DNA from: Asparagopsis taxiformis
Taxonomy: Eukaryota > Rhodophyta > Florideophyceae > Bonnemaisoniales > Bonnemaisoniaceae
Assembly: GCA_030407315.1 (NCBI GenBank)
Contig: JALQPE010002693.1
Span: 1-64,000 of the forward strand
Direction of reading: 5' to 3'
Length of the DNA stretch: 64,000 nt
Shown here: piece after piece, positions 1 to 64,000 of the stretch
Numbering within the stretch: the stretch's first letter is position 1
How the letters are laid out: every line of letters begins with the position of its first letter
Position numbers and translations under genes: made by a program
Notes under the pieces: model-generated
Told to the model about the DNA's origin: nothing
What the model saw: the letters and a program-made list of their open reading frames with translations, nothing else
Databases searched by the model: none

Positions 1-95
1 TTGTACAGAAAGGTTCACAACTTCTTTCCAGGAGCCCTGAAAACCACTACGAGACTATCCAAATTCCCTTTGTAGATTGCAAGAAATTTAAGTAA

Positions 96-330
96 CACTG
101 AACTGTGTTCTGGTTCTCGCATCAGAACCTTGTTCTGTCTCGAAGCGTCCCGCCCAGAAATGACCAGAACGGTTTAGACCCAGTAACCGTTGCGAAGCTA
201 TTAAAATCCCATATGTACTCTCCATAAAGTTTAGGTGAAAAAGAACTGTGTTCTGGTTATATCATCAGAATGACTTTCTGTTCAGAAGCTTCCAGCCCAA
301 AAGAGACGTTCGGAATTAATTGGAACTATT
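96..330. repeat. Tandem ~143 bp repeat with CAGAAC/GTTCTG motifs
   Basis: Two diverged units start at about 100 and 243. Each opens with GAACTGTGTTCTGG and contains further CAGAA and TTCTG words in both orientations. A non-coding repeat of this kind at the side of a transposon resembles subterminal transposase-binding arrays known from other DNA transposons. That role is inference. Confidence 0.5.
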
Positions 331-1039
331 GTTCTGTCGACTATACGGACCAGAAAATGTGACACGGGAGGTGAATACATCCTCCAAGTTGGACAAGATT
401 GATACCTATCCGCGAATATTGATATTTGATGCATAGGTTTCATGTCCTAAGATTAGCTTGAGCATTCTGACACATCATCTCGGGACGATTATTTCCATTT
501 GAATGTAACCTCGCGAGACTATACCCTTCAAAATTGCCATCGGAATATCAAAAAATTTTGGGCCCTAAGCCCACCAATTATGGTCACTCAATGCAGTCTA
601 TGTGAAAAACGTTTCTATTGGTTATGCGAAGGATAGAACAAAATATCTGTTGTCAAATATTGATATTTTCTAGACAGATAAACGACACCATTGGCCCGGC
701 TTTCTATTCCATACATCACTTCTATATAGTTTCTCATCTGTCTGATGACCATGTGATTGCCAGATGTGCCGAAAGTACTGCTCTCGAAATGCAGATTGAT
801 TGGGAGGAATGAAATCTGACTGGAATGCAACTTTACAAATTTTGAACTCGTAAAAGGTTCACTGACTTACTTATCATGGAACTCAACACTTGCGAGAAAC
901 TTCTTCATGTAGCAAAAGGAGGCTCCAATCATTCAATTATCCTGTCATTTTCGTTCCTCGTTTCTGGACAAAGGTTCAGCCTGGTCAAGTTCACAGCGCG
1001 AAACCACAGTTTTACTCAGAACTCGATTGTGACCAGAAG

Positions 1040-3908
1040 ATGAGTAAGCGATTCTTTCAAGCAAAGCACAAAATGAGCTCGACAGAACCTAGTTCTGGTC
1101 GGGAGGATGCATCCGTTAAAGCATTGTTCGCTGATATCATGGAAGGCTCGACAAAAAGCCGTGTAGATCCTCGATCTTGCATTCCGTTGACATCAATTCG
1201 TCAAATATCCCGCTCTGGTGTCTTGAGATTGAAGTCTATATTCAGTGGAGGTTCCACAGTTTCTTCGGGAAAGAGAGATGAAATCCCCATGGAGAATATT
1301 GGAGATGGATTTGTTGCTGGATCTGATAATGCTATTGTTGTAGAGCTAACGGGAGGTTTGAAAAGACATGTGTTGGACTTCTTCCGATCTAAACTCGGCT
1401 CGGACGGGGAACCTATCTCTGAATCCAAGCTGCAGAAAAAGCAGAAGATCGTTCTGTCTGGTACGGAGTAGTAGACGGAATGGACAGAATGACTGCTATT
1501 CGTGAATTATAGACGAAGATCCAGAACACTGGGAGTCTTTCTTGTGGCCTGTGACTATTCTGAAAGGCGGACACAGCTTCCAAACTTTGAAGTAATTAGG
1601 AAGGCATCAGAATAAGAAACATGATGCATCCTTTTACATCGAATCAACTTTCTATGATACTTTGGTCGGTTTAAGAGATGAAGCTGACGGATTGAAGACC
1701 ATGTCGAATGGTAGAGCTCCATCTGCGAAACAGATCACTTCAGCGTATGATGGTTGTACGCATCTGAAAGACAATACTATAAGACAAGCAGCAACAACAG
1801 CAGTTAGACTTCCACTAAGTGTAATACATGAGATCGGAGTAATCATGAACGAAGAGCACCCGGATTTGGCAGAACCAAGTTCTGCTGAATATAAACCGCT
1901 GGAAAAATCCATGAATATGCGATGCACCGATTGTCGAGTATACAGGAAATTCATCAACATAACTTCAATCAAGTCCGCGACAAAGTTCATGAGAGCCTCA
2001 GGTCCGGACGGAGAAAAGAATCAAATCAACACGCTTCACCGGCTGAGGGAAATTTCTAGAACGGACAAGTTCAAAGCAGCATCGTATAAGGTAACAGTAG
2101 AGCAGTTTGAGAGTGCTTGTAGTGCAATGAGGGAGGCTCGAAAGTTTGAAGCTCTTTTAGAAGATGATGAATGGCCGTCTGGAATGGAAGTAGTCAAGCA
2201 CAACTTACTCCGTACCACAAAATTTGATTGTGAAGTTACTGCCAATTTCGGGAATGATGGAGATGTTTTAGATTCTCTTCTTAAACAATATCGGAAAGTT
2301 TGTCCTGAGGCTGCACCCCTTAAAGGAAAAAAGTTTTCCGAGAATTTCATCAGGGAGAAAGAACTTCAGGCTAAAGACAATTGTACTGCCTTAGCTTCCG
2401 CGGATGATTCTCTTCCAATCGCAACTGAAGATATCACTAAAGGGGGTGAAGTTCCTGAAGATCAAGTTCCACATCCAGTGCCGAGCATCACTATAGAAGG
2501 AAAGGCACCAAGAACATTACCACAGGATCTAGGCGATATACCTGAATCAGAAGTCTTGACCAAACCTAATTCGGAACCAAATTCCGTACAACCGAAGCAG
2601 GTTAACAGGAATAATTCCGCTCCATCAAACGCTCCGAGTGCCAATTCTGTCCGACTGAATACGCGTCCAAAACGAGTTTCTTGTACTACAGAAGTGCTGG
2701 ATGAGAAAATTAACTATCTTGACGAAATGGGTGTTTCATGCCACCAGATGAAATGGCAAGATTTTGATAAGACCGTTTGGACAGATGGTGATGCTCTCTT
2801 CGATCTTATACTGACAGATCCACCGTATGGGACGCCTAAATCTCGTTCTTTGCGAAACACTTCTTACGATAGCTTCATAGATGACAAGGAAGTGAAAGAG
2901 ATATGTCAGTTTGCCAGGCGCGTCTTGAAGCCGGGAGGGTGGTTTCTTGCATTTGTTTCATTTCGAAACTTCGAACTTTTCTACAACGAACTTCACCGCA
3001 TCGGATTTGCTGGACCAGAATACCCATTCGTAATTATGAAGGATACCAGTACGATGCAAGCTCACAGAGGTGATCAGTTTCCTCAGAACGCTTGTGAATT
3101 TTCTGTCATTGCAAGGGCACCAGGAATTTCGAAAAGTGCATTCAAGCCAGATTTGAGGAGCCCTGACAACTTCGTTCCTTCAAAGACAAGCAGACGGTTT
3201 GCTGCTATGTCAGGTATACCCGTTTCAAAAGAAAAGCTCCTTTTGCCTGGCACGAAATCTCCCTTCCTAACAGAGGAGAAAAATGTGGGTCTGCTTGCTG
3301 AACTAATCAATACATTTTGTCCAGAACGGGGTTCTGTTTTGGATATTTACGGAGGTACTTTCACTACTGGAATAGCTTCGTTGCGAACTGCACGTTCATG
3401 TGTAGTAATCGAGTCAAGCGCATCTACATTTCGTCTTGCCCATGAGAGGCTACGTGCAGTGGCAGAGATACTGTACCGAAAAAGTCCATCCTCACACCAC
3501 GCAATGAAGAAGAGAAAGACGCGAGAGAATTCAAAAGGTGAAAGCAGTGGAGAAATCACGAAGATGATCGAAAAGAGGAGTACTATTGTTCAAAGTGGAA
3601 ACAATATGCTGAAAGTAGGGTACAGAGTTGAATTACTTCTTGATGGAATCACTATTGGTCATGCAAAGCTTCTGTCAGCTCCAGATAGTGACAGTGATTT
3701 ACATACTTCTATTCATAATGTTCCTCTCTCTGAGTACGAGAAAGATGGACAGAAGCGAGTTGCATGCTATTCCTTCAAATTTAAGGAGGATGCTGGCGAT
3801 AAAAAATACCCATATGGTTATGGAGGCATCGAGAAGCCTCCGGGAAACCTGAAGGGCTTAGCGGGAATATTCTCTTGGGACCTACACAGCATGAGATGTT
3901 CCAATTGA
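1040..3908 (+). pseudogene. ParB-like / DNA methyltransferase fusion protein, broken (E1)
   Basis: This is a broken homologue of the intact 957-residue protein at 51616-54489. The first block (1040-1471) matches the E2 N-terminus (VDPRSCIPLTSIRQ against VDPMACIPFTCVRD). The ParB-like core then continues in another frame as WYGVVDGMDRMTAI, where E2 has VDGAHRL, so the HR pair is changed to DR. A stop near 1510 and a TAA near 1591 follow. The long block 1662-3908 is open: it carries methyltransferase motif IV as LTDPPYGT and motif I as LDIYGGTFTTG, where E2 has CDPYAGTLTSG, so the SAM-binding DP pair is altered. The C-terminus differs from E2: it lacks the Cys/His cluster and ends in a stretch vaguely like the C-terminal domain of plant En/Spm-type proteins. 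Probably inactive. The start at 1040 is the first ATG in the leading frame; no upstream signal supports it. Confidence 0.72.
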
Positions 3909-4119
3909 GATAAAGATGTTTGCGAATCAGTACTATTTTTGTACATTGCACTACTGAAGAGCGATTCCAAACATCTAGAGAAGAATGGAATAAATCTTTT
4001 CACATCGATCATTACCGTTGTACAATATTTGGCGCGAAATTTGTTCTCTGTTTTTGTAAATTTGAATTATATGCTCTATCAGTACTTACAAATTTTCCCC
4101 GCCTTCTGTTCACCTCTCA

Positions 4120-6742
4120 ATGAAAGTGAGCGTTCGAAGTGAAAACCACTGCAAACTCATGGAGGACACATTTTGCCTCTCCGACACCAACCGCAAACTG
4201 ATTCACAAAAGTGCTGTCGGTATTCTTGCAACGCTGGGGATCGAAGCCGAAGCTGAACAATGCACCAGCGAGAACTCATTTCCGCATCATCCAAACCGAT
4301 CAAAATCATCTGCAAAACAAGGAATTCCATTGAGCAATGATATAATTCCAATTCGTTTCAACAGAAACCACCAAGAATATGTCAGAGGTTCATTGAATCG
4401 TTCGGAATCTGGAATTCTTTTGGAGCGTATTGACGGTTACGGAAATATTCCATTTCAATCACCGCTGGAAGTAAAACAAGCTTCTGTATCTGACTGCTTA
4501 TCTCCAAGTACTGCAACAGAAAGATATTCTGATTCTTGTGCGTCATCTTGTCCAATTGGAAAACCATCCATCTATCAGTTGGATACAAGTCCACGAAAAA
4601 ACCATGATAGCGACAAGAGGAGTAATGGAAATCGTGTGAGCAAAAGGATGATCGAGAAGAGGAAGCATGTCACGTCTTTATCTAATCTAGACATCAGAAA
4701 AAAGTTCTGTTGTAAGAAAAGGAGATGCTTTCGAAGTACAGACCCAACGTTTCTGAGGTCTGAAGTCAGCCGAGTACTTTATGGGGAAGGATTGATCGGC
4801 GAAGATACATGGAGAAATTATTCGATCCCAGCTCTAAAGTTTACCTTTTTCGCGGAAGGAAAGTCTGCTAAAAATTCCTGGAGTCTTCCTTCATGTTTTC
4901 TAGACACATGCAACGATCAGTGAAGATTTCATGGGCAAATGGAAGATCAGTCTGTTTTTCATCAGCTAAAAAAGACCCAGAGAGTCCACAGAGGGACTCT
5001 GTTATATGTTTCCTGGACAGATTTGCGGATTCTACAGCGGAGCGAATGCCTGACACCAACGAAAGACACCTTCCACTCTTTCAAAAGAAATCTGTCTATG
5101 AAGTTTTCCGAGAATAGTACACTGTTCTGCATGGATATCATAATATACCTTCTTTGGCATACTTCTACACAACTTGGAAGAAGTATTGCGGTGATATCAA
5201 AGTAAGAAGAATTCAGCGATTCACAAAATGTACTGATTGTGAGTATATTCGGGACGCTCTAGCCAAGTATGGAACAGACAAGAAGAGTACAGCTCCTCTT
5301 CTTGAACGGAGACGTTTGCATATAGAGATGGTTTCTCGGGAACGTAGAGAGTATCAGAAGAGGTGTGAGCTAGCTGCGTTGTACCCTTCGCAGTATACAT
5401 CACTTATCGTGGATGGTGCAGACCAGTCTGGATATGGGCTTCCCCATTTCACTGTCAATACAAAAGCGACAGTTGGGCATAGTTTGAAGGTCAGGCTGAT
5501 AGGTGTACTAGAGCATGGTGCTCGAAAACATCTCTCGTTGTACACCATGACCGCAGAATTTGAAACTGTTGCTAACCATATCGTGGAAGCGCTTCACAGA
5601 ACGCTTTCAAGCAAAGCATTAGGATCTAAACTACAGGGAAAACTTTTTTTGCAAGTTGACAATTGCACACGGGAGAACAAAAATTCATTCTTGTTCTGCT
5701 ACTTGGAATGCTTAGTGGCATGGGGTGTGTACGAAGAGATATTTGTGTCTTTCCTTCCTATAGGACACACTCACTCTGATATCGACCAAGCCTTCAGTTG
5801 TACATCAAGGAGACTGAAATTCAATAACGCAGCAACTATGGAGGATCTCCACGATGAACTGCGAAAGTCTTTCACGCCTGAACCATCTGTCTCCCGCATG
5901 CTACACATTATCAATTTCTCGGGTTTATGTAAGATGGAAAACTGTATTGGGAAGGTGAAACCTTTTTCAAAGTACCGCTACTTCAGATTCTTCAGAGATC
6001 CCGAAACAGAACGGGGTTCTGCCTTCTTCAAAACTGCTTGTGATGTCAAAATTCTTGTGATGACCAGTGGAGAAGCCTTCCAGCATTGACCAATGGTCTC
6101 AAAGGATTTACTCGATCTCCACCAAACCTGCACGCGGCACCCTGTAACTCTGTTGTCTGTCCACCAGATAAGGAAAAAATTCTTCTAAGGCTCAGATCAG
6201 AGGAGGTAAGGGTGAACAGTGTCGCTAAAATGAGATCACTTCATGCACTGGTTGCTCAAGTGTACAGAGACAGAGACGAACCACTACATTGGAACTTGGA
6301 AGAGTGCGTAGAGCTGAATGGAATTTACAGTAATCAGAGTTTTTCCAACCATGGGTTTGACGAGGATAAAGAAAATTTACAGGAAATGATGGCTCAAACA
6401 GACCTACCTTATTCTAGGAATCGATTTGTTGCTGTTAATGGATACGGATGTACGAAGGAAATGCCTTTCTGGCTAGGACAGATTATCGAATGTATCCAGG
6501 ATGGAAGTGGCGTGAAAAGAAATCTGTTCATAAGATGGTATGAAGTGTATGACAAAGGGGATGCATGGAGTGGTAAGTATCGTCCGGCGACAGTTGGAAG
6601 AGGAAAAAATATAGACCCTTGGCAAGGGAATATTTCTGTGGATACAGTAATAGCTGAGTTTGATTCTTTGACGAACAAGAAACTCAGAGCAGGAGTAGAG
6701 AAGGAAATTAGAGCAGGTTTAGTAGCATTGGGGAAATACTGA
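4120..6742 (+). pseudogene. DUF7869-type transposase, broken (E1)
   Basis: Homologous along its length to the intact E2 transposase (47389-49704). The N-terminal part (4120-4923) is in one frame. The next block shifts frame (RFADSTAERMPDTNERHLP against NLAESTSNRMPDTGEMHLP) and meets an in-frame TAG at 5115-5117. The core (5154-6089) keeps the likely catalytic sites: SLIVDGADQ, LQVDNCTRENKN and LPIGHTHSDIDQ. A further frameshift near 6086 leads to a C-terminal block ending in the FWLGQI...RWYEV region, which resembles a small chromatin-reader-like fold also present in E2. Two frameshifts and one stop mean this copy cannot make a full protein. It lies 211 bp downstream of the methyltransferase remnant on the same strand. 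Confidence 0.75.
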
Positions 6743-7015
6743 ACTGTTCTTTGTAATATTTCTGTACCACGGAAATGAAATAACCATGAGATCAATCGAT
6801 TTCGGAACATTTATGAAAAGGTCAATCAATATCAGAATATGGAAATTTATTCAATCATTTTCGAAACAAATTTATTCTTAACTCGAAAATATATTCTGTT
6901 CATACAAAAATCAGTGTTAGCAGTAAAATGGGCACTTACTAAGTATGAAGGTGACAAAAATCACAAAATTTTACGGCAGGGTTTGAAGTAGCTAGCTCTA
7001 GGTATGGGGCAAGAC

Positions 7016-8658
7016 TCACTTTACGAGGGATATTACAAGCTGTTCATCTTCGTAGAGAGGTTGCAAATCTTCTGTGGCGTTGCAGGAAGGATTGGGGTCC
7101 TCAGACGCCGTAGAGTGAAGGTCAGATTCATCAAATTTGATGGTCTCATATTCATGGGCAGATACGTTCCTCTTCTTCCGAATCAAACTGGAGAGTAGCT
7201 CGCCACCCGGGATGTAGTCGCGAATGTCGAGGCAGCCGTGATGTCCAGCACATGGGAAGCCATCTTCTGCATAATCTTTTGCATTGAGCATTGCGCAGAA
7301 GAGGGACTTCAAACATAGAGCAATTTTGTAAGCGGCGAGAATACTTTGCGTGCTGTAACAGAGAATGTGAAGTTGATTGCACTGAGTGAGACTGTTGAGA
7401 AGAATCATGGCGGTAGTGAGGAAGGAGAATTTTATCACCGCTTTTCTCTGCTTTGAGGCACTGGGGGATGAGGAGACAGCATCTGTGTCTGTGACGGAAA
7501 CAGTATAGGTGAGCTGAACCATGAGCTCCTCACAGCCGAGTGTGAAAGCGTTGAAGATTTTGTCGTTTTCTTCATAAACTTTGTGTGCTTCGGCACTGTT
7601 TCCGTACGCTCTCGTTGTGGTCGGAATGGAATCGGGGGGACGAATGGGGAGCTCATTGCTTCCAGTCATGAACGAGCCATGATTTCTGCTCGCAGGATTT
7701 TCGAGGAGAGCGGCGCCGAAGTCTTGGTGGAGAAGAAAGAAGGACGATTTGAGGAGCTCCAGCTTCACAGTCTTTCTGGAGTTGTTAAAGAACTTTGTGA
7801 GTGCACGCAGCGCGGAAGTAGCGATTAGAACTGGTGCAGTGTCGGCGGGAGCGAGACCGGAATTTCTGAAAGTGGGGGACGAGAGTGAGGGAGCTTGAAT
7901 GGATTCCATGTCGGAGTCGGTAGATAGTCTTTTCCGCTTTGAAGGGGGCACGAAGAGGTTGTCTTCGTCGGTAGGCATCGCGAGAGCAAATGTTTCGCGA
8001 AAAGCTTGAGATGGGAGGCGCACTCAGGCGGGCTTGTTCAGAGGCACAACAGTCGCGTTGCGAAGTGGATAGCTGCGGAGTTCTGTCGACATTTTAAGGT
8101 CATCTTCTTCTCCAGGGTCTGCTAGTCCTGCCTTGCGCATGGTAGAATCCTTCCACCTAACGATATGGTCATTGGCCATCGACAAGAAAGCAGAGCCGAC
8201 GATGGACCGCTGAAGGTAGACGTGCTTCTTCCCGACAGGGCTGGTGATGAGGGACCGCTTGGACTGTGTGGTGTCTGAAGGAGCGGAAGAGAATTGGGAG
8301 AAGGACAACGCGGCGAGGAGCAGAGCTGGACATGAATTGGAAGGTTGAGAAGGGTTTGCAGAAGAGGTTTCGAACGGAGTGCCAGTCCTCACCAGTTCTT
8401 TTATAGTGCAGTGAGCTACAAAGCGAGAGACGGTGGCTTTGTTGGTGAAAATGCAATTCACGACCTGACAAGCAATGTGCATGTCGGGACTACGGTCCCG
8501 GCATGAAACGCCACGCGTGTTGGTACCCTCTAGAATGGAAGCGAGATAGCGCAAAGCGGCCAATTCATCATGGATAGGAGCGAGAAACCGTTGAAGAAGA
8601 GCAGAGTACATCTCTTCTATTTCGCAGAGCAGGTCGTTGTTTTCGTTGGGAGGAGGCA
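7016..8658 (-). pseudogene. Unknown gene with one in-frame TGA
   Basis: Two open stretches (8658-8027 and 8023-7016) are in the same minus-strand frame and are separated only by a TGA at 8026-8024, so together they form one reading frame of about 547 codons. I chose the ATG at 8658 because the codons before it lie in, or next to, an inserted LTR. No domain was recognised. The product has a Ser/Pro-rich middle with a basic cluster (SKRKRL) and a C-terminal part with hydrophobic helices (CNQLHILCYSTQSILAAYK) and a Cys/His patch (CAGHHGCLDIRDY). There is no clear RT, transposase or enzyme motif. It may be a host gene, recently disabled or read through, or it may have a sequencing error. A solo LTR stands 8 bp upstream of the start and would separate the gene from its promoter. 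Confidence 0.5.
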
Positions 8659-8666
8659 TGAGGGAA

Positions 8667-9470
8667 TTGTGGTACAATTTATTCGGTCGACGCGCGCGCG
8701 CTCGTAACGACTGCGTCCGACTGAGTCCGCATGCATCCGCGAATTAGTTAGTTAGTAAGCGAGCGTACGCGTAGCGATTCGATTACGTGTCACGGCGCGC
8801 CTGAGCGAACGCGTGCGCGCGAACGAACCCGCGAGCTTGGCGCCACGTGTAGCGCCTTTTGCGAATTTCCCTTTATTTCCCCTTTTTGGGTTTTTTATGA
8901 CGAAAGTCTTTTTCCCAAATATTTCCCCTTTTTTGCGTGCGAGCGAGCGGCCGCCGGCCGGCCACGGTAGGACAGCCTGTCCTTTAGTAGCTAGCTATTA
9001 ATGGTCGTTCAGCTTCGCACCTTACCAATAAACAGCCAGCATCTTCGCAGCTACGAGTTAAGCGTTTAGCGAATCGCGAGGACCGATTGCGTTGAAACGT
9101 TGCGTGCGGGTTGCTCACGATCGCCGACGTTCGCGTGCGCGCTGCGCATAAACCGATCGTCGAACCGCGTCGCACCGCGATAGCGCGCGTTGCGTCGCAC
9201 GCCACTAGGCCAGGGATTTACGACCCCTGTGTGGACCGCGTTGTGCTCGAGTTTACTCGGTGATCTCACCCTGAGATCACGGCTTGCGCCGGCCCGCGAA
9301 TCCCGTGTTGCGATCGTTCCCTACGCGTTCCGCCGTTGTACCACCCGTTCGCCAGCGCGACCGAGCGACGCGCGAACGCAAGTTCAACCAGCGCGTTACG
9401 GTTCACCACGCCCTGACACGGCTGCAATTCTAGAACTCCCTTAGCGATCGCCATCCCGGCTGGTCCTACA
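8667..9470. mobile_element. Solo LTR (804 bp) with GGAAT target duplication
   Basis: The sequence begins TGTGGTAC and ends GTCCTACA, the TG...CA ends of an LTR, and is flanked by the direct repeat GGAAT at 8662-8666 and 9471-9475. It is GC-rich and holds no coding frame that I recognise. The similar ends (TGTGGGAC...GTCCTACA) of the 2.1 kb solo LTR at 33552-35673 suggest related families. The insertion is immediately upstream of the unknown gene on the minus strand. Confidence 0.72.
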
Positions 9471-9597
9471 GGAATTGTATGGTGTGGAGAGGGGCAAAGA
9501 GCATAGGCGTCGTTTCCAAAGCGTGTGAAGCTGGAGGACTAGTAGACATGTTGTGGGTGACTATGGATGGACGTTACAGACCAAAGACCAGTTTGGC

Positions 9598-9971
9598 AAT
9601 ACTCAATCCGGCGTTTCTTGATTTCCAGATTAAGTTTTGCTCGACCAATTCCGGTATGACAAATTTTTTACCCCTATGGAATTCGCTCTAGTTCCTGAAT
9701 ATGGTAGTAATTTCATTGTAATTGAAGTAATTGCAATTGAGTGTCAATTTCAACTACTAATTACGTAAAGTAACTATTTTGCCAGCGAGTTTATTTTGAG
9801 ATTGTAGCGTGCTCTCGAAAATGTAATTGTAATTATTCCAATTACATTGGAAGTATCATCATACTCGTTTACTAGAGTGCAATTTACAGGGGAGTGAAAT
9901 AAATTTTCTTACCGGAATTGGTCGAGCAAGACTCAATCCGGACTAGTTGGTGTCCCGGATTGAGTTTTGCT
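9598..9971. mobile_element. MITE with ~80 bp terminal inverted repeats
   Basis: The left arm (about 9598-9675) and right arm (about 9889-9971) are inverted copies sharing GCTCGACCAATTCCGGTA and, further out, ACTCAATCCGG. The centre (9700-9885) is AT-rich and non-coding, with repeated AATTGTAATT words. No ORF is present, so this is a non-autonomous element. Its superfamily and target duplication were not resolved. Confidence 0.65.
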
Positions 9972-10116
9972 TGACTTAGTCGAGTATGAAAAACCGGCCT
10001 CAGGAGGCTCAAAACGGGGTATAGCCCCTCTCTTCGTCTTCCTGGACAAGCGTGTCGACACGATGAGGGATCTCTCAAGTAAACATGAAACCAATATGCT
10101 ATCTTGGTTTTCTAGT

Positions 10117-10166
10117 GAAGTGGGTCAACGATATTGCACTGTGGTGCACTATCGTTGACCCACTTC
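10117..10166. repeat. Hairpin, 50 nt
   Basis: The arms begin GAAGTGGGTCAACGATA and end with the reverse complement TATCGTTGACCCACTTC. The interior arms TGCAC/GTGCA close over a TGTG loop, with one offset base on each side. It is the first of four long palindromes within 460 bp. Confidence 0.8.
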
Positions 10167-10285
10167 TCAAATGTCTTCGTACATCCTTCCACCCGTGCTT
10201 CTCCTCCCCATACAACCACTAGTAGCTACTCGTGGGTGACGGTGAAGCTCTCCAGTTCTACAGCTGTTTACGAATGTGCAAGCAA

Positions 10286-10331
10286 ACACAATCTCGGGTA
10301 TCTCGCCATGGCGAGATACCCGAGATTGTGT
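10286..10331. repeat. Perfect palindrome, 46 nt, no loop
   Basis: Symmetrical about CCATGG at 10308/10309; the left half starts ACACAATCTCGGGTATCTCG. Every base pairs with its partner across the centre. Such long loop-free palindromes are normally unstable in vivo, so the perfect symmetry suggests recent origin or active maintenance. Confidence 0.9.
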
Positions 10332-10338
10332 GAGTGTG

Positions 10339-10366
10339 ACCGGACGCCTGTGCACAGGCGTCCGGT
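10339..10366. repeat. Perfect palindrome, 28 nt
   Basis: Left half ACCGGACGCCTGTG, centred at 10352/10353. It lies only 7 bp after the 46 nt palindrome and has an unrelated sequence. Confidence 0.9.
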
Positions 10367-10525
10367 GGACGTGTTCTCACCACACGTCCCGTACATCCAC
10401 TACTTCTGCTTCCCGTGATTTCTTTAAACCTGAGGAAGTCATAAAGGGTTCTGTCCTTCAGGCGTGCTATAAGACCTATCCGTCTTCGACTCATATTATT
10501 TCCATGTCATCTCGTCCTACACTCT

Positions 10526-10573
10526 GGATAGTACTATCCGAAGCTTCCAGGAAGAAATACTAGTATTTCTTCC
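10526..10573. repeat. Two perfect palindromes, 14 and 24 nt
   Basis: GGATAGTACTATCC (about 10526-10539) is followed by a 24 nt palindrome at 10550-10573 whose left half is GGAAGAAATACT, centred on CTAG. Neither has a spacer loop. They continue the palindrome cluster that begins at 10117. Confidence 0.85.
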
Positions 10574-10694
10574 AGAACAGAGAACCAATCAGACTACTGC
10601 TTCCGATATCGTTTCACATCCTCTACATCCATGTGCGCTATAGCGCTACAGTCTATCCAGTCTCAAAGTATGAATTTGAAGCATGAAAGGTACT

Positions 10695-10910
10695 GAAGCT
10701 CATGGGAAGCTGGTTTCTGCCTCTCACCGCTGGTGTTCGAAAGCCCGGTCTCATCCATGGACTGTGCACAACTGTACTCTTGAACTATGCTCCGTCAACT
10801 CTTCTACTTGTTCTAGGACACATGGTGGTCCATCTTTCCTCTATGGTGGTTCTTTTTCTATCATCACCAGAGGAAATGGATACCCTCCCAGGGCTGGCTA
10901 GCTTTCGACT
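10695..10910 (+). repeat. Dispersed repeat, copy A (related to 41140-41350)
   Basis: About 210 bp resembles the minus strand at 41140-41350. Shared landmarks in order are CTGGTTTCTGCCTCT, GGTGTTCGAAAG, GCACAACTG, GGTGGTCC, GGAGGTTC-like and GGATACCCTCC. In one frame it reads ...HGGPSFLYGGSF...GYPPR, and copy B reads HGGPSFTEGGSF...GYPPR. Both are followed by a long pyrimidine-rich tract, so this is probably one end of a repeated element. Confidence 0.55.
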
Positions 10911-11876
10911 ATTACTCTATACAATATATTGTATGTTTATAAACAATCTATTTTCTTTCTCTACTTCCCCACCTCACACAACATCAAATCTTTACTTGAA
11001 CGCCTCTTCTGCTCTGCTCCCTGATAATAACTCATTTCATCTATACGTACTTACACTCTAATATCTTTTTATGCTTTCTAACTACTTGTACTTCCTTCTT
11101 TACACATATTCCATACCGCGTCCTTTCGACTTCATCCTTCTGATTTATTCTCATTCTCTGAACATCTTTGTTCTTTCGCTGTATACAGTGAGTATACTCA
11201 CGGCGCATGGTGCGCTGTAAGATTTGTGACCATCTTGGAGGTCTTCTTCCGCTGTGCGGCACAATTGTCCGCCATTTTTTGAAATAGCAAAAAGTGCGCG
11301 CTTCTGTTTTGCCAAGCGTCATGCCAAGCGTCTTTTCTGACCGCAACGGCCGCCTTCTTTCGACATTTAAACCCTTGCCGTCACTCTTTTCCACTCTTCC
11401 CGTCACTCTCTCACGCCATCAAACAGTGTTGCTAATCATGCTCTCCCTAAAATTGCGCAATTCTAAGGAGAGCATGGTTAGGGGATATCCTGCCGCTTTC
11501 TCAATTCCCTTTCCTTTCCCTTCCCAGGTAAGTTCTTTCTCTACATCTCTACTCTGACCTAGACGATGCAACAACTACTAACAAAATTTCTATCTCCACT
11601 ATTCCAGTTTCTTCCTTCTCAGTCTTCCTTTTCATTTCGCTTCTGGTACGTATTTTCAACTTCTCTTCAACTGCTATGGGTTCATTTCAATTCCTAACTT
11701 TTTCCTCTATTGATCACCTCCATATCCATACTTCATTTCGTCTCTACTCTACTCCAAAATAGTAAATTTGGCTTTAGTTTTTCACAGTTCGTAGTACACA
11801 GATAGAAGTTCTGTAGAGTGGAAAGGTAGCACATTAGAGATATAGTAGTTTCATTCACAACTCACTCAAAATAAAC
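10911..11876 (+). other. Pyrimidine-rich non-coding tract
   Basis: C and T dominate the plus strand across this tract, and no convincing coding frame was found. It follows repeat copy A. The corresponding downstream side of copy B (below 41140, read on the minus strand) is likewise C/T-rich, so the tract may be the tail of the same element. Confidence 0.4.
11432..11481. repeat. Near-perfect palindrome, 50 nt
   Basis: Symmetrical about TTGCGCAA at 11456/11457, with arms CATGCTCTCC and GGAGAGCATG and a few mismatched pairs. There is no loop. It resembles the palindromes at 10.1-10.6 kb and 61.6-61.8 kb in form but not in sequence. Confidence 0.75.
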
Positions 11877-12109
11877 TTGCTTTCTCCCCACCAGGAACGA
11901 GAAGCAATTCTGGTCTACAGGACCGAGCTTCCTCATTTACCATTGCCATCCATCCATCCTACCTTTCCTATCCTAGAATTTCTACGAGAAAAACGGCCGT
12001 TCTGGGAGACGCCGGTGTCTCCCATGCGCCGAGAATCAGCATCCCACCCTATCCATTACGATTCGTCCGCTGATAAATTCCCGTCCGTTCAACCACCCTC
12101 CTTGATGGT

Positions 12110-12710
12110 ATTAAACCAGTCAAATGAGTACTACAATCTACCCATACTACTGGTTCGCAACCATTGAACTGCAAGAAAAATCCATACAATATGATGGATA
12201 GAACCTATATGTACACTGGTAGAATCTACTTCAGACTATGGAATTATTCCATTCTTTCGACTGCTTCAAACCAATGTCGGGTCTGGTTGAAAACCAGCGG
12301 GTAGGTTGGTTTCAACCAGTCGATGTGCTGGTTTCCAACCAGCACTCACTGTGCCTACAACTAGCCTACCCTCTGGTCATATTCCATCACCAACACTGGT
12401 ATACTCCACTTCATTGGCTGGTCTAAATCCAGGTCACCTCCTGAAATTAACCAGCACAGTATGCTGGATCATAACCACTGTCCGAAGAACCGCCGTGGCC
12501 TGGTGCAAACCAGTACCCCCTGGCCAAACCATCCAAACCACTGGTTTTCAACCAGGCCACTCGTACTGTACAAGGACTGGAATTTCACCAGCAAATTTAC
12601 TAAAATATTCGATGGGGCTTATCCAGAGGTTGAGGATCGTTTTAACCAGCGACGTGGCCTGGTTTTTCACCACTGTACGAACTAAATTCTGGACTGGAAA
12701 AATAGCCATT
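12110..12710. repeat. Cluster of CTGGT/ACCAG hairpin motifs
   Basis: About 20 copies of CTGGT or ACCAG occur in 600 bp. Several face each other as small hairpins, such as CTGGTTTCCAACCAG, CTGGTTTTCAACCAG and TGGTTGAAAACCA. Spacing is irregular, so it is not a simple tandem satellite. No coding frame is supported. A single similar hairpin (AACTGGTTCAAACCAGTT) occurs near 32850. Confidence 0.6.
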
Positions 12711-12750
12711 TTTGCTCATGCTGTGAGCCGTCGCGGCTGGTGTCCGTTCG

Positions 12751-14094
12751 TCACGAGTCCCGTTCGACGGTTCGTCGTGACCCCTGGCATTCGTTGCCTT
12801 TTTTAAGTACGGACGTCGTTCGTCCCTGCCCATTTCGTGTGGGCTGTCGCCGACTGCGAGTCGTCACGAGGACCGCGTCCCCATACGATCGTACGTCATC
12901 GTCGACGGGTCGACCGTCGTCATACGTAGATGTCACACGTGATAAAGCGTCAGGTACCTGGTGCACGCGCCCAGGCCTGTACGTAACCTCGAAATCGAAT
13001 TCGGCAACGCGTAGCCTCCATCGTAGTAGTCGTCCGGACGCGTCCGTCAACGTCATCAGCCAACGCAAGGCTTCGTGGTCCGTACGTACAGTAAATCGTT
13101 GACCCTCTACGTAGGGTCGGAGCGACGTTATCGCCCAAACGACGGAGTAGCACTCGCGCTCGGTCGCCGAATAACCGCGTTCGGTTTCGTTAAGGGTCTT
13201 CGACCAGTACCCAATCGGCACCCATTCGTTGGGCTTATCTTCGTTCTGCTGCTGGAGCAACGTAGCTCCCAGCTGATACGCCGACGCGTCGGTATCGATC
13301 ATGAACGGACGTCCCGCCTTCGGGAGGTGCAATACTGGTGGCGACACCAGTATTGTCTTCAACGTTTCGAACGCGTTCGTCTGCGTGTCCGTTGGATTCG
13401 TCCAATCGGGGGAAGCGTCCTTCTTCAACATCGTGTTGAGTGGCCGAGCGATCTCGGCATACGCCTTTACGAAGCGGCGGTAAACGTTGGCCGCGCCCAA
13501 AGACGATCGACATTGCGTCTTATGCCGTGGGAACGTAGCAGTACGAAAGGCTTCCTTGTTCCGAGCTGCGACGTGCAGCTTCCCTGGGGTAATCACTTGC
13601 CCCAGGTAGTCAACTCGTGGTTGAAAGAACGAGCACTTCGCGAGCTTTAACGTGACTCCTGCTGCGCATAGCAGGGAAAGTACCTGGTCGATGTGACACA
13701 GGTGAGACTCGAGGTCTTTCGAAAAGACGGTTACGTCGTCTAAGTAGACCAGGCACGATTGCCAACGTACTCCGGAGAGGATTATGTCCAACGTCCGCTG
13801 AAACGTAGCGGGTGCATTTCGTAGCCCGAATGGCATTCGCACGTAGCGATACGTTCCCATGAAAGACGTAAACGTTGTCTTATCACGGTCCTCGGCGGAG
13901 ACGGGCACTTGCCAGTAACCGGCGTTACAATCGAGTGTCGTAAAGATGGCCGCGTCGCCAAGCGAATCTAGACAATCTTCCATACGCAGAAGTGGATACC
14001 AATCAGCGATCGTTTTCGCGTTCAAACGTCTGTAATCGACACAGAAACGTAAGGATCCGTCCTTCTTCGGCACCAACACGCGAGACTCCTGCAA
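12751..14094 (-). pseudogene. Ty3/gypsy reverse transcriptase-RNase H fragment
   Basis: A 447-codon open stretch shows reverse transcriptase motifs in order: VLVPKKDGSLRFCVDYRRLN, FTTLDCNAGYWQV, MPFGLRNAPATFQR and LVYLDD (residues 117-120), then FFQPRVDYLG. The RNase H domain follows: FMIDTDASAYQLGATL (near 264), a TERE motif and RTDHEALRWL. This is the Ty3/gypsy type. No integrase follows, because the sequence changes to the CTGGT cluster beyond 12750. No protease or gag could be assigned upstream with confidence, and no LTR pair was found. It is a truncated remnant whose RT-RNase H frame is still open. Confidence 0.88.
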
Positions 14095-14770
14095 GAGTGC
14101 ACATGTATTTCCCTAGTGCATTTCATCTCCGCGGTAGTTGACCACCTTCCCGCTTCTTTTAACGCCGCCAGGCGACCGGGAGTGTCCTTCCGCCCACCGG
14201 GACAAGGCTACCGGCGGGGAGCTCTGTCGTTTTGGCACCCCCAACCGGTCAACCGATCCAACGCCCGTGGGCTTCTCAAACAGTCTCTCCCGATTGGCGC
14301 TGGTGGTACCACAGTTGAGGAATCCACTGTTTTGGTAACCTGGCGTGGAGGCGACCACAATTCCCCGCAGAGATCTATCGCGCTAAGTTCCCATTTAACC
14401 CTTAAGTTGGTTGAGGACTGCCATGGCCGATAGATCCCTCCCGCAGATTATATCTAGCCGTTCCGGACCCCGCTCTACCTCCCGCTACCGGGTTGGGAGA
14501 CAGGAGTCCTGACTCCGAGGAATCGATCCACCTGACACAGCCCTCGGGCTACCAGGATCGCACGAGAAATCCACCACGTGGAATCGTCGCTCTCACTCGT
14601 GAGTTCGAAGCCTTACCCCTATCTACTCATCCTCCTTGGAGGTACAATCTATCCTGCAGGGCTAAGGTCCAACACCGACTCACCCTCGCGAGTTTATCGC
14701 TTATGCGACTCTTCTCTGGCGCCCTTTCCGACCTCTTGAGAGGCATCTTTTCACTCCCTTTCGCCGAGCG
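14095..14770 (-). other. Likely degenerate upstream part of the gypsy element
   Basis: GC-rich sequence directly upstream of the RT frame, with only short broken frames. Its position fits the protease/gag-pol spacer of the same retroelement, but no protease motif could be read with certainty. Confidence 0.35.
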
Positions 14771-15316
14771 CTACGGGACGAGTCCCGCATGATCTACTTT
14801 TCGTGCAACTTCAATAGTATCAATTTTCTTCGAACGCAGTTCCAGATACTTCCCTTGATTTCTGCAAAAGTTCATGACACGCGAAGGCAGACAATGAAGA
14901 ATATTTTTTGTTCTAGTCATATGCAACCTCTCTAGAAGGCAGCTGTATGCAGCTCTATCCAAATTGAGTAAGCCTGAACTTGATCTCCTCTTCCATAAGC
15001 CGGAAGTTTCCCCTCCTTGGGCTCGGAGGATTTACAACGTGCGTACTACTGTACCCAATCCCTACCTACCTGAAACTGTTACTGTTGCTGGACACTTCCA
15101 ACTAGATATTGCTCTATGATGTTGCTCCCTCCCCCTCTAGTGTCTATCGGACATTAAAATTTCCTCATATGAGGTCAACCCTGGCCTCATATGAGGCAGA
15201 AAAAAAATCTACTAGAAATTATTAGAATTTAGCATTCCCTCTTTATATCGCTTTTATAAAACTTCTAACGCAAGCATTGCATTGTATAAAGCATTGCTTA
15301 CCTTTCGGACACATGT

Positions 15317-15384
15317 CCTCATATGGCTGAGTGGTTGGCACCTCTCGGGAAAGCCAGAGGGCGGAGGTTCGACTCCTCGCTGAG
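15317..15384 (+). ncRNA. tRNA-like segment with Pol III A and B boxes
   Basis: TGGCTGAGTGG (15324-15334) fits the A-box consensus and GGTTCGACTCC (15366-15376) fits the B-box. A D-arm (GCT/GGC) and an anticodon-arm-like stem (CCTCT/AGAGG) with an oversized 10 nt loop can be drawn, and the T-arm has one mismatch. The expected acceptor stem does not pair, so this is not a normal tRNA. It could be a tRNA-derived (SINE-like) head or a decayed Ser/Leu-type tRNA inside the piggyBac element. Confidence 0.45.
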
Positions 15385-15651
15385 TTGCTTGGGCAGCTCG
15401 AAAATTCTCTTCGGAGAACTCGCCGATTCTTAGTTGCAACTTCTGCTTTAGGATGCTTACGCGCCCACTTGAACATGAGACAGTATAAGGTGACATTTCA
15501 TAAAGGGGAATTCCGCCATAAGCAGAAGTTTACTGAGCAAGTCGAGAACGCCAGTCAGAATCGGAGGGGGCTAAAGGAGTATCTCATTTTTCTATTTTGG
15601 ATATCAATGCGTGACTAAAGGGCGTTTAAAGCACCCATAGAGAGAGCATAC

Positions 15652-17841
15652 TTAGTAAAAAGGACCTTCGTAGGAAAGATCGTGACACATCTCGACATAC
15701 TTTTTAAAGCAATCACGACCTGTCTGATGGTGACAGATAAAGACATCCTTTCGGTATAGTCGTTTGCAAGTGGAGCATACGAACTTCGACTTCTTCGTTC
15801 CCTTGCAAATATCGCAACGACCTTGATAGATAGCATTGCTATCCCTACCATTGGAAGTCCTGCGAGTGCGAGTAGTCGGCGTCAAATGAGTTCCAATGCC
15901 ACTACCGCTCTCCATCTCTTCCACATCAGGTGCATCTGATTGTCGCTGACGTAATCCAATTGCATCCATGGAGTTGTCAATCAGTCCTTCAGCCAATTGG
16001 GTATAGAACTGATGAGGTGTCATCCTGCCCCTGTTATGCATGGCTCCACAGTACAGCTTCCAGGCATCCACGACGCATATGGCCAAAAGTGACGTGTTGA
16101 CACGTGCCGACCATTCTTTGACCTCAAATTTCTTCTCCAGCATAAGGTCATCTTGGCGACATCGGTTGTGACGGTCTACCTGCGAACACGTCGCATAATA
16201 TGTTTCACATACTTGCGGGATCTGAATGTCAATTTCCTCCTTCCATGTCCTTCCATTCCTGCTTCGATAACGCTCTCGGAATATTGGCGTCCCAGGCTGA
16301 GTAGTACCGGCTGTACTAATAAAGTACCTTCTGTCACGGTCGATCCACATCACTGCCATCAGATCCGGACCATCTCTATCTTTAGCAACCATAGACACGT
16401 GTTCACCCTTTCCAGTGACTTCCAAGTGGGACAAATGCTGGAGCGGGTATCCCTTTGTAGCATTCTTGACTACACCAGTGAAACGTAGCCCATGCTTGAA
16501 GAGTATTTCTGCCGTTTCAACAGAGGAAAAGTATGAATCGGCACACACGAGGCGATGAGTATAAAACCATGGTTCGACGAGCCTTAATGTGACGGCAGCA
16601 CCATGCGTCGTTTCGGACTCGAATGCTTTTCCACGTGTCTCCTCAGCTGACATCACAACATCCATCCTGAGAATGATGCCACTATTGCCACATGATGCAG
16701 TTTTCAGCTCACATCCATTCTCAGGATTACGGTCCATCGCGACGTAATGTGGGAGTCCGATGTCGATCCAGTCACCTCCCAGACCATACCACCTTGACAT
16801 ACTCTCATCCACACATATAGAATCTGAAGGGAATACCTGAGAGCTTCTGTGGTCATTGATGGCGGTGATAAACTCAGATATGACACCCCACCGGTCAGTT
16901 TCGTCACGAACCTTGGAGTATGTCACGTATTGCCTCAGCTCTTCAAACCGTTTGCGTGACATGATGTGCCCGAGCATTGGTGTGGGGATGTATTTAGTCC
17001 CGGATTGACTACTCCAGAGAGAGCGCCTACCACTGAACTCAAATCGTGACATGAGTACAATGACTCCAAAATACTTCAAAATCTCTCCCAGCGAGGTCGA
17101 TTTGAGATTCCGCTTTTCCAGCTCGGAATTGGAGTATGACACGATAGTACTTAAAAATCCCATCGGAAACATCCACTGGAAATAGTCATATGGTGTCATA
17201 TCTGATGGACCGTGCCCCTCAGATATTATCTCATCCAATGGCCCAATCACCCTCCACGACCGATTGGGGCGCCAACCATTCATTTGCATAGATACATCAG
17301 ATACAATCCATTCCACGTCATTGCATATGACAACCGGCTCATCGGTTGACCCAGTGTCACATGGCTGAGTATTAACACTCGTACTCAAGTCACGCTCTTG
17401 CGGCGTGACTGCATCTGATTTTTCGGCCTCATTCCCGTCACTCCCGGTGTCTTGAGCTTGATCTCCTCCTTCGGTCACACGGTCTTCTTCATCACCTGCA
17501 GGTGCCTTCACACTGCAGAGACGCAGGGATGTCACCTTGTTACCATCGGCCAGCTCCCACTCAGCCTCGATAGATGTCATCATTCGCTTGTTGCCTCTCT
17601 TCTTAATGACTCGAATGACAGTTCCGGATATCATCTTTGTCTTCCATCCGGCGCCATACATCCTGCGACATTTGGAGATAGATGTCAGTTGTCTGGCAGG
17701 GGCGAGAACCCTGTTTCCGACAACTTGGCGACAATCAACTGGTTTCACCATTTTTTGTGATTTCAGGATCGAGATTGAGTTGACGTAGTTTGCTGATGGA
17801 AGGATTAAGATTTCAGCATTCACTCTGCCCTGCCATATCAT
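15652..17841 (-). CDS. piggyBac-type transposase
   Basis: Intact 729-residue frame starting at an ATG about 130 bp inside the right end of the element. It cuts and pastes the surrounding element in the nucleus. The DDE_Tnp_1_7 (piggyBac) signature is visible: CVDESMSRWYG (first Asp near residue 343), LVCADSYFSSVETAEIL (second Asp near 433) and CSQVDRHNRC near 556, where the usual VDxxD has Asn in place of the second Asp. The DE..M and D.YF.S spacing and an aromatic-rich C-terminal helix are typical. The C-terminus carries the family's cysteine-rich domain (CDICKGTKKSKF, CSTCKRLY, ICHHQTGRDCF), about residues 675-715. The long acidic N-terminus (TEGGDQAQDTGSDGNEAE) fits known members. Likely functional unless the Asn change matters. 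Confidence 0.9.
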   Translation of the reverse strand: MIWQGRVNAEILILPSANYVNSISILKSQKMVKPVDCRQVVGNRVLAPARQLTSISKCRRMYGAGWKTKMISGTVIRVIKKRGNKRMMTSIEAEWELADGNKVTSLRLCSVKAPAGDEEDRVTEGGDQAQDTGSDGNEAEKSDAVTPQERDLSTSVNTQPCDTGSTDEPVVICNDVEWIVSDVSMQMNGWRPNRSWRVIGPLDEIISEGHGPSDMTPYDYFQWMFPMGFLSTIVSYSNSELEKRNLKSTSLGEILKYFGVIVLMSRFEFSGRRSLWSSQSGTKYIPTPMLGHIMSRKRFEELRQYVTYSKVRDETDRWGVISEFITAINDHRSSQVFPSDSICVDESMSRWYGLGGDWIDIGLPHYVAMDRNPENGCELKTASCGNSGIILRMDVVMSAEETRGKAFESETTHGAAVTLRLVEPWFYTHRLVCADSYFSSVETAEILFKHGLRFTGVVKNATKGYPLQHLSHLEVTGKGEHVSMVAKDRDGPDLMAVMWIDRDRRYFISTAGTTQPGTPIFRERYRSRNGRTWKEEIDIQIPQVCETYYATCSQVDRHNRCRQDDLMLEKKFEVKEWSARVNTSLLAICVVDAWKLYCGAMHNRGRMTPHQFYTQLAEGLIDNSMDAIGLRQRQSDAPDVEEMESGSGIGTHLTPTTRTRRTSNGRDSNAIYQGRCDICKGTKKSKFVCSTCKRLYRKDVFICHHQTGRDCFKKYVEMCHDLSYEGPFY

Positions 17842-18409
17842 TAATCTCGCCGGCGAGTCTTCTAGTGGTAAAATTGGAGCTATTCGTTTATTTTTTCAAT
17901 TTAAACTACAGTGGTAAAAAGTGGCCTCATATGAGGTCATTTGACTTCATATGAGGCCACTTGTCCGATAGACACTAGAAGAACCTATCTAGCTGAGGGC
18001 CGTTCCCAGGAAAAATTTTGCACGGGAAATTTGTATGCACGTGCACGAAACGATGGAATAGAGACTTTTGATTGGCTCCATATGTTAATATGTTAAACTA
18101 CTTTTATTGAACTACTGAACTCCTGATCTCTGCATGCGCGCCACTTGTAAGTAGTACGATGGGGAATCACTGAGGTATCCTGAGTGCTAGCTTGTTCTTT
18201 TCGGTATCCTAGCATAGCGGAGGATGCCAAGGAGCGGCCGGATCCTCGATCGGACCACGAGTACCCGCCTGTACTTGACCCGATCATACCGGGTCAGAAG
18301 ATCCTCGTACGTTGTAAAGCTTCCAAACCTCACGTCTAACGCCCATCCCCAGCATTCTCTGTATCTAAGCAGATTGGCACAAGTTCAAACGGTCTACTCA
18401 TGCGCTCTA

Positions 18410-19945
18410 ATGGAAAGGCGTCCATCCAATCTACCTACAACCGCGTTAATCTCTCCCCCCAGTGGGGAACACAGCAAGCAAAATTTAGAAGATGCGCCTT
18501 CCATCGGCAGTGTAGAAGATCAGTCACCATCTCGTGACAATTTGAAGCAGCCGATGACATGTCCGGAGGTTCGAAGGCATGGAAGTGGAACTTTGGATGA
18601 GGTTTATTCTTTCTTGCAGTTCTGCAAGCATGGAGAGTTGCGAAACATGAATAAGAGCTGGGGAATGAATGTAGGAGGAAAGAAAGAGGTTTTAGTTGCA
18701 CGTGCTATGTTGCGAATACTGTCTATAGCTCGGAAGGGACAAGATATTCATGATGTTCTGGTAAAGAACCAATATGTACCTTCACTGGACACGTTCTGGG
18801 AAAACAGACGTGTAAAAAAAGACTTAGTTCGAACATTCCCCGGCAAGGAAGAGCTACTCAAGGTTTTAGATGAAAGAGAAAGAAGAACTGTGGAAAGGAT
18901 GTTTTGTGTTTCTGTGAAGAGAAGAATATTACAACCGGAAGAGTGCAAAGATGCTGCACAAAACAATGCGAAAGACGGAGAAAATACAGGGACAAAACAG
19001 AATTGCGGAAAAGGTAACAGGGAAGGGAGCATTCAGTTCTCACTAGGTGAATTTGCAAGACTAATGCTTGTTATCCGCGACGATCAAGTTGCCAAATCTG
19101 CAGTTTTGCAGGCAACAGAAGAGGAGCTCAGTAAGCGGGATATGGATATAGGAAGAACAAGAGACTCATTCTGGAAAATTGTTGAAATTCGGTTCAACAC
19201 AGCTGTTATCACTGAAGGAATAGATCTCAGTGGTCGTGTGGACAACGTGGACGCAACAGCGCCACCATTAGTTCCGAGAAATGCAGCAAAGTTGAGGGCT
19301 GTGTATACTGACGCGAAATCAGATTTCACAGAAGCAATGGCGAGGTATAATAGATCAGGTCAGTCTGATCCAGGTCGTTTTCCAAAGTTCTTGAGCTACC
19401 TCCAAAATGGAGAGCTTTCCCAAGAATCAAAGAGGGTTTACATCATTTTTTCTGCTGCAGGAGTAGGTTCAAGAACGCAAAACGATGATTTCATCCGTCT
19501 CATGTCGAAAAGTATCGATCCGAATGGCTCAGACACTCGTGGTTACGAAGAAGGAATGGATATGAATCCTTCACAATACACACCCGTCTCATCTCCTCCC
19601 AGTTCTAGTTTCTGGGGAAAGCGCCGTAGAAGCTCCGACCAGGCCAGCTCCTCTGGAATGCTACATATTTTCCAAAATGTGGTCCAAGACTACAGTCGCC
19701 TTCAGCGGATGAAGCTAGATACTGCCAGCAATAATTCACATTTATCTCCTACAGAATCTGCAACAAGAGAAAGGTGTTCAGGTGTACTTTCGAACGCAGT
19801 GGAAAAGGAAAAGTTGATGGAGCTGGTGAAAAATGCGGCGACTACGTTGGAGACTGCCAAAGAAACTAGTAATCAAAGCTTCCAGGATGTAGCGCAAGAA
19901 CACTATGAAGACATGCTGAAGAAGTATAAGGAGTTCTCAAAGTAA
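18410..19945 (+). CDS. Harbinger companion protein (second ORF)
   Basis: An open frame of 511 codons from the ATG at 18410; the frame is open further upstream, but that part lies in the terminal repeat. PIF/Harbinger elements normally encode a transposase plus a second, often Myb/SANT-like, DNA-binding protein that helps import and binding. This frame has the right position and orientation for that protein, but no clear Myb helix was seen. It is basic and helical, with a region LRNMNKSWGMNVGGKKEVL near the start, a central charged region with many Lys/Glu, and a C-terminal coiled-coil-like part. Assignment rests mainly on context. Confidence 0.6.
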   Translation: MERRPSNLPTTALISPPSGEHSKQNLEDAPSIGSVEDQSPSRDNLKQPMTCPEVRRHGSGTLDEVYSFLQFCKHGELRNMNKSWGMNVGGKKEVLVARAMLRILSIARKGQDIHDVLVKNQYVPSLDTFWENRRVKKDLVRTFPGKEELLKVLDERERRTVERMFCVSVKRRILQPEECKDAAQNNAKDGENTGTKQNCGKGNREGSIQFSLGEFARLMLVIRDDQVAKSAVLQATEEELSKRDMDIGRTRDSFWKIVEIRFNTAVITEGIDLSGRVDNVDATAPPLVPRNAAKLRAVYTDAKSDFTEAMARYNRSGQSDPGRFPKFLSYLQNGELSQESKRVYIIFSAAGVGSRTQNDDFIRLMSKSIDPNGSDTRGYEEGMDMNPSQYTPVSSPPSSSFWGKRRRSSDQASSSGMLHIFQNVVQDYSRLQRMKLDTASNNSHLSPTESATRERCSGVLSNAVEKEKLMELVKNAATTLETAKETSNQSFQDVAQEHYEDMLKKYKEFSK

Positions 19946-19975
19946 ACGTATACCGATATTTAGTAACACAACAGA

Positions 19976-21904
19976 AACTCTTTGCTTCCTTCTCTGCTTT
20001 CTTCTTCGCACTACGCTCAGCTTGGACTCGTTTCCTCTCTATTGCGGCATCCAACAATTCAACTTCCTCATCCAATTCAATCTCAAGCACGCTCTCCGCG
20101 CCCTTTCGCAAACTCACACATACACCCTCGCGAGCAACGTACGGACTATGTGGCCCTATTGCCGTCTGAACTTCCTAACCACTGCTGTGATGTTTTCCGA
20201 GCACGCGTGGTAAACTCAACAGCTTACACGCAACCTCCAATGTTACTTCACTGACATCCATTCCGGGAAGTAATCCACACCTCTTCGGTTTCTTGCCTTC
20301 TACGGCGTCCTCGTCACGCCCTAATTGCACGTACGGTCCATAACGGCTTGTCTTCAAAAGAACTGGCAGTCCTGACTCGCTGTCTACCCCCAATTGCGGA
20401 TCTTGCGCCATGTGTAGCTCTTTTTCCACATGCTCCCCACATAATTCATCCGCCAGAGTTGCTTTTGGTAGCGACGCTACCACACTTTTCGACAGCAAAT
20501 GCAGTTAGACTAGGCACAAGTGATTTCGATGACACAGACTTGCCTTCACCGAATGTACTGCCGCGATACGCATACCCTCTCTGAATCAATTTTTCTGTAA
20601 TGCTCACACATGTGCTAGGTCGTCCAATTCCTATTTCTTCTAGCTCTTTTACTAGTGATGCATCATTATATCGTGCAGGTGGTTTTGTTTCATGCCTCAC
20701 TACCGTAATATCACTTGCTCCCAACGCATCACCGTCTTTCATCGCCGGTAAATATGAAGAAGTGTTCGAAATATCGTCACCGGTATGCTCGTAGAAAACC
20801 AGGATCAACCACTACGTTTCCCGTTGCCTTGAATTCAGCCACATCTGCTTCGCATGGAACAGTGATTTTTACAGCAGTTTGGTCCAGTAGTGCAGGAACC
20901 ATTTGCGTCGCCAAAGTCCACCGATGAATTAGTGAGTATACTGCTTGTTCATCTGCTTCAAGCTCAGTCAATTCCTCCGGCCTACGAAACGATGTCCCGG
21001 CTGGTCGAATAGCTTCGTGTGCAGCCTGCGCTGCCTTGGGCTTTGAGCCGCGTTTGCCACTCGCCCCCTTCCGTAACGTATCAGCACCGTAGAGGTCTTT
21101 GAATGCTTCCCGACACGCCTTTACTGCCTGCCCGCTCAGCGATGGGTTGTCCGTCCGCATATAAGTAATATGCCCGTTTTCGTAGAGCTTTTGCGCCACA
21201 CGCATGCAACGTCCTGCCCCCATTCCAAGTTTATTCCCACATTCTTTTTGTAGTGTGGAAGTAATTAACGGTACAGGAGGATTGCGCGTTGTCCGTTTCT
21301 TCTCAACAGTTGATACTTTCGCGCTTTCACATTGCAGCCTGCTTACAAGCTGCTTCATTCCTTTCTCATCAAATAGTCTCAAGCCCTTTTTCTCTGCCGC
21401 AGCAGAGAGTTTCCCAGTTTCATCTTCAAAATCGCTACCTCGGAGCAGTCGTACACCATTGACAGCAGCGAGAGTACCAACAAACTTTTTGCCATTATCG
21501 GAAGTAAAATGAACAGTGCAATAGTGGTATTCTGCCCTTAGGAAACGCAAACGCTCCAGTTCGCGGTGCAAAACAACTGACATGGCAACACTTTGTACAC
21601 GACCAGCGCTAAGGCCACGTGCAATTTTCTTCCATAACAATGGTGACATAGTGTATCCCGCAAGTCTATCGAGCACGCGGCGTGTTTCCTGTGCCTGGAC
21701 GAGGTTGAGGTCAATTTCCCTGCAACTTGAGAAGGCATGTTCAATGGCTTCTGGAGTAATTTCGTGAAAGACGGCACGTTTGATAGGGATGGAAGGTTTT
21801 AGAACTTCAGTCAAATGCCATGAGATAGCTTCGCCTTCTCGATCCTCATCTGTGGCCAAAATGAGTTCATCACTTTCTTTGAGCTCTGCTTTGAGCTGGG
21901 ATCA
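19976..21904 (-). pseudogene. topA-like: Type IA DNA topoisomerase (TopA-like) fragment captured in Harbinger
   Basis: The minus strand reads LKAELKESDELILATDEDRE from about 21900, the end of the Toprim domain (DxD kept as DED). The body follows, with YTMSPLLWKKIARGLSAGRV and the active-site motif ITYMRTD with its catalytic Tyr. It goes on to KPPARYNDASLVKELEEIG and C-terminal repeats (VLLKTSRYGPYVQLG). The frame shifts near 20790, again near 20480, and again near 20150, and the C-terminus (LRKGAESVLEIELDEEVELL) ends near 19976. The first 100 or so residues of a bacterial-type TopA are missing. It resembles bacterial or organelle-targeted TopA rather than nuclear topoisomerase III. The truncation, the frameshifts and its place between the two Harbinger genes argue for a captured, non-functional copy. 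Confidence 0.82.
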
Positions 21905-22166
21905 TGCTCTGCATCTGCGACGAGAACGGCCGGCGCGGCTGTGCCTTGCGGCAGATTCAGTTCTGCTATCAGTGCGCGTAGACGCGTGTCGGATCGGCCT
22001 GCAATGGCTAGACGGAGATGCGCGTGCTGACGGATGGCTGAACATTCACTGATTTGGACGATCGATCGTCAGTTGGTACAGGCATTTTTCGAAAAATGCC
22101 TACACCAACTGGTCTGGAGAATACAAAGAAATTTCTACGAGAGTAATCTCTTTTACTTCAGTTCTA

Positions 22167-23381
22167 CTACACCTTTCGTAAATCCCATACCAAATCTCTC
22201 AGTTTGTCCCTTTTTATTGAACGAGCAGGTGACCTCGTTCTCGAAAAGGATTGAGATGATTGTCTATGTTCTTTGGCCTCCTCGTACCATGCCTGCACTT
22301 CTTCCACAGTACCTCCATGCGAATTCAATTCATTTCTTACAGAATCAAAACTCTCGCCTTGTTCAATACAAAGATTGTGTAGTTTCATGCATGCACATAC
22401 GACTCGTATGTTTCGACTTAGAGAAAATTCCAAACCACCATTCAGAACACGCCACCTAGCCACCAAGTGCCCGAACGCCTGCTCGATATGGACCCGGTGA
22501 GAGGAGAGAAAGAAGTTGAAATACTTTTCTTTGTCGTTGCACTGACTTCTTGCGTAAGGAGTAATCAACCAATTTCTGCATTCGTACGCCTCGTCTCCAC
22601 AAATCCAAAACTCTTCCTGCAAGCCTCCTTGAGATAGATAGGCTCCCAATTCTGACACAGAATGTGCTAAAGCATCGTGTGTGGCACCTACACACCGAGC
22701 GGAATAGCAGAGAAACCTGTAATTGGCGTCTACGAGTGCCTGTACTGGGATTGCGTAATACCCTTTTCTGCAAAAGTACGCTGCTGGTCGCTCGTTACAT
22801 CCTGGTTTTGCAATTTGTATGGCAATTCCATCGAGTGCACCGACACATCCGCTTAATGGATTTGTGAATCTTCTTGACAATTTAAATTCTATAGATGCCC
22901 TGTGCAGATCTTCCCAGCTTCTTGAAATTCCTGGAAGCCGAAGTGCTTCCATTATTGCTTGGCATGTGTCATGAAAAATGCGATAAATGGAACTAACAGA
23001 GACATTGAAACACAACCTTAGATCCAAATAACTGGCCCCAGCTAGCATCCGAAGTGTAATTGCCAGGCGGCTGTCTGCTGCAACCTTAGTTCCAGTGTTG
23101 TGAACGCAGCTTACACTTTCAAAAACTATTCCACCGAGAAGAAGCGACAATAACCGGTAAAAGGAATTCCGTGACAGTCTGTAAGTTCTTGTGAAGTCTT
23201 CTTCGTTTAGCATAGAACTTATGCAAATAAACTGCCTACACTGCCGCCTGCAGGGAGATTGCAGAAATGTTTCCTCTAGGAGAACCATCAAATACCCCAT
23301 AAAAACCACGATACCGAATTCATCATCTTCTGAAGCGAATACCTCGCTTATTTGACGGGTTAGAAGACTAGAACCACTCAT
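22167..23381 (-). CDS. PIF/Harbinger transposase (DDE_Tnp_4)
   Basis: A 404-residue frame from the ATG at 23381. The RNase H-like catalytic core is readable: GALDGIAIQIAKP (Asp near 184), CGDEAYECRNWLITPY (Asp near 263) and HRVHIEQAFGHLVARWRVL (Glu near 300), followed by CACMKLHNLCI, all in the order typical of Harbinger/IS5-type transposases. The N-terminal part has a helix-turn-helix-like stretch (RTYRLSRNSFYRLLSLLLGG). It moves the element by cut and paste. It is intact, has no frameshift and lies next to the right terminal repeat. Confidence 0.92.
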   Translation of the reverse strand: MSGSSLLTRQISEVFASEDDEFGIVVFMGYLMVLLEETFLQSPCRRQCRQFICISSMLNEEDFTRTYRLSRNSFYRLLSLLLGGIVFESVSCVHNTGTKVAADSRLAITLRMLAGASYLDLRLCFNVSVSSIYRIFHDTCQAIMEALRLPGISRSWEDLHRASIEFKLSRRFTNPLSGCVGALDGIAIQIAKPGCNERPAAYFCRKGYYAIPVQALVDANYRFLCYSARCVGATHDALAHSVSELGAYLSQGGLQEEFWICGDEAYECRNWLITPYARSQCNDKEKYFNFFLSSHRVHIEQAFGHLVARWRVLNGGLEFSLSRNIRVVCACMKLHNLCIEQGESFDSVRNELNSHGGTVEEVQAWYEEAKEHRQSSQSFSRTRSPARSIKRDKLRDLVWDLRKV

Positions 23382-24011
23382 GCGATTACGTTCGGAGTAC
23401 CACGCGCTGTTTTGATGTTCTATTTCTCTCCTGGTGCCCAATACCTCCAATATGTTGATCAGTGCATCGTCTATACGTGGGTATACGGAGCGTTACAGAT
23501 CCGGGAAGATCAAATTTGGAGTTCCCGGTTGTTCTTACCCGTTACAATCGGGTCAAGTAAAGGCGTGTAATAGTGGTCCACTCCAAGATTCGTCCGCTCC
23601 ATGGCATCCTCCGCTATGAGAGGTTACTGAAGAGAAAAAGCTAGCACTCGGGATACCTCAGTGATCCCCCATCGTATAACTTACAAGTGGCGCACATGCA
23701 GAGATTTTGAGTTTTAAACTTATCATCTCGGTACGTTTTCGGGCTGTGCAAGGTGTCTCACTCACTTCTACATGGAGCCAATCAAAAGTCTCTATTCCAT
23801 CGTTTCGTGCACGTGCATACAAATTTCCCGTGCAAAATTTTTCCTGGGAACGGCCCTGATACGTACTTGTATGTATCCACGTTTGAAAATAAATTTTTTT
23901 CAATTCGAAAAAATCGAAATGTCCTCTTCCACTACTTCAGAAACAATGGCGTGTCGTACACGCGAAGCTCGCGACAGCGCCTGGAGGGCCGTTGTTTAAT
24001 CTCAATCTTCG

Positions 24012-24062
24012 GGAGTATCATGTGGCCTCATATGAGGCCACTAGTCCGATTAGTACTATTCT
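24012..24062. repeat. piggyBac-end-like palindrome
   Basis: GTGGCCTCATATGAGGCCAC (24022-24041) is a perfect 20 nt palindrome followed by TAGTCCGATTAGTACTA. This resembles the right end of the piggyBac element at 17930-17978 (GAGGCCACTTGTCCGATAG). It is probably a solo end or a remnant of a small non-autonomous relative. Confidence 0.55.
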
Positions 24063-27000
24063 GAATAGTTAATTCACTTACAGTGTAAATGGGGAGGAAG
24101 GACCGTACACGTGTGCTTCGTGAGCTCCATGAGGGTGGCCTGATTGGCAATCCCAGGGCTATGAACCAAGTTGCAGTACTGCAGCACATGTCTTTCCTGA
24201 AATTACCAGCGATACCTGCTACGTGTGCGTGCAGACATGGAGAGGATCAGACACATATTGTGAAATGCTTGCATTGATTGAACTGCTGTGCCAGGATGCT
24301 CGCGTTCTTGAAGAAACTGGTGACTGGTGGAGTTCTAGAGGTTCTATGGTATGAAATACAGCTTTAAGCAGACCGCGGCTATATGACGAACTATGTCGTA
24401 CTGGCGCGGGGGCGAGCAATTCTTCGAACCTTGTTTATAACCCACTTTTTCACACCCTATGACAACACATTCTTGCTGCCACCACACCTTCAACGGCAAC
24501 AGCCAGCATATGGGGTACGAGGTGTGATTGCTTCCTCAGGGCTGTGGGCCCTGGCGTGATCACGGCCTTCCAACGATAATCCTAACGATACCGGGTTAGA
24601 CTCCGGGCAGTTGCCTCCCCGATCTGGTGATAGGGGCCCCCACTTGTGGGCGGAGGTCTGTGACAACATATCTTCTGCCACCTTGCCTGCAGAAGGCATA
24701 AAACTGGGCAGGCAGCTCAATTTTCGTTTTCCCACCGTATATTGCTGGTGTCACACCAGTGGTGTGTATTCCCGGTGTGCAACGCATAGGCGGTTTTCTG
24801 AAATATTTTGCCGCCACCATCCAACGCTTTATACGAGAATTCAGAGCTGCGCTTAACTATAGAACTATTCTAATTTAGTGAAGTACAGCTACCGTCAGCA
24901 CAACGGTGGCGTTTGTATTCATTGCTATGTGGTGTAGCAACAGGGACCGCAGAATGTGGATCTGAGGGTAACGTAGTCAACACGATTGTGGCCATATCTG
25001 TCGTCCGTTTTAGATACATTGAAACTGAAAAATCAACAAACTACAGTATTTTGAGATGCGTTCACAATACTGGAGGCCTCTCTGCCAAAGTATATATTAC
25101 AATCTATTTCTGGTTGCACCCTGGTTATCATATTGCAAGTTCAGAAGCAAAGTGTTTTCCGTACCGCAGTGCAGTCAGTGTCTGCGAGCTGCCTGGAATC
25201 AAAATCACTCACACCGCGGAACAACAACACCCTGCACAGCGTAAAACTGTGGACCTACTCCTACACTGCGCAAGGATATAACAGAATTGCACATCTGTGC
25301 GTTCGAGGCGAAAGAGTACGATATGTGCTCGCCAAGCTTTTATTATACCAACCGTTCATTGTTCATAGCAATGGAATTGTACGAGAGTATCATGTCTGAA
25401 CGGGTAATGCACACGGTCAAATACACATATGGTTGAAAACAGTTTGAAAAGGAGGCTTACTATAACCCAAGTCAGTAACATAGCCTGCATCTAATGGGCA
25501 AAGCCATTGTTTGTCATCGAGTAAAAATAGCTCGTGAAGGTAGGTGAAAGGCGTTGCAAGAGGTGCAAACCGCAACCATGGATATGAAAGGACAAAACCT
25601 GGGTCTCATGCGTATTGAGTCGCGGTGTCGATGACAAATCAGTGTCATCGCTACGTGGCCCGGCAATAGTGTCAAAGACGCTTCCTGCATCCGAGGGTCA
25701 GCCAATAAAGCGCTCAACCAGCAACGCTGACTGCCACTCTACCGGGGAATACAGAAAGGCGACCATGTAGGAAAGTCGAAACAGACCCGAGTACGTAATT
25801 CGTGATGGTACGTGTGACCGAATCGAGCTGTGCCGATACTACACACGCTGTTGCTGAAGAGCAAACGTTGCTCACGATGCGACAGTGGAAACCGCTTTGA
25901 CTGGCACACTTATTCGGCTGCTTCACTGTTCCATACAATTTCTGTACAAATTTTACCTCCTAACTGGGCTTGAAGTCCTGTCTCGATGCCCCATCTCCCA
26001 AGACACTGCATCCCGAGCAAGAGAGCGTCCACATAAAAAGCCAACTGATGCGATAAGTCCAGCAATTCTATTACGGGTAAATGGAGCGAATGGATTCGAC
26101 CAACATGGGTCTCGAAACTGCTGCCGATGCCTCGCAAACCTTATCTACAAACACTGAAGATATTCCACTCGTCCGTTTGAATTCTTCTGTTCGCTACGTT
26201 TCCGAAAAATTACATTACCTTCACGCAATCCGCTCCAGTTCAACGTGCTATGATTACATGCATTGCACTAATCATTGTAGTGAACCATAGACGCGGTTTT
26301 CGTCAGGCATGCAAACGGCGAGGGCCGGGAATAATGGTTTACAAGGCATGCAATTGCAACATAATTGTGAGTGTTCTGGCGTGCACACAAAGCAAGAGGA
26401 CGTTTTTATAAATTTATAAAATGGCGTCCCCGGCCCAGCACAATTCATTGATATCAGCACAGGAGTGTGGGTCACAGTCTCGAAGTCCGATCGAATTCGT
26501 CCAGGCCAACAACTTGACAAGAAGCAATAGGTGGGCCAGCTAGGCTGGCCATTGCACAGGGGCAACGCGTCGAAACAGTTGGTGACTCGAGGGTATTATT
26601 CGTCGAGCAAGAACTCCTGAGAGCGATCGATCGATCGCACTCCCAATACTGGCCTGGCCGTAGGTGCCACCAGTAGCTCTACCCAACCAGTTGAACAATA
26701 TGACGCGTCTGCACGTGTGTTTGGCCAGTGACGAGTGGTTGTCTGGCAGATCGAGTGAGCTGAGCTCCAGAAATTAGAGGACGAAGATTTTGGTTCAATA
26801 TTGACAGATGTTCAGGTTTGTCTGGTCATGCCCCGCCTCTTTGTGATACAACGTGTAAAACGAAGGGGTGACTGACAATCTGACCCGACCCATCTGCTTC
26901 ACTCGATGCACAGAATGGAAAAAATTGCGTGAGGCGCGTAAGCTTCTCACAATCACCTCCACACCCTCTCTGGGTAGTTGTGCGTCCAAGGGCTTGTAGA

Positions 27001-27781
27001 GCAATCCCATGTGACGTGTTGAGTCACAGAAGGAACGAGGCGGCAGGCTCTATATTCGTCCCCCCCAGAAGCAAACATTTTTTGGGCCTTCCTGAGAGGA
27101 CTGAACGTATACGGAATGATAGCTCTTGACAAGAAATAATGGCTTCGGCGAATCACCCGCGGTTGATGGCTTCATGAGCTTCACATGTGACAAGGCGATG
27201 AGGCCGGCAGATTGTCCGCCCTGCACCGCCTGCGCTGTGTTGTGACGCCTGCATTCCGCGCGAAACTGTATTGCAGATGAGAGGTAATTTGCTCTGGCGC
27301 AATACAATGGAACGTTGCACCACTGCCATGGAATAGTCGAGTCTATATGTTTTTGCGAGCATATACTACAGTATATGCTGGCGAAGACAATCACCCGTTT
27401 CCTAATCCATATTCTCCAAGATAGTAGAGGAGCCACAACAACAGCAGTAACGTTACTGTACAGTAAGTTACTCCATGGATGAAAGGTACCTTTGCTTTCA
27501 ACTTGATCAAGCATTACTTCAGTATGTTCAACTTGATTGATCCAACGGGATCGGGGATGCTCCTGCAAAGCAAAAACGTCTCACCCGAAGGCGAGTCAAT
27601 CAAAGAGCGAGCGGGGAGTGAGTCGGCAGGCCAGTAACATCGTAAATGATAAGCAAGCAAGTCAGCCCAAGCAGTCACAATTGCTCGCGCAACTGTGAGT
27701 GTGTGTATGTGTTATGTCGTGCGTGTCTTGTGTTCTAGTTAGTTCGCAGTCGTATATGATTTGTGACATTTGAGAATACAA

Positions 27782-27883
27782 ATGTGTGGAATATGCAAGT
27801 CACGCAACGTGAAGATCCGCGATGGCAAACTGTGTTGGAACGACGGTGCTCAATTAATTTGTCAGACCATTTGCTCAAATCGT
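27782..27883 (+). other. Possible small Cys-rich first exon
   Basis: From an ATG at 27782 the frame reads MCGICKSRNVKIRDGKLC... with five further residues of zinc-ligand type, and ends just before a consensus 5' splice site GTAAGT (27884-27889). No downstream exon was identified. The splice consensus could be chance. Confidence 0.2.
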
Positions 27884-29338
27884 GTAAGTACAAGCTGGAA
27901 AGTGTAGTCGCGAATTACGAAGTGCGATGATGGATGATTCTGTGCAGTACTGAGGCTGAAACCATGTTTTCTGCGTTACGAAATCATGGGGGGAGGGGGG
28001 CGGATGCAGATGGTGCATGGCGGCGGATAGGCTATTCAGGAGAGAACGCATCAACTGCTTCTTGCGCTTTCAAATAAAGTTCTGAAACAAGCAAAATTTG
28101 GAAACCCTCAATCTCTGTGCTCTCCCTTTTTTGTCATCATGGAACTTCAGTGCAGCCTCTTGAATTCTGTCCTGTTGGCCAAACTCGTTGTGTCTGCTGG
28201 CTTCCTCACCGCCAACCATTGGATGAAAACCCTATTGGGAGTGTCGTATTGCTATTGTCCACAACGCGCAACTTACAGCATGTTCGTTACCTTGCTACTT
28301 GCTCACAGCTTTCAGCCTCCCGTCCCCGTCTCACGACGCGACACATTCATCTATCATACAATTCCATAGATCTAGCTGCCGAGTGTTCCATTCAATGTAC
28401 TCTGGTGGCACGCGTGATCTCCTCGCAATGTGTGGATTGGAACAAACATTGTGAACTGATGGATAAAACAGGCCTGCAGCGCAACGGATCGCAAAGTAAG
28501 ATTTGTTACACTCGTTATCTTCGGTTACGCACACGCAGTAGATCTTATTATAGGCCCAGCTTGTATTGGCCATCATAGGTGTAATCTTTCGCTGCCTGGT
28601 TTAGGTGGTGCGCAATACGAGTGGCGAGTGCCTTTCCAGACGATGATACGGTTGCTTGACGTATCGGCACCATAGCGTTAGTTGACATAGCATGTCGTGT
28701 GCATGCGCGTGAATCTGACCCGAACGAGCCATTGGTGCTTTCGCAATAGGCAAATGTGCAACAGATGGAAGGCAGTAAACGTTCCAAATATTCATTGGAA
28801 ACAACAAGTTGGCTAACAATGAATCGGCAGGCTGCAACGGCAAACTGAGGGTTTCTTGGCTCTTTCATCTTCTATTGAGTCGCGCTGTGTGGAAAGAACG
28901 ATGGGTACGCAAGGGCGCCCAAACGGTAGTACTACTGTATACCAACAACTTAAGTTTTTGCATCAGTCGTGTGTACTAGCCAGACATTTTCACGCTTTAC
29001 ACCAGATGCCTGACTAGCGATGGAGATGCAAAATGTAAGCGACCTCGAGAGTTATAATATTATTCATTCCACAACTCTCAAGTTTGAAAGCTGCTTGGCA
29101 GTTGTATGCGGCGGCCGACCATTCAGCATAGTTGACCAGAAACTCACAAGCCAGTTAAACCGCTTGTCTGCTCGTTCTCACCAGCAGCCATTGTCGTGTA
29201 AAACAGATTTATCTGTCGCCAGCTGTTCAAACAGCTGTCGACAGAGAATTGATTGTAAGTAGCATACACATCTTACACACACTGATGAGTACAAATCGCG
29301 TGACGTCACGCATTTCAATCAAACTTCCGACTTTATGG

Positions 29339-29367
29339 TCTCGTCAGATCAATTTGATCTGACGAGA
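29339..29367. repeat. Perfect palindrome, 29 nt
   Basis: Arms TCTCGTCAGATCAA and TTGATCTGACGAGA about a single central T at 29353. It lies in non-coding DNA about 450 bp upstream of the gene at 29823. Confidence 0.85.
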
Positions 29368-29822
29368 AAGGTGGAAGTAATAAAAGTAATGCGTTCGCAC
29401 TCGCTTTCCAAAACCTTCATCGTCGTTTGATATTCGCGCTTGTTTAACATAACCAAACTGTACTTTCTACTACCTCTACGAACGGTCCACTGCTGTCCAA
29501 TACTCAACGTTATCCCTTCAGCAATCAACAGCTCCCATTCAAATGTTACTACCTTGTCATTAATCCAATACTTGGTATGCTCCGTAACAGGTCCCGACCT
29601 GTCGTTAGCAATCTATGTAGTTGTTTCACTTGCTTCTGTCCATTATATTTGCTCTCATGTTCAATGCTCTTAAAACTGTACACGCACTGTTCAACTCCCT
29701 TCACAACTCATACTCGTCACCCCAATTCCATAGCTCTTCCTAACAGAGCGTGTCAACATTCTCCATCCGCACCCAAACTCGTCTATCACTGCCATATTCG
29801 ATTCACATAAGTTCCCTCCCTC

Positions 29823-30623
29823 ATGATGGCTCTCTCTCACAGCACCCATCGCTCACCACGCTCAATGCCTCCACCTATGAATCCGGACGCCCCTCCTCCA
29901 TCCTCATCTACTAATCTCATCGTCAAACGTCGTCGGGGGCGTCAGGCCAGGCCATGCCAGTTATCATCTTCTGTTCGTGCTGCCGTTCGTCGCTTTGCTC
30001 TGGCAGTAGGTATGCCAAATGTTGTCGAGCCAGCTGGATTTCGTGACTTTAGAGGGTGGCTCACTGGTTTGGCTTCCGAGGCTGCTATCCCTGTTTGGGA
30101 TCAGCTCATTGCCGTGGTCGCGCAAGACGTGGGGGGAGATGCTGAAGCCGTTCACGCGCTAAAAGAAGACTTGGTACGTGAAATAGTGAAATGTGTGGTT
30201 GTGCCAAGGCCAGAAGAGAGTGCAAAGCTAGTGAGCACGAACGCCGGTCGTCAGTGTTCTCGTCCGAGGTCAGGCAGCACTGTTATGACTATTCTAGAGC
30301 TGCAACTTGCAAGGATTGGAGATCGATTTCCTAGTGTCAACGATGTGGGATCATCTTCAAGGTCAACGGATGAAAATAATAGGGGAGCATCCACCTCTGC
30401 TTCGCGACGACGGAGTCGTCACACTGGAGTGGGATCCCATGACTCATTGGGCCAAGCTAGTTCACGATCCTCTTCTCGGAGCGATGGACAACGTCTACCG
30501 CCGGTGTCTGATATTTTTACCGATCGCACTCCTGATTCCTCTACGACTCTGCCTTCTTTCCGGGAACTGGAAGAATCCATAAGTAAGAGGCATGGGTCGA
30601 GCTCAAAGAGAAGGTCCCACTAA
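29823..30623 (+). CDS. Unknown Ser/Arg-rich protein
   Basis: A 266-codon frame from ATG to TAA without interruption. The N-terminus is Pro/Ser-rich, followed by a basic patch (VKRRRGRQARP) that could be a nuclear localisation signal. A folded-looking middle of about 80 residues (VRRFALAVGMPNVVEPAGFR...LVREIVKCVVV) follows, then a low-complexity Ser/Arg tail (SASRRRSR, SSRSSSRS, SSSKRR). I do not recognise the family. It converges on the UBR7-like gene, with about 480 bp between stop codons. Its codon use and intact frame suggest a host gene, but a transposon accessory protein is possible. Confidence 0.5.
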   Translation: MMALSHSTHRSPRSMPPPMNPDAPPPSSSTNLIVKRRRGRQARPCQLSSSVRAAVRRFALAVGMPNVVEPAGFRDFRGWLTGLASEAAIPVWDQLIAVVAQDVGGDAEAVHALKEDLVREIVKCVVVPRPEESAKLVSTNAGRQCSRPRSGSTVMTILELQLARIGDRFPSVNDVGSSSRSTDENNRGASTSASRRRSRHTGVGSHDSLGQASSRSSSRSDGQRLPPVSDIFTDRTPDSSTTLPSFRELEESISKRHGSSSKRRSH

Positions 30624-31107
30624 GCTGAGCGATCATACTGTACTTTCACTTGTGTGGTATGATTGGCTCCGGCCTGGCCTTGCGAGACGCTGTTGCGGAC
30701 GCTTGGGAGCGCGCAATTGAACGGTTTATGAGATGAAAAATACCAAAACTTTTTTGTTTTGTGAAAAACAATTCTTCCCCGCCACTTCTGCGCCGTCTGG
30801 AACATTTGACGTTTGGATCATGCGCTAAGCCCGGCGGTACTCAAGACCTGAATTACCAATGACGGAACCCACGCCTTCAGAGAAAGGAAGGCGTTTGTGA
30901 ACTGTTGAGCGTATGCTCAATTACCCCCCTCAACTTGTTGAAAGCTTGTAAGCTTCGACTGAGAAACCAAACTCGGATAGAATTTAGGCAGAACACTATG
31001 CCCACGTAGACGTGCAATCATGTTTTGAACTCTTTACCATATCAGCTTCAGGTAAAGCATCAAGTAATGTTAGCTATTGAACAATGTATAATGCGGTAGC
31101 TTCCATA
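30624..31107. other. Convergent intergenic region
   Basis: Non-coding; presumably contains the 3' ends of both flanking genes. No clear terminator, RNA or repeat was seen. Confidence 0.4.
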
Positions 31108-32172
31108 CTAAGGTGTGCTCTCCGAAACAGAGTTTAGCAGGTCCGCCTTGAGATCTGCTAGGTAGGCAATCAGCGCATCACTGGTGAGACTTTCTCCGTT
31201 GGACTTGATACTGCTTTGCAAAAATTGTTCAATCCGTTTTCGAATAACCACCTTTTCTTCTTGCGTGAGCTTGACATTAGCTCTCGCTGCGTCTGATACC
31301 ACTTGACCACTCGCCTTCTTCACTTTCACACGCGTTCCAGTTCGCTCAGTAGGGTCTTCGGCCTCCAGAACATCCTTAATAATTTCAGCACCATCTGTCT
31401 CGTTCAGAAGAGAGTCATCATCAGGCGATATCGCAGCAACAAAGTCAGTTTTGTCCACTAAGTATTGCACTTTGGCCGCCCGGTACAGCTCCAAACATTC
31501 ATTACAACGACAGAGCACAACTCGGAATCCCGGTTTCCAGAGATAATCTATTGTACCTGGTCTCACTGAACCCCCTAGCGATTTTGGTCTCACACAATTC
31601 GTCCTCTTCGTAGGTCTCACACGTTGTTTCGACCATGCATTATACAGCTCATAGTACTCCGCCAAGACCGGCAGTTTCGTTACACAACTCTTACATGTGA
31701 GCTCATACTCTACTTCTACTAGAGATCCATATTGCCGGAGTGGATCCGCTTTGAAACACTCTTCATGAAACCAATCCTCACACATGGCACATTGAGCCAT
31801 CGCAAGCCGATAATCGTATTCACGATCACAACGGCAATACCTTCCCTGGAAGTTGTGCGAATAGCACGCTTCATTTCCAACATTCAAGTCTTCCTTATGG
31901 GGCAGAAGCAAACATGTATTCTTTGATCGTGTATTACCACAGTCGCATCGAAAGCCGCGTTTTGTGTAGAGCTCTATCACGTCTTCTGGATGATCCGCAT
32001 GGCAAGTTTCTCGGCATCCACGGCAAAACCCAGATACGACTCCGTTTGCCTTTTCAGTACACTTCCGACAAGCATATAAATCCTGTCGGACATAGCCCAA
32101 TTCATAGGTGCAAGGGCGTAGAGGTGCTTTCCGCGTTTTTCCAGTCGACGCACGCTTATTTGTTCTGGGCAT
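31108..32172 (-). CDS. UBR7: UBR7-like putative E3 ubiquitin ligase (UBR box + PHD finger)
   Basis: A complete 354-residue single-exon frame from the ATG at 32172. A UBR-type zinc domain occupies about residues 25-95: CRKC, GFCRGCRETCHADH, then FRCDCGN. A PHD-like finger follows at about 110-165: YCRCDREYDYRLAMAQCAMC, EDWFHEECF and CKSC. The C-terminal part (GFRVVLCRCNECLELYRAAK, then VEYLVDK-like) matches the UBR7 tail. In animals UBR7 recognises N-degrons or histone tails and is nuclear; the substrate here is unknown. All expected Cys and His ligands appear kept. This is the clearest host gene in the window, and it lies immediately downstream of the hAT remnant region on the opposite strand. 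Confidence 0.9.
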   Translation of the reverse strand: MPRTNKRASTGKTRKAPLRPCTYELGYVRQDLYACRKCTEKANGVVSGFCRGCRETCHADHPEDVIELYTKRGFRCDCGNTRSKNTCLLLPHKEDLNVGNEACYSHNFQGRYCRCDREYDYRLAMAQCAMCEDWFHEECFKADPLRQYGSLVEVEYELTCKSCVTKLPVLAEYYELYNAWSKQRVRPTKRTNCVRPKSLGGSVRPGTIDYLWKPGFRVVLCRCNECLELYRAAKVQYLVDKTDFVAAISPDDDSLLNETDGAEIIKDVLEAEDPTERTGTRVKVKKASGQVVSDAARANVKLTQEEKVVIRKRIEQFLQSSIKSNGESLTSDALIAYLADLKADLLNSVSESTP

Positions 32173-33010
32173 TATGTCAAATGATTCAATCGTACAGGGT
32201 GCAGAAACACTCTAGAGATGGGGTTGGAATTCTAGTATGCTGCCCTAATGTCAAATGCTCACAGACGAAAGTTTGATCGATAACACGTACGTACACCCGC
32301 CCAAATTTCGCGTGGCAAGTTCAATATGATGTGACACGTCCTGGAATGTTTTCCAATTTTGATTTTCTCTGATAAGCTTTTAAATTGAAAGTATGGGTTT
32401 AAGACATTTTTGGAAGTTTCTAGATCAAGCAGGAATGCATGACAGTCTAGGCTGTCAGAAGGATGATTCCCTTGACCGTCGTCCGTTTACTGATCCTTTT
32501 GTAACTGGCTTTAAAGTACCAATCTTTTCGTATGTCCTGTTGTCAGTGTAGTGTCTATCAGTGTATTTGGCCGTTCTTACTGTGGTTATTGAGTTAGCGT
32601 CCTGACAAGAAAGAGTCGGCGCTGGGCGACATGTAGGGATGATCATAGTCCTTGGTCCAGCGCGCTCAGGACCGGTCTTGCGTTACCCACACTGGTCTTC
32701 ACTCTCCTCTGGAAGAATAAGTCCGGTCTGAAATTGATTCAATTTCTCTCTTTTCGTGGACCGTACGCCACAGCGGTCCTAGTCCTTGCCAAGAAGCATG
32801 ATTGGCTGTGGTTGGGTCCGCTCTCACTATGTGCGATCCAAACTGGTTCAAACCAGTTCATAATTTCAAAGACTAGTCCAGACTACGAAGACCGACCACA
32901 TCTGATATTTTGCCGCGGAACCGGAAAGCAGTGTTGAAATCTGGAACGATTGAAAGCTACACAGGCTGGTGTTAAACTGTTTCATTTCAGAAGAGGGTTG
33001 AAGCTACGCA
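32173..33010. other. UBR7-like upstream region and likely left flank of the hAT element
   Basis: No gene. The part near 32640-32890 has repeated GGTCC/GGACC words and a hairpin AACTGGTTCAAACCAGTT. Similar GGACCGGTC words occur near 37120, so these may be the subterminal regions of the hAT element, but no clean terminal repeat or 8 bp duplication could be fixed. Confidence 0.3.
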
Positions 33011-36000
33011 TTGTACATGAACTATACTCACCCGCCATTCTCTGTTATACCAAAAGACATGGAAGAAGTAAATCTTTCTGCTCTTGTATCGCAAGGATCA
33101 TCACAAAGCCAGAGCTTGTCCTCTGCTCCGTCTGCAACGAAGCATAAAAGCGATGTGAGGGAACATTTTAACAAGATCGAGAATGGCGGAGATATGCTCA
33201 ATAAGTGTTTGATCTGTAATCAAACTTTCAACTCGCGAAAAGGAGTTAGTACACTGCGGAGACATGCAAAACGTAAGCATAAATTTCTTCTAGATGAAAC
33301 GCAAGCAAAATTTTCGACCGACAGATACATGCGCAGCGGAATAGTTACACCGCGAGCCGAGCTTGATGAACGATCTACTAAATTTCTCTGTCAATGGATT
33401 GTAGACTCTTGCATTCCATTCTCAATCGTAGAGAACAAAAAATTTGTTGCCTTATTGCAAAAACTGGACTCAAGATATTCAGTACCTTCAAGGCACAAAG
33501 TCAGACGGCGAATTGTTTCTGAATGCAAAGAAGCACGACAATACTTGACTTTGTGGGACACTGCGCCTTGCAGGGAGGCGCGAATGCAAACTAATTTGCA
33601 ATGAAAACAGCGAACGAGCTGGGTTAGTTCGCTGAGCGGTCGCGAGTGCGTACGGACGTGGCTGAAGGGTCGGGAACTAAGGTAACGGGCGCAGCGAGGG
33701 ATAGATCACGAAGGGTCGGCGCCAATCGTAACTTGAATTCACGGACACGTGTAGTAGCGCAGGGCGAAAGCAGGGACGCGAGCCCTTCGAACACGTGTAC
33801 GTCGGCGCGCGTACACGTCATCCTACACTAGTAGCGACACTGTTAGTGATAGTGTCAATACTAGTTTACTGTAGTAGAAGTACACGAAAAGTGTCAGTGT
33901 AGTGGGGAATTTGTAGGGACCACAAGGTCCACCCCACTGGTTGGCCGAGACCATCGGTCCTGGCCAACCGAGATCCGACTTTAACGTATTTAGTACGGTG
34001 ACTCACCACAACGGTTACAATAAAGTCAGCACTATTGTGGACCACATCCTATTCGCCTGGAAAGCGCCTTACAACCTCTCTTCAGCGCGCAGCCTCTCTC
34101 GCGAGAGTAGATCTGCGATTCCCAATCGTGTTCTGTTGCGCGTGAACCGCACAACACACCGCGACGCGCCGTGACGCCGAGTCACGGCTGTGCAGGTGAC
34201 TCCTACCGCGAGGTAGGAAGACCAGATCCGGTGCCGGCAGTTGCGCACCCCATCCGGTCCGACTCGCACAAGGAGATACTCCATTCGGAGGATTCGCGAG
34301 CCCAGCTAACCTTTTAGTTGGTTGGGGACGATGTAGTGCATCACGCCTTACACGTCTGGCACTTTGGATTTGGTCCAGCTCTATTCATTGGGATCTCACC
34401 GACAGCCTGTCCACAGCAAATTATCTATTCAAAACATTGTAATTTATTTTAGTTTAGCTATTTATTTGTATTTTTGTTCATTTTAGGATATTTCGGGGCC
34501 TGCGTCGGCCGGTGCCAACCCCAGCAGCCATATTTATACCAAGGGTATTTTCGACCCGTGGGATTGTAAATCACCCGGAAGTTGGCTGCTAGAGCGGTAC
34601 CCACCTTTTCTGCAGATTGCACTTCGTCTGTGACTGTGGCTCATTGCGCTTGGTGCGCTTCCGGACCCCGATAACAACCGTTGGTTCATCAGTGCGGTGA
34701 CCGCGGAAGTTCTCATTCCCCTTTTCTTCGTTTCTTTCTTCCGTTTCTTTCCCTTTTTACTTTCGTTTCGATATTTCGTTTCGTTTTTCTCACCCCTACT
34801 GGACTTCGGCCTACGACCGCCCACTTCTGCGCAAGCCTGTGGCCTTGTCGCGATACTGGCTCATCGGCTGTGGCGTTTCGGCACACCCCGTGGCCTACGG
34901 CCTACTAACCACCGAGCTCTGCTCTCCCCGTTCCGAGGTACCGGATCGGCGACTGGCAGTGGACTGTGGTCCCCTCTTTTCCAAAACAAGTCTTTGACTG
35001 CCCGAGTTTACACCCATCTAAGGCTCCGCCCTCGCGCAAGGTGTGCTCGGCTATCGGTACCTTACTTGCCGTCTTCATTTCTCTTTTCTCCCCTTTTGGC
35101 TCACATTGTGCCCAGTGAACCACTCCCCTTTCCTTCTGGGTTGACATCTGCCAAGTAGACCACAATTTCGGTAACTGCACTTCGCTGCTACCCTTTCGTT
35201 CTCTCGAGTTCCTCAGTAACCGAAACCGGATACTCCTGGAACTTGAAAAGTGACTGTATGTCTCAGATTCTAATAGAGTCTCCGGAACGGACTTACAACC
35301 CGTTACGAGAACACCGGAGATTCGACGCTCTACCACCTACCAGGACTAGGAGGATCTCGAACTGTCCTCACGCTGTGCCGAAGGAACCCCTCCTCCGGGC
35401 ATTGCACTACAGACGGCAGACCGAAATACTCCTGGTCGGAGGAATCTCGTGGAAGACCCGCTCTACCATTCTACCGACTTCTTAGTCGAAGGCCGTTGCA
35501 GGACTCGATCCTCGAGTATTACTCATTTTCCTCCATTCGGAATCCGGCTGATCACCGCCGATTGGAGATCATTTCTACAGCGTACTCGCTGGATCGGGGC
35601 TTTCCTCGTTTTCGCTTGTGCTACTCCGTTTCCGGAGAATTCTATCGCTTCGCAGAGAGAAATAAGTCCTACAGACTTCACTTTTAGCAAAAGTACCAAA
35701 CAAGATCGCGCTGACATGCGATGCCTGGTCATCAAGAGTATATAGGGGATACATGACTATAACGGCTCACTGGATTAACAATGAATGGGAATTGAAAAGC
35801 ATTGCTCTTGATTTCAAAAGATTCCCCACCCCGCACACAGGTGGGTCGGCTGCAACATTACTTACTGACTGAAGTTATCTGTGACTTCAGCATATATGGG
35901 AAAATTAGTTCTATTACAACCGATAATGGAAGAGATATTGTATCTGGGATACATCTTTTAAGAAATATGATGGAATCATCTCCGGATCACAGATCTTCTC

Positions 36001-37011
36001 CTCAATACGCGTTTCACTCGCGATGTGTTGAGAACGTTATAAACCTGGCTGTTAAAGATTCCTTCGAAGTTGTGCATGAACACTTTTCGGCAATACGAAC
36101 ATTGGTTTCGTCTATACGGTGTTCTACTAAACGTAGACTTATTTGAGGCGGTCAAAATTGAGTTAGGAATGAATGGGGCTCAACTACCATCTATAGATGT
36201 AGAAACGAGATGGTCCTCGACATATGAGATGCTCAAATGTGCTTACAAGTGACGTAATGTCTTGAACGCAGTAGCAAATCGTACAAGGGAGCTTCATGAA
36301 CGTGTTGTTGGTGAAGGAGAATGGGAAAACGCAAAGAAGATAGCTGATTTTCTAGAAACAGCAGGAAGTATCACCGAAAATCAATCGGGATCTTTGTATG
36401 TTACCCTCAGCGTGTGCGCTTTTGCGTTCAAAAAACTAATACAGAATTGTGCGAATGTTGTGGAATCTAATGATCCAGTACTGTCACAGATAGCTTCGGC
36501 AATGTTGAAGAAGCTGCAGAACTACAAGGAGCTAGCTTGTTCCGATACTGCCGATATTGCAAGAGTTCTAGACCCGAGATTTTCAAATGACATTCTAGTG
36601 GATGAATCGACGCTACGTCACTAATTGAAAATGGCCAGTGATGTTTGTACTACTGAAATTCCTGAAGAACATCATGCGAGAGAGGATTCAGTTTTTGAAA
36701 AGCTGTTGAGCGAATATAGACACCCTCTGTCAGGACCGTACGATGAACTAACACGATACATACAATGTACAACAATCGGGGAGATGTCCGTTGATCCATT
36801 GCTATGGTGGAAGACAAATGAATCATGTTTCCCCGCTATTGCAACTCTAGCCAAAGATGTGTTGTGTATACAGGCGTCCTCTGTGGCAAGTGAGAGTATA
36901 TTTTCTATTAGCGGTAATATAGTTTCAGAAAGTAGAACAGGTCTAGCAGATGATGCAATAACTTCCTGCGTGCTTCTGAACTCATGGAACAAGGTACTTT
37001 GCAGTAGGTAA
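33011..37011 (+). pseudogene. hAT-family transposase, broken and split by an LTR
   Basis: The first block (33011-33551) has a BED zinc finger (CLICNQTFNSRKGVSTLRRH). It continues into WIVDSCIPFSIVENKKF and stops exactly where a solo LTR begins. Past the LTR (35679 on) the frame resumes in register with KIALTCDAWSSR and TTDNGRDIV, two catalytic-site regions. It ends in the hAT dimerisation domain (DPLLWWKTNESCFPAIATLA, then SSVASESIFSISGNIVSE). Frameshifts lie near 35865 and 36120, and in-frame stops at 36250-36252 (TGA) and 36622-36624 (TAA). Joining the sequence across the single copy of GACTT restores the frame at the LTR junction. The gene is dead; the LTR came later than, or together with, its decay. 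Confidence 0.88.
33552..35673. mobile_element. Solo LTR (2,122 bp) inside the hAT transposase, GACTT duplication
   Basis: Begins TGTGGGACAC and ends GTCCTACA, with the direct repeat GACTT at 33547-33551 and 35674-35678. Inside are only non-coding sequence and short inverted repeats such as GTGGGG...CCCCAC near 33900-33940. No second copy of the left end was seen, so it looks like a single long LTR left by recombination rather than a complete element. Confidence 0.78.
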
Positions 37012-38164
37012 TCGTCAACTTGTATCGCATTTACAATAAAGATTACAGGTTGTCTAAATTGCAATTGAGTCGTTACGTTCGCTAACCGCCAGAAATTACG
37101 GTTCTGCAGTGGTTCCTGCGCTTCGGACCGGTCCAGTCCTATTTGGCCCCACCGCTGACTCGGTCCGGACAAAAAGGGCTCCGCTCGGAGAGTCCAACAG
37201 TCCACTGATATAATGGGGACTGTGCTGGCTGTTCTAGGTTGCTTTATTCCTCCTCGGTGTGGTCCTGGCAGGGGCTCGTAGCGTGCTTTGCGGTTCGATT
37301 CTATGTATTTGAGATATTTTTGAACCAGTCCGGGACTATGATCACCCCTAGCGACATGTCTTTGAGTTGGCGTCCTGACACTCCCCTGTCACCCAGGGGT
37401 GGGGAGCAGAAATGGTGTAAGCTGTTTGTTGCCTGCCTGTATTTGTAGAGGCGTTGTTGTAGCAGGTAGAAAATCCGCTAGAGCGGCAAACCACCCGACA
37501 GGTGTCCCGAGCCTCGGTAGAGGAAGTGGTAGAGCAGATGAACCTTATAGGTACCCGGCGGGTAGTCTCGTAAGAGAGAAGGTATCGCTACCCGGAGGGG
37601 GTTGTGCGATTATAGCGCTCACGCGAGATGCGTATTAATGGAACAAAGTGACGTAATCCGTCGAGCTGTTGGCAAACCCTAAGGTTTTCCTGGAGAGGGG
37701 TTGAACAATAGGTATGCGAACACTGTTCCAGTGGGTCGTAATTCCACTTGAGTTTACGTTACTCTAGAAACCGTGCCTACTGGCTATTCCAGTGGCATAT
37801 TTATACTAAGTCTACTGTAAGCTAGGGTTAGTGGTTAGGAATAAATATCCAGTTATTGACCAACCAGAGCCCAGTTAACGGCACTCGCCTACCCGCGAGG
37901 TTATTGCCAGTTAGGCTTACATTGTAATGTACAGCTGGTTACCTTAAGTTAGAAATTTGTCCCTTGTGGGGTCTTGGCCGGGGCCGATAGGCCCGAATAG
38001 GGTGTTTACAGCCTTGCGCTTGTCCCAATTACAGGAAACACGCCCAGTTGGCTGGTGCCTTGTGATTGGCACATCCCTTAAGTGGGCACCCAATAGGGAA
38101 GCGACACGACTCTGGTTGAGAGGACCGCCAGGCGGTATGACAGTTGTGAGTAGTTGGAATAGTG
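37012..38164. other. No recognisable gene; possible remains of LTR elements
   Basis: Contains TTGAGTTGGCGTCCTGACA near 37357, nearly repeated near 32587 (TTGAGTTAGCGTCCTGACA). These could be a shared primer-binding or LTR-junction segment, but no LTR pair was resolved. No ORF with motifs was found. Confidence 0.3.
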
Positions 38165-38614
38165 CTATGTAAGGGTTTTCGTGAATATATCGGCCAGCAT
38201 CTTCTGGGATGGTAAGCATCGTAGATTGATCCGGATAGATTGTACATTTTCCATTAGGTGGTGGTGACGAATGTCAATAAACTTGCGACGTTTTGTCGGC
38301 GCGGTGTTTTTCGCGATGGTTAGTGCGGATTTTGAGTTGATGTATGTGAGAATGGGCATGGCAGGGTGTATTCGTCTTAGTTCCTTGAGTAGATCGCCGA
38401 GCCAGTTAGTTTGGCGGACGGCTTCTGAAGCTACAATAGTTTCAGCCTCATATGTACTAGTCGCTACTAGAGACTGTCGTTGTGACGTCCAGTGTATTGG
38501 TGCACCGTGTAATGTGTGAACTGAGCCAGAGATGGACTTTCTGGGGGATGTGTCATTCGCGAAGTCGGAGTCTGAGTGTGAGATTACTGCTTCTTCCGTG
38601 GGCTTGCTGTGCAT
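38165..38614 (-). pseudogene. Ty1/copia RNase H fragment
   Basis: A 149-codon frame matches the C-terminal end of copia pol: SHSDSDFANDTSPRKSISG with the RNase H Asp, then WTSQRQSLVATSTYEAETIV, and IDIRHHHLMENV and ADIFTKTL near the end. Reverse transcriptase and integrase are absent upstream. It is a short remnant of a retroelement in minus orientation. Confidence 0.88.
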
Positions 38615-39420
38615 CTGGATGCCAGTATGTTTCGTGTTTTTCAGGAAGCGTACCAGTCTTTTGAGCAGTTTCTAGTCACAACATAAGCAAAAATAGAGAA
38701 TATTCCATGGAAAATGCCGTATCGTACAGTTGAACTAGTCACCATACTTTAGCGGAACGCCCATCCCCAACGTTTGGATAAGGCCCCATCGAAAAAAATG
38801 TAAAAAATCATGGGCTGAGACCAGCACGGCGATTTTGTTTTACAGTAGGCAGGAACCAAGCAGAACTATGGTGTGGCCGTGAGGTGATGGCTGAACCATG
38901 TACGGAAGGACACGTAGGGATGGAAATGAACCACGTCCATATATGAGCAGGACGGCGGGTTGACTAGAACGGGCCAAGTCACGCAGGCACGGACTGTTGG
39001 AATGGAACCAGTACTGTATATGGGTATAGTTAGATATGGGGTGCACCGTGACTGCGATATGTGGTGGAAGGTGCAGAGCGATTCGTAGAAATAAACTATA
39101 AAATATAATGGGCACACCGTGACGGTTCGGTGTCTGAAACCAGGCGTAAGCAGCACTCGCTGAATGGACGGTGACCAAAGTATGATTATTGTATTCATTG
39201 GAATAATTTCAGAGTAGGTGACTTTTTGCTTATGGGACGTGACCAAGCTTACTTGTGGAACTGGCCAAACGATAATCTGGGACCATTGACTGGGCATGTA
39301 CGGCCCAAGGCAAAGCGCGGTTAGTTTCCAAACTACAGTACTGTGTAAAGCCCGGATATATTCTATTATAACACCTGCTCGTGACACTGGTATTATTCCA
39401 CCGTGGAGCACTGTAATGGG
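38615..39420. other. No recognisable gene
   Basis: Several short minus-strand frames overlap, but none shows a family motif. They look like chance open frames in low-complexity DNA. Confidence 0.4.
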
Positions 39421-39600
39421 TACGGTTCACTTCCACTGGATGTAGTGGTTGTACCGTCGGGTTGGCGTGGACCATGTTCACTGGGTAGAGTAGTTGTACC
39501 GTCGGGTGGGCGTGGTCCATGTCCACTGGGTAGAGTGGTTGTACCGTCGAGTGGGCGTGGACCATGTCCACTGGGTAGAGTGGTTGCACCGGTGGGCGCT
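39421..39600 (-). repeat. 45 bp minisatellite, three full units
   Basis: Three units of exactly 45 bp start at 39450, 39495 and 39540, flanked by partial units on both sides. Because 45 is a multiple of 3, the minus strand stays open as a 15-residue peptide repeat (VQPLYPVDMVHAHST and variants). The surrounding minus frame (39718-39230) is open but has no other support, so a coding role is doubtful. Confidence 0.75.
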
Positions 39601-39949
39601 CTGGGTAGAAACTGAAAGGTAGAATGGGCGGCACATCGCACTTTTGCGGAGAAACTGCAGGACGGATAGGTCTGACTGAAACGATATCTAGGTAGAATGG
39701 AAATCGGCATAGGGACAATGAATTAGACTAGGTTGCAGCCAGTAGCGGGTACGCAAGATTTACGATATGGTGTAGTGGATATGGAATAGGTAAATGGGCA
39801 GCTAACGCCAAAAGTTTAACGACATGAAGATCATCTGTACACTGCACTACGGAACTATGAACTATGCCACCATGGCAGATACTAAACGGCAAAACACTAG
39901 CTCTACATAAAGTAACTACAAATACATATAGGCATAAAAAGAGAGATGA

Positions 39950-40240
39950 GGGGAAGCCAGAAATTTCTGTTGGCACCTGGGAGGAAAAGAATAGATGAAT
40001 CAATGGATAGTGCTAGGAATGTAACTTCATCAACGCTTGAAGCATGATTAGAAGCGAGAGAACATATCGTTGATAGTGGAGCCAGAGCTTGAGTAAGCGG
40101 ATTGTAGAGAACCCAGAAGCTTCTGTCTGCACATAGATGGAAAGAAGTGGATGACACAGTGGTTAGTGCTAGAAACGATATGACAAAAGCTCGATTAGAA
40201 GTGAGAAAACGTAGTAATGACAGTAGCCCTGGAGAAAGAC
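39950..40240. repeat. Diverged tandem duplication, ~155 bp period
   Basis: CCAGAAATTTCTG near 39957 and CCAGAAGCTTCTG near 40112 begin two related units. Each continues with TAGTGCTAG and GATTAGAAG words in the same order. No coding frame was seen. The plus strand here is purine-rich. Confidence 0.5.
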
Positions 40241-40717
40241 GAAACAGAAAGTAGGAAAGGCAGAAAAGTATGTTAGCAGAAGAACAACGAAGAACCGCAG
40301 AAAAAGAAAATGGGAGGAATGGATAAAAGACTAAATGGGCTGGAAAACCTTATCGTAGGATGAGGCCGCGGGGTGGAACCACATCCGTAGGGATGCGATT
40401 GCACACCGCGACTCCATCCTGCGTAGGTGGTGTACTCCATGCGACAGGCGATGAAGATGGCGCTTAGCGTGACGCAAGCCTTAAATACTGCTGCAGAGTG
40501 AGCCCAGAGGTCGCGTATTTCACTTGCGTAGTGAGAAAGCGCGCGCTTTTCGTACTGACAAATCAGAGACAAATCATCGATGATTCATGGACACGGCATG
40601 GACTCGAGATGGACACGTCATGAACTAGAACACTGGCGTGTAGCTGCACGCTTGTGAGCGGAAACGTGTATTGCAGGCTGAGTAGCCAATGATGAAAAAT
40701 TAGAAAAAATGACTAGT

Positions 40718-40825
40718 TACTGCAGTAAAAAGTGATCTAGGAAGATGCATTTGGTAGATCATTTTTTACTGCAGTAAGAAGTGATCTAGGAAGATGCATT
40801 TGGTAGATCACTTTTTACTGCAGCA
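40718..40825. repeat. Mini-hairpin element, two overlapping copies
   Basis: A ~54 bp unit with inverted ends CTGCAGTAAAAAGTGATCTA and TAGATCACTTTTTACTGCAG, spaced by GGAAGATGCATTTGG, is present twice, with the middle CTGCAG end shared. A related hairpin with CTCGAGTAAAAACCGATCTA arms sits at about 45899-45954. These may be members of a very small fold-back family. Confidence 0.6.
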
Positions 40826-41130
40826 AAAAAACTATTTTTCCGTTACTTTTATCGTGGTATGTTCCACCCTGATGAAGCTGGTTCAGGTTGACGGTAGTTC
40901 AACAAATGGATAAGGAAGCTGAAGGTAGACTGGGGAATAAATACGTCGGAAAAGGATAGGGAAGTCGTCTAGCGACAAACAGGTGCAAGTTTACGAGTGC
41001 GGAAAGGAATGAAGTCATATATTCGGCTGGAGAAGTACAAAAAGTAGTATCTGTAGAACAGGAATGAGTGAATCCAAGAAAAAGCATTCCGACAGGACGA
41101 ACCAAACCGAATACACAATTTCATAGATTT

Positions 41131-44100
41131 CTACGCTGTCCTTGGTGGATAACCATCCGCTCTGGTAATGAAAGGGAACGAACCTCCTTCTGTGAAAGAA
41201 GGACCACCGTGCGTTATCCCTCCTCTTCCACTCCTGTTGTCCACTTTGCAAAGTGACGGAGTGCAGTTGTGCAGCAAGGCAACCTTTCGAACCCCGGATG
41301 TAAGAGGGAGGAACCAGGAACCTGAATCCCTATTCACAGTAAAACTAGAATTATCGGAGTTATTCTTGGAAACACAATGTACAATTGCATACGATAGAGG
41401 ATTAATTCCGCCGGAAGATCTGTCCTTCGTAGAGAGATGAGGTAGGGCGTGTTCTTGTCCCGAAGCCGGTTCGAAGACAGTATCTACAGCCCAGAAGGAG
41501 GGTGAAGAAGTCTTCTGTAAGATCTTAGAATTTAGCAAATTCGAGTAGCAAGCTCGTACAACACACCCGGAAGCCATTTCATGACACTTGAAAAACTCTG
41601 TAGATGTACCATAGAATGGTGTGGAGCAAGCAGGGTGCATAGAAATAAGTCGAGCACCTTTGCAAAGTATTCCAAAAATGTGTAAAGTATCTGAATTGTG
41701 CCCACAGGTGAAGTCCTGCTGGGTTGATATGGAACGCACAGGAGACCAAAAGTAATATGAAAAAGGAGATGAGAAGCATGGGAGAGAAGACTTCCTGAGA
41801 TGTTCGAGAAGTGGGTCCTGCTGAAGATCATGTAGAGTGCTTGCTGGGATATCCTCCATCGATTTACAATGGTCGCGTCCGAACAAAACCCGGGGAAGGA
41901 ATCGTTTCGAGATATCTCGCTGAACGGGAGTTGGTGGCGCATTTGAAAAATTGTTGAGAGCCAGGTTGAGCCTTCCCTTCCAGTGGTTTCCAAGTGCAGC
42001 CACCATTGCATCCAACTGCCTGTCAGCACCTCCCGAACGTTCAAGTCCTCTTTTCATCTGTTGGTGGGTTGCTTCGAAGGAAAGTTCAGCCACCTGACGA
42101 GCATGGTTTAGTAGAGGAACCGTGTGTTCGAAAGCTTCAATGAGTCTATGCAAGTTTGGCTTATTGTCCAAAAGCTTCCTTGCCCTGAATCCCGTAGTCT
42201 TCTGTTCAACTTCATTTTGGTCGGCGTCAATTGCCACAGAGCCGTCTCCTTTCAGTTTTCTTTTCTTTGATGGTACCGTACTCCTTTTTCTCGGAGGAAC
42301 GGTTACGAGCAGGTTATCTACACGTTTTGCATAATCTTTCGAAAGCTGTTGCAATTTTCGAAAACGCTTAGCTGCCGATAGTCCGGTCGCGCTCTGTACT
42401 GACTCTATGCCGTCAATATCGACACGAGGTAGAAAATAAGTAGCTGCGGCGATTGAGGATAGCAATCGAACAAGTTCTAGGGAAAGTTCTCTTTGCTTCT
42501 CGGAAGCTCGGATAGACCTTGCTCCAGAGCCTTCTGAAGACTCCCCGGACTGGAAACTCAGAGCCAACCCAAAACAGTGATCTGCGACTAGAAGTAAAGC
42601 AAATCTGTCCGAGATACCCATTGCATTTGTTTCACCCGAGGTGAAGTTATATATACTCTTCTGGTTAGTGAGACCTAGGACGTGGAGGGCATCTACCATA
42701 AAACTTTCTGCCATCCTTCTACTACCATCACTAGGCAGGCACGAAAAACATTGCCCAGGGCATCCTTAGCAAGCCCTTGGAGGAGGTGGTTGATCCCAAT
42801 AAATGTGGAACGGTACGAATCAATAATAGCGGGAACAACAGGGATGCTCACAGAATCCATACCAAGGGGTGTGCCAGATGGAACGAGGCCTTTAGACCTA
42901 GTTTCATCAAGCAGTTGCTCTATAAGAAGAATTGGAGTTTCAGTAGCGCTTTGCACTTTCCTCATTCCCAGGTACTTCATGAAGCTCACCGTACTTTGTG
43001 ATGACTGAACTGCCTGAGTTCTCTCTGAAGTACGGAATAGAGAATCCGAACTAGAATGAAGACTGGTGTCGTACCCGAACTGTGAATGTTTTCCGTGTTT
43101 ACCTACTCTGACGAAGAAACACAAGTGGCATAGGCAATCTGCATTGTGTCCCATGACATCGAGAACATGGGAACATGCGGGATAGTCTGATACAAAACCG
43201 ACAAAGTCCAGGAAAATGATGCAATCGTTACCCTCTGGATCTACGTCATGGAAACCAGTCGTACATCCCTGGATTATGTCGCGAGAGATATGTCGAAGAA
43301 TATGGTTTGTACTTATACCGGGACCAGTGGCACCGATAATACGCACTGTAGAACTATTCCGGCGACAGTCCAGGGGCAGCCCCATGGGGATCATATAACA
43401 TCCTCCAGCACTACCACTCTTACCAGAGGCCTCATTGAAGTCATCGCAGTACAAAAGAAAAGGGTAGACATAGTATGTGGTGCCACAGTCGAGAACACCA
43501 CGGATACTTGTCGGAAGGCAGGAAAGGGTATTCGTGCCCTGACCCAATAAAATGACATTGTTAATCGCACGACTGCCACCGATATTAGTGTAAAGTCCTT
43601 CAGAATTGATGAAGAACATGAGTTTGCGAAATGGAGACGGGGGACCCGGAGAGCTGACTATAAGACCGACGATGAAAGTCTGCCCAGTAGTATACGTAAA
43701 GTTACATCCTGAAGCAGGAGATAAAAGTGTGAGATGATCTCCAGGTCGAGCGAATTGCTCAAAGGACTTTTTGCGGAGTACCAAACCAGGCCCGAAGGAG
43801 TGGGGAGAAACGGACTGCTGCTGATCAGAGGCCTTACTGTTGTTCACCCATGAAGAGGACGTGAAAGCCACGAAAGAATCTGAGTTGGAGGAAATTGATT
43901 TCTTCTGAAAGCAGGAGGCGGCTCTAGGGTCCAGATGGTTGGCTTGTTGACCAGTGGTAACTCGGACCTGGACAGTACCACCCCCGAAAGCAGTGATGGG
44001 TGTACCATCCATCTCCTCAGCACTGAGAGAGTGGTTTTGTCCTTTCACGAAGCGCTCTCTGAATTTCCCCAGATTCGACGTATATATGTTTCCATGTAGA

Positions 44101-45158
44101 GTTGGTACCCCATCAGATTCGAATGACTTGGAGGCTACGTTATGGCGCCAGGCAAGATCGAACAGTTCTGGAGTAGATATGTCTTCTCGGGCGTATTCAC
44201 TTGGTGGAACGATTAGTACTGGTGCAGTTTGGCCAGCGGTGTTCTGTTCAATCTTGCTTCTTCGCAAAATGGCCTGAGATGCCATACGTGCTGCACTGCG
44301 GTCTACATTAACGGGGAAATACACCGTTTCCGAACGCAACCAGGCGTTGAAGAATAGCCATGGTCTAACTTTTCGGGTGATCGTAGAATAATGAGGTAGC
44401 CCTTTCTGAACGTGCTTTTCAGTTGAACCCTTCCTTGCGAAATCGAACAAAACGCGATCTTCATTCAGATCTGCGGCAGTGCATTTCGTGGATCCGGTCA
44501 ACTTCGCTACTGCATACAGAGTTGTCCATTGCGTCATATATTGGCGGGCCTTGAGCGGATTCGAGGTATCCTCGATGAAAGGGGACGAGAGGAGAAGCTT
44601 CGATTGTGTCATTTCTTGTAGAAGAAGGTCTTCATCTTCATCTTCAGCACACACATCATTAAATTCTGGATGTGTATCATCTTCATCAATATGGCCAGGA
44701 TAATGTTCGGAACCTCCTCTTCTATCAGTTTCGACGTCATGAGTAGGCCCCCTGGTCGCGTTCTCGCTGCATGGCACGGAAACGACTTCATCTTCAACAG
44801 TACTTAAAACTTGATGACCTTCCGAAGCAGGGGGAACGATATATTGGATACCATCGCTGTCTGCGAAGGCAATGCTACCTTCCTGCGAAAGTAGGCCTTC
44901 GGGAGACATCGAAGTAGGAACTACTTCGGAGGGGCTTTCCAGGGGTAATCGCAGACTAGGCTCGGATCCTGGTGCAGTAGCGAGTGAGTCAAGGGATGAG
45001 GCAACTCGATCGACTTGAAAGGGTCTCGAGTCATCTTGCCGAAGTGCAAAAGGATCAGATACGGTTCTGGACGTCGAACGTCTAGATCGGTTATGGGGAT
45101 GCGGAACAGTGTTGTAACGAAGGCGCAGACCGGAATGGGGCTTCCTTGGTCTTCCCAT
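41131..45158 (-). pseudogene. CACTA/Plavaka-like (CMC) transposase in two frames
   Basis: From the ATG at 45158 an 821-codon frame runs to 42693. A second 527-codon frame, shifted by one register, overlaps its last 22 bases and runs to 41131. The first frame has an acidic N-terminus and then a catalytic-looking region: LLYCDDFNE, GCYMIPMGLP, and FLDFVGFVSDYPACSHVLDV followed by GHNADCLCHLC. This resembles the D...DxPA...G...CxxC arrangement of En/Spm-CACTA and Plavaka transposases. The second frame holds ELSFEATHQQMKRGLERSGG, which fits the last catalytic Glu region. The frame change near 42700 could be a frameshift, a sequencing error or two proteins. The last ~70 codons of the second frame lie in dispersed repeat copy B and are probably not transposase. 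Terminal repeats were not resolved. Confidence 0.65.
41140..41350 (-). repeat. Dispersed repeat, copy B (related to 10695-10910)
   Basis: The minus strand shares ordered landmarks with 10695-10910 (CTGGTTCCTCCCTCT, GGGGTTCGAAAG, GCACAACTGCACTC, GGTGGTCC, GGTTATCCACC). It lies at the 3' side of the CMC transposase frame and is followed on the minus strand by a pyrimidine-rich tract, as copy A is. It may be the shared end of one element family. Confidence 0.55.
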
Positions 45159-45859
45159 GAAGTGACAACTGGGAATCTGAAGGTGTTCTAAGATGGAAAT
45201 GGATTCAGAGACAGTGGATTATTTCGATTAGGACGAAATCGTTTGGTCAACCATAAGTTGAGGGCAGTCTGGTACTGAGTAGTCACTCACATAATACCGT
45301 TACAAGAGTTTTTCATATTACGTAATACGGTTCCGTAATACCTGAAGCGAACAGTAAAATTTTAATGTCGAATAGGATTCCTTTAATAGTACTCTATTCG
45401 ACATTCGCTGAACGGTGAGAAAGACATGTTGCGAGATGCTGAAATTTCGTAATTTTTGAGGTGTGAAAATTACTGGAATAAAAACTGAACTAGCTTCACC
45501 ACCTGTGTAAAGCACACCATTCCCAACGTGAGCGTCACACCGCACATGTAGTGTTATCGACCTATACTAGTTTTCCTCATGTCAACTCAGGTATTTATAA
45601 ATACCCATTATAATGGGACAGGGATGTAGAAGGAGGATAGCAGATTAGATTGGGATAGGAGAGAAATTACAGCGCTATGCGGCGTCGGTAGGCGGCATGG
45701 CAGTATGTATTGTGACCAACATTGATCGCAGGATATTCTTCTTGGCCGGAAAGGCGCTGTTTGGTGCATACCGTGAAAAATGAAGACGTAGAGAGTGGTG
45801 CAGTGGGTTTGGTAGCAAGCAGAAAGGCTGCCATGGTGGTCAGAACGGACGATTTGGGA
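45159..45859. other. Upstream region of the CMC gene; no gene seen
   Basis: Non-coding, AT-rich in part, with small inverted words such as TACGTAATACGG/CCGTAATA near 45335. Presumably contains the promoter and right end of the CMC element and the outer flank of E3, but no boundary was fixed. Confidence 0.3.
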
Positions 45860-45992
45860 GATGATAAAATTTGGTAATTTTTCGGGCTCCAAAAATTACT
45901 CGAGTAAAAACCGATCTAGTCTTTGTCGGGAGCTAGATCAGTTTTTACTCGAGTAATTTTTGGAGCCCAAAAAATTACCAAATTTTATCATC
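45860..45992. repeat. 133 nt palindrome at the left end of E3
   Basis: Arms of about 60 nt: the left begins GATGATAAAATTTGGTAATT and the right ends AATTACCAAATTTTATCATC. The centre is a smaller hairpin with CTCGAGTAAAAACCGATCTA arms. The right end of E3 (61570-61623) has a 54 nt version without the inner hairpin, so the inner hairpin looks like an insertion into an existing palindrome. Confidence 0.8.
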
Positions 45993-46102
45993 CACGGAAA
46001 AGGAGCTGTGGAGGTGTTCTGATCGTAGGGAGCAGTGCCAAGGCACACCTAAGGAGTAGTATGAGAGGTCCCAAACCTTTGTTGTAGCCTACTTCTACTC
46101 TG

Positions 46103-47313
46103 AACACAGTGAGCACCAAAATCAGAATATTTATTTTAGAACAGAATTATGTGCACAGTATTCCACGGCCATATTTTGCCATGTGTCAGTCCTGTACTCC
46201 GCTATCATACTAATGAATGATGGATACCATACATACACTGCAGTGTATCATTGGGAGTACCATGTCTACGGTTCATGTGTTACACAGTGTGTATAACGGA
46301 CAAATAAAACATAACATTAGTTTTTAGATTGATTTTGATGGAACTTGCTGCAGGTGCTATTTACGTGGTGGAAAGCAGTCCATCCGAATGTGAGCTGGAG
46401 CAAAACCTAATGAGGGGATCGGCGTGTGCAGATGGACCAATTTGAATTGCATTAATGCGCAATTCAATATCTCCATTTAATTTGCGTGAAGCACTGACAT
46501 TGTTTGGAGATTGAAGAGGTCAGCAAGCGTCTGTGATGAGGCAGCTGTCAGCTAGCCAAATGGCTTAGTTGAAACTCCAGAAGAGCCAGGCGGACAAGCG
46601 GACTTCCTGACAGTATATTTGTTCAATCGAGCAGCTCTCGAAATGTTCTTTAATTTATAAGCAGGTGCACTATTGATTCCAAATTGAACCATAGTCCAAT
46701 GTACTGTACAGGAATTTGAAATTCCAAAGTTGTCTTTGAGCGTACGCTCGTGTTTTACGTGTCATCTGTGCAGTGAATTTGTATACATACCAGTCGTTGA
46801 CATATGGACATGTGTGAAGCACATATCACATCAAAGATAGATCTCAGCTATTGGGTCATTGGGCTGGAATTTTGAAATTAGGAACTTAATCCAAAATATG
46901 CACCGTGGAGGCGCCATCAACGCGATATGTGTGTATCTTCCTGTGATGGTGCTTTCTCAGATAGTCTGCTCAGGAGAGACACAAAGAGTTTTTGTAAGCG
47001 GAAGTCTTTCGATTTGACCCTGTATTGGTAAATCCAATTCTCAACTGCTCTACTCAAGCTTGCAACATACCGGCGCTGGTCACATTCTGCGATCTTCATA
47101 CGCGGTTGTATAATATTCTAAACTCCGATTGATGTTGGCGGTGCTAGACTGTATGTGCTTCATATCTAGCTGCGGTTATTCGTTCAAAAGCCGCCTGCTT
47201 ATTTATTATGACGAAGTATTCATATGGATAATTCCAATTCGTAAGCGGAGAGGAACTACATCTTACTTCTTTTTCAGCCTTATTAGAAGCCAAGTGGGTC
47301 GAATACACGAGGT
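46103..47313 (+). repeat. E2 left terminal inverted repeat (1,211 bp)
   Basis: Inverted copy of 55868-57078. Its inner end lies 75 bp from the transposase stop. Contains a 60-codon open frame reading outward on the minus strand (47099-46917) and a divergent frame beginning near 47132, both duplicated in the other arm. Confidence 0.92.
46917..47099 (-). CDS. Small ORF in left TIR, identical to 56082-56264
   Basis: Sixty codons from ATG (MKIAECDQRRYVASLSRAVE...), basic and probably helical. The same peptide is encoded in both terminal repeats and reads outward. Identity between arms follows from repeat identity, so it does not by itself prove selection. No family was recognised, and it may be a chance frame. 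Confidence 0.25.
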   Translation of the reverse strand: MKIAECDQRRYVASLSRAVENWIYQYRVKSKDFRLQKLFVSLLSRLSEKAPSQEDTHISR

Positions 47314-47388
47314 AATTGTCGCTTACGGTGAATCAGGGGGCTATGATAGTATCCATTGTTTTTGTTGTGTACGACGATACACAATACC

Positions 47389-49704
47389 TCAAGAATGTGT
47401 TGGAACGTATGTGAGACTCTCTTTTATCATCTTCACATCTCCCATTGACAGAGTCTTATCCTTTCTTAGTCTCGTCAAACGTGCCAAGACTGTGTTCACA
47501 CTGATTTCAGAGGTCCATACATCTCCATTACTTTTCTTTGCCTCACTGTACTTTGACTTGAATGGGTCTTTCATGTTAGTATACGCCTGCAGCCATCTCA
47601 CACCCAGGAGCCATATTTCTCCGCTACTGTTAACCTGAACTTCAGTAACATATGAGAGCCAGAAGGGATTTGATGGCTCGGCTGTCCTGACAGCAATCAT
47701 GTCTCCAACGTTATAGCTGTAATTCGCCAGAGGATCAGAGGCATCTTCGTCGGATAAGTCTGTCTCGTTCATTTCTGCATTGCCATTCAGCAAAATTGCA
47801 AAATGCCTTCCATTTTGTTCTGGAGAGGTGTCGTGGTCCCAGTGCATATTGTCTGAGCGTGGAGTATATATTATATCTGCAAGCTTCTCCAGAGCTACCA
47901 TTCGATGGAAATCGGAAATGCGGGCTTCTGCCGCAGAGATTCCTCGACATACATCTCGGTAGTTATCTGGAGGGGAAGTTTCTGTGGGTGGTGCATCGAA
48001 AATATTGGGCGTAAACTTCAGAAATCCACCATCTATATTTGCATGGAGACCACTCGAATTACCATTGCAATCTCTCTTAACCGAGACTGTAGTCTGGAAT
48101 CGCTCGTGAATACTTCGTGGTTCACCTCGTTTCCTGCTGAATTGGAAGTATCTGAACTGAGAGAATGAAGAGACCTTCTCGAGACATTTTGATTCTTCAA
48201 ATAACCCTGATAGGTTTGCGATAGATTGCATGTGGGATACGGTTGGGGTAGGTGTGTAAGATTTCGATAGTTGCAAAATTAAATCTTCGAGGGTTATCGC
48301 GCTGTTCGTTCGTAGCCTTCGGGAAGTACAAGAGAAACACTGGTCAATGTCTTCGTGGGTATGGCCAACGGGTAAAAAAGAAACAAAGACTTCTTGGAAG
48401 ACACCTTTCGAAACTAGACACTCACAATACGCAAAAAAATAGCGGTTCTTGTTTTCCCGACCACAGTTGTCTAGCTGAACGTAAAGAGTATCCGGTAGCT
48501 TTCCTTTCGTAGCCTTCCGAGAGAGCCACCTATGCATGGCTTCAATTACATGATTTGATCCAGTATCAAACTCATCTGTCATTGTGAACAGAAATAGATG
48601 ATTCGTTGGACCATGTTCAAGAACTCCAGTTAGATGAATATTGATCTTATGACCTTTTTGAGTCGTCTTAGTCTCAAATGGCCAATGCGGGAGTGCGTAT
48701 GGAGCTTGTGTGGCACCATCAATGATTATGCTGGCAAACTTTCGTGGATGATGGCGAGCATTTTCTCTATTCCGGTAGTATTGAAGTCTCTCTTTCTCCA
48801 CGAAACGGTTGTGTTGGACCTTCAGCTTCCTCAGTTTGTCAGTCTTCTCACGATTTAATCCTGCATCAGCAAGCTGTTTCCTAAGATGTTCACAAATGTC
48901 GCACTTCGAAAACCGATGCACCTTTCTGCATTTGACAATCGGACAGAATGACTTCCAGACTTCAAGGAAGTATGTGTAGCTCGGGGGTGGAACTGTATTC
49001 TGCAGACAATCCACTTCTTTCCATTGAGAGCAGAATAGACTGTACACTTCTTTTTTCTCGAAGTAAGGGAGATGCATCTCTCCAGTGTCCGGCATCCTAT
49101 TAGAAGTACTTTCGGCGAGATTGTCAATATACACACGAATAACATCCCGCGTGCTCATTCCAGAACTTAGTCGAGGTAATCTAAAAAGAGATTTTGTACC
49201 TCTTGACTTACTTGTTTCTTTCACAGCGCACTGAAGGAAACGAGAGACTTTGAACCCTTTCTCGAGGAAGCTTGAACATACTGGCTTCCCGTCAAAATAG
49301 AACTTTTTAATGCTTCCTTTCTTTCCATTTATCATTCTCAGCATTGATATGAGCGCATTCTTTCTTTCGAATTGGTTCATTAGTAGGAACCGCCGACGTT
49401 GAGCGAGCAGAAATGACTCGTCTACAGAAGCAAAACACCTGAACCTCTTGCAGCACTCCCATGAAGAAACGGAAAGATCGGAACATTCTTCTGCAAGCTT
49501 GATTCTTCTTGTCCTTAGTTCCGTAAGTTCGAGGTCTAATTTTCTCTTCAGCAAGAGAGGCTTCCGCATGTATACTTGCTCAGTGTACTCAGCTTGAGAA
49601 TGGTCACGAGATACAACCGATTGTATTCGTTGAAGGACCCGCTCAGTATATGAATTGGGAGAGTATGTTTGCCCTTCTGGGAAGTATTCATCTCTCGTGC
49701 TCAT
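47389..49704 (-). CDS. DUF7869-type transposase (intact)
   Basis: A 771-residue frame from the ATG at 49704; a GTG seven codons earlier is also open. The central region matches the family I know as DUF7869 and has an RNase H-like spacing of acidic residues: FASIIIDGATQ (Asp near 329), LYVQLDNCGRENKNRYF (Asp near 412) and SFLPVGHTHEDIDQCFS (His/Glu/Asp near 448-454). A Cys/His motif (HRFSKCDICEHL) precedes the core. The C-terminus has a small chromatin-reader-like block (VGDMIAVR...NPFWLSYV...VRWLQAY). Being the only transposase-like gene in a complete, recently moved element with target duplication, it is the likely mobilising enzyme; catalysis is inferred, not shown. A broken homologue lies in E1. 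It diverges from the methyltransferase gene across 1.9 kb that presumably holds both promoters. Confidence 0.82.
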   Translation of the reverse strand: MSTRDEYFPEGQTYSPNSYTERVLQRIQSVVSRDHSQAEYTEQVYMRKPLLLKRKLDLELTELRTRRIKLAEECSDLSVSSWECCKRFRCFASVDESFLLAQRRRFLLMNQFERKNALISMLRMINGKKGSIKKFYFDGKPVCSSFLEKGFKVSRFLQCAVKETSKSRGTKSLFRLPRLSSGMSTRDVIRVYIDNLAESTSNRMPDTGEMHLPYFEKKEVYSLFCSQWKEVDCLQNTVPPPSYTYFLEVWKSFCPIVKCRKVHRFSKCDICEHLRKQLADAGLNREKTDKLRKLKVQHNRFVEKERLQYYRNRENARHHPRKFASIIIDGATQAPYALPHWPFETKTTQKGHKINIHLTGVLEHGPTNHLFLFTMTDEFDTGSNHVIEAMHRWLSRKATKGKLPDTLYVQLDNCGRENKNRYFFAYCECLVSKGVFQEVFVSFLPVGHTHEDIDQCFSCTSRRLRTNSAITLEDLILQLSKSYTPTPTVSHMQSIANLSGLFEESKCLEKVSSFSQFRYFQFSRKRGEPRSIHERFQTTVSVKRDCNGNSSGLHANIDGGFLKFTPNIFDAPPTETSPPDNYRDVCRGISAAEARISDFHRMVALEKLADIIYTPRSDNMHWDHDTSPEQNGRHFAILLNGNAEMNETDLSDEDASDPLANYSYNVGDMIAVRTAEPSNPFWLSYVTEVQVNSSGEIWLLGVRWLQAYTNMKDPFKSKYSEAKKSNGDVWTSEISVNTVLARLTRLRKDKTLSMGDVKMIKESLTYVPTHS

Positions 49705-51615
49705 CGTTGGATCATTGAAGAACACCTTTCAGCAATGGTCTAGAGCGAAGTTGATGATTTTCCAAAAAGGTACAGGAAAAGTACCGAAGTGGAGGGTGCT
49801 GTTGAGTACAGAGAGCTCTCTGAAAGTCACAGCTTCGATCGAAACGTGATCTCTCCTTATATATATTTGAAGGAATGCATGCACCTTATCTCACCTCCAC
49901 AAAATAATGAACTGGCATTTTGCAGCTACATGATCAATCTACATCTTTTGGTTTTCTGCGCGCCAGGCCGTGGGATTACCGTGCCCAAGCTAACTGAGAG
50001 ATACCGTTACCCATGGGAATGTGTCACATGCATGTGACTCATTTTGCTATGTCTCACTGCGATGTAGGCATACTTTTCATCTGAAAATGAATGAGATTAG
50101 GGTCTTCGTAGTGACGTGTAACTATACAGCTAGGAGCGATTCCATGTTTCACTGGAGTTCATTTACTGTTCGTCCGTGTGGAGTAATCCTTGTCGTGAAG
50201 CAACGACATGAACGGTAGAATAGTCGAGATTTATGATGACAAAGCAAGAAGAAAATGTTCTCGTATCACATTCACACACGAATGAGAAGGCCGAAATTTA
50301 GACGTTATGAAACTTCTGGCCACCGATAACGAAGTAACGATATGAGAGAGTTTTTAATGTAAAATAATGTTTCGCGATGTCACTGGAGCTTGAGATGTAA
50401 CGTTACATAAGACAAATAACCAGAATCCTTCTCATTCGCATGCATGAACACGTTACATCAACTATAAGCTGGAGGGCGGATGTAGATGGGATCATTCCTG
50501 TCAGGAATGGTTGCTATTCTGATGCTTCACGTCACATTGCACTTTGCAATTCTTATATGACATCCTGAGTGGAAAGTTGCAGGAGGCTGGCCCTAGACGA
50601 GCAAAATTTTACGGCGTCGTGAAACTTCACAGTAAGTATGATGCGATACGTGTCTCAATGGAGACAACGTGTTTAATCTCAAGCCTTCGCTTGTGAGGGT
50701 ACCTGCTGATGATGGAATGGACCGTTCACCATGTGTCTAGCGTATTCAGCGAGTTCCGGTACTATTTTCAGGCTCACTGTCGGGGCTCTAGATCCGTGAA
50801 ACGATTTCATCGTATCCAGATGGGCCAGGTTTTATACGTGGAACAAAGTGACTACACACGACCCAGTGTATAACAGAGATTCTGCTTTCACAGCTTGGTC
50901 TGGATCATGCGTGTCTGGAGAGAGGACATCTCTGACCCATGGTTTTTGTCACGTTGATGATATAGTAAATCAGTATTCAGAAACATCATCAATCACCTTT
51001 GAAGCTTTTCATGCTTTCAGAATAAGTCATTCATTGCAGATATTGAAGAAGATATGATATCTCTAGTGACTTGAACCAGATTCAACGTATTCCTATAAAA
51101 TTTTAGATAATTTCGCACAGGAAGATGATTTCTGTTCCTGATATTCATCTACATCTCATTCCGTGAATGTCCAGAACAAGCGATGAGACTAATCTCTACA
51201 ACAAAATCGGAATCACGTAGAGATCGCTCGAGAGCAAGCTCAACAGCTAGCTCATTTATTCAATACAGCCAAAGCTCATTGACATCTCTGCATGCTACAA
51301 AAGGGACCAATGCACGTGGGATATGAAGCCAAACTATCATAGCAGTGGAAGTTACCAGCATCTGGAAGAATAACTTTTCTGTCCTCGCAACCACGTTCAA
51401 GATTTGACCTCATTCTACTTCAAATTTCTGCCCAGAACTCACAAGTACCGATCCTTCGGTGGGATCCCACACGAGCGAGATAACATTACAGGAATATAAT
51501 TGAAACGAACGTTCTAGAGCTGAAGTGACTTTTCAGACTTGCATCAAAGCCAAGATCGAATATCTGCAGGGATTATCAACTTTAGATCAGCATATTGAGC
51601 GAAGGGAAGTCACAA
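49705..51615. promoter_or_regulatory. Divergent intergenic region between the E2 genes
   Basis: 1.9 kb with no supported ORF, lying between two divergently transcribed genes. It should carry both promoters. No specific motif could be assigned. Confidence 0.4.
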
Positions 51616-54489
51616 ATGGATTCTGCTAAAGAAAGGTTTTCCTCGCTTATGTCTGGTGCTGAAATAGTTTCAGTAGATCCGATGGCCTGTATTCCGTTTA
51701 CTTGTGTAAGAGACACTGTGAACGGATGCGTGCAAGAGTTGGCTCGCATATTCGATGATGAAGAGGACGGAGGAGTAACCTCAGGGGGCTCAATGTGTTA
51801 CGTCATTCGTTTGGAGGGAGCCTTCTCTTCAGTTCCTCTACAATATTTCAGGAAGGAGCTTGCTAGTGAGGACGCTGCTCAGAAAGAAGTATCGAAAAGA
51901 AAGGAGTGGTTTGGAATAGTAGATGGCGCCCATAGGCTGATAGCGCTCCAGAAGCTCATCTGTTCTAGACCAGAGAAATGGAGTGGTTTCAACCTATCTG
52001 TTACGAAGCTCCGAAGTACCTCTTCTTTGGAAACTTTTCGTGCGTTTGCGAGAAGCTGCAACTTTAAAAACGTTGACGACTTTATAGTTGAACAAACACA
52101 GTTCGATATTCTGCGAAGCCTAAAGCAAGACTATGCAACATTGTCTGCTAGGCTGAACAGGAGTGCCAAAGCAAGTGAGGTCGCAGTGTTTTACTGTGGG
52201 GGGAAGAAAGGCTGCACATCCACTATCAAACAATTGGCAGCGTGCGCTCTTCGTTTACCTCAGTCCGTCATCGACACAGTTGGTATAATTGTCAACGAAG
52301 AGAATAAGGAACTTGCTACATCACAACAGAAGAAAAAAGCCCACATTTCTAAGATTCCCGTGGGTGTTGACTCAAGGGTCTATAGGAATATCATTTCTAC
52401 TTCTACTTTCAAGCAGTCCACTGCATTTATGAATGCATCCGGAAACATTGGTGAGCAACTACAAATCAATACCCTTTGGAGGATAAGAGATCTTGCACAG
52501 TTCAATGGGTATGGTGCGACAAAACACACTGTTGTTACTGAACAGTACCTCGCCGCCAAGTCTGCTTTATTCGAAATTGAAAAGTTTGAGAAGTTGATGG
52601 GAACGAAAATCTGGCCGAAGGAGATGGAATTGATGCGTCGGAACGCTGAGCGTACTCAAATTTTTGACAGGGAAATCGCTTCCAATCATGGAAACGACTT
52701 GGATCCACTGCCTTCTTTCTATGAGGCATACAAGATGGCATGCCCTGCAGTTGCCCACCAGAATCTAATGAAATTCAAGGGGCAAGAGCATTGCCACAGG
52801 AACTCAAACGATCTATCGAACGGATCAAACGACTTTCAAAATGAGGAAGAAAGCTGCCGCACCAAAAAAAACCATGACACGAAAGAAGTCTCAGATTTAA
52901 TTCATCGATCCATGGAAAATCTCTCAACGACAGATCCTACAATTTCGGTTGACGACTCTGAGGAGCTCTCTGAGCCTTTACACATCGATGAAGATAATAA
53001 TAATGAAGAGAGTAATCCCCAAGTACCCAAAGGGGGAAAACTGGACAATGAAGATGCATCTAAGGCAGATCCGACAGAATGTTTGCAGAGCTTCAATATT
53101 CAAGTTTTTGGAATGAAATGGCAGGAGTTTGAGCAGAAGAGCGAGGAATACGAAAAACTTAAAGGAAATGTATCAACCATCCTCACAGATCCACCTTACT
53201 CTATTCAGATGAAAACTGCATCTGGAGCTGGAAGTGGATTCGACGATTTCGTTGACGATAAGGAAATCAACGAGTTTGCCCAATTTTGTCGGAGACTTCT
53301 TGTTCCAGAGGGATCCATTGTATTGTTCACTAGTTGGCAATGGTTTCATAAGTGGTTTGATGCTTTCCAGAGGAATGGATTCCAGGTACTACATTATCCG
53401 CTCATCATTTCGAAGGATACTTCTACACTCAGAAGAAATGGGAGGCTGAAAATGCCACAGTGCGCATGCGATTTTGCTCTTTTGGCTTACTCCCCAGCAT
53501 TAGCTCTCTCTGGGAAAAGTATCCCAAGAGTAGTGGACTTTGAATTGCCTTATCAACTAATCAAATGTACCCACAGCCGGAAATTCAATATAATCGACAA
53601 CGTCCCTGTACCGTCTGCGAAGCTTAAGTACGATGGAACGAGGAAACTTGTTCGTGTCGAGGAGAAGAATGTCGACTTACTCGTAGAGCTTCTAACTTCT
53701 TTTTGTCCTCCTGGTGGACTTGTCTGTGATCCGTATGCTGGCACGCTCACATCTGGAATTGCGTGCCTTCGAACATCACGACCAGCTGTTTTAATAGAGA
53801 AAGACAAAGATTGTGCGGCAGTTGCAATGAAGCGTCTTGGTGCAATAGCTAATAATGCACTCCTGGATAAATCTAGAACGGCCGATCTGAGACCCATGTC
53901 ACAAGCTGAGGCATGTGTGGGCCTCATGCCCCTCACATCAGACACTCTCAGTGACAAGGAAGCCGATACTCCTCTATGTACACCGGCATATGTCGATCCA
54001 CCCTCCCCAGCTCCCGGTCTTTCGAAGTGTGCCGGGAGCAAGGAGACTGTACTTTCCAGAAGTAATGCTTCCCAGGAAATTCTCCCCGAAAGAAAAGGCC
54101 CCCAAGACGTTTCAAAAGAGTTTCCGGGAACTGTCAATGACTCAGCTTTGGTCCAGGGAACGAGGAAGAGCAAGAGACTCAAACTTTCCAGGAGAAAAGA
54201 GAAGTACTTCGATCATAGTGGTGATATCAAAATGACAAGCTCCGGGCAAGTTCATTCTTCTACTCCTGATGGTAATGAAAAAGGTAGACGCACAAATTGT
54301 GTGCTAAAATCAGACTGTGTTGTGGCAATGAGTCTCAGACCTGGTGAAACCTCTATAACATCCCATAAGTGCACAGAGTGCCATCAGCCAGTGCACAGTA
54401 TTTGCGAGTATGGGAGAAGAGTTGCTGGGAAGACAGACAGAGAGGAGATATGGGCCTGTTCCAAAGAATGCTTCAATAAGCAGGGTTGA
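51616..54489 (+). CDS. ParB-like / beta-class DNA methyltransferase / Cys-His fusion (intact)
   Basis: A 957-residue frame from the ATG at 51616. The N-terminal domain has ParB-like features: VDPMACIPF near the start, and WFGIVDGAHRLIAL (about residues 98-111), like the GxHR signature of ParB/Srx-type domains. A helical middle follows, then an acidic linker. The methyltransferase core has motif IV TDPPYS (about 524-528) before motif I CDPYAGTLTSG (about 703-713); this order defines the beta class. DPPY rather than SPPY favours N6-adenine as target, with N4-cytosine possible. The C-terminus (about 915-957) is a Cys/His cluster (KCTECHQPVHSIC, WACSKECF), also present in E3. In bacteria, ParB-domain methylases are known in phages and mobile elements; here the gene sits in a eukaryotic transposon. 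Possible roles are marking element DNA or evading host silencing. Function is inferred from motifs. Confidence 0.85.
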   Translation: MDSAKERFSSLMSGAEIVSVDPMACIPFTCVRDTVNGCVQELARIFDDEEDGGVTSGGSMCYVIRLEGAFSSVPLQYFRKELASEDAAQKEVSKRKEWFGIVDGAHRLIALQKLICSRPEKWSGFNLSVTKLRSTSSLETFRAFARSCNFKNVDDFIVEQTQFDILRSLKQDYATLSARLNRSAKASEVAVFYCGGKKGCTSTIKQLAACALRLPQSVIDTVGIIVNEENKELATSQQKKKAHISKIPVGVDSRVYRNIISTSTFKQSTAFMNASGNIGEQLQINTLWRIRDLAQFNGYGATKHTVVTEQYLAAKSALFEIEKFEKLMGTKIWPKEMELMRRNAERTQIFDREIASNHGNDLDPLPSFYEAYKMACPAVAHQNLMKFKGQEHCHRNSNDLSNGSNDFQNEEESCRTKKNHDTKEVSDLIHRSMENLSTTDPTISVDDSEELSEPLHIDEDNNNEESNPQVPKGGKLDNEDASKADPTECLQSFNIQVFGMKWQEFEQKSEEYEKLKGNVSTILTDPPYSIQMKTASGAGSGFDDFVDDKEINEFAQFCRRLLVPEGSIVLFTSWQWFHKWFDAFQRNGFQVLHYPLIISKDTSTLRRNGRLKMPQCACDFALLAYSPALALSGKSIPRVVDFELPYQLIKCTHSRKFNIIDNVPVPSAKLKYDGTRKLVRVEEKNVDLLVELLTSFCPPGGLVCDPYAGTLTSGIACLRTSRPAVLIEKDKDCAAVAMKRLGAIANNALLDKSRTADLRPMSQAEACVGLMPLTSDTLSDKEADTPLCTPAYVDPPSPAPGLSKCAGSKETVLSRSNASQEILPERKGPQDVSKEFPGTVNDSALVQGTRKSKRLKLSRRKEKYFDHSGDIKMTSSGQVHSSTPDGNEKGRRTNCVLKSDCVVAMSLRPGETSITSHKCTECHQPVHSICEYGRRVAGKTDREEIWACSKECFNKQG

Positions 54490-55867
54490 ACCTTCAAGAG
54501 CTCGAGAAGCATTTCCACTCCGGTATGATGCTTTTCGTCATGCGCAAATTATGAATTGAAGTGATTACTGTTTTGATGGTACCCCTTCATAGCCGCTTAT
54601 TCATGACAATGGGGCTTCGTTCTTTTTTAGTGCACCTTACCCCGACAATGACCTGGTATCTGCTACAACAATTAGGAGGGATGAATTCCAGTCCTCCATT
54701 CTATCTCAGAGAAGGTTGAGAATAAACCGGTCAAGTTGTTGAAAAGCTCCAGATACGATTGTGCTATGATTCCAATCCTTTCCAGTGCAGTGATGTGATG
54801 CACGTGTAGACGCGCAGAGCTTCTTTTTGGCGGATTCTTAATGTACAACCATGAGTATTCGGTAGAAGCGGTATCGTATCGATTCATGAACAAGATTAGT
54901 CGTATTGGAGCTTGATATAGTTTTTGATAGGAACTCAGCTGAAGTCCATGATTTGCACAAATGTGCACCATGTGTATCACATGACATTCTCACTATTATG
55001 CTTTAGCACGCAGCACCTTCGTAGCAGTTGGTATACATCGTATAGATATATTCTATACATGCCTCCTATGAGTACACATTAATGTTTAGATGGCTGCACG
55101 ATTTCGTAGATCTGTCACTGTCGCAAACACCCTGCATGATCCGGACGTCCTCGTTGGCGAGGACGCATGCTTGCAAATTTGAATAGCAGATTTTGGGAAT
55201 TCAGCTGAGATCTGCAAATATGCGTATGATATTCTCACCATTATTCTGCATCATGCTGCATCATGAAGCATCCTCGCCACGGTTGGTATGTATCGCATAG
55301 ATAAATAGCATGCATGTATCCTACGTATGCGTGCGACTGTCATTATTAATGGAGATCTCCACAACTGCACACTGACACATGTGTCAATAGTGCTGTGTAT
55401 ATAACGAAAAATGGATGGAATGAACACTGTGATGACTACTTATTATAGTAAGCAGTCTAGTTCTAGCACTATCCCTTGTGCATGATACGGACTTGCCGAT
55501 TGTTCTATTGATGATCAAGTATACCTACATGTGTGAATAGAAAATCTTCAATCTTTCGGCGATGTTCAGGGTCACTGACACACGAGTACTGCGCACAAAC
55601 TGTGTCGCTGTCAGTGACCGTGTACAAAATTCATTCATAATAAAATGAAACAGAGCGGGGAATTCATGTGCAAGCCATTCATAAATAGCCCGTGTTGAGC
55701 AATGAAGTCCAGATGTCAACCATTCGAGAATAAATCTCCATAGCGATCGAACACACAATGTGACTGCGTATAGAAGCACACCCGCACATACGAGATCATG
55801 TCCAGCATGAATGGGCATACGTTCAATCATATCCAGAACTATGTATCCTGTTTGACAGCATGCTGTA
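54490..55867. other. E2 right internal non-coding region
   Basis: Between the methyltransferase stop and the right inverted repeat. Contains a diverged duplication: GTTGGTATACATCGTATAGAT near 55025 and GTTGGTATGTATCGCATAGAT near 55283, each after a GCATG/GCACG-type segment. A 175-codon minus-strand frame (56052-55525) crosses the repeat boundary but has no recognised domain. Confidence 0.4.
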
Positions 55868-57078
55868 ACCTCGTGTATTCGACCCACTTGGCTTCTAATA
55901 AGGCTGAAAAAGAAGTAAGATGTAGTTCCTCTCCGCTTACGAATTGGAATTATCCATATGAATACTTCGTCATAATAAATAAGCAGGCGGCTTTTGAACG
56001 AATAACCGCAGCTAGATATGAAGCACATACAGTCTAGCACCGCCAACATCAATCGGAGTTTAGAATATTATACAACCGCGTATGAAGATCGCAGAATGTG
56101 ACCAGCGCCGGTATGTTGCAAGCTTGAGTAGAGCAGTTGAGAATTGGATTTACCAATACAGGGTCAAATCGAAAGACTTCCGCTTACAAAAACTCTTTGT
56201 GTCTCTCCTGAGCAGACTATCTGAGAAAGCACCATCACAGGAAGATACACACATATCGCGTTGATGGCGCCTCCACGGTGCATATTTTGGATTAAGTTCC
56301 TAATTTCAAAATTCCAGCCCAATGACCCAATAGCTGAGATCTATCTTTGATGTGATATGTGCTTCACACATGTCCATATGTCAACGACTGGTATGTATAC
56401 AAATTCACTGCACAGATGACACGTAAAACACGAGCGTACGCTCAAAGACAACTTTGGAATTTCAAATTCCTGTACAGTACATTGGACTATGGTTCAATTT
56501 GGAATCAATAGTGCACCTGCTTATAAATTAAAGAACATTTCGAGAGCTGCTCGATTGAACAAATATACTGTCAGGAAGTCCGCTTGTCCGCCTGGCTCTT
56601 CTGGAGTTTCAACTAAGCCATTTGGCTAGCTGACAGCTGCCTCATCACAGACGCTTGCTGACCTCTTCAATCTCCAAACAATGTCAGTGCTTCACGCAAA
56701 TTAAATGGAGATATTGAATTGCGCATTAATGCAATTCAAATTGGTCCATCTGCACACGCCGATCCCCTCATTAGGTTTTGCTCCAGCTCACATTCGGATG
56801 GACTGCTTTCCACCACGTAAATAGCACCTGCAGCAAGTTCCATCAAAATCAATCTAAAAACTAATGTTATGTTTTATTTGTCCGTTATACACACTGTGTA
56901 ACACATGAACCGTAGACATGGTACTCCCAATGATACACTGCAGTGTATGTATGGTATCCATCATTCATTAGTATGATAGCGGAGTACAGGACTGACACAT
57001 GGCAAAATATGGCCGTGGAATACTGTGCACATAATTCTGTTCTAAAATAAATATTCTGATTTTGGTGCTCACTGTGTT
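55868..57078 (-). repeat. E2 right terminal inverted repeat (1,211 bp)
   Basis: Inverted copy of 46103-47313; ends with GGTGCTCACTGTGTT next to the TCTG duplication. Contains the outward 60-codon frame at 56082-56264. Confidence 0.92.
56082..56264 (+). CDS. Small ORF in right TIR, identical to 46917-47099
   Basis: Same 60-residue basic peptide as in the left arm, starting at an ATG. A divergent frame begins 30 bp upstream on the other strand. No supporting homology is known to me. Confidence 0.25.
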   Translation: MKIAECDQRRYVASLSRAVENWIYQYRVKSKDFRLQKLFVSLLSRLSEKAPSQEDTHISR

Positions 57079-57358
57079 TCTGCTTTAAAAGATGATAGAA
57101 CTGTAACTGTAACTAAAAGCTAGACAAGTATCTACGAGAAGTGAGGTGTACATGGAGGAAGGGACAGGACAGGTATATTTCAGTATCACGCTCTCTTTGT
57201 TCAGCTCAGGTTGGCTGGGAGAGTTGATGTATAGAATGAAAAAAGAGACGGTTTATAAAGACATATCGTAAAGTTATGGAATAGTCAACTGGTTGCAGCA
57301 AGCAACAGAATCGTTGAAATACGAGAGATCAACTAATGTCTACGGTAACTAACAGATT

Positions 57359-60300
57359 CTAGACTTCCATGTAATCCTCCCCAGAACTGCCAGCTGAAGA
57401 AGAGCTGGTATCACTCTCGACGTCGTGGGGTAACTCGTACATATCTGGCCTTGCGACCGGACGCGAGTCCTTCAACGGTGCATAGACTAGATTGTTGACT
57501 AACACCAATGTTTCCCGAATTGCCATGGTGTGGGCCCTAATATGATGAGGAGAAACCATCTTGTATTTCTTCCCAAGCTTGGTTTTCATCCGCTCGTGAT
57601 CTTTCCATCCCGGGCCGCTGTGCTCGAGGTCCCCACGACATACTATAACAGAATACGGTGGGATCCATACCAATTCTGGCTTGAGCAGGGGAAATATGGC
57701 CGCTGCAGATTGTTGGGGAGCGTTGAGGAATGCATGGCTTCGCGGCCGTACAATAAGCGGAGTGCCCATTGCACCAGTAGCGATGAATGAATAATCCGGA
57801 AATGGAATGGGAGTACCGTTGAAGCGGTTTTCGTCTTCTAACGGAGGACCAGGGTAGACGAAGTCGAGATGTGGGACTTGGCGCTCGCAACGAGATCCAG
57901 TTAGAAGCAACCTGAACCCTGTCTTCCCGAACTGGAGCTTCGGGCCTTTTTCAAATCCGTCCAGAGACGGAGTTGAATCCTCTAGATGCAACTTTTCTGC
58001 TATGATAGCAAAGAAAACATCCAAGGCCGCCTTGTCTCTTGCGAGAGTGGAAGAAGAATCCTTTTCCAAATCTTCCACTACAGCCTTGCATGGGGTCATG
58101 AACCTTTGTTCATCCGGGCCACCACGCGCATCCTGGTCGGAAGAACCCGAATTCAGAATGGGCCCCAAGCAACATCCTGCCCATCTACGAACATGTTACA
58201 AAACGAGTCGAGGAGTTTGTGGATAGTAGAGCTGAGCTCGGATCGTCGTAGGATGCCGTCAAGAACGACATTACCAAGAGAGTCCAATCGGGCCCTGGCA
58301 CGCTCGAAGTGAACCAATCTTGAAGAACTTGTATCCCCTGCCACGGACTCGATATCCTGCCGAAACTCTTCCACCTCACCCTGCGTTACATGAAATCCCG
58401 AGCGGTGTTCCGGATGCAGCAAACTGGAAATGGAACGCACCATTGAAGCAACCTCCTCTACAGAAGTATGACTGGTGAGAAGTGATGGGGGCTCAGGTTG
58501 CTGATTCTCGTACCGATGTACTTTGAACCCTTTGGATTGCAACCTTGTAGGAGTGATTTGATCCTCGTCTTCTTTTTCTTCTCCGGAGTCTTCACTGCCG
58601 TCCATGATTCCTCCCTCGTCATTACCTTGCTTGACTTGCTTAGTTTCCTTCGTCTTCTTTGTTCTAGAGACAGACGGAGGAGTAACCGAAGGAGTAGACG
58701 GGAATCAAGTGACGCGATGTGCTCAGCAATAGCAGCAGATCTAGCCTTTGAACGAGTAAGACGGGAAGGGAAAGAGAGAGATTGGGGGGATGATATAGCT
58801 CGCCGCTTCGCGGGTGGAGCTCCTGGAGAAGAAGGATATTTCCTCTTCGCCCCCGTCTGTTGAGGAGCGGGGTCAGAGGGCTGCTCAGGTTTTCCCACCG
58901 AATCGGTACTGGAACTGGCATTCGCATATGGATTGAAGTCATCCCCTTCCCAGTCTTCCTGTTCCGTTACTCCCGCTGGCGGCTTCCAAGATGGTGGGTC
59001 ACCATCTTTCCCACCATCGTAACATTTCCTGGAACAAACGAAGACCATATCATGCTCCCCTGTAGCGAGGTACTTCCTAGGGATGAGATGATGCACTCGC
59101 GCATAGTCACATAGATTGTGAACCGGATTAATTCCGCAAGCCATGCATTTATGAACAGCGGCACTTCCAGGAAAAGCGCAGTAATCTCCCAAAGAGCATG
59201 GAAACGGGCGTGGAGTAGTACTGTCACGCGGTATGCGGCTGACTGTGATGTTAGATACAGTCTTACTTGCTCCCTTCGACGCTGAATCCGGAGCTTTCTG
59301 AACTTCTGTGCCATCTTCCGCACCATCCGCACCAATTTCATTCCGTGAAGAGGGAGTGGAATGCGCGTCGGGTGGTTCAGAACGGTTCTCGTCCTCGGAG
59401 CCCAGTTGCTCGGGATGTGGAGAATCTGCATCCTTTTCAGGTGCATCCTTTTCAGGTGCATCCTCCTCAGGTGCATCCTTGGAAATCTCCATGTCGTCAT
59501 CCGACCCAGCGCTGGTTTCGGGTATCACCTGTTTTGATGCGGGAGTGGACGGTAGTTCCTCGACGGTCTCGTCGATAACGACGTCATCAGAAGAGATGGG
59601 GATTGGGAGAGGTTCCATGATAACGTCTTCGAATTGGGTTAAACGACTTTCATGTCTCGAAGCACCCGTAGTCTTCTTCGCTGGTTGAGCAGCACCAGTC
59701 GACTGCGAAGCTTGCATAATAGCTTGAGTGACTGGTTCGCCACCTTGGCGCTTGTCTTGAACCCCCTTGTTTTCTCCATTGCCGTCTTCTTCTTCATCCG
59801 GGCTGTGTGATTCGGATGAAACCTGGCGAGTGGACTGAATTCCAAAGCGGTCTCGAAGAACGGATCGAAAACTCTCCAGCCGTGCCTCCTGGTTTTCGGG
59901 TTTCCTCTGCACGGGCTCTTCCTCGTATTGAATCATACGTTTGTAGACGGATTTCCACGTTGGTATCATATCCGTTCCGTCTGATTCCAGGTCTTCGAGG
60001 TCAGCGATGTCTTCGGTCGACAGGTTACTAGCACGTGCCATCTCACGAATGACTTCGTAATATTGTTGAATGTTGGTCAAGTACGTCCGAAGGTCGAAAG
60101 ACGGGACACGACCGAAGGTGGGAAGCAGTTGGACATTGCGGTAGTGAATGCATTTGACCATTAGCTCACTGGCACGATCCTCCGCCCTTGTAAAAGCAGT
60201 GTCCTTGAGAATTAAAAGACTGATTCCAACTTCGTTTTCCTTTCTTCCTGAGGAAGCCTTGTACGCAGCTTATGTGCGGGGTGAACGCCTCATGTTCAAC

Positions 60301-60956
60301 GCCACATTCACTATAGAAGATACCGTGCTCTTCTTCAGAATACCGCTGAAGTGGCGCTGGAAGAACCAGTTCGCAACCTGTGATGCAGGCATATCAGCGA
60401 CAGTTCTTTCACCGGGTCGGGCATATTTAACATTGCAGTTATAAATGCTAATGATCGCGTGGATACGATCTCGAACTGTGGTCGGTAACACCGTGTGGAC
60501 GAGTTCATTCAAACGCTGACTGAGGTACAGCATGTCCTCCATTGTCATCTTTTCTCCGTCAGGTCTTTGAGCTTCTTGTACTGGGACATTGTCACCCACA
60601 GACGCCAAACGTTCCACCCCTTTTTCTTTGCATCGTAAAAGAGCACGGCGACGATGGAGTCCGTCCACGATGTAATAGCGGCTTCCACTGGATTGGTAGG
60701 GTAAGGAAACAACAGTGATACATCCCACCGCAGAGGTCTGGAAGCCTTCCATAACCATCTTGCGGAACAACAAGTCAACATGAGAGTCGTCAACTTCCCG
60801 GGATGTTTCATCGGGGACGTATATGTCCAGAATAGGCAACTTGATCATCTTGAAAACGTAATTCGACAACGAAGAAGCAACGGAGCGTGACATCGCAGGA
60901 ATGGCTAGTTGACGTGCGCTGGAAGAAGCTTCCCCTCGGCGGGGACGTAGGCTCAT
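57359..60956 (-). pseudogene. ParB-like / Cys-His / 2-oxoglutarate dioxygenase-like protein, broken (E3)
   Basis: From the ATG at 60956, the first block is ParB-like: it has DLLFRKMVMEGFQ, then YYIVDGLHRRRALLRCKEKG, a good GxHRRRA signature. An in-frame TAA at 60270-60272 interrupts it, and the frame then continues in register. The next block (to about 58705) has a long acidic/Ser-rich linker and a Cys/His cluster (HKCMACGINPVHNLC, FVCSRKCY) of the same pattern as E2. A frameshift near 58705 and another in a GGGG run near 58160 lead to a C-terminal domain with RQVPHLDFVYPG (HxD), IVCRGDLEHSGPGW (distal His) and HHIRAHTMAI (Arg). That spacing fits the double-stranded beta-helix Fe(II)/2-oxoglutarate oxygenases. 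Such enzymes oxidise methylated bases or proteins; the substrate here is unknown. It occupies the place the methyltransferase has in E2. The three breaks make this copy inactive unless they are sequencing errors. Confidence 0.7.
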
Positions 60957-61569
60957 GGTTGGGATCGCAAGGAGGGTCGAATAGCTGACGATTGAAACGG
61001 TACCAGAGTAACGCAGTATGCCTTTCAAGTAGCAGGGGAGTACTAATCAGCTAGCCAGCGAGGGACAATGTATTAACAACAAATTTGTCCAACTGGAAGG
61101 ACACCAAAACTGTGCGTAAAAATTCAGACCGCGCGAGCGGTTTCTATTGGCGCATGGTCCAACCTGAATCGAATAAACCGTCATAGCGCCAGTTCGAATA
61201 AAAACGTTAATTTCGGTAATTTTGCAATCTCGAAAAGTTACCGAACTACATACACCTTTCATGACTCGGATATTATCAATAAGAAAAGAAGAAATGGAAA
61301 CTGACTCTATCTCAGCAAGTATTAATACAACGGAAGTAGTTTTGAACCTTTCATGACTTGTTCCAGTTAGTCAATGTTCTTCAGACATGTGCCGGATGGA
61401 GCTACACGAACCGTTTATTGAGCCTCACACCCTTTTATTTCTCCTACCTACCTTTTCCGCGCAGTGCTGAACTGTCAGTATCTTTTTGTTCTCGTTAGAT
61501 ATAACGGTACTCAGGTGTGCCTTGGCACTGCTCCCTACGACCAGAACACCTCCACAGCGCCTTTCCGTG

Positions 61570-61623
61570 GATGATAAAATTTGGTAATTTTTTGGGCTCC
61601 AAAAATTACCAAATTTTATCATC
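61570..61623. repeat. 54 nt palindrome at the right end of E3
   Basis: Arms GATGATAAAATTTGGTAATT and AATTACCAAATTTTATCATC around a short GGGCTCC-containing centre. It matches the outer arms of the 133 nt palindrome at the left end of E3. Confidence 0.85.
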
Positions 61624-61666
61624 TCCGAAATGCCTGTTCGCGTTCGTTCGCTGCTCTCCCACTCAT

Positions 61667-61745
61667 TGCCACTTGTGGGAAATTGCGCGCGCAATTTTCC
61701 ACAAGTGGCACGTCTCGAATTATAGCGCTATAATTCGAGACGTGC
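61667..61745. repeat. Two overlapping long palindromes, 44 and 38 nt
   Basis: The first (61667-61710, left arm TGCCACTTGTGG) is symmetrical about GCGCGCGC with one mismatched pair. The second (61708-61745, left half GCACGTCTCGAATTATAGC) is perfect. They share 3 bp. Both lack loops and lie in non-coding DNA between E3 and the next ParB-like gene. Confidence 0.88.
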
Positions 61746-62178
61746 GCCCCTTCACGCTCAACTCCATCGATCCGCTCCGGTATTATTATCATGAGAACCG
61801 TTCTAGAAGGGGTGTGGGATGTCTTCCACAAAAATTGTATTTTGCATAGACAGTGAATGAGGTGTGAACGGGTGGAAGCAGTGTATTAGCCAGCTTGGAG
61901 TCCTCCGCAGTAGACCCCGATTTCACTAATACGATACTTCCAACCGTTCAGTTCGGATTCTCATAGTTTCATGGACAACCCTTGTAATGTCAGGAGCTGA
62001 CATGCATGTCCTCGCGACCTCTCTATAGCACTTTACAGATTGTTCCGAGGAATGCACAAATTACGATTTCAAATTTGCGGTCCTTTTCTTACCAGCACCT
62101 CCGCAGCCACCGACGCATCGACCTCATTTCGGATTCTGCTTTCTTCTTTTCCTCTTCTATTGCTATATTCAAGGCGCG

Positions 62179-63789
62179 ATGGTTGATACAATGAAACATG
62201 GGGCTGTTATCTCTGCAAGCGATCGTGGCTCCACCAATCCAGGAGACTTGTATGGAGACGGAACTATCATATGGGTAGATCCAGCTCGTGTTGTTTCTAT
62301 ACCAGCAATTGAAGGGTTTGGTACTGCAGCTTCAGACATTTCTTCCCGAGTGTCTCTGGACTTTGATGCACTCCATCTTTACGGATCTATCACTGAAAAT
62401 GGTGATGTCACTCTTGTCGGAGGCATGGACGTCTGTGAGGAGATCTGGTCGCGCCCCCGCACGAAAACTTCACGGTTTTTAGTACGCATGAGCTACGAGT
62501 CTATCTCTTCAGAGCCACACACACTGATTTCTATTGTTTATCACATCCTCAGGAGAGAAAGACGGGTTCCCTTCACTGAATCAGTTGCCATACTTGCATA
62601 CCTTCGTGACTACTGGCATGATCGGGAGAGGAATGAGGATAACGTTCCCCTTGCACATCGCACCCTCCCAGGATTTCGTGCTGCTGTCAAGGCCATGTTC
62701 CAATCAAAGCTTCCGCCTGCGGCAGTCGCTGTCATGGAAGATTGGTTTGGGAAGGCCTACCATTGTCATAACTTCAATATCGTCCAGTCCCTCCGCACTT
62801 TCTTGTCTTCGGAATGCGATGAGGGGTCTACCGACGTAGACAAGAGGGTTTGGGATATGTTCCTGACCAGTTGTTCCTTACAAGACTTATCAATGTCTCT
62901 CTTCACGCCAGTGTTCGTTGTAGAAGAGCACAGAACAACCACCAAGTTACCATCCAGCCAGAGCCTCCACAGCCAAGGTTCGAAACCTCTTCCCGTTGCA
63001 CAGTATTTCCACTCAGTGCACACGGCGTCTCGGTCTTCAATTGGTCGTGAATCATTCGTGCGGCAGACTCTGGCTTGCCAATTCTTTGTTGCGCATACCC
63101 AGCTACGAACTACGGACCATGGAAACTGGGCTACTCCAAGATTTTCTTCCGCTTTCGAGAAGATAATATTGCTCATGGCAATGCTACAAATGGAAAGAGA
63201 TTTAAAAGCCACCCCGGTGAGGCCGAGAACAAGGTCCTCGTCTAATCGAACTGTATTGATCAGAAAGGAATCTCCTGCTTCCGCTCAGCGCCTCGGCTAC
63301 GCTATTCATGTGGTCGTGAAGGCATGGGATACAATGGCTCGTGTACTGGATGTTTCAACGGCCGAGGAACTTCTCTAGCCTTATCTTCTTTATGATCAGC
63401 GCATGTTCAAGTACCATGTGCTAGACTCAGAGGAAAGGGGGTTCTCTCCTCTTCGAGAGCTAAAGACGTTATTGCATGGCAGAGGGGCCGTGCGAAGGTT
63501 GCAGCATGCCAAAAGTATATCCCATCGAGCAGTTCATCGCTCCGTCCTCCAAGACGCTCAGATGCGCCTCTGCGCCTCCTCCTTCTGGGCACATATTACA
63601 GATATTACTAAGGATCGAAAAATATTTGACCAGACCGTTTCTTCTCCGAAACAAAACGCGTTTCTTTGCGCGTTCGAAGCACAGAAAGATTCTATAGAAA
63701 CTGATTCTGGGATGTTCACTTTTATTCCTGGCCTTCAAAACGTCGAGAGGCAGCTCACGGCCTTCAGAAGCTCTGAACTACCACAATAG
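62179..63789 (+). pseudogene. ParB-like family protein (E4), interrupted
   Basis: An open frame from the ATG at 62179 runs to a TAG at 63378 and continues in register to another TAG at 63787-63789. The N-terminus (IIWVDPARVVSIPAIEGFG) resembles the VDP...IP opening of the E1 and E2 ParB-like domains, and YGSITENGDVTLVGGMDVCEEI sits where the VDGxHR motif should be, but without the HR pair. The following helical region (HTLISIVYHILRRERRVPFTESVAIL) is compatible with a ParB-like fold. A different frame opens from about 63800 to the window end, with a nuclear-signal-like VKRKRLD. The rest, and any enzyme domain, lies outside the window. Assignment is tentative; it could be an unrelated host gene. 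Confidence 0.4.
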
Positions 63790-64000
63790 ACGCCTGAACC
63801 AAACGAGGAGCTTTTGGAGAAGCTGATACATCTTTCGCTCCCGTTCCTGCGTCACCATCCATTGAACAAAACACGGATACAGGTGTCAAACGGAAGCGAC
63901 TGGACAACAGTAATGAAACTGATGTTCCTGCAAAGTCAGCTCGCACTTCTGAGCCGGTGAGCGCTCATAGAAGGCCATCAGACACAAGTACTGCCGAGTC

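What the first reader, a model, noticed from the sequence alone, without database searches (positions are those of the whole stretch)
46103..57078. Complete, young eukaryotic transposon carrying an intact ParB-methyltransferase gene
Seen: TCTG duplications, 1,211 bp terminal inverted repeats of equal length without visible differences, an intact DUF7869-type frame and an intact ParB-like/DPPY methyltransferase frame. Known: methylases with ParB-like domains occur in phages and bacterial mobile elements; large eukaryotic DNA transposons rarely carry a DNA methyltransferase. Inference: a self-mobile element whose DNA-modification gene serves its own spread, its regulation or its escape from silencing.
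Basis: partly seen in the sequence, partly recalled or inferred. Interest (0 to 1): 0.93.

Follow-up and report, generated by a model that had tools for sequence, protein, structure and literature searches.

The report
Jumping gene carrying DNA-marking enzyme
A young transposon in an unnamed eukaryote carries, next to its transposase, its own DNA methyltransferase, and the two genes appear to have evolved together for a long time, which makes it a natural case for asking why a mobile element would write its own DNA mark.

Summary
The element is real and young: 1,211-bp terminal inverted repeats (100% identical), 4-bp TCTG duplications, six insertion sites with both ends in the assembly, and empty sites for two of them. 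The DUF7869 protein is, by predicted structure, a DDE-type transposase (RNase H core, Asp329/Asp412/Asp452-454) with a C-terminal BAH-like fold. The partner is a bacterial-type amino-methyltransferase, probably N6-adenine. The ParB label rests on one motif; my searches do not support more. The pairing recurs: a decayed second pair lies at window 0.9-6.7 kb, other pairs sit divergently in this genome, and six database contigs appear, by exactly equal lengths, to carry both genes. The two proteins' distances agree (Mantel r 0.82, 5 of 40,320 permutations), so the partnership looks old. The genome search listed 150 N6/N4-methyltransferase places, some perhaps on duplicated contigs. I find it most likely that the enzyme marks the element's own DNA to support transposition or resist silencing; that step is inferred. 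Precedents (DNMTs in retrotransposons, Dam in DIRS, TET in fungal DNA transposons, methylases in viral Mariner) make it a new variant of a known kind.

The parts
46099..46102 (.). target site duplication TCTG, left copy
   Evidence: sequence; other copies have other perfect 4-bp duplications; empty sites
46103..47313 (+). terminal inverted repeat, left arm, 1,211 nt
   Evidence: 100% complementary to the right arm
47389..49704 (-). DUF7869 protein, 771 aa: predicted DDE-type transposase
   Evidence: PF25273 1.9e-55; AlphaFold2 pLDDT 82.8; structural matches
48247..48786 (-). RNase H-like catalytic core, residues about 307-486, with D329 (48718-48720), D412 (48469-48471), D452/D454 (48343-48351)
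47434..47736 (-). BAH-like domain, residues about 657-757
49705..51615 (.). 1.9-kb region between the two divergent genes, presumed promoters
   Evidence: position only; no promoter test made
51616..54489 (+). DNA methyltransferase gene, 957 aa in one uninterrupted frame
   Evidence: open frame; relatives P0001-P0003 of similar length at 49-52% identity
51919..51948 (+). motif VDGAHRLIAL, the only ParB-like feature
   Evidence: 16-column alignment to nine phage methylases, probability 0.8%
53170..53829 (+). N6_N4_Mtase domain with DPPY (53188-53199) before DPYAGT (53728-53745)
   Evidence: PF01555 48.9 bits against a cut-off of 26.7; profile comparison with phage methylases 6.5e-16
54289..54474 (+). 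C-terminal cysteine-rich (zinc-finger-like) region
   Evidence: cysteines shared by 4 of 4 aligned proteins; Znf_SCAND3 only below cut-off
55868..57078 (-). terminal inverted repeat, right arm, 1,211 nt
57079..57082 (.). target site duplication TCTG, right copy
866..6742 (+). E1: decayed second pair on one strand, methyltransferase pieces (866-1471, 1596-3908) followed by DUF7869 pieces (5118-6089, 6044-6742); outer limits not found
   Evidence: against E2: DUF7869 pieces 50% over 281 aa and 28% over 230 positions; methylase pieces 33% over 607 positions and 30% over 98

Best explanation
E2 is an autonomous, recently active DNA transposon of about 11 kb that makes 4-bp target duplications. Its DUF7869 protein is a DDE-type transposase that cuts and joins the element ends; its BAH-like domain probably lets it bind chromatin. 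The divergent second gene encodes a bacterial-type amino-methyltransferase, most likely N6-adenine-specific, with a conserved basic patch (SKRLK) and a cysteine-rich tail that would suit nuclear DNA or chromatin binding. The partnership is old. Most likely the enzyme methylates adenines in the element's own DNA, ends included, and this keeps copies accessible to their own transposase or hides them from host silencing. Shown: structure, copies, empty sites, domain content. Well supported: co-occurrence and co-divergence. Inferred: adenine as the base, self-DNA as the target, and the benefit.
For: TIRs and duplications; empty sites; predicted transposase fold and conserved Asp residues; BAH-like fold; methylase domain, with structural neighbours among bacterial DNA methylases; the pair recurs: window E1, 8 divergent pairs among the two top-150 lists, six database contigs of exactly equal length against a mean of 0.14 at other offsets; congruent distances over 8 pairs, r 0.82; E2 and L064 methylases keep 53% identity (dN 0.445) while synonymous sites are saturated.
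Confidence: 0.55

Rival explanations
1. Passenger cargo: the methyltransferase hitchhikes inside the element and plays no part in transposition or silencing.
For: Weak constraint between recent copies; 27 of 32 listed DUF7869 contigs of at least 7 kb show no equal-length methylase contig.
Against: Co-divergence with the transposase over 8 pairs, 49-53% identity kept along the length, and recurrence in several element families.
Confidence: 0.2
2. Replication-timing control, as recalled for Dam and IS10/Tn10: methylation of the ends, hemimethylated after replication, limits transposase binding or expression to a short time window.
For: CcrM, an N6-adenine enzyme, is among the structural neighbours; methylation of transposon ends can block transposase binding (passage in PMC3627910).
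Against: No short palindrome stands out clearly in the repeats under a Markov model.
Confidence: 0.15
3. Restriction-modification or addiction: the methylase protects DNA against a nuclease and its loss harms the host.
For: Defence-library matches include bacterial type II methylases; viral Mariner elements pair a methylase with an endonuclease (PMC3627910, passages).
Against: Apart from the two genes, no frame over 210 aa lies in the element; the shorter frames were not searched.
Confidence: 0.04
4. Assembly or contamination artefact: bacterial or viral DNA misassembled into a eukaryotic contig.
For: Contig C2589 carries the left flank of C2588 and a flank of C417, and C2590 the same flank of C417, so contigs are misjoined or duplicated at the repeat.
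Against: Five further insertion sites with both ends on separate contigs (four with fully read perfect duplications, one cut by the contig end) and two sets of empty sites.
Confidence: 0.02

Closest known systems
DNMT-carrying retrotransposons of Symbiodinium and charophytes (PMC5890265; abstract start and passages seen)
   Same: Mobile elements that encode a DNA methyltransferase, in hundreds of copies in Symbiodinium
   Different: Retrotransposons with C5-cytosine enzymes; here a DNA transposon with a bacterial-type amino-methyltransferase
DIRS retrotransposons with Dam-like N6-adenine methylases (mentioned in PMC5890265, passage)
   Same: Adenine-type enzyme in a eukaryotic element
   Different: Retroelement; I made no direct sequence comparison
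TET/JBP-carrying fungal DNA transposons, KDZ and others (PMC12730594; abstract start and passages seen)
   Same: DNA transposons with an enzyme acting on DNA modification beside the transposase
   Different: Eraser rather than writer; 7-8 bp duplications in the Kyakuja and Zisupton/Dileera passages against 4 bp here
Mariner elements in viruses with endonuclease and methylase (PMC3627910; passages seen)
   Same: DNA transposon with a methylase gene
   Different: Mariner transposase, an extra endonuclease, other methylase domains
Sola2 transposons (PMC3627910 passages)
   Same: 4-bp target duplications, large transposase
   Different: Reported examples have 12-21 bp TIRs and AT-rich duplications; here 1,211-bp TIRs and mixed duplications; transposase homology not tested
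Phage DNA methylases of about 400 aa, some annotated ParB-like
   Same: Same methylase domain, profile match 98.6%
   Different: Their N-terminal half does not align beyond 16 columns

Membership tests
Cut-and-paste DDE DNA transposon | Terminal inverted repeats and fixed-length target duplication at several sites | tested here: met
Cut-and-paste DDE DNA transposon | RNase H-like catalytic core with conserved acidic residues | tested here: met
   predicted structure only:
Cut-and-paste DDE DNA transposon | Excision and integration activity | not testable with these tools
   near-identical copies imply recent movement
DUF7869 (PF25273) | Score over the curated cut-off | tested here: met
   187.9 bits against 26
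N6_N4_Mtase (PF01555), beta-class order | Score over cut-off; DPPY motif ahead of the SAM motif | tested here: met
   48.9 bits against 26.7; motif order; class and motif names from recall
N6-adenine methyltransferase | Methylates N6 of adenine | not testable with these tools
   structural neighbours only
ParB-like domain | Profile or fold match to ParB | tested here: inconclusive
   no Pfam hit, none in phages, 16-column match at 0.8% to nine phage methylases, of which three are annotated ParB-like and the one scanned has no Pfam ParB hit itself; model too weak to judge the fold
BAH domain | Fold match | tested here: met
   predicted structure:
BAH domain | Pfam BAH profile match | tested here: not met
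   no BAH hit in the protein; 3 matches to PF01426 in the genome, on C1618, C2015 and C1401, not at E2 copies
Kyakuja/Dileera/Zisupton | 7-8 bp target duplications | tested here: not met
   4 bp at five fully read sites; reference values from passages
Sola2 | Homology to Sola2 transposase | not tested
   no reference sequences at hand

The most novel reading that the evidence does not exclude
DUF7869 defines an unrecognised eukaryotic transposon superfamily whose transposase reads chromatin through a BAH domain and whose ancient partner writes N6-methyladenine, so that in this organism the 6mA landscape is largely written by transposons for their own use.
Probability: 0.25. Interest if true: 0.92.

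Novelty: new variant of a known kind. Interest (0 to 1): 0.73.

Why it matters
Whether transposons use self-encoded DNA modification to evade or exploit host chromatin is an open question. Here an apparently intact, young element carries writer and transposase together, the partnership looks old, and its genome lists 150 places with this methylase domain, so single-molecule sequencing of one organism could test it directly. It also gives DUF7869, a domain named in 0 papers of the library searched, a probable function.

Tried and rejected
ParB domain: Pfam at E up to 10, PHROGs, phage tblastn, PDB sequences and profile comparison gave only one motif; I no longer call it a ParB fusion. The phage set used is itself only partly annotated as ParB. 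Virus origin: a pattern-based scan found no relative of either protein in viral contigs. Methylation motif: CATG and TGCA exceed single-base expectation in non-coding E2 (2.34 and 2.22 fold; flank 1.03 and 1.42), but not clearly under the Markov model. Structure of the methylase: poor model; Foldseek on it is quoted only for the methylase domain. E1 ends: no long inverted repeat found. DUF7869 tree: carriers are not one clade; the tree's no-methylase group held 26 rows because I left out P0060 by oversight, the recount gives 27. Organism: not identified; the window has no tRNA. Literature: 9 of 10 searches used; no listed title or abstract start described N6/N4 methylases in eukaryotic DNA transposons; the listed papers were not all opened.

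Protein search of the own genome did not complete, nor was the topoisomerase search. So the number of E2-type methylase genes, and how many of the 79 methylase places that share 65.6 bits sit beside a DUF7869 gene, are unknown.

Full report
Observation. The element spans 46103-57078 (10,976 bp). Its arms of 1,211 nt are 100% complementary and TCTG stands on both sides. Two long frames face away from each other: a 771-aa DUF7869 protein on the minus strand and a 957-aa methyltransferase on the plus strand.

Copies. The first 298 bases of the repeat match 20 of 20 scored places in the 141-Mb own assembly, and the first 29 bases match 18 places, with 0 for the reversed control. Seven contigs hold both ends. 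Five sites have fully read perfect 4-bp duplications: TCTG (window), ATAT (C2382), TAGC (C471), GTCC (C417), CTGT (C847). C2588 shows GCGG on the left and GCG before its contig ends. C2589 has different letters on its two sides, and its flanks equal those of C2588 and C417, so I count it as a misjoined contig; C2590, a partial copy, shares its right flank. That leaves six insertion sites with both ends. C1839, C2764, C2951 and C629 hold truncated copies. Identity to the window is 99.96-100% for C2382 and C417 and 98.9-99.2% for C471 outside a deletion. TIR arms within copies differ by 0, 4, 0 and 1 mismatches in C2382, C471, C417 and C847, and by 2 gap columns in C2588. Both genes align without gap or new stop in C2382, C847, C2589 and C2951; C471 has a stop and C417 a one-base gap in the methylase; C2588 has gaps in the transposase gene; C2590, C1839, C2764 and C629 have gaps, a stop or missing parts in one or both.

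Empty sites. The window's flanks, joined with one TCTG, match 40 of 40 scored places over all 210 bases at 95-98%, out of 202 first-look candidates: E2 landed in a repeat family. The C2382 site matches 4 places over all 200 bases at 97-99%, plus its own two halves.

Methyltransferase. PF01555 scores 48.9 bits. Six PDB sequences match the profile: two named adenine-specific (DpnA), CcrM, two named only methyltransferase and one putative modification methylase. The full model is poor (pLDDT 35.9), yet its 21 Foldseek matches at E <= 0.001 are chains of M1.HpyAVI, CcrM, TTHA0409 and M.BceJIV; the titles of CcrM and M.BceJIV state N6-adenine. An Adineta N4-cytosine enzyme follows at 6.3e-3, so N4 is not excluded. 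The first 395 residues find nothing convincing.

Recurrence. The full-length query finds three relatives at 49-50% identity; one, P0003, is nearly the product of a family in this genome (L062, L064), so these records may be from this species or close kin. A profile search, which scored only the 7,994 candidates sharing most words, finds 13 more, among them four of about 500 aa without the Pfam domain and one (P0136) covered over 6% only. Of these 16 proteins, 6 lie on contigs whose length equals exactly that of a contig with one of the 120 listed DUF7869 proteins (606 found), against a mean of 0.14 at other offsets (maximum 3). I infer same contig; names were not shown. In this genome, 9 methylase/DUF7869 domain pairs lie within 9 kb (2.9 expected on a single circle, a rough model), 8 of them divergent, 7 of these at 4.26-4.34 kb. 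Four of those 7 were read in part and belong to one family; neighbouring contigs may repeat one place. Both lists were cut at 150. E1 at 866-6742 is a decayed pair on one strand.

Co-divergence. Over 8 pairs (E2, E1 and the six contigs) the distance matrices correlate at r 0.82; 5 of 40,320 permutations reach it. The E1 rows are fragments, and pair membership rests on the contig lengths. Carriers are scattered on a tree of 121 DUF7869 proteins, needing 5 changes (shuffled mean 6.5; 35 of 500 as low). Of 32 listed contigs of at least 7 kb, 27 show no equal-length methylase contig. Old association with repeated loss, or repeated exchange, both fit; absence on a contig is weak evidence.

Selection. 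E2 and L064 methylases: 53% identity, dN 0.445, dS saturated, hence long-term constraint. Recent pairs: ratio 0.75 (L059/L061) and 0.21 (L062/L064, 7 changes); E2 copies show little constraint.

Scale. PF01555 gave 150 scored matches, all listed over the cut-off, of 2,605 first-look candidates. They lie on 143 contigs, 17 pairs of which have neighbouring numbers, so some places may be duplicates; 79 of the 150 share 65.6 bits. E2's own methylase is not in that list, so it is incomplete. One of the 79 (L081) is 29% identical to the E2 methylase over 228 positions, with a DPPF variant. PF25273 gave 150 scored of 502 candidates and none in 14 control genomes.

Known work. Passages of PMC5890265, PMC3627910 and PMC12730594 show DNA-modifying enzymes in other elements. 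DUF7869 is in 0 papers of the library. Hence a new variant of a known kind, with a transposase group that I did not find described under that name.

Mechanism. What the enzyme does for the element is inferred. Confidence: transposon with DDE-type transposase 0.95; amino-methyltransferase 0.95; adenine as base 0.75; old partnership 0.8; self-marking that aids transposition or anti-silencing 0.45.

Noticed in passing
window 17997-23856: Another element with inverted ends (86 nt identical, further 187 nt at 83%), apparent 3-bp TGA duplications read by eye, a DDE_Tnp_4 transposase frame (22167-23492) and a type IA topoisomerase frame (20777-21901, PF01131 4.7e-67): a Harbinger-like element (name recalled) that seems to carry a topoisomerase.
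   Followed up: partly
window 866-6742: Decayed second methylase/DUF7869 pair, same strand rather than divergent.
   Followed up: partly
G000:C44:70843-71514 (L081) and 78 further rows with the same 65.6 bits: A highly amplified methylase group; the one read has DPPF instead of DPPY and is 29% identical to E2's; its transposase partner is unknown.
   Followed up: partly
G000 C2764 and C629 copies: Both truncated E2 copies break at the same element position (6243) and continue into the same sequence, so they are related derivatives or nested insertions.
   Followed up: no
G000 C471 copy: Lost about 0.4 kb of the region between the genes (element 4820-5229).
   Followed up: no
window 12751-14112 and 15652-17895: Reverse transcriptase/RNase H frame and a DDE_Tnp_1_7 (piggyBac-type, recalled) transposase frame: the window is crowded with elements.
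   Followed up: no
window 46103-47313, 49705-51615, 54490-55867: CATG and TGCA are over 2-fold more frequent than base composition predicts in E2 non-coding DNA; weak under a Markov model.
   Followed up: partly
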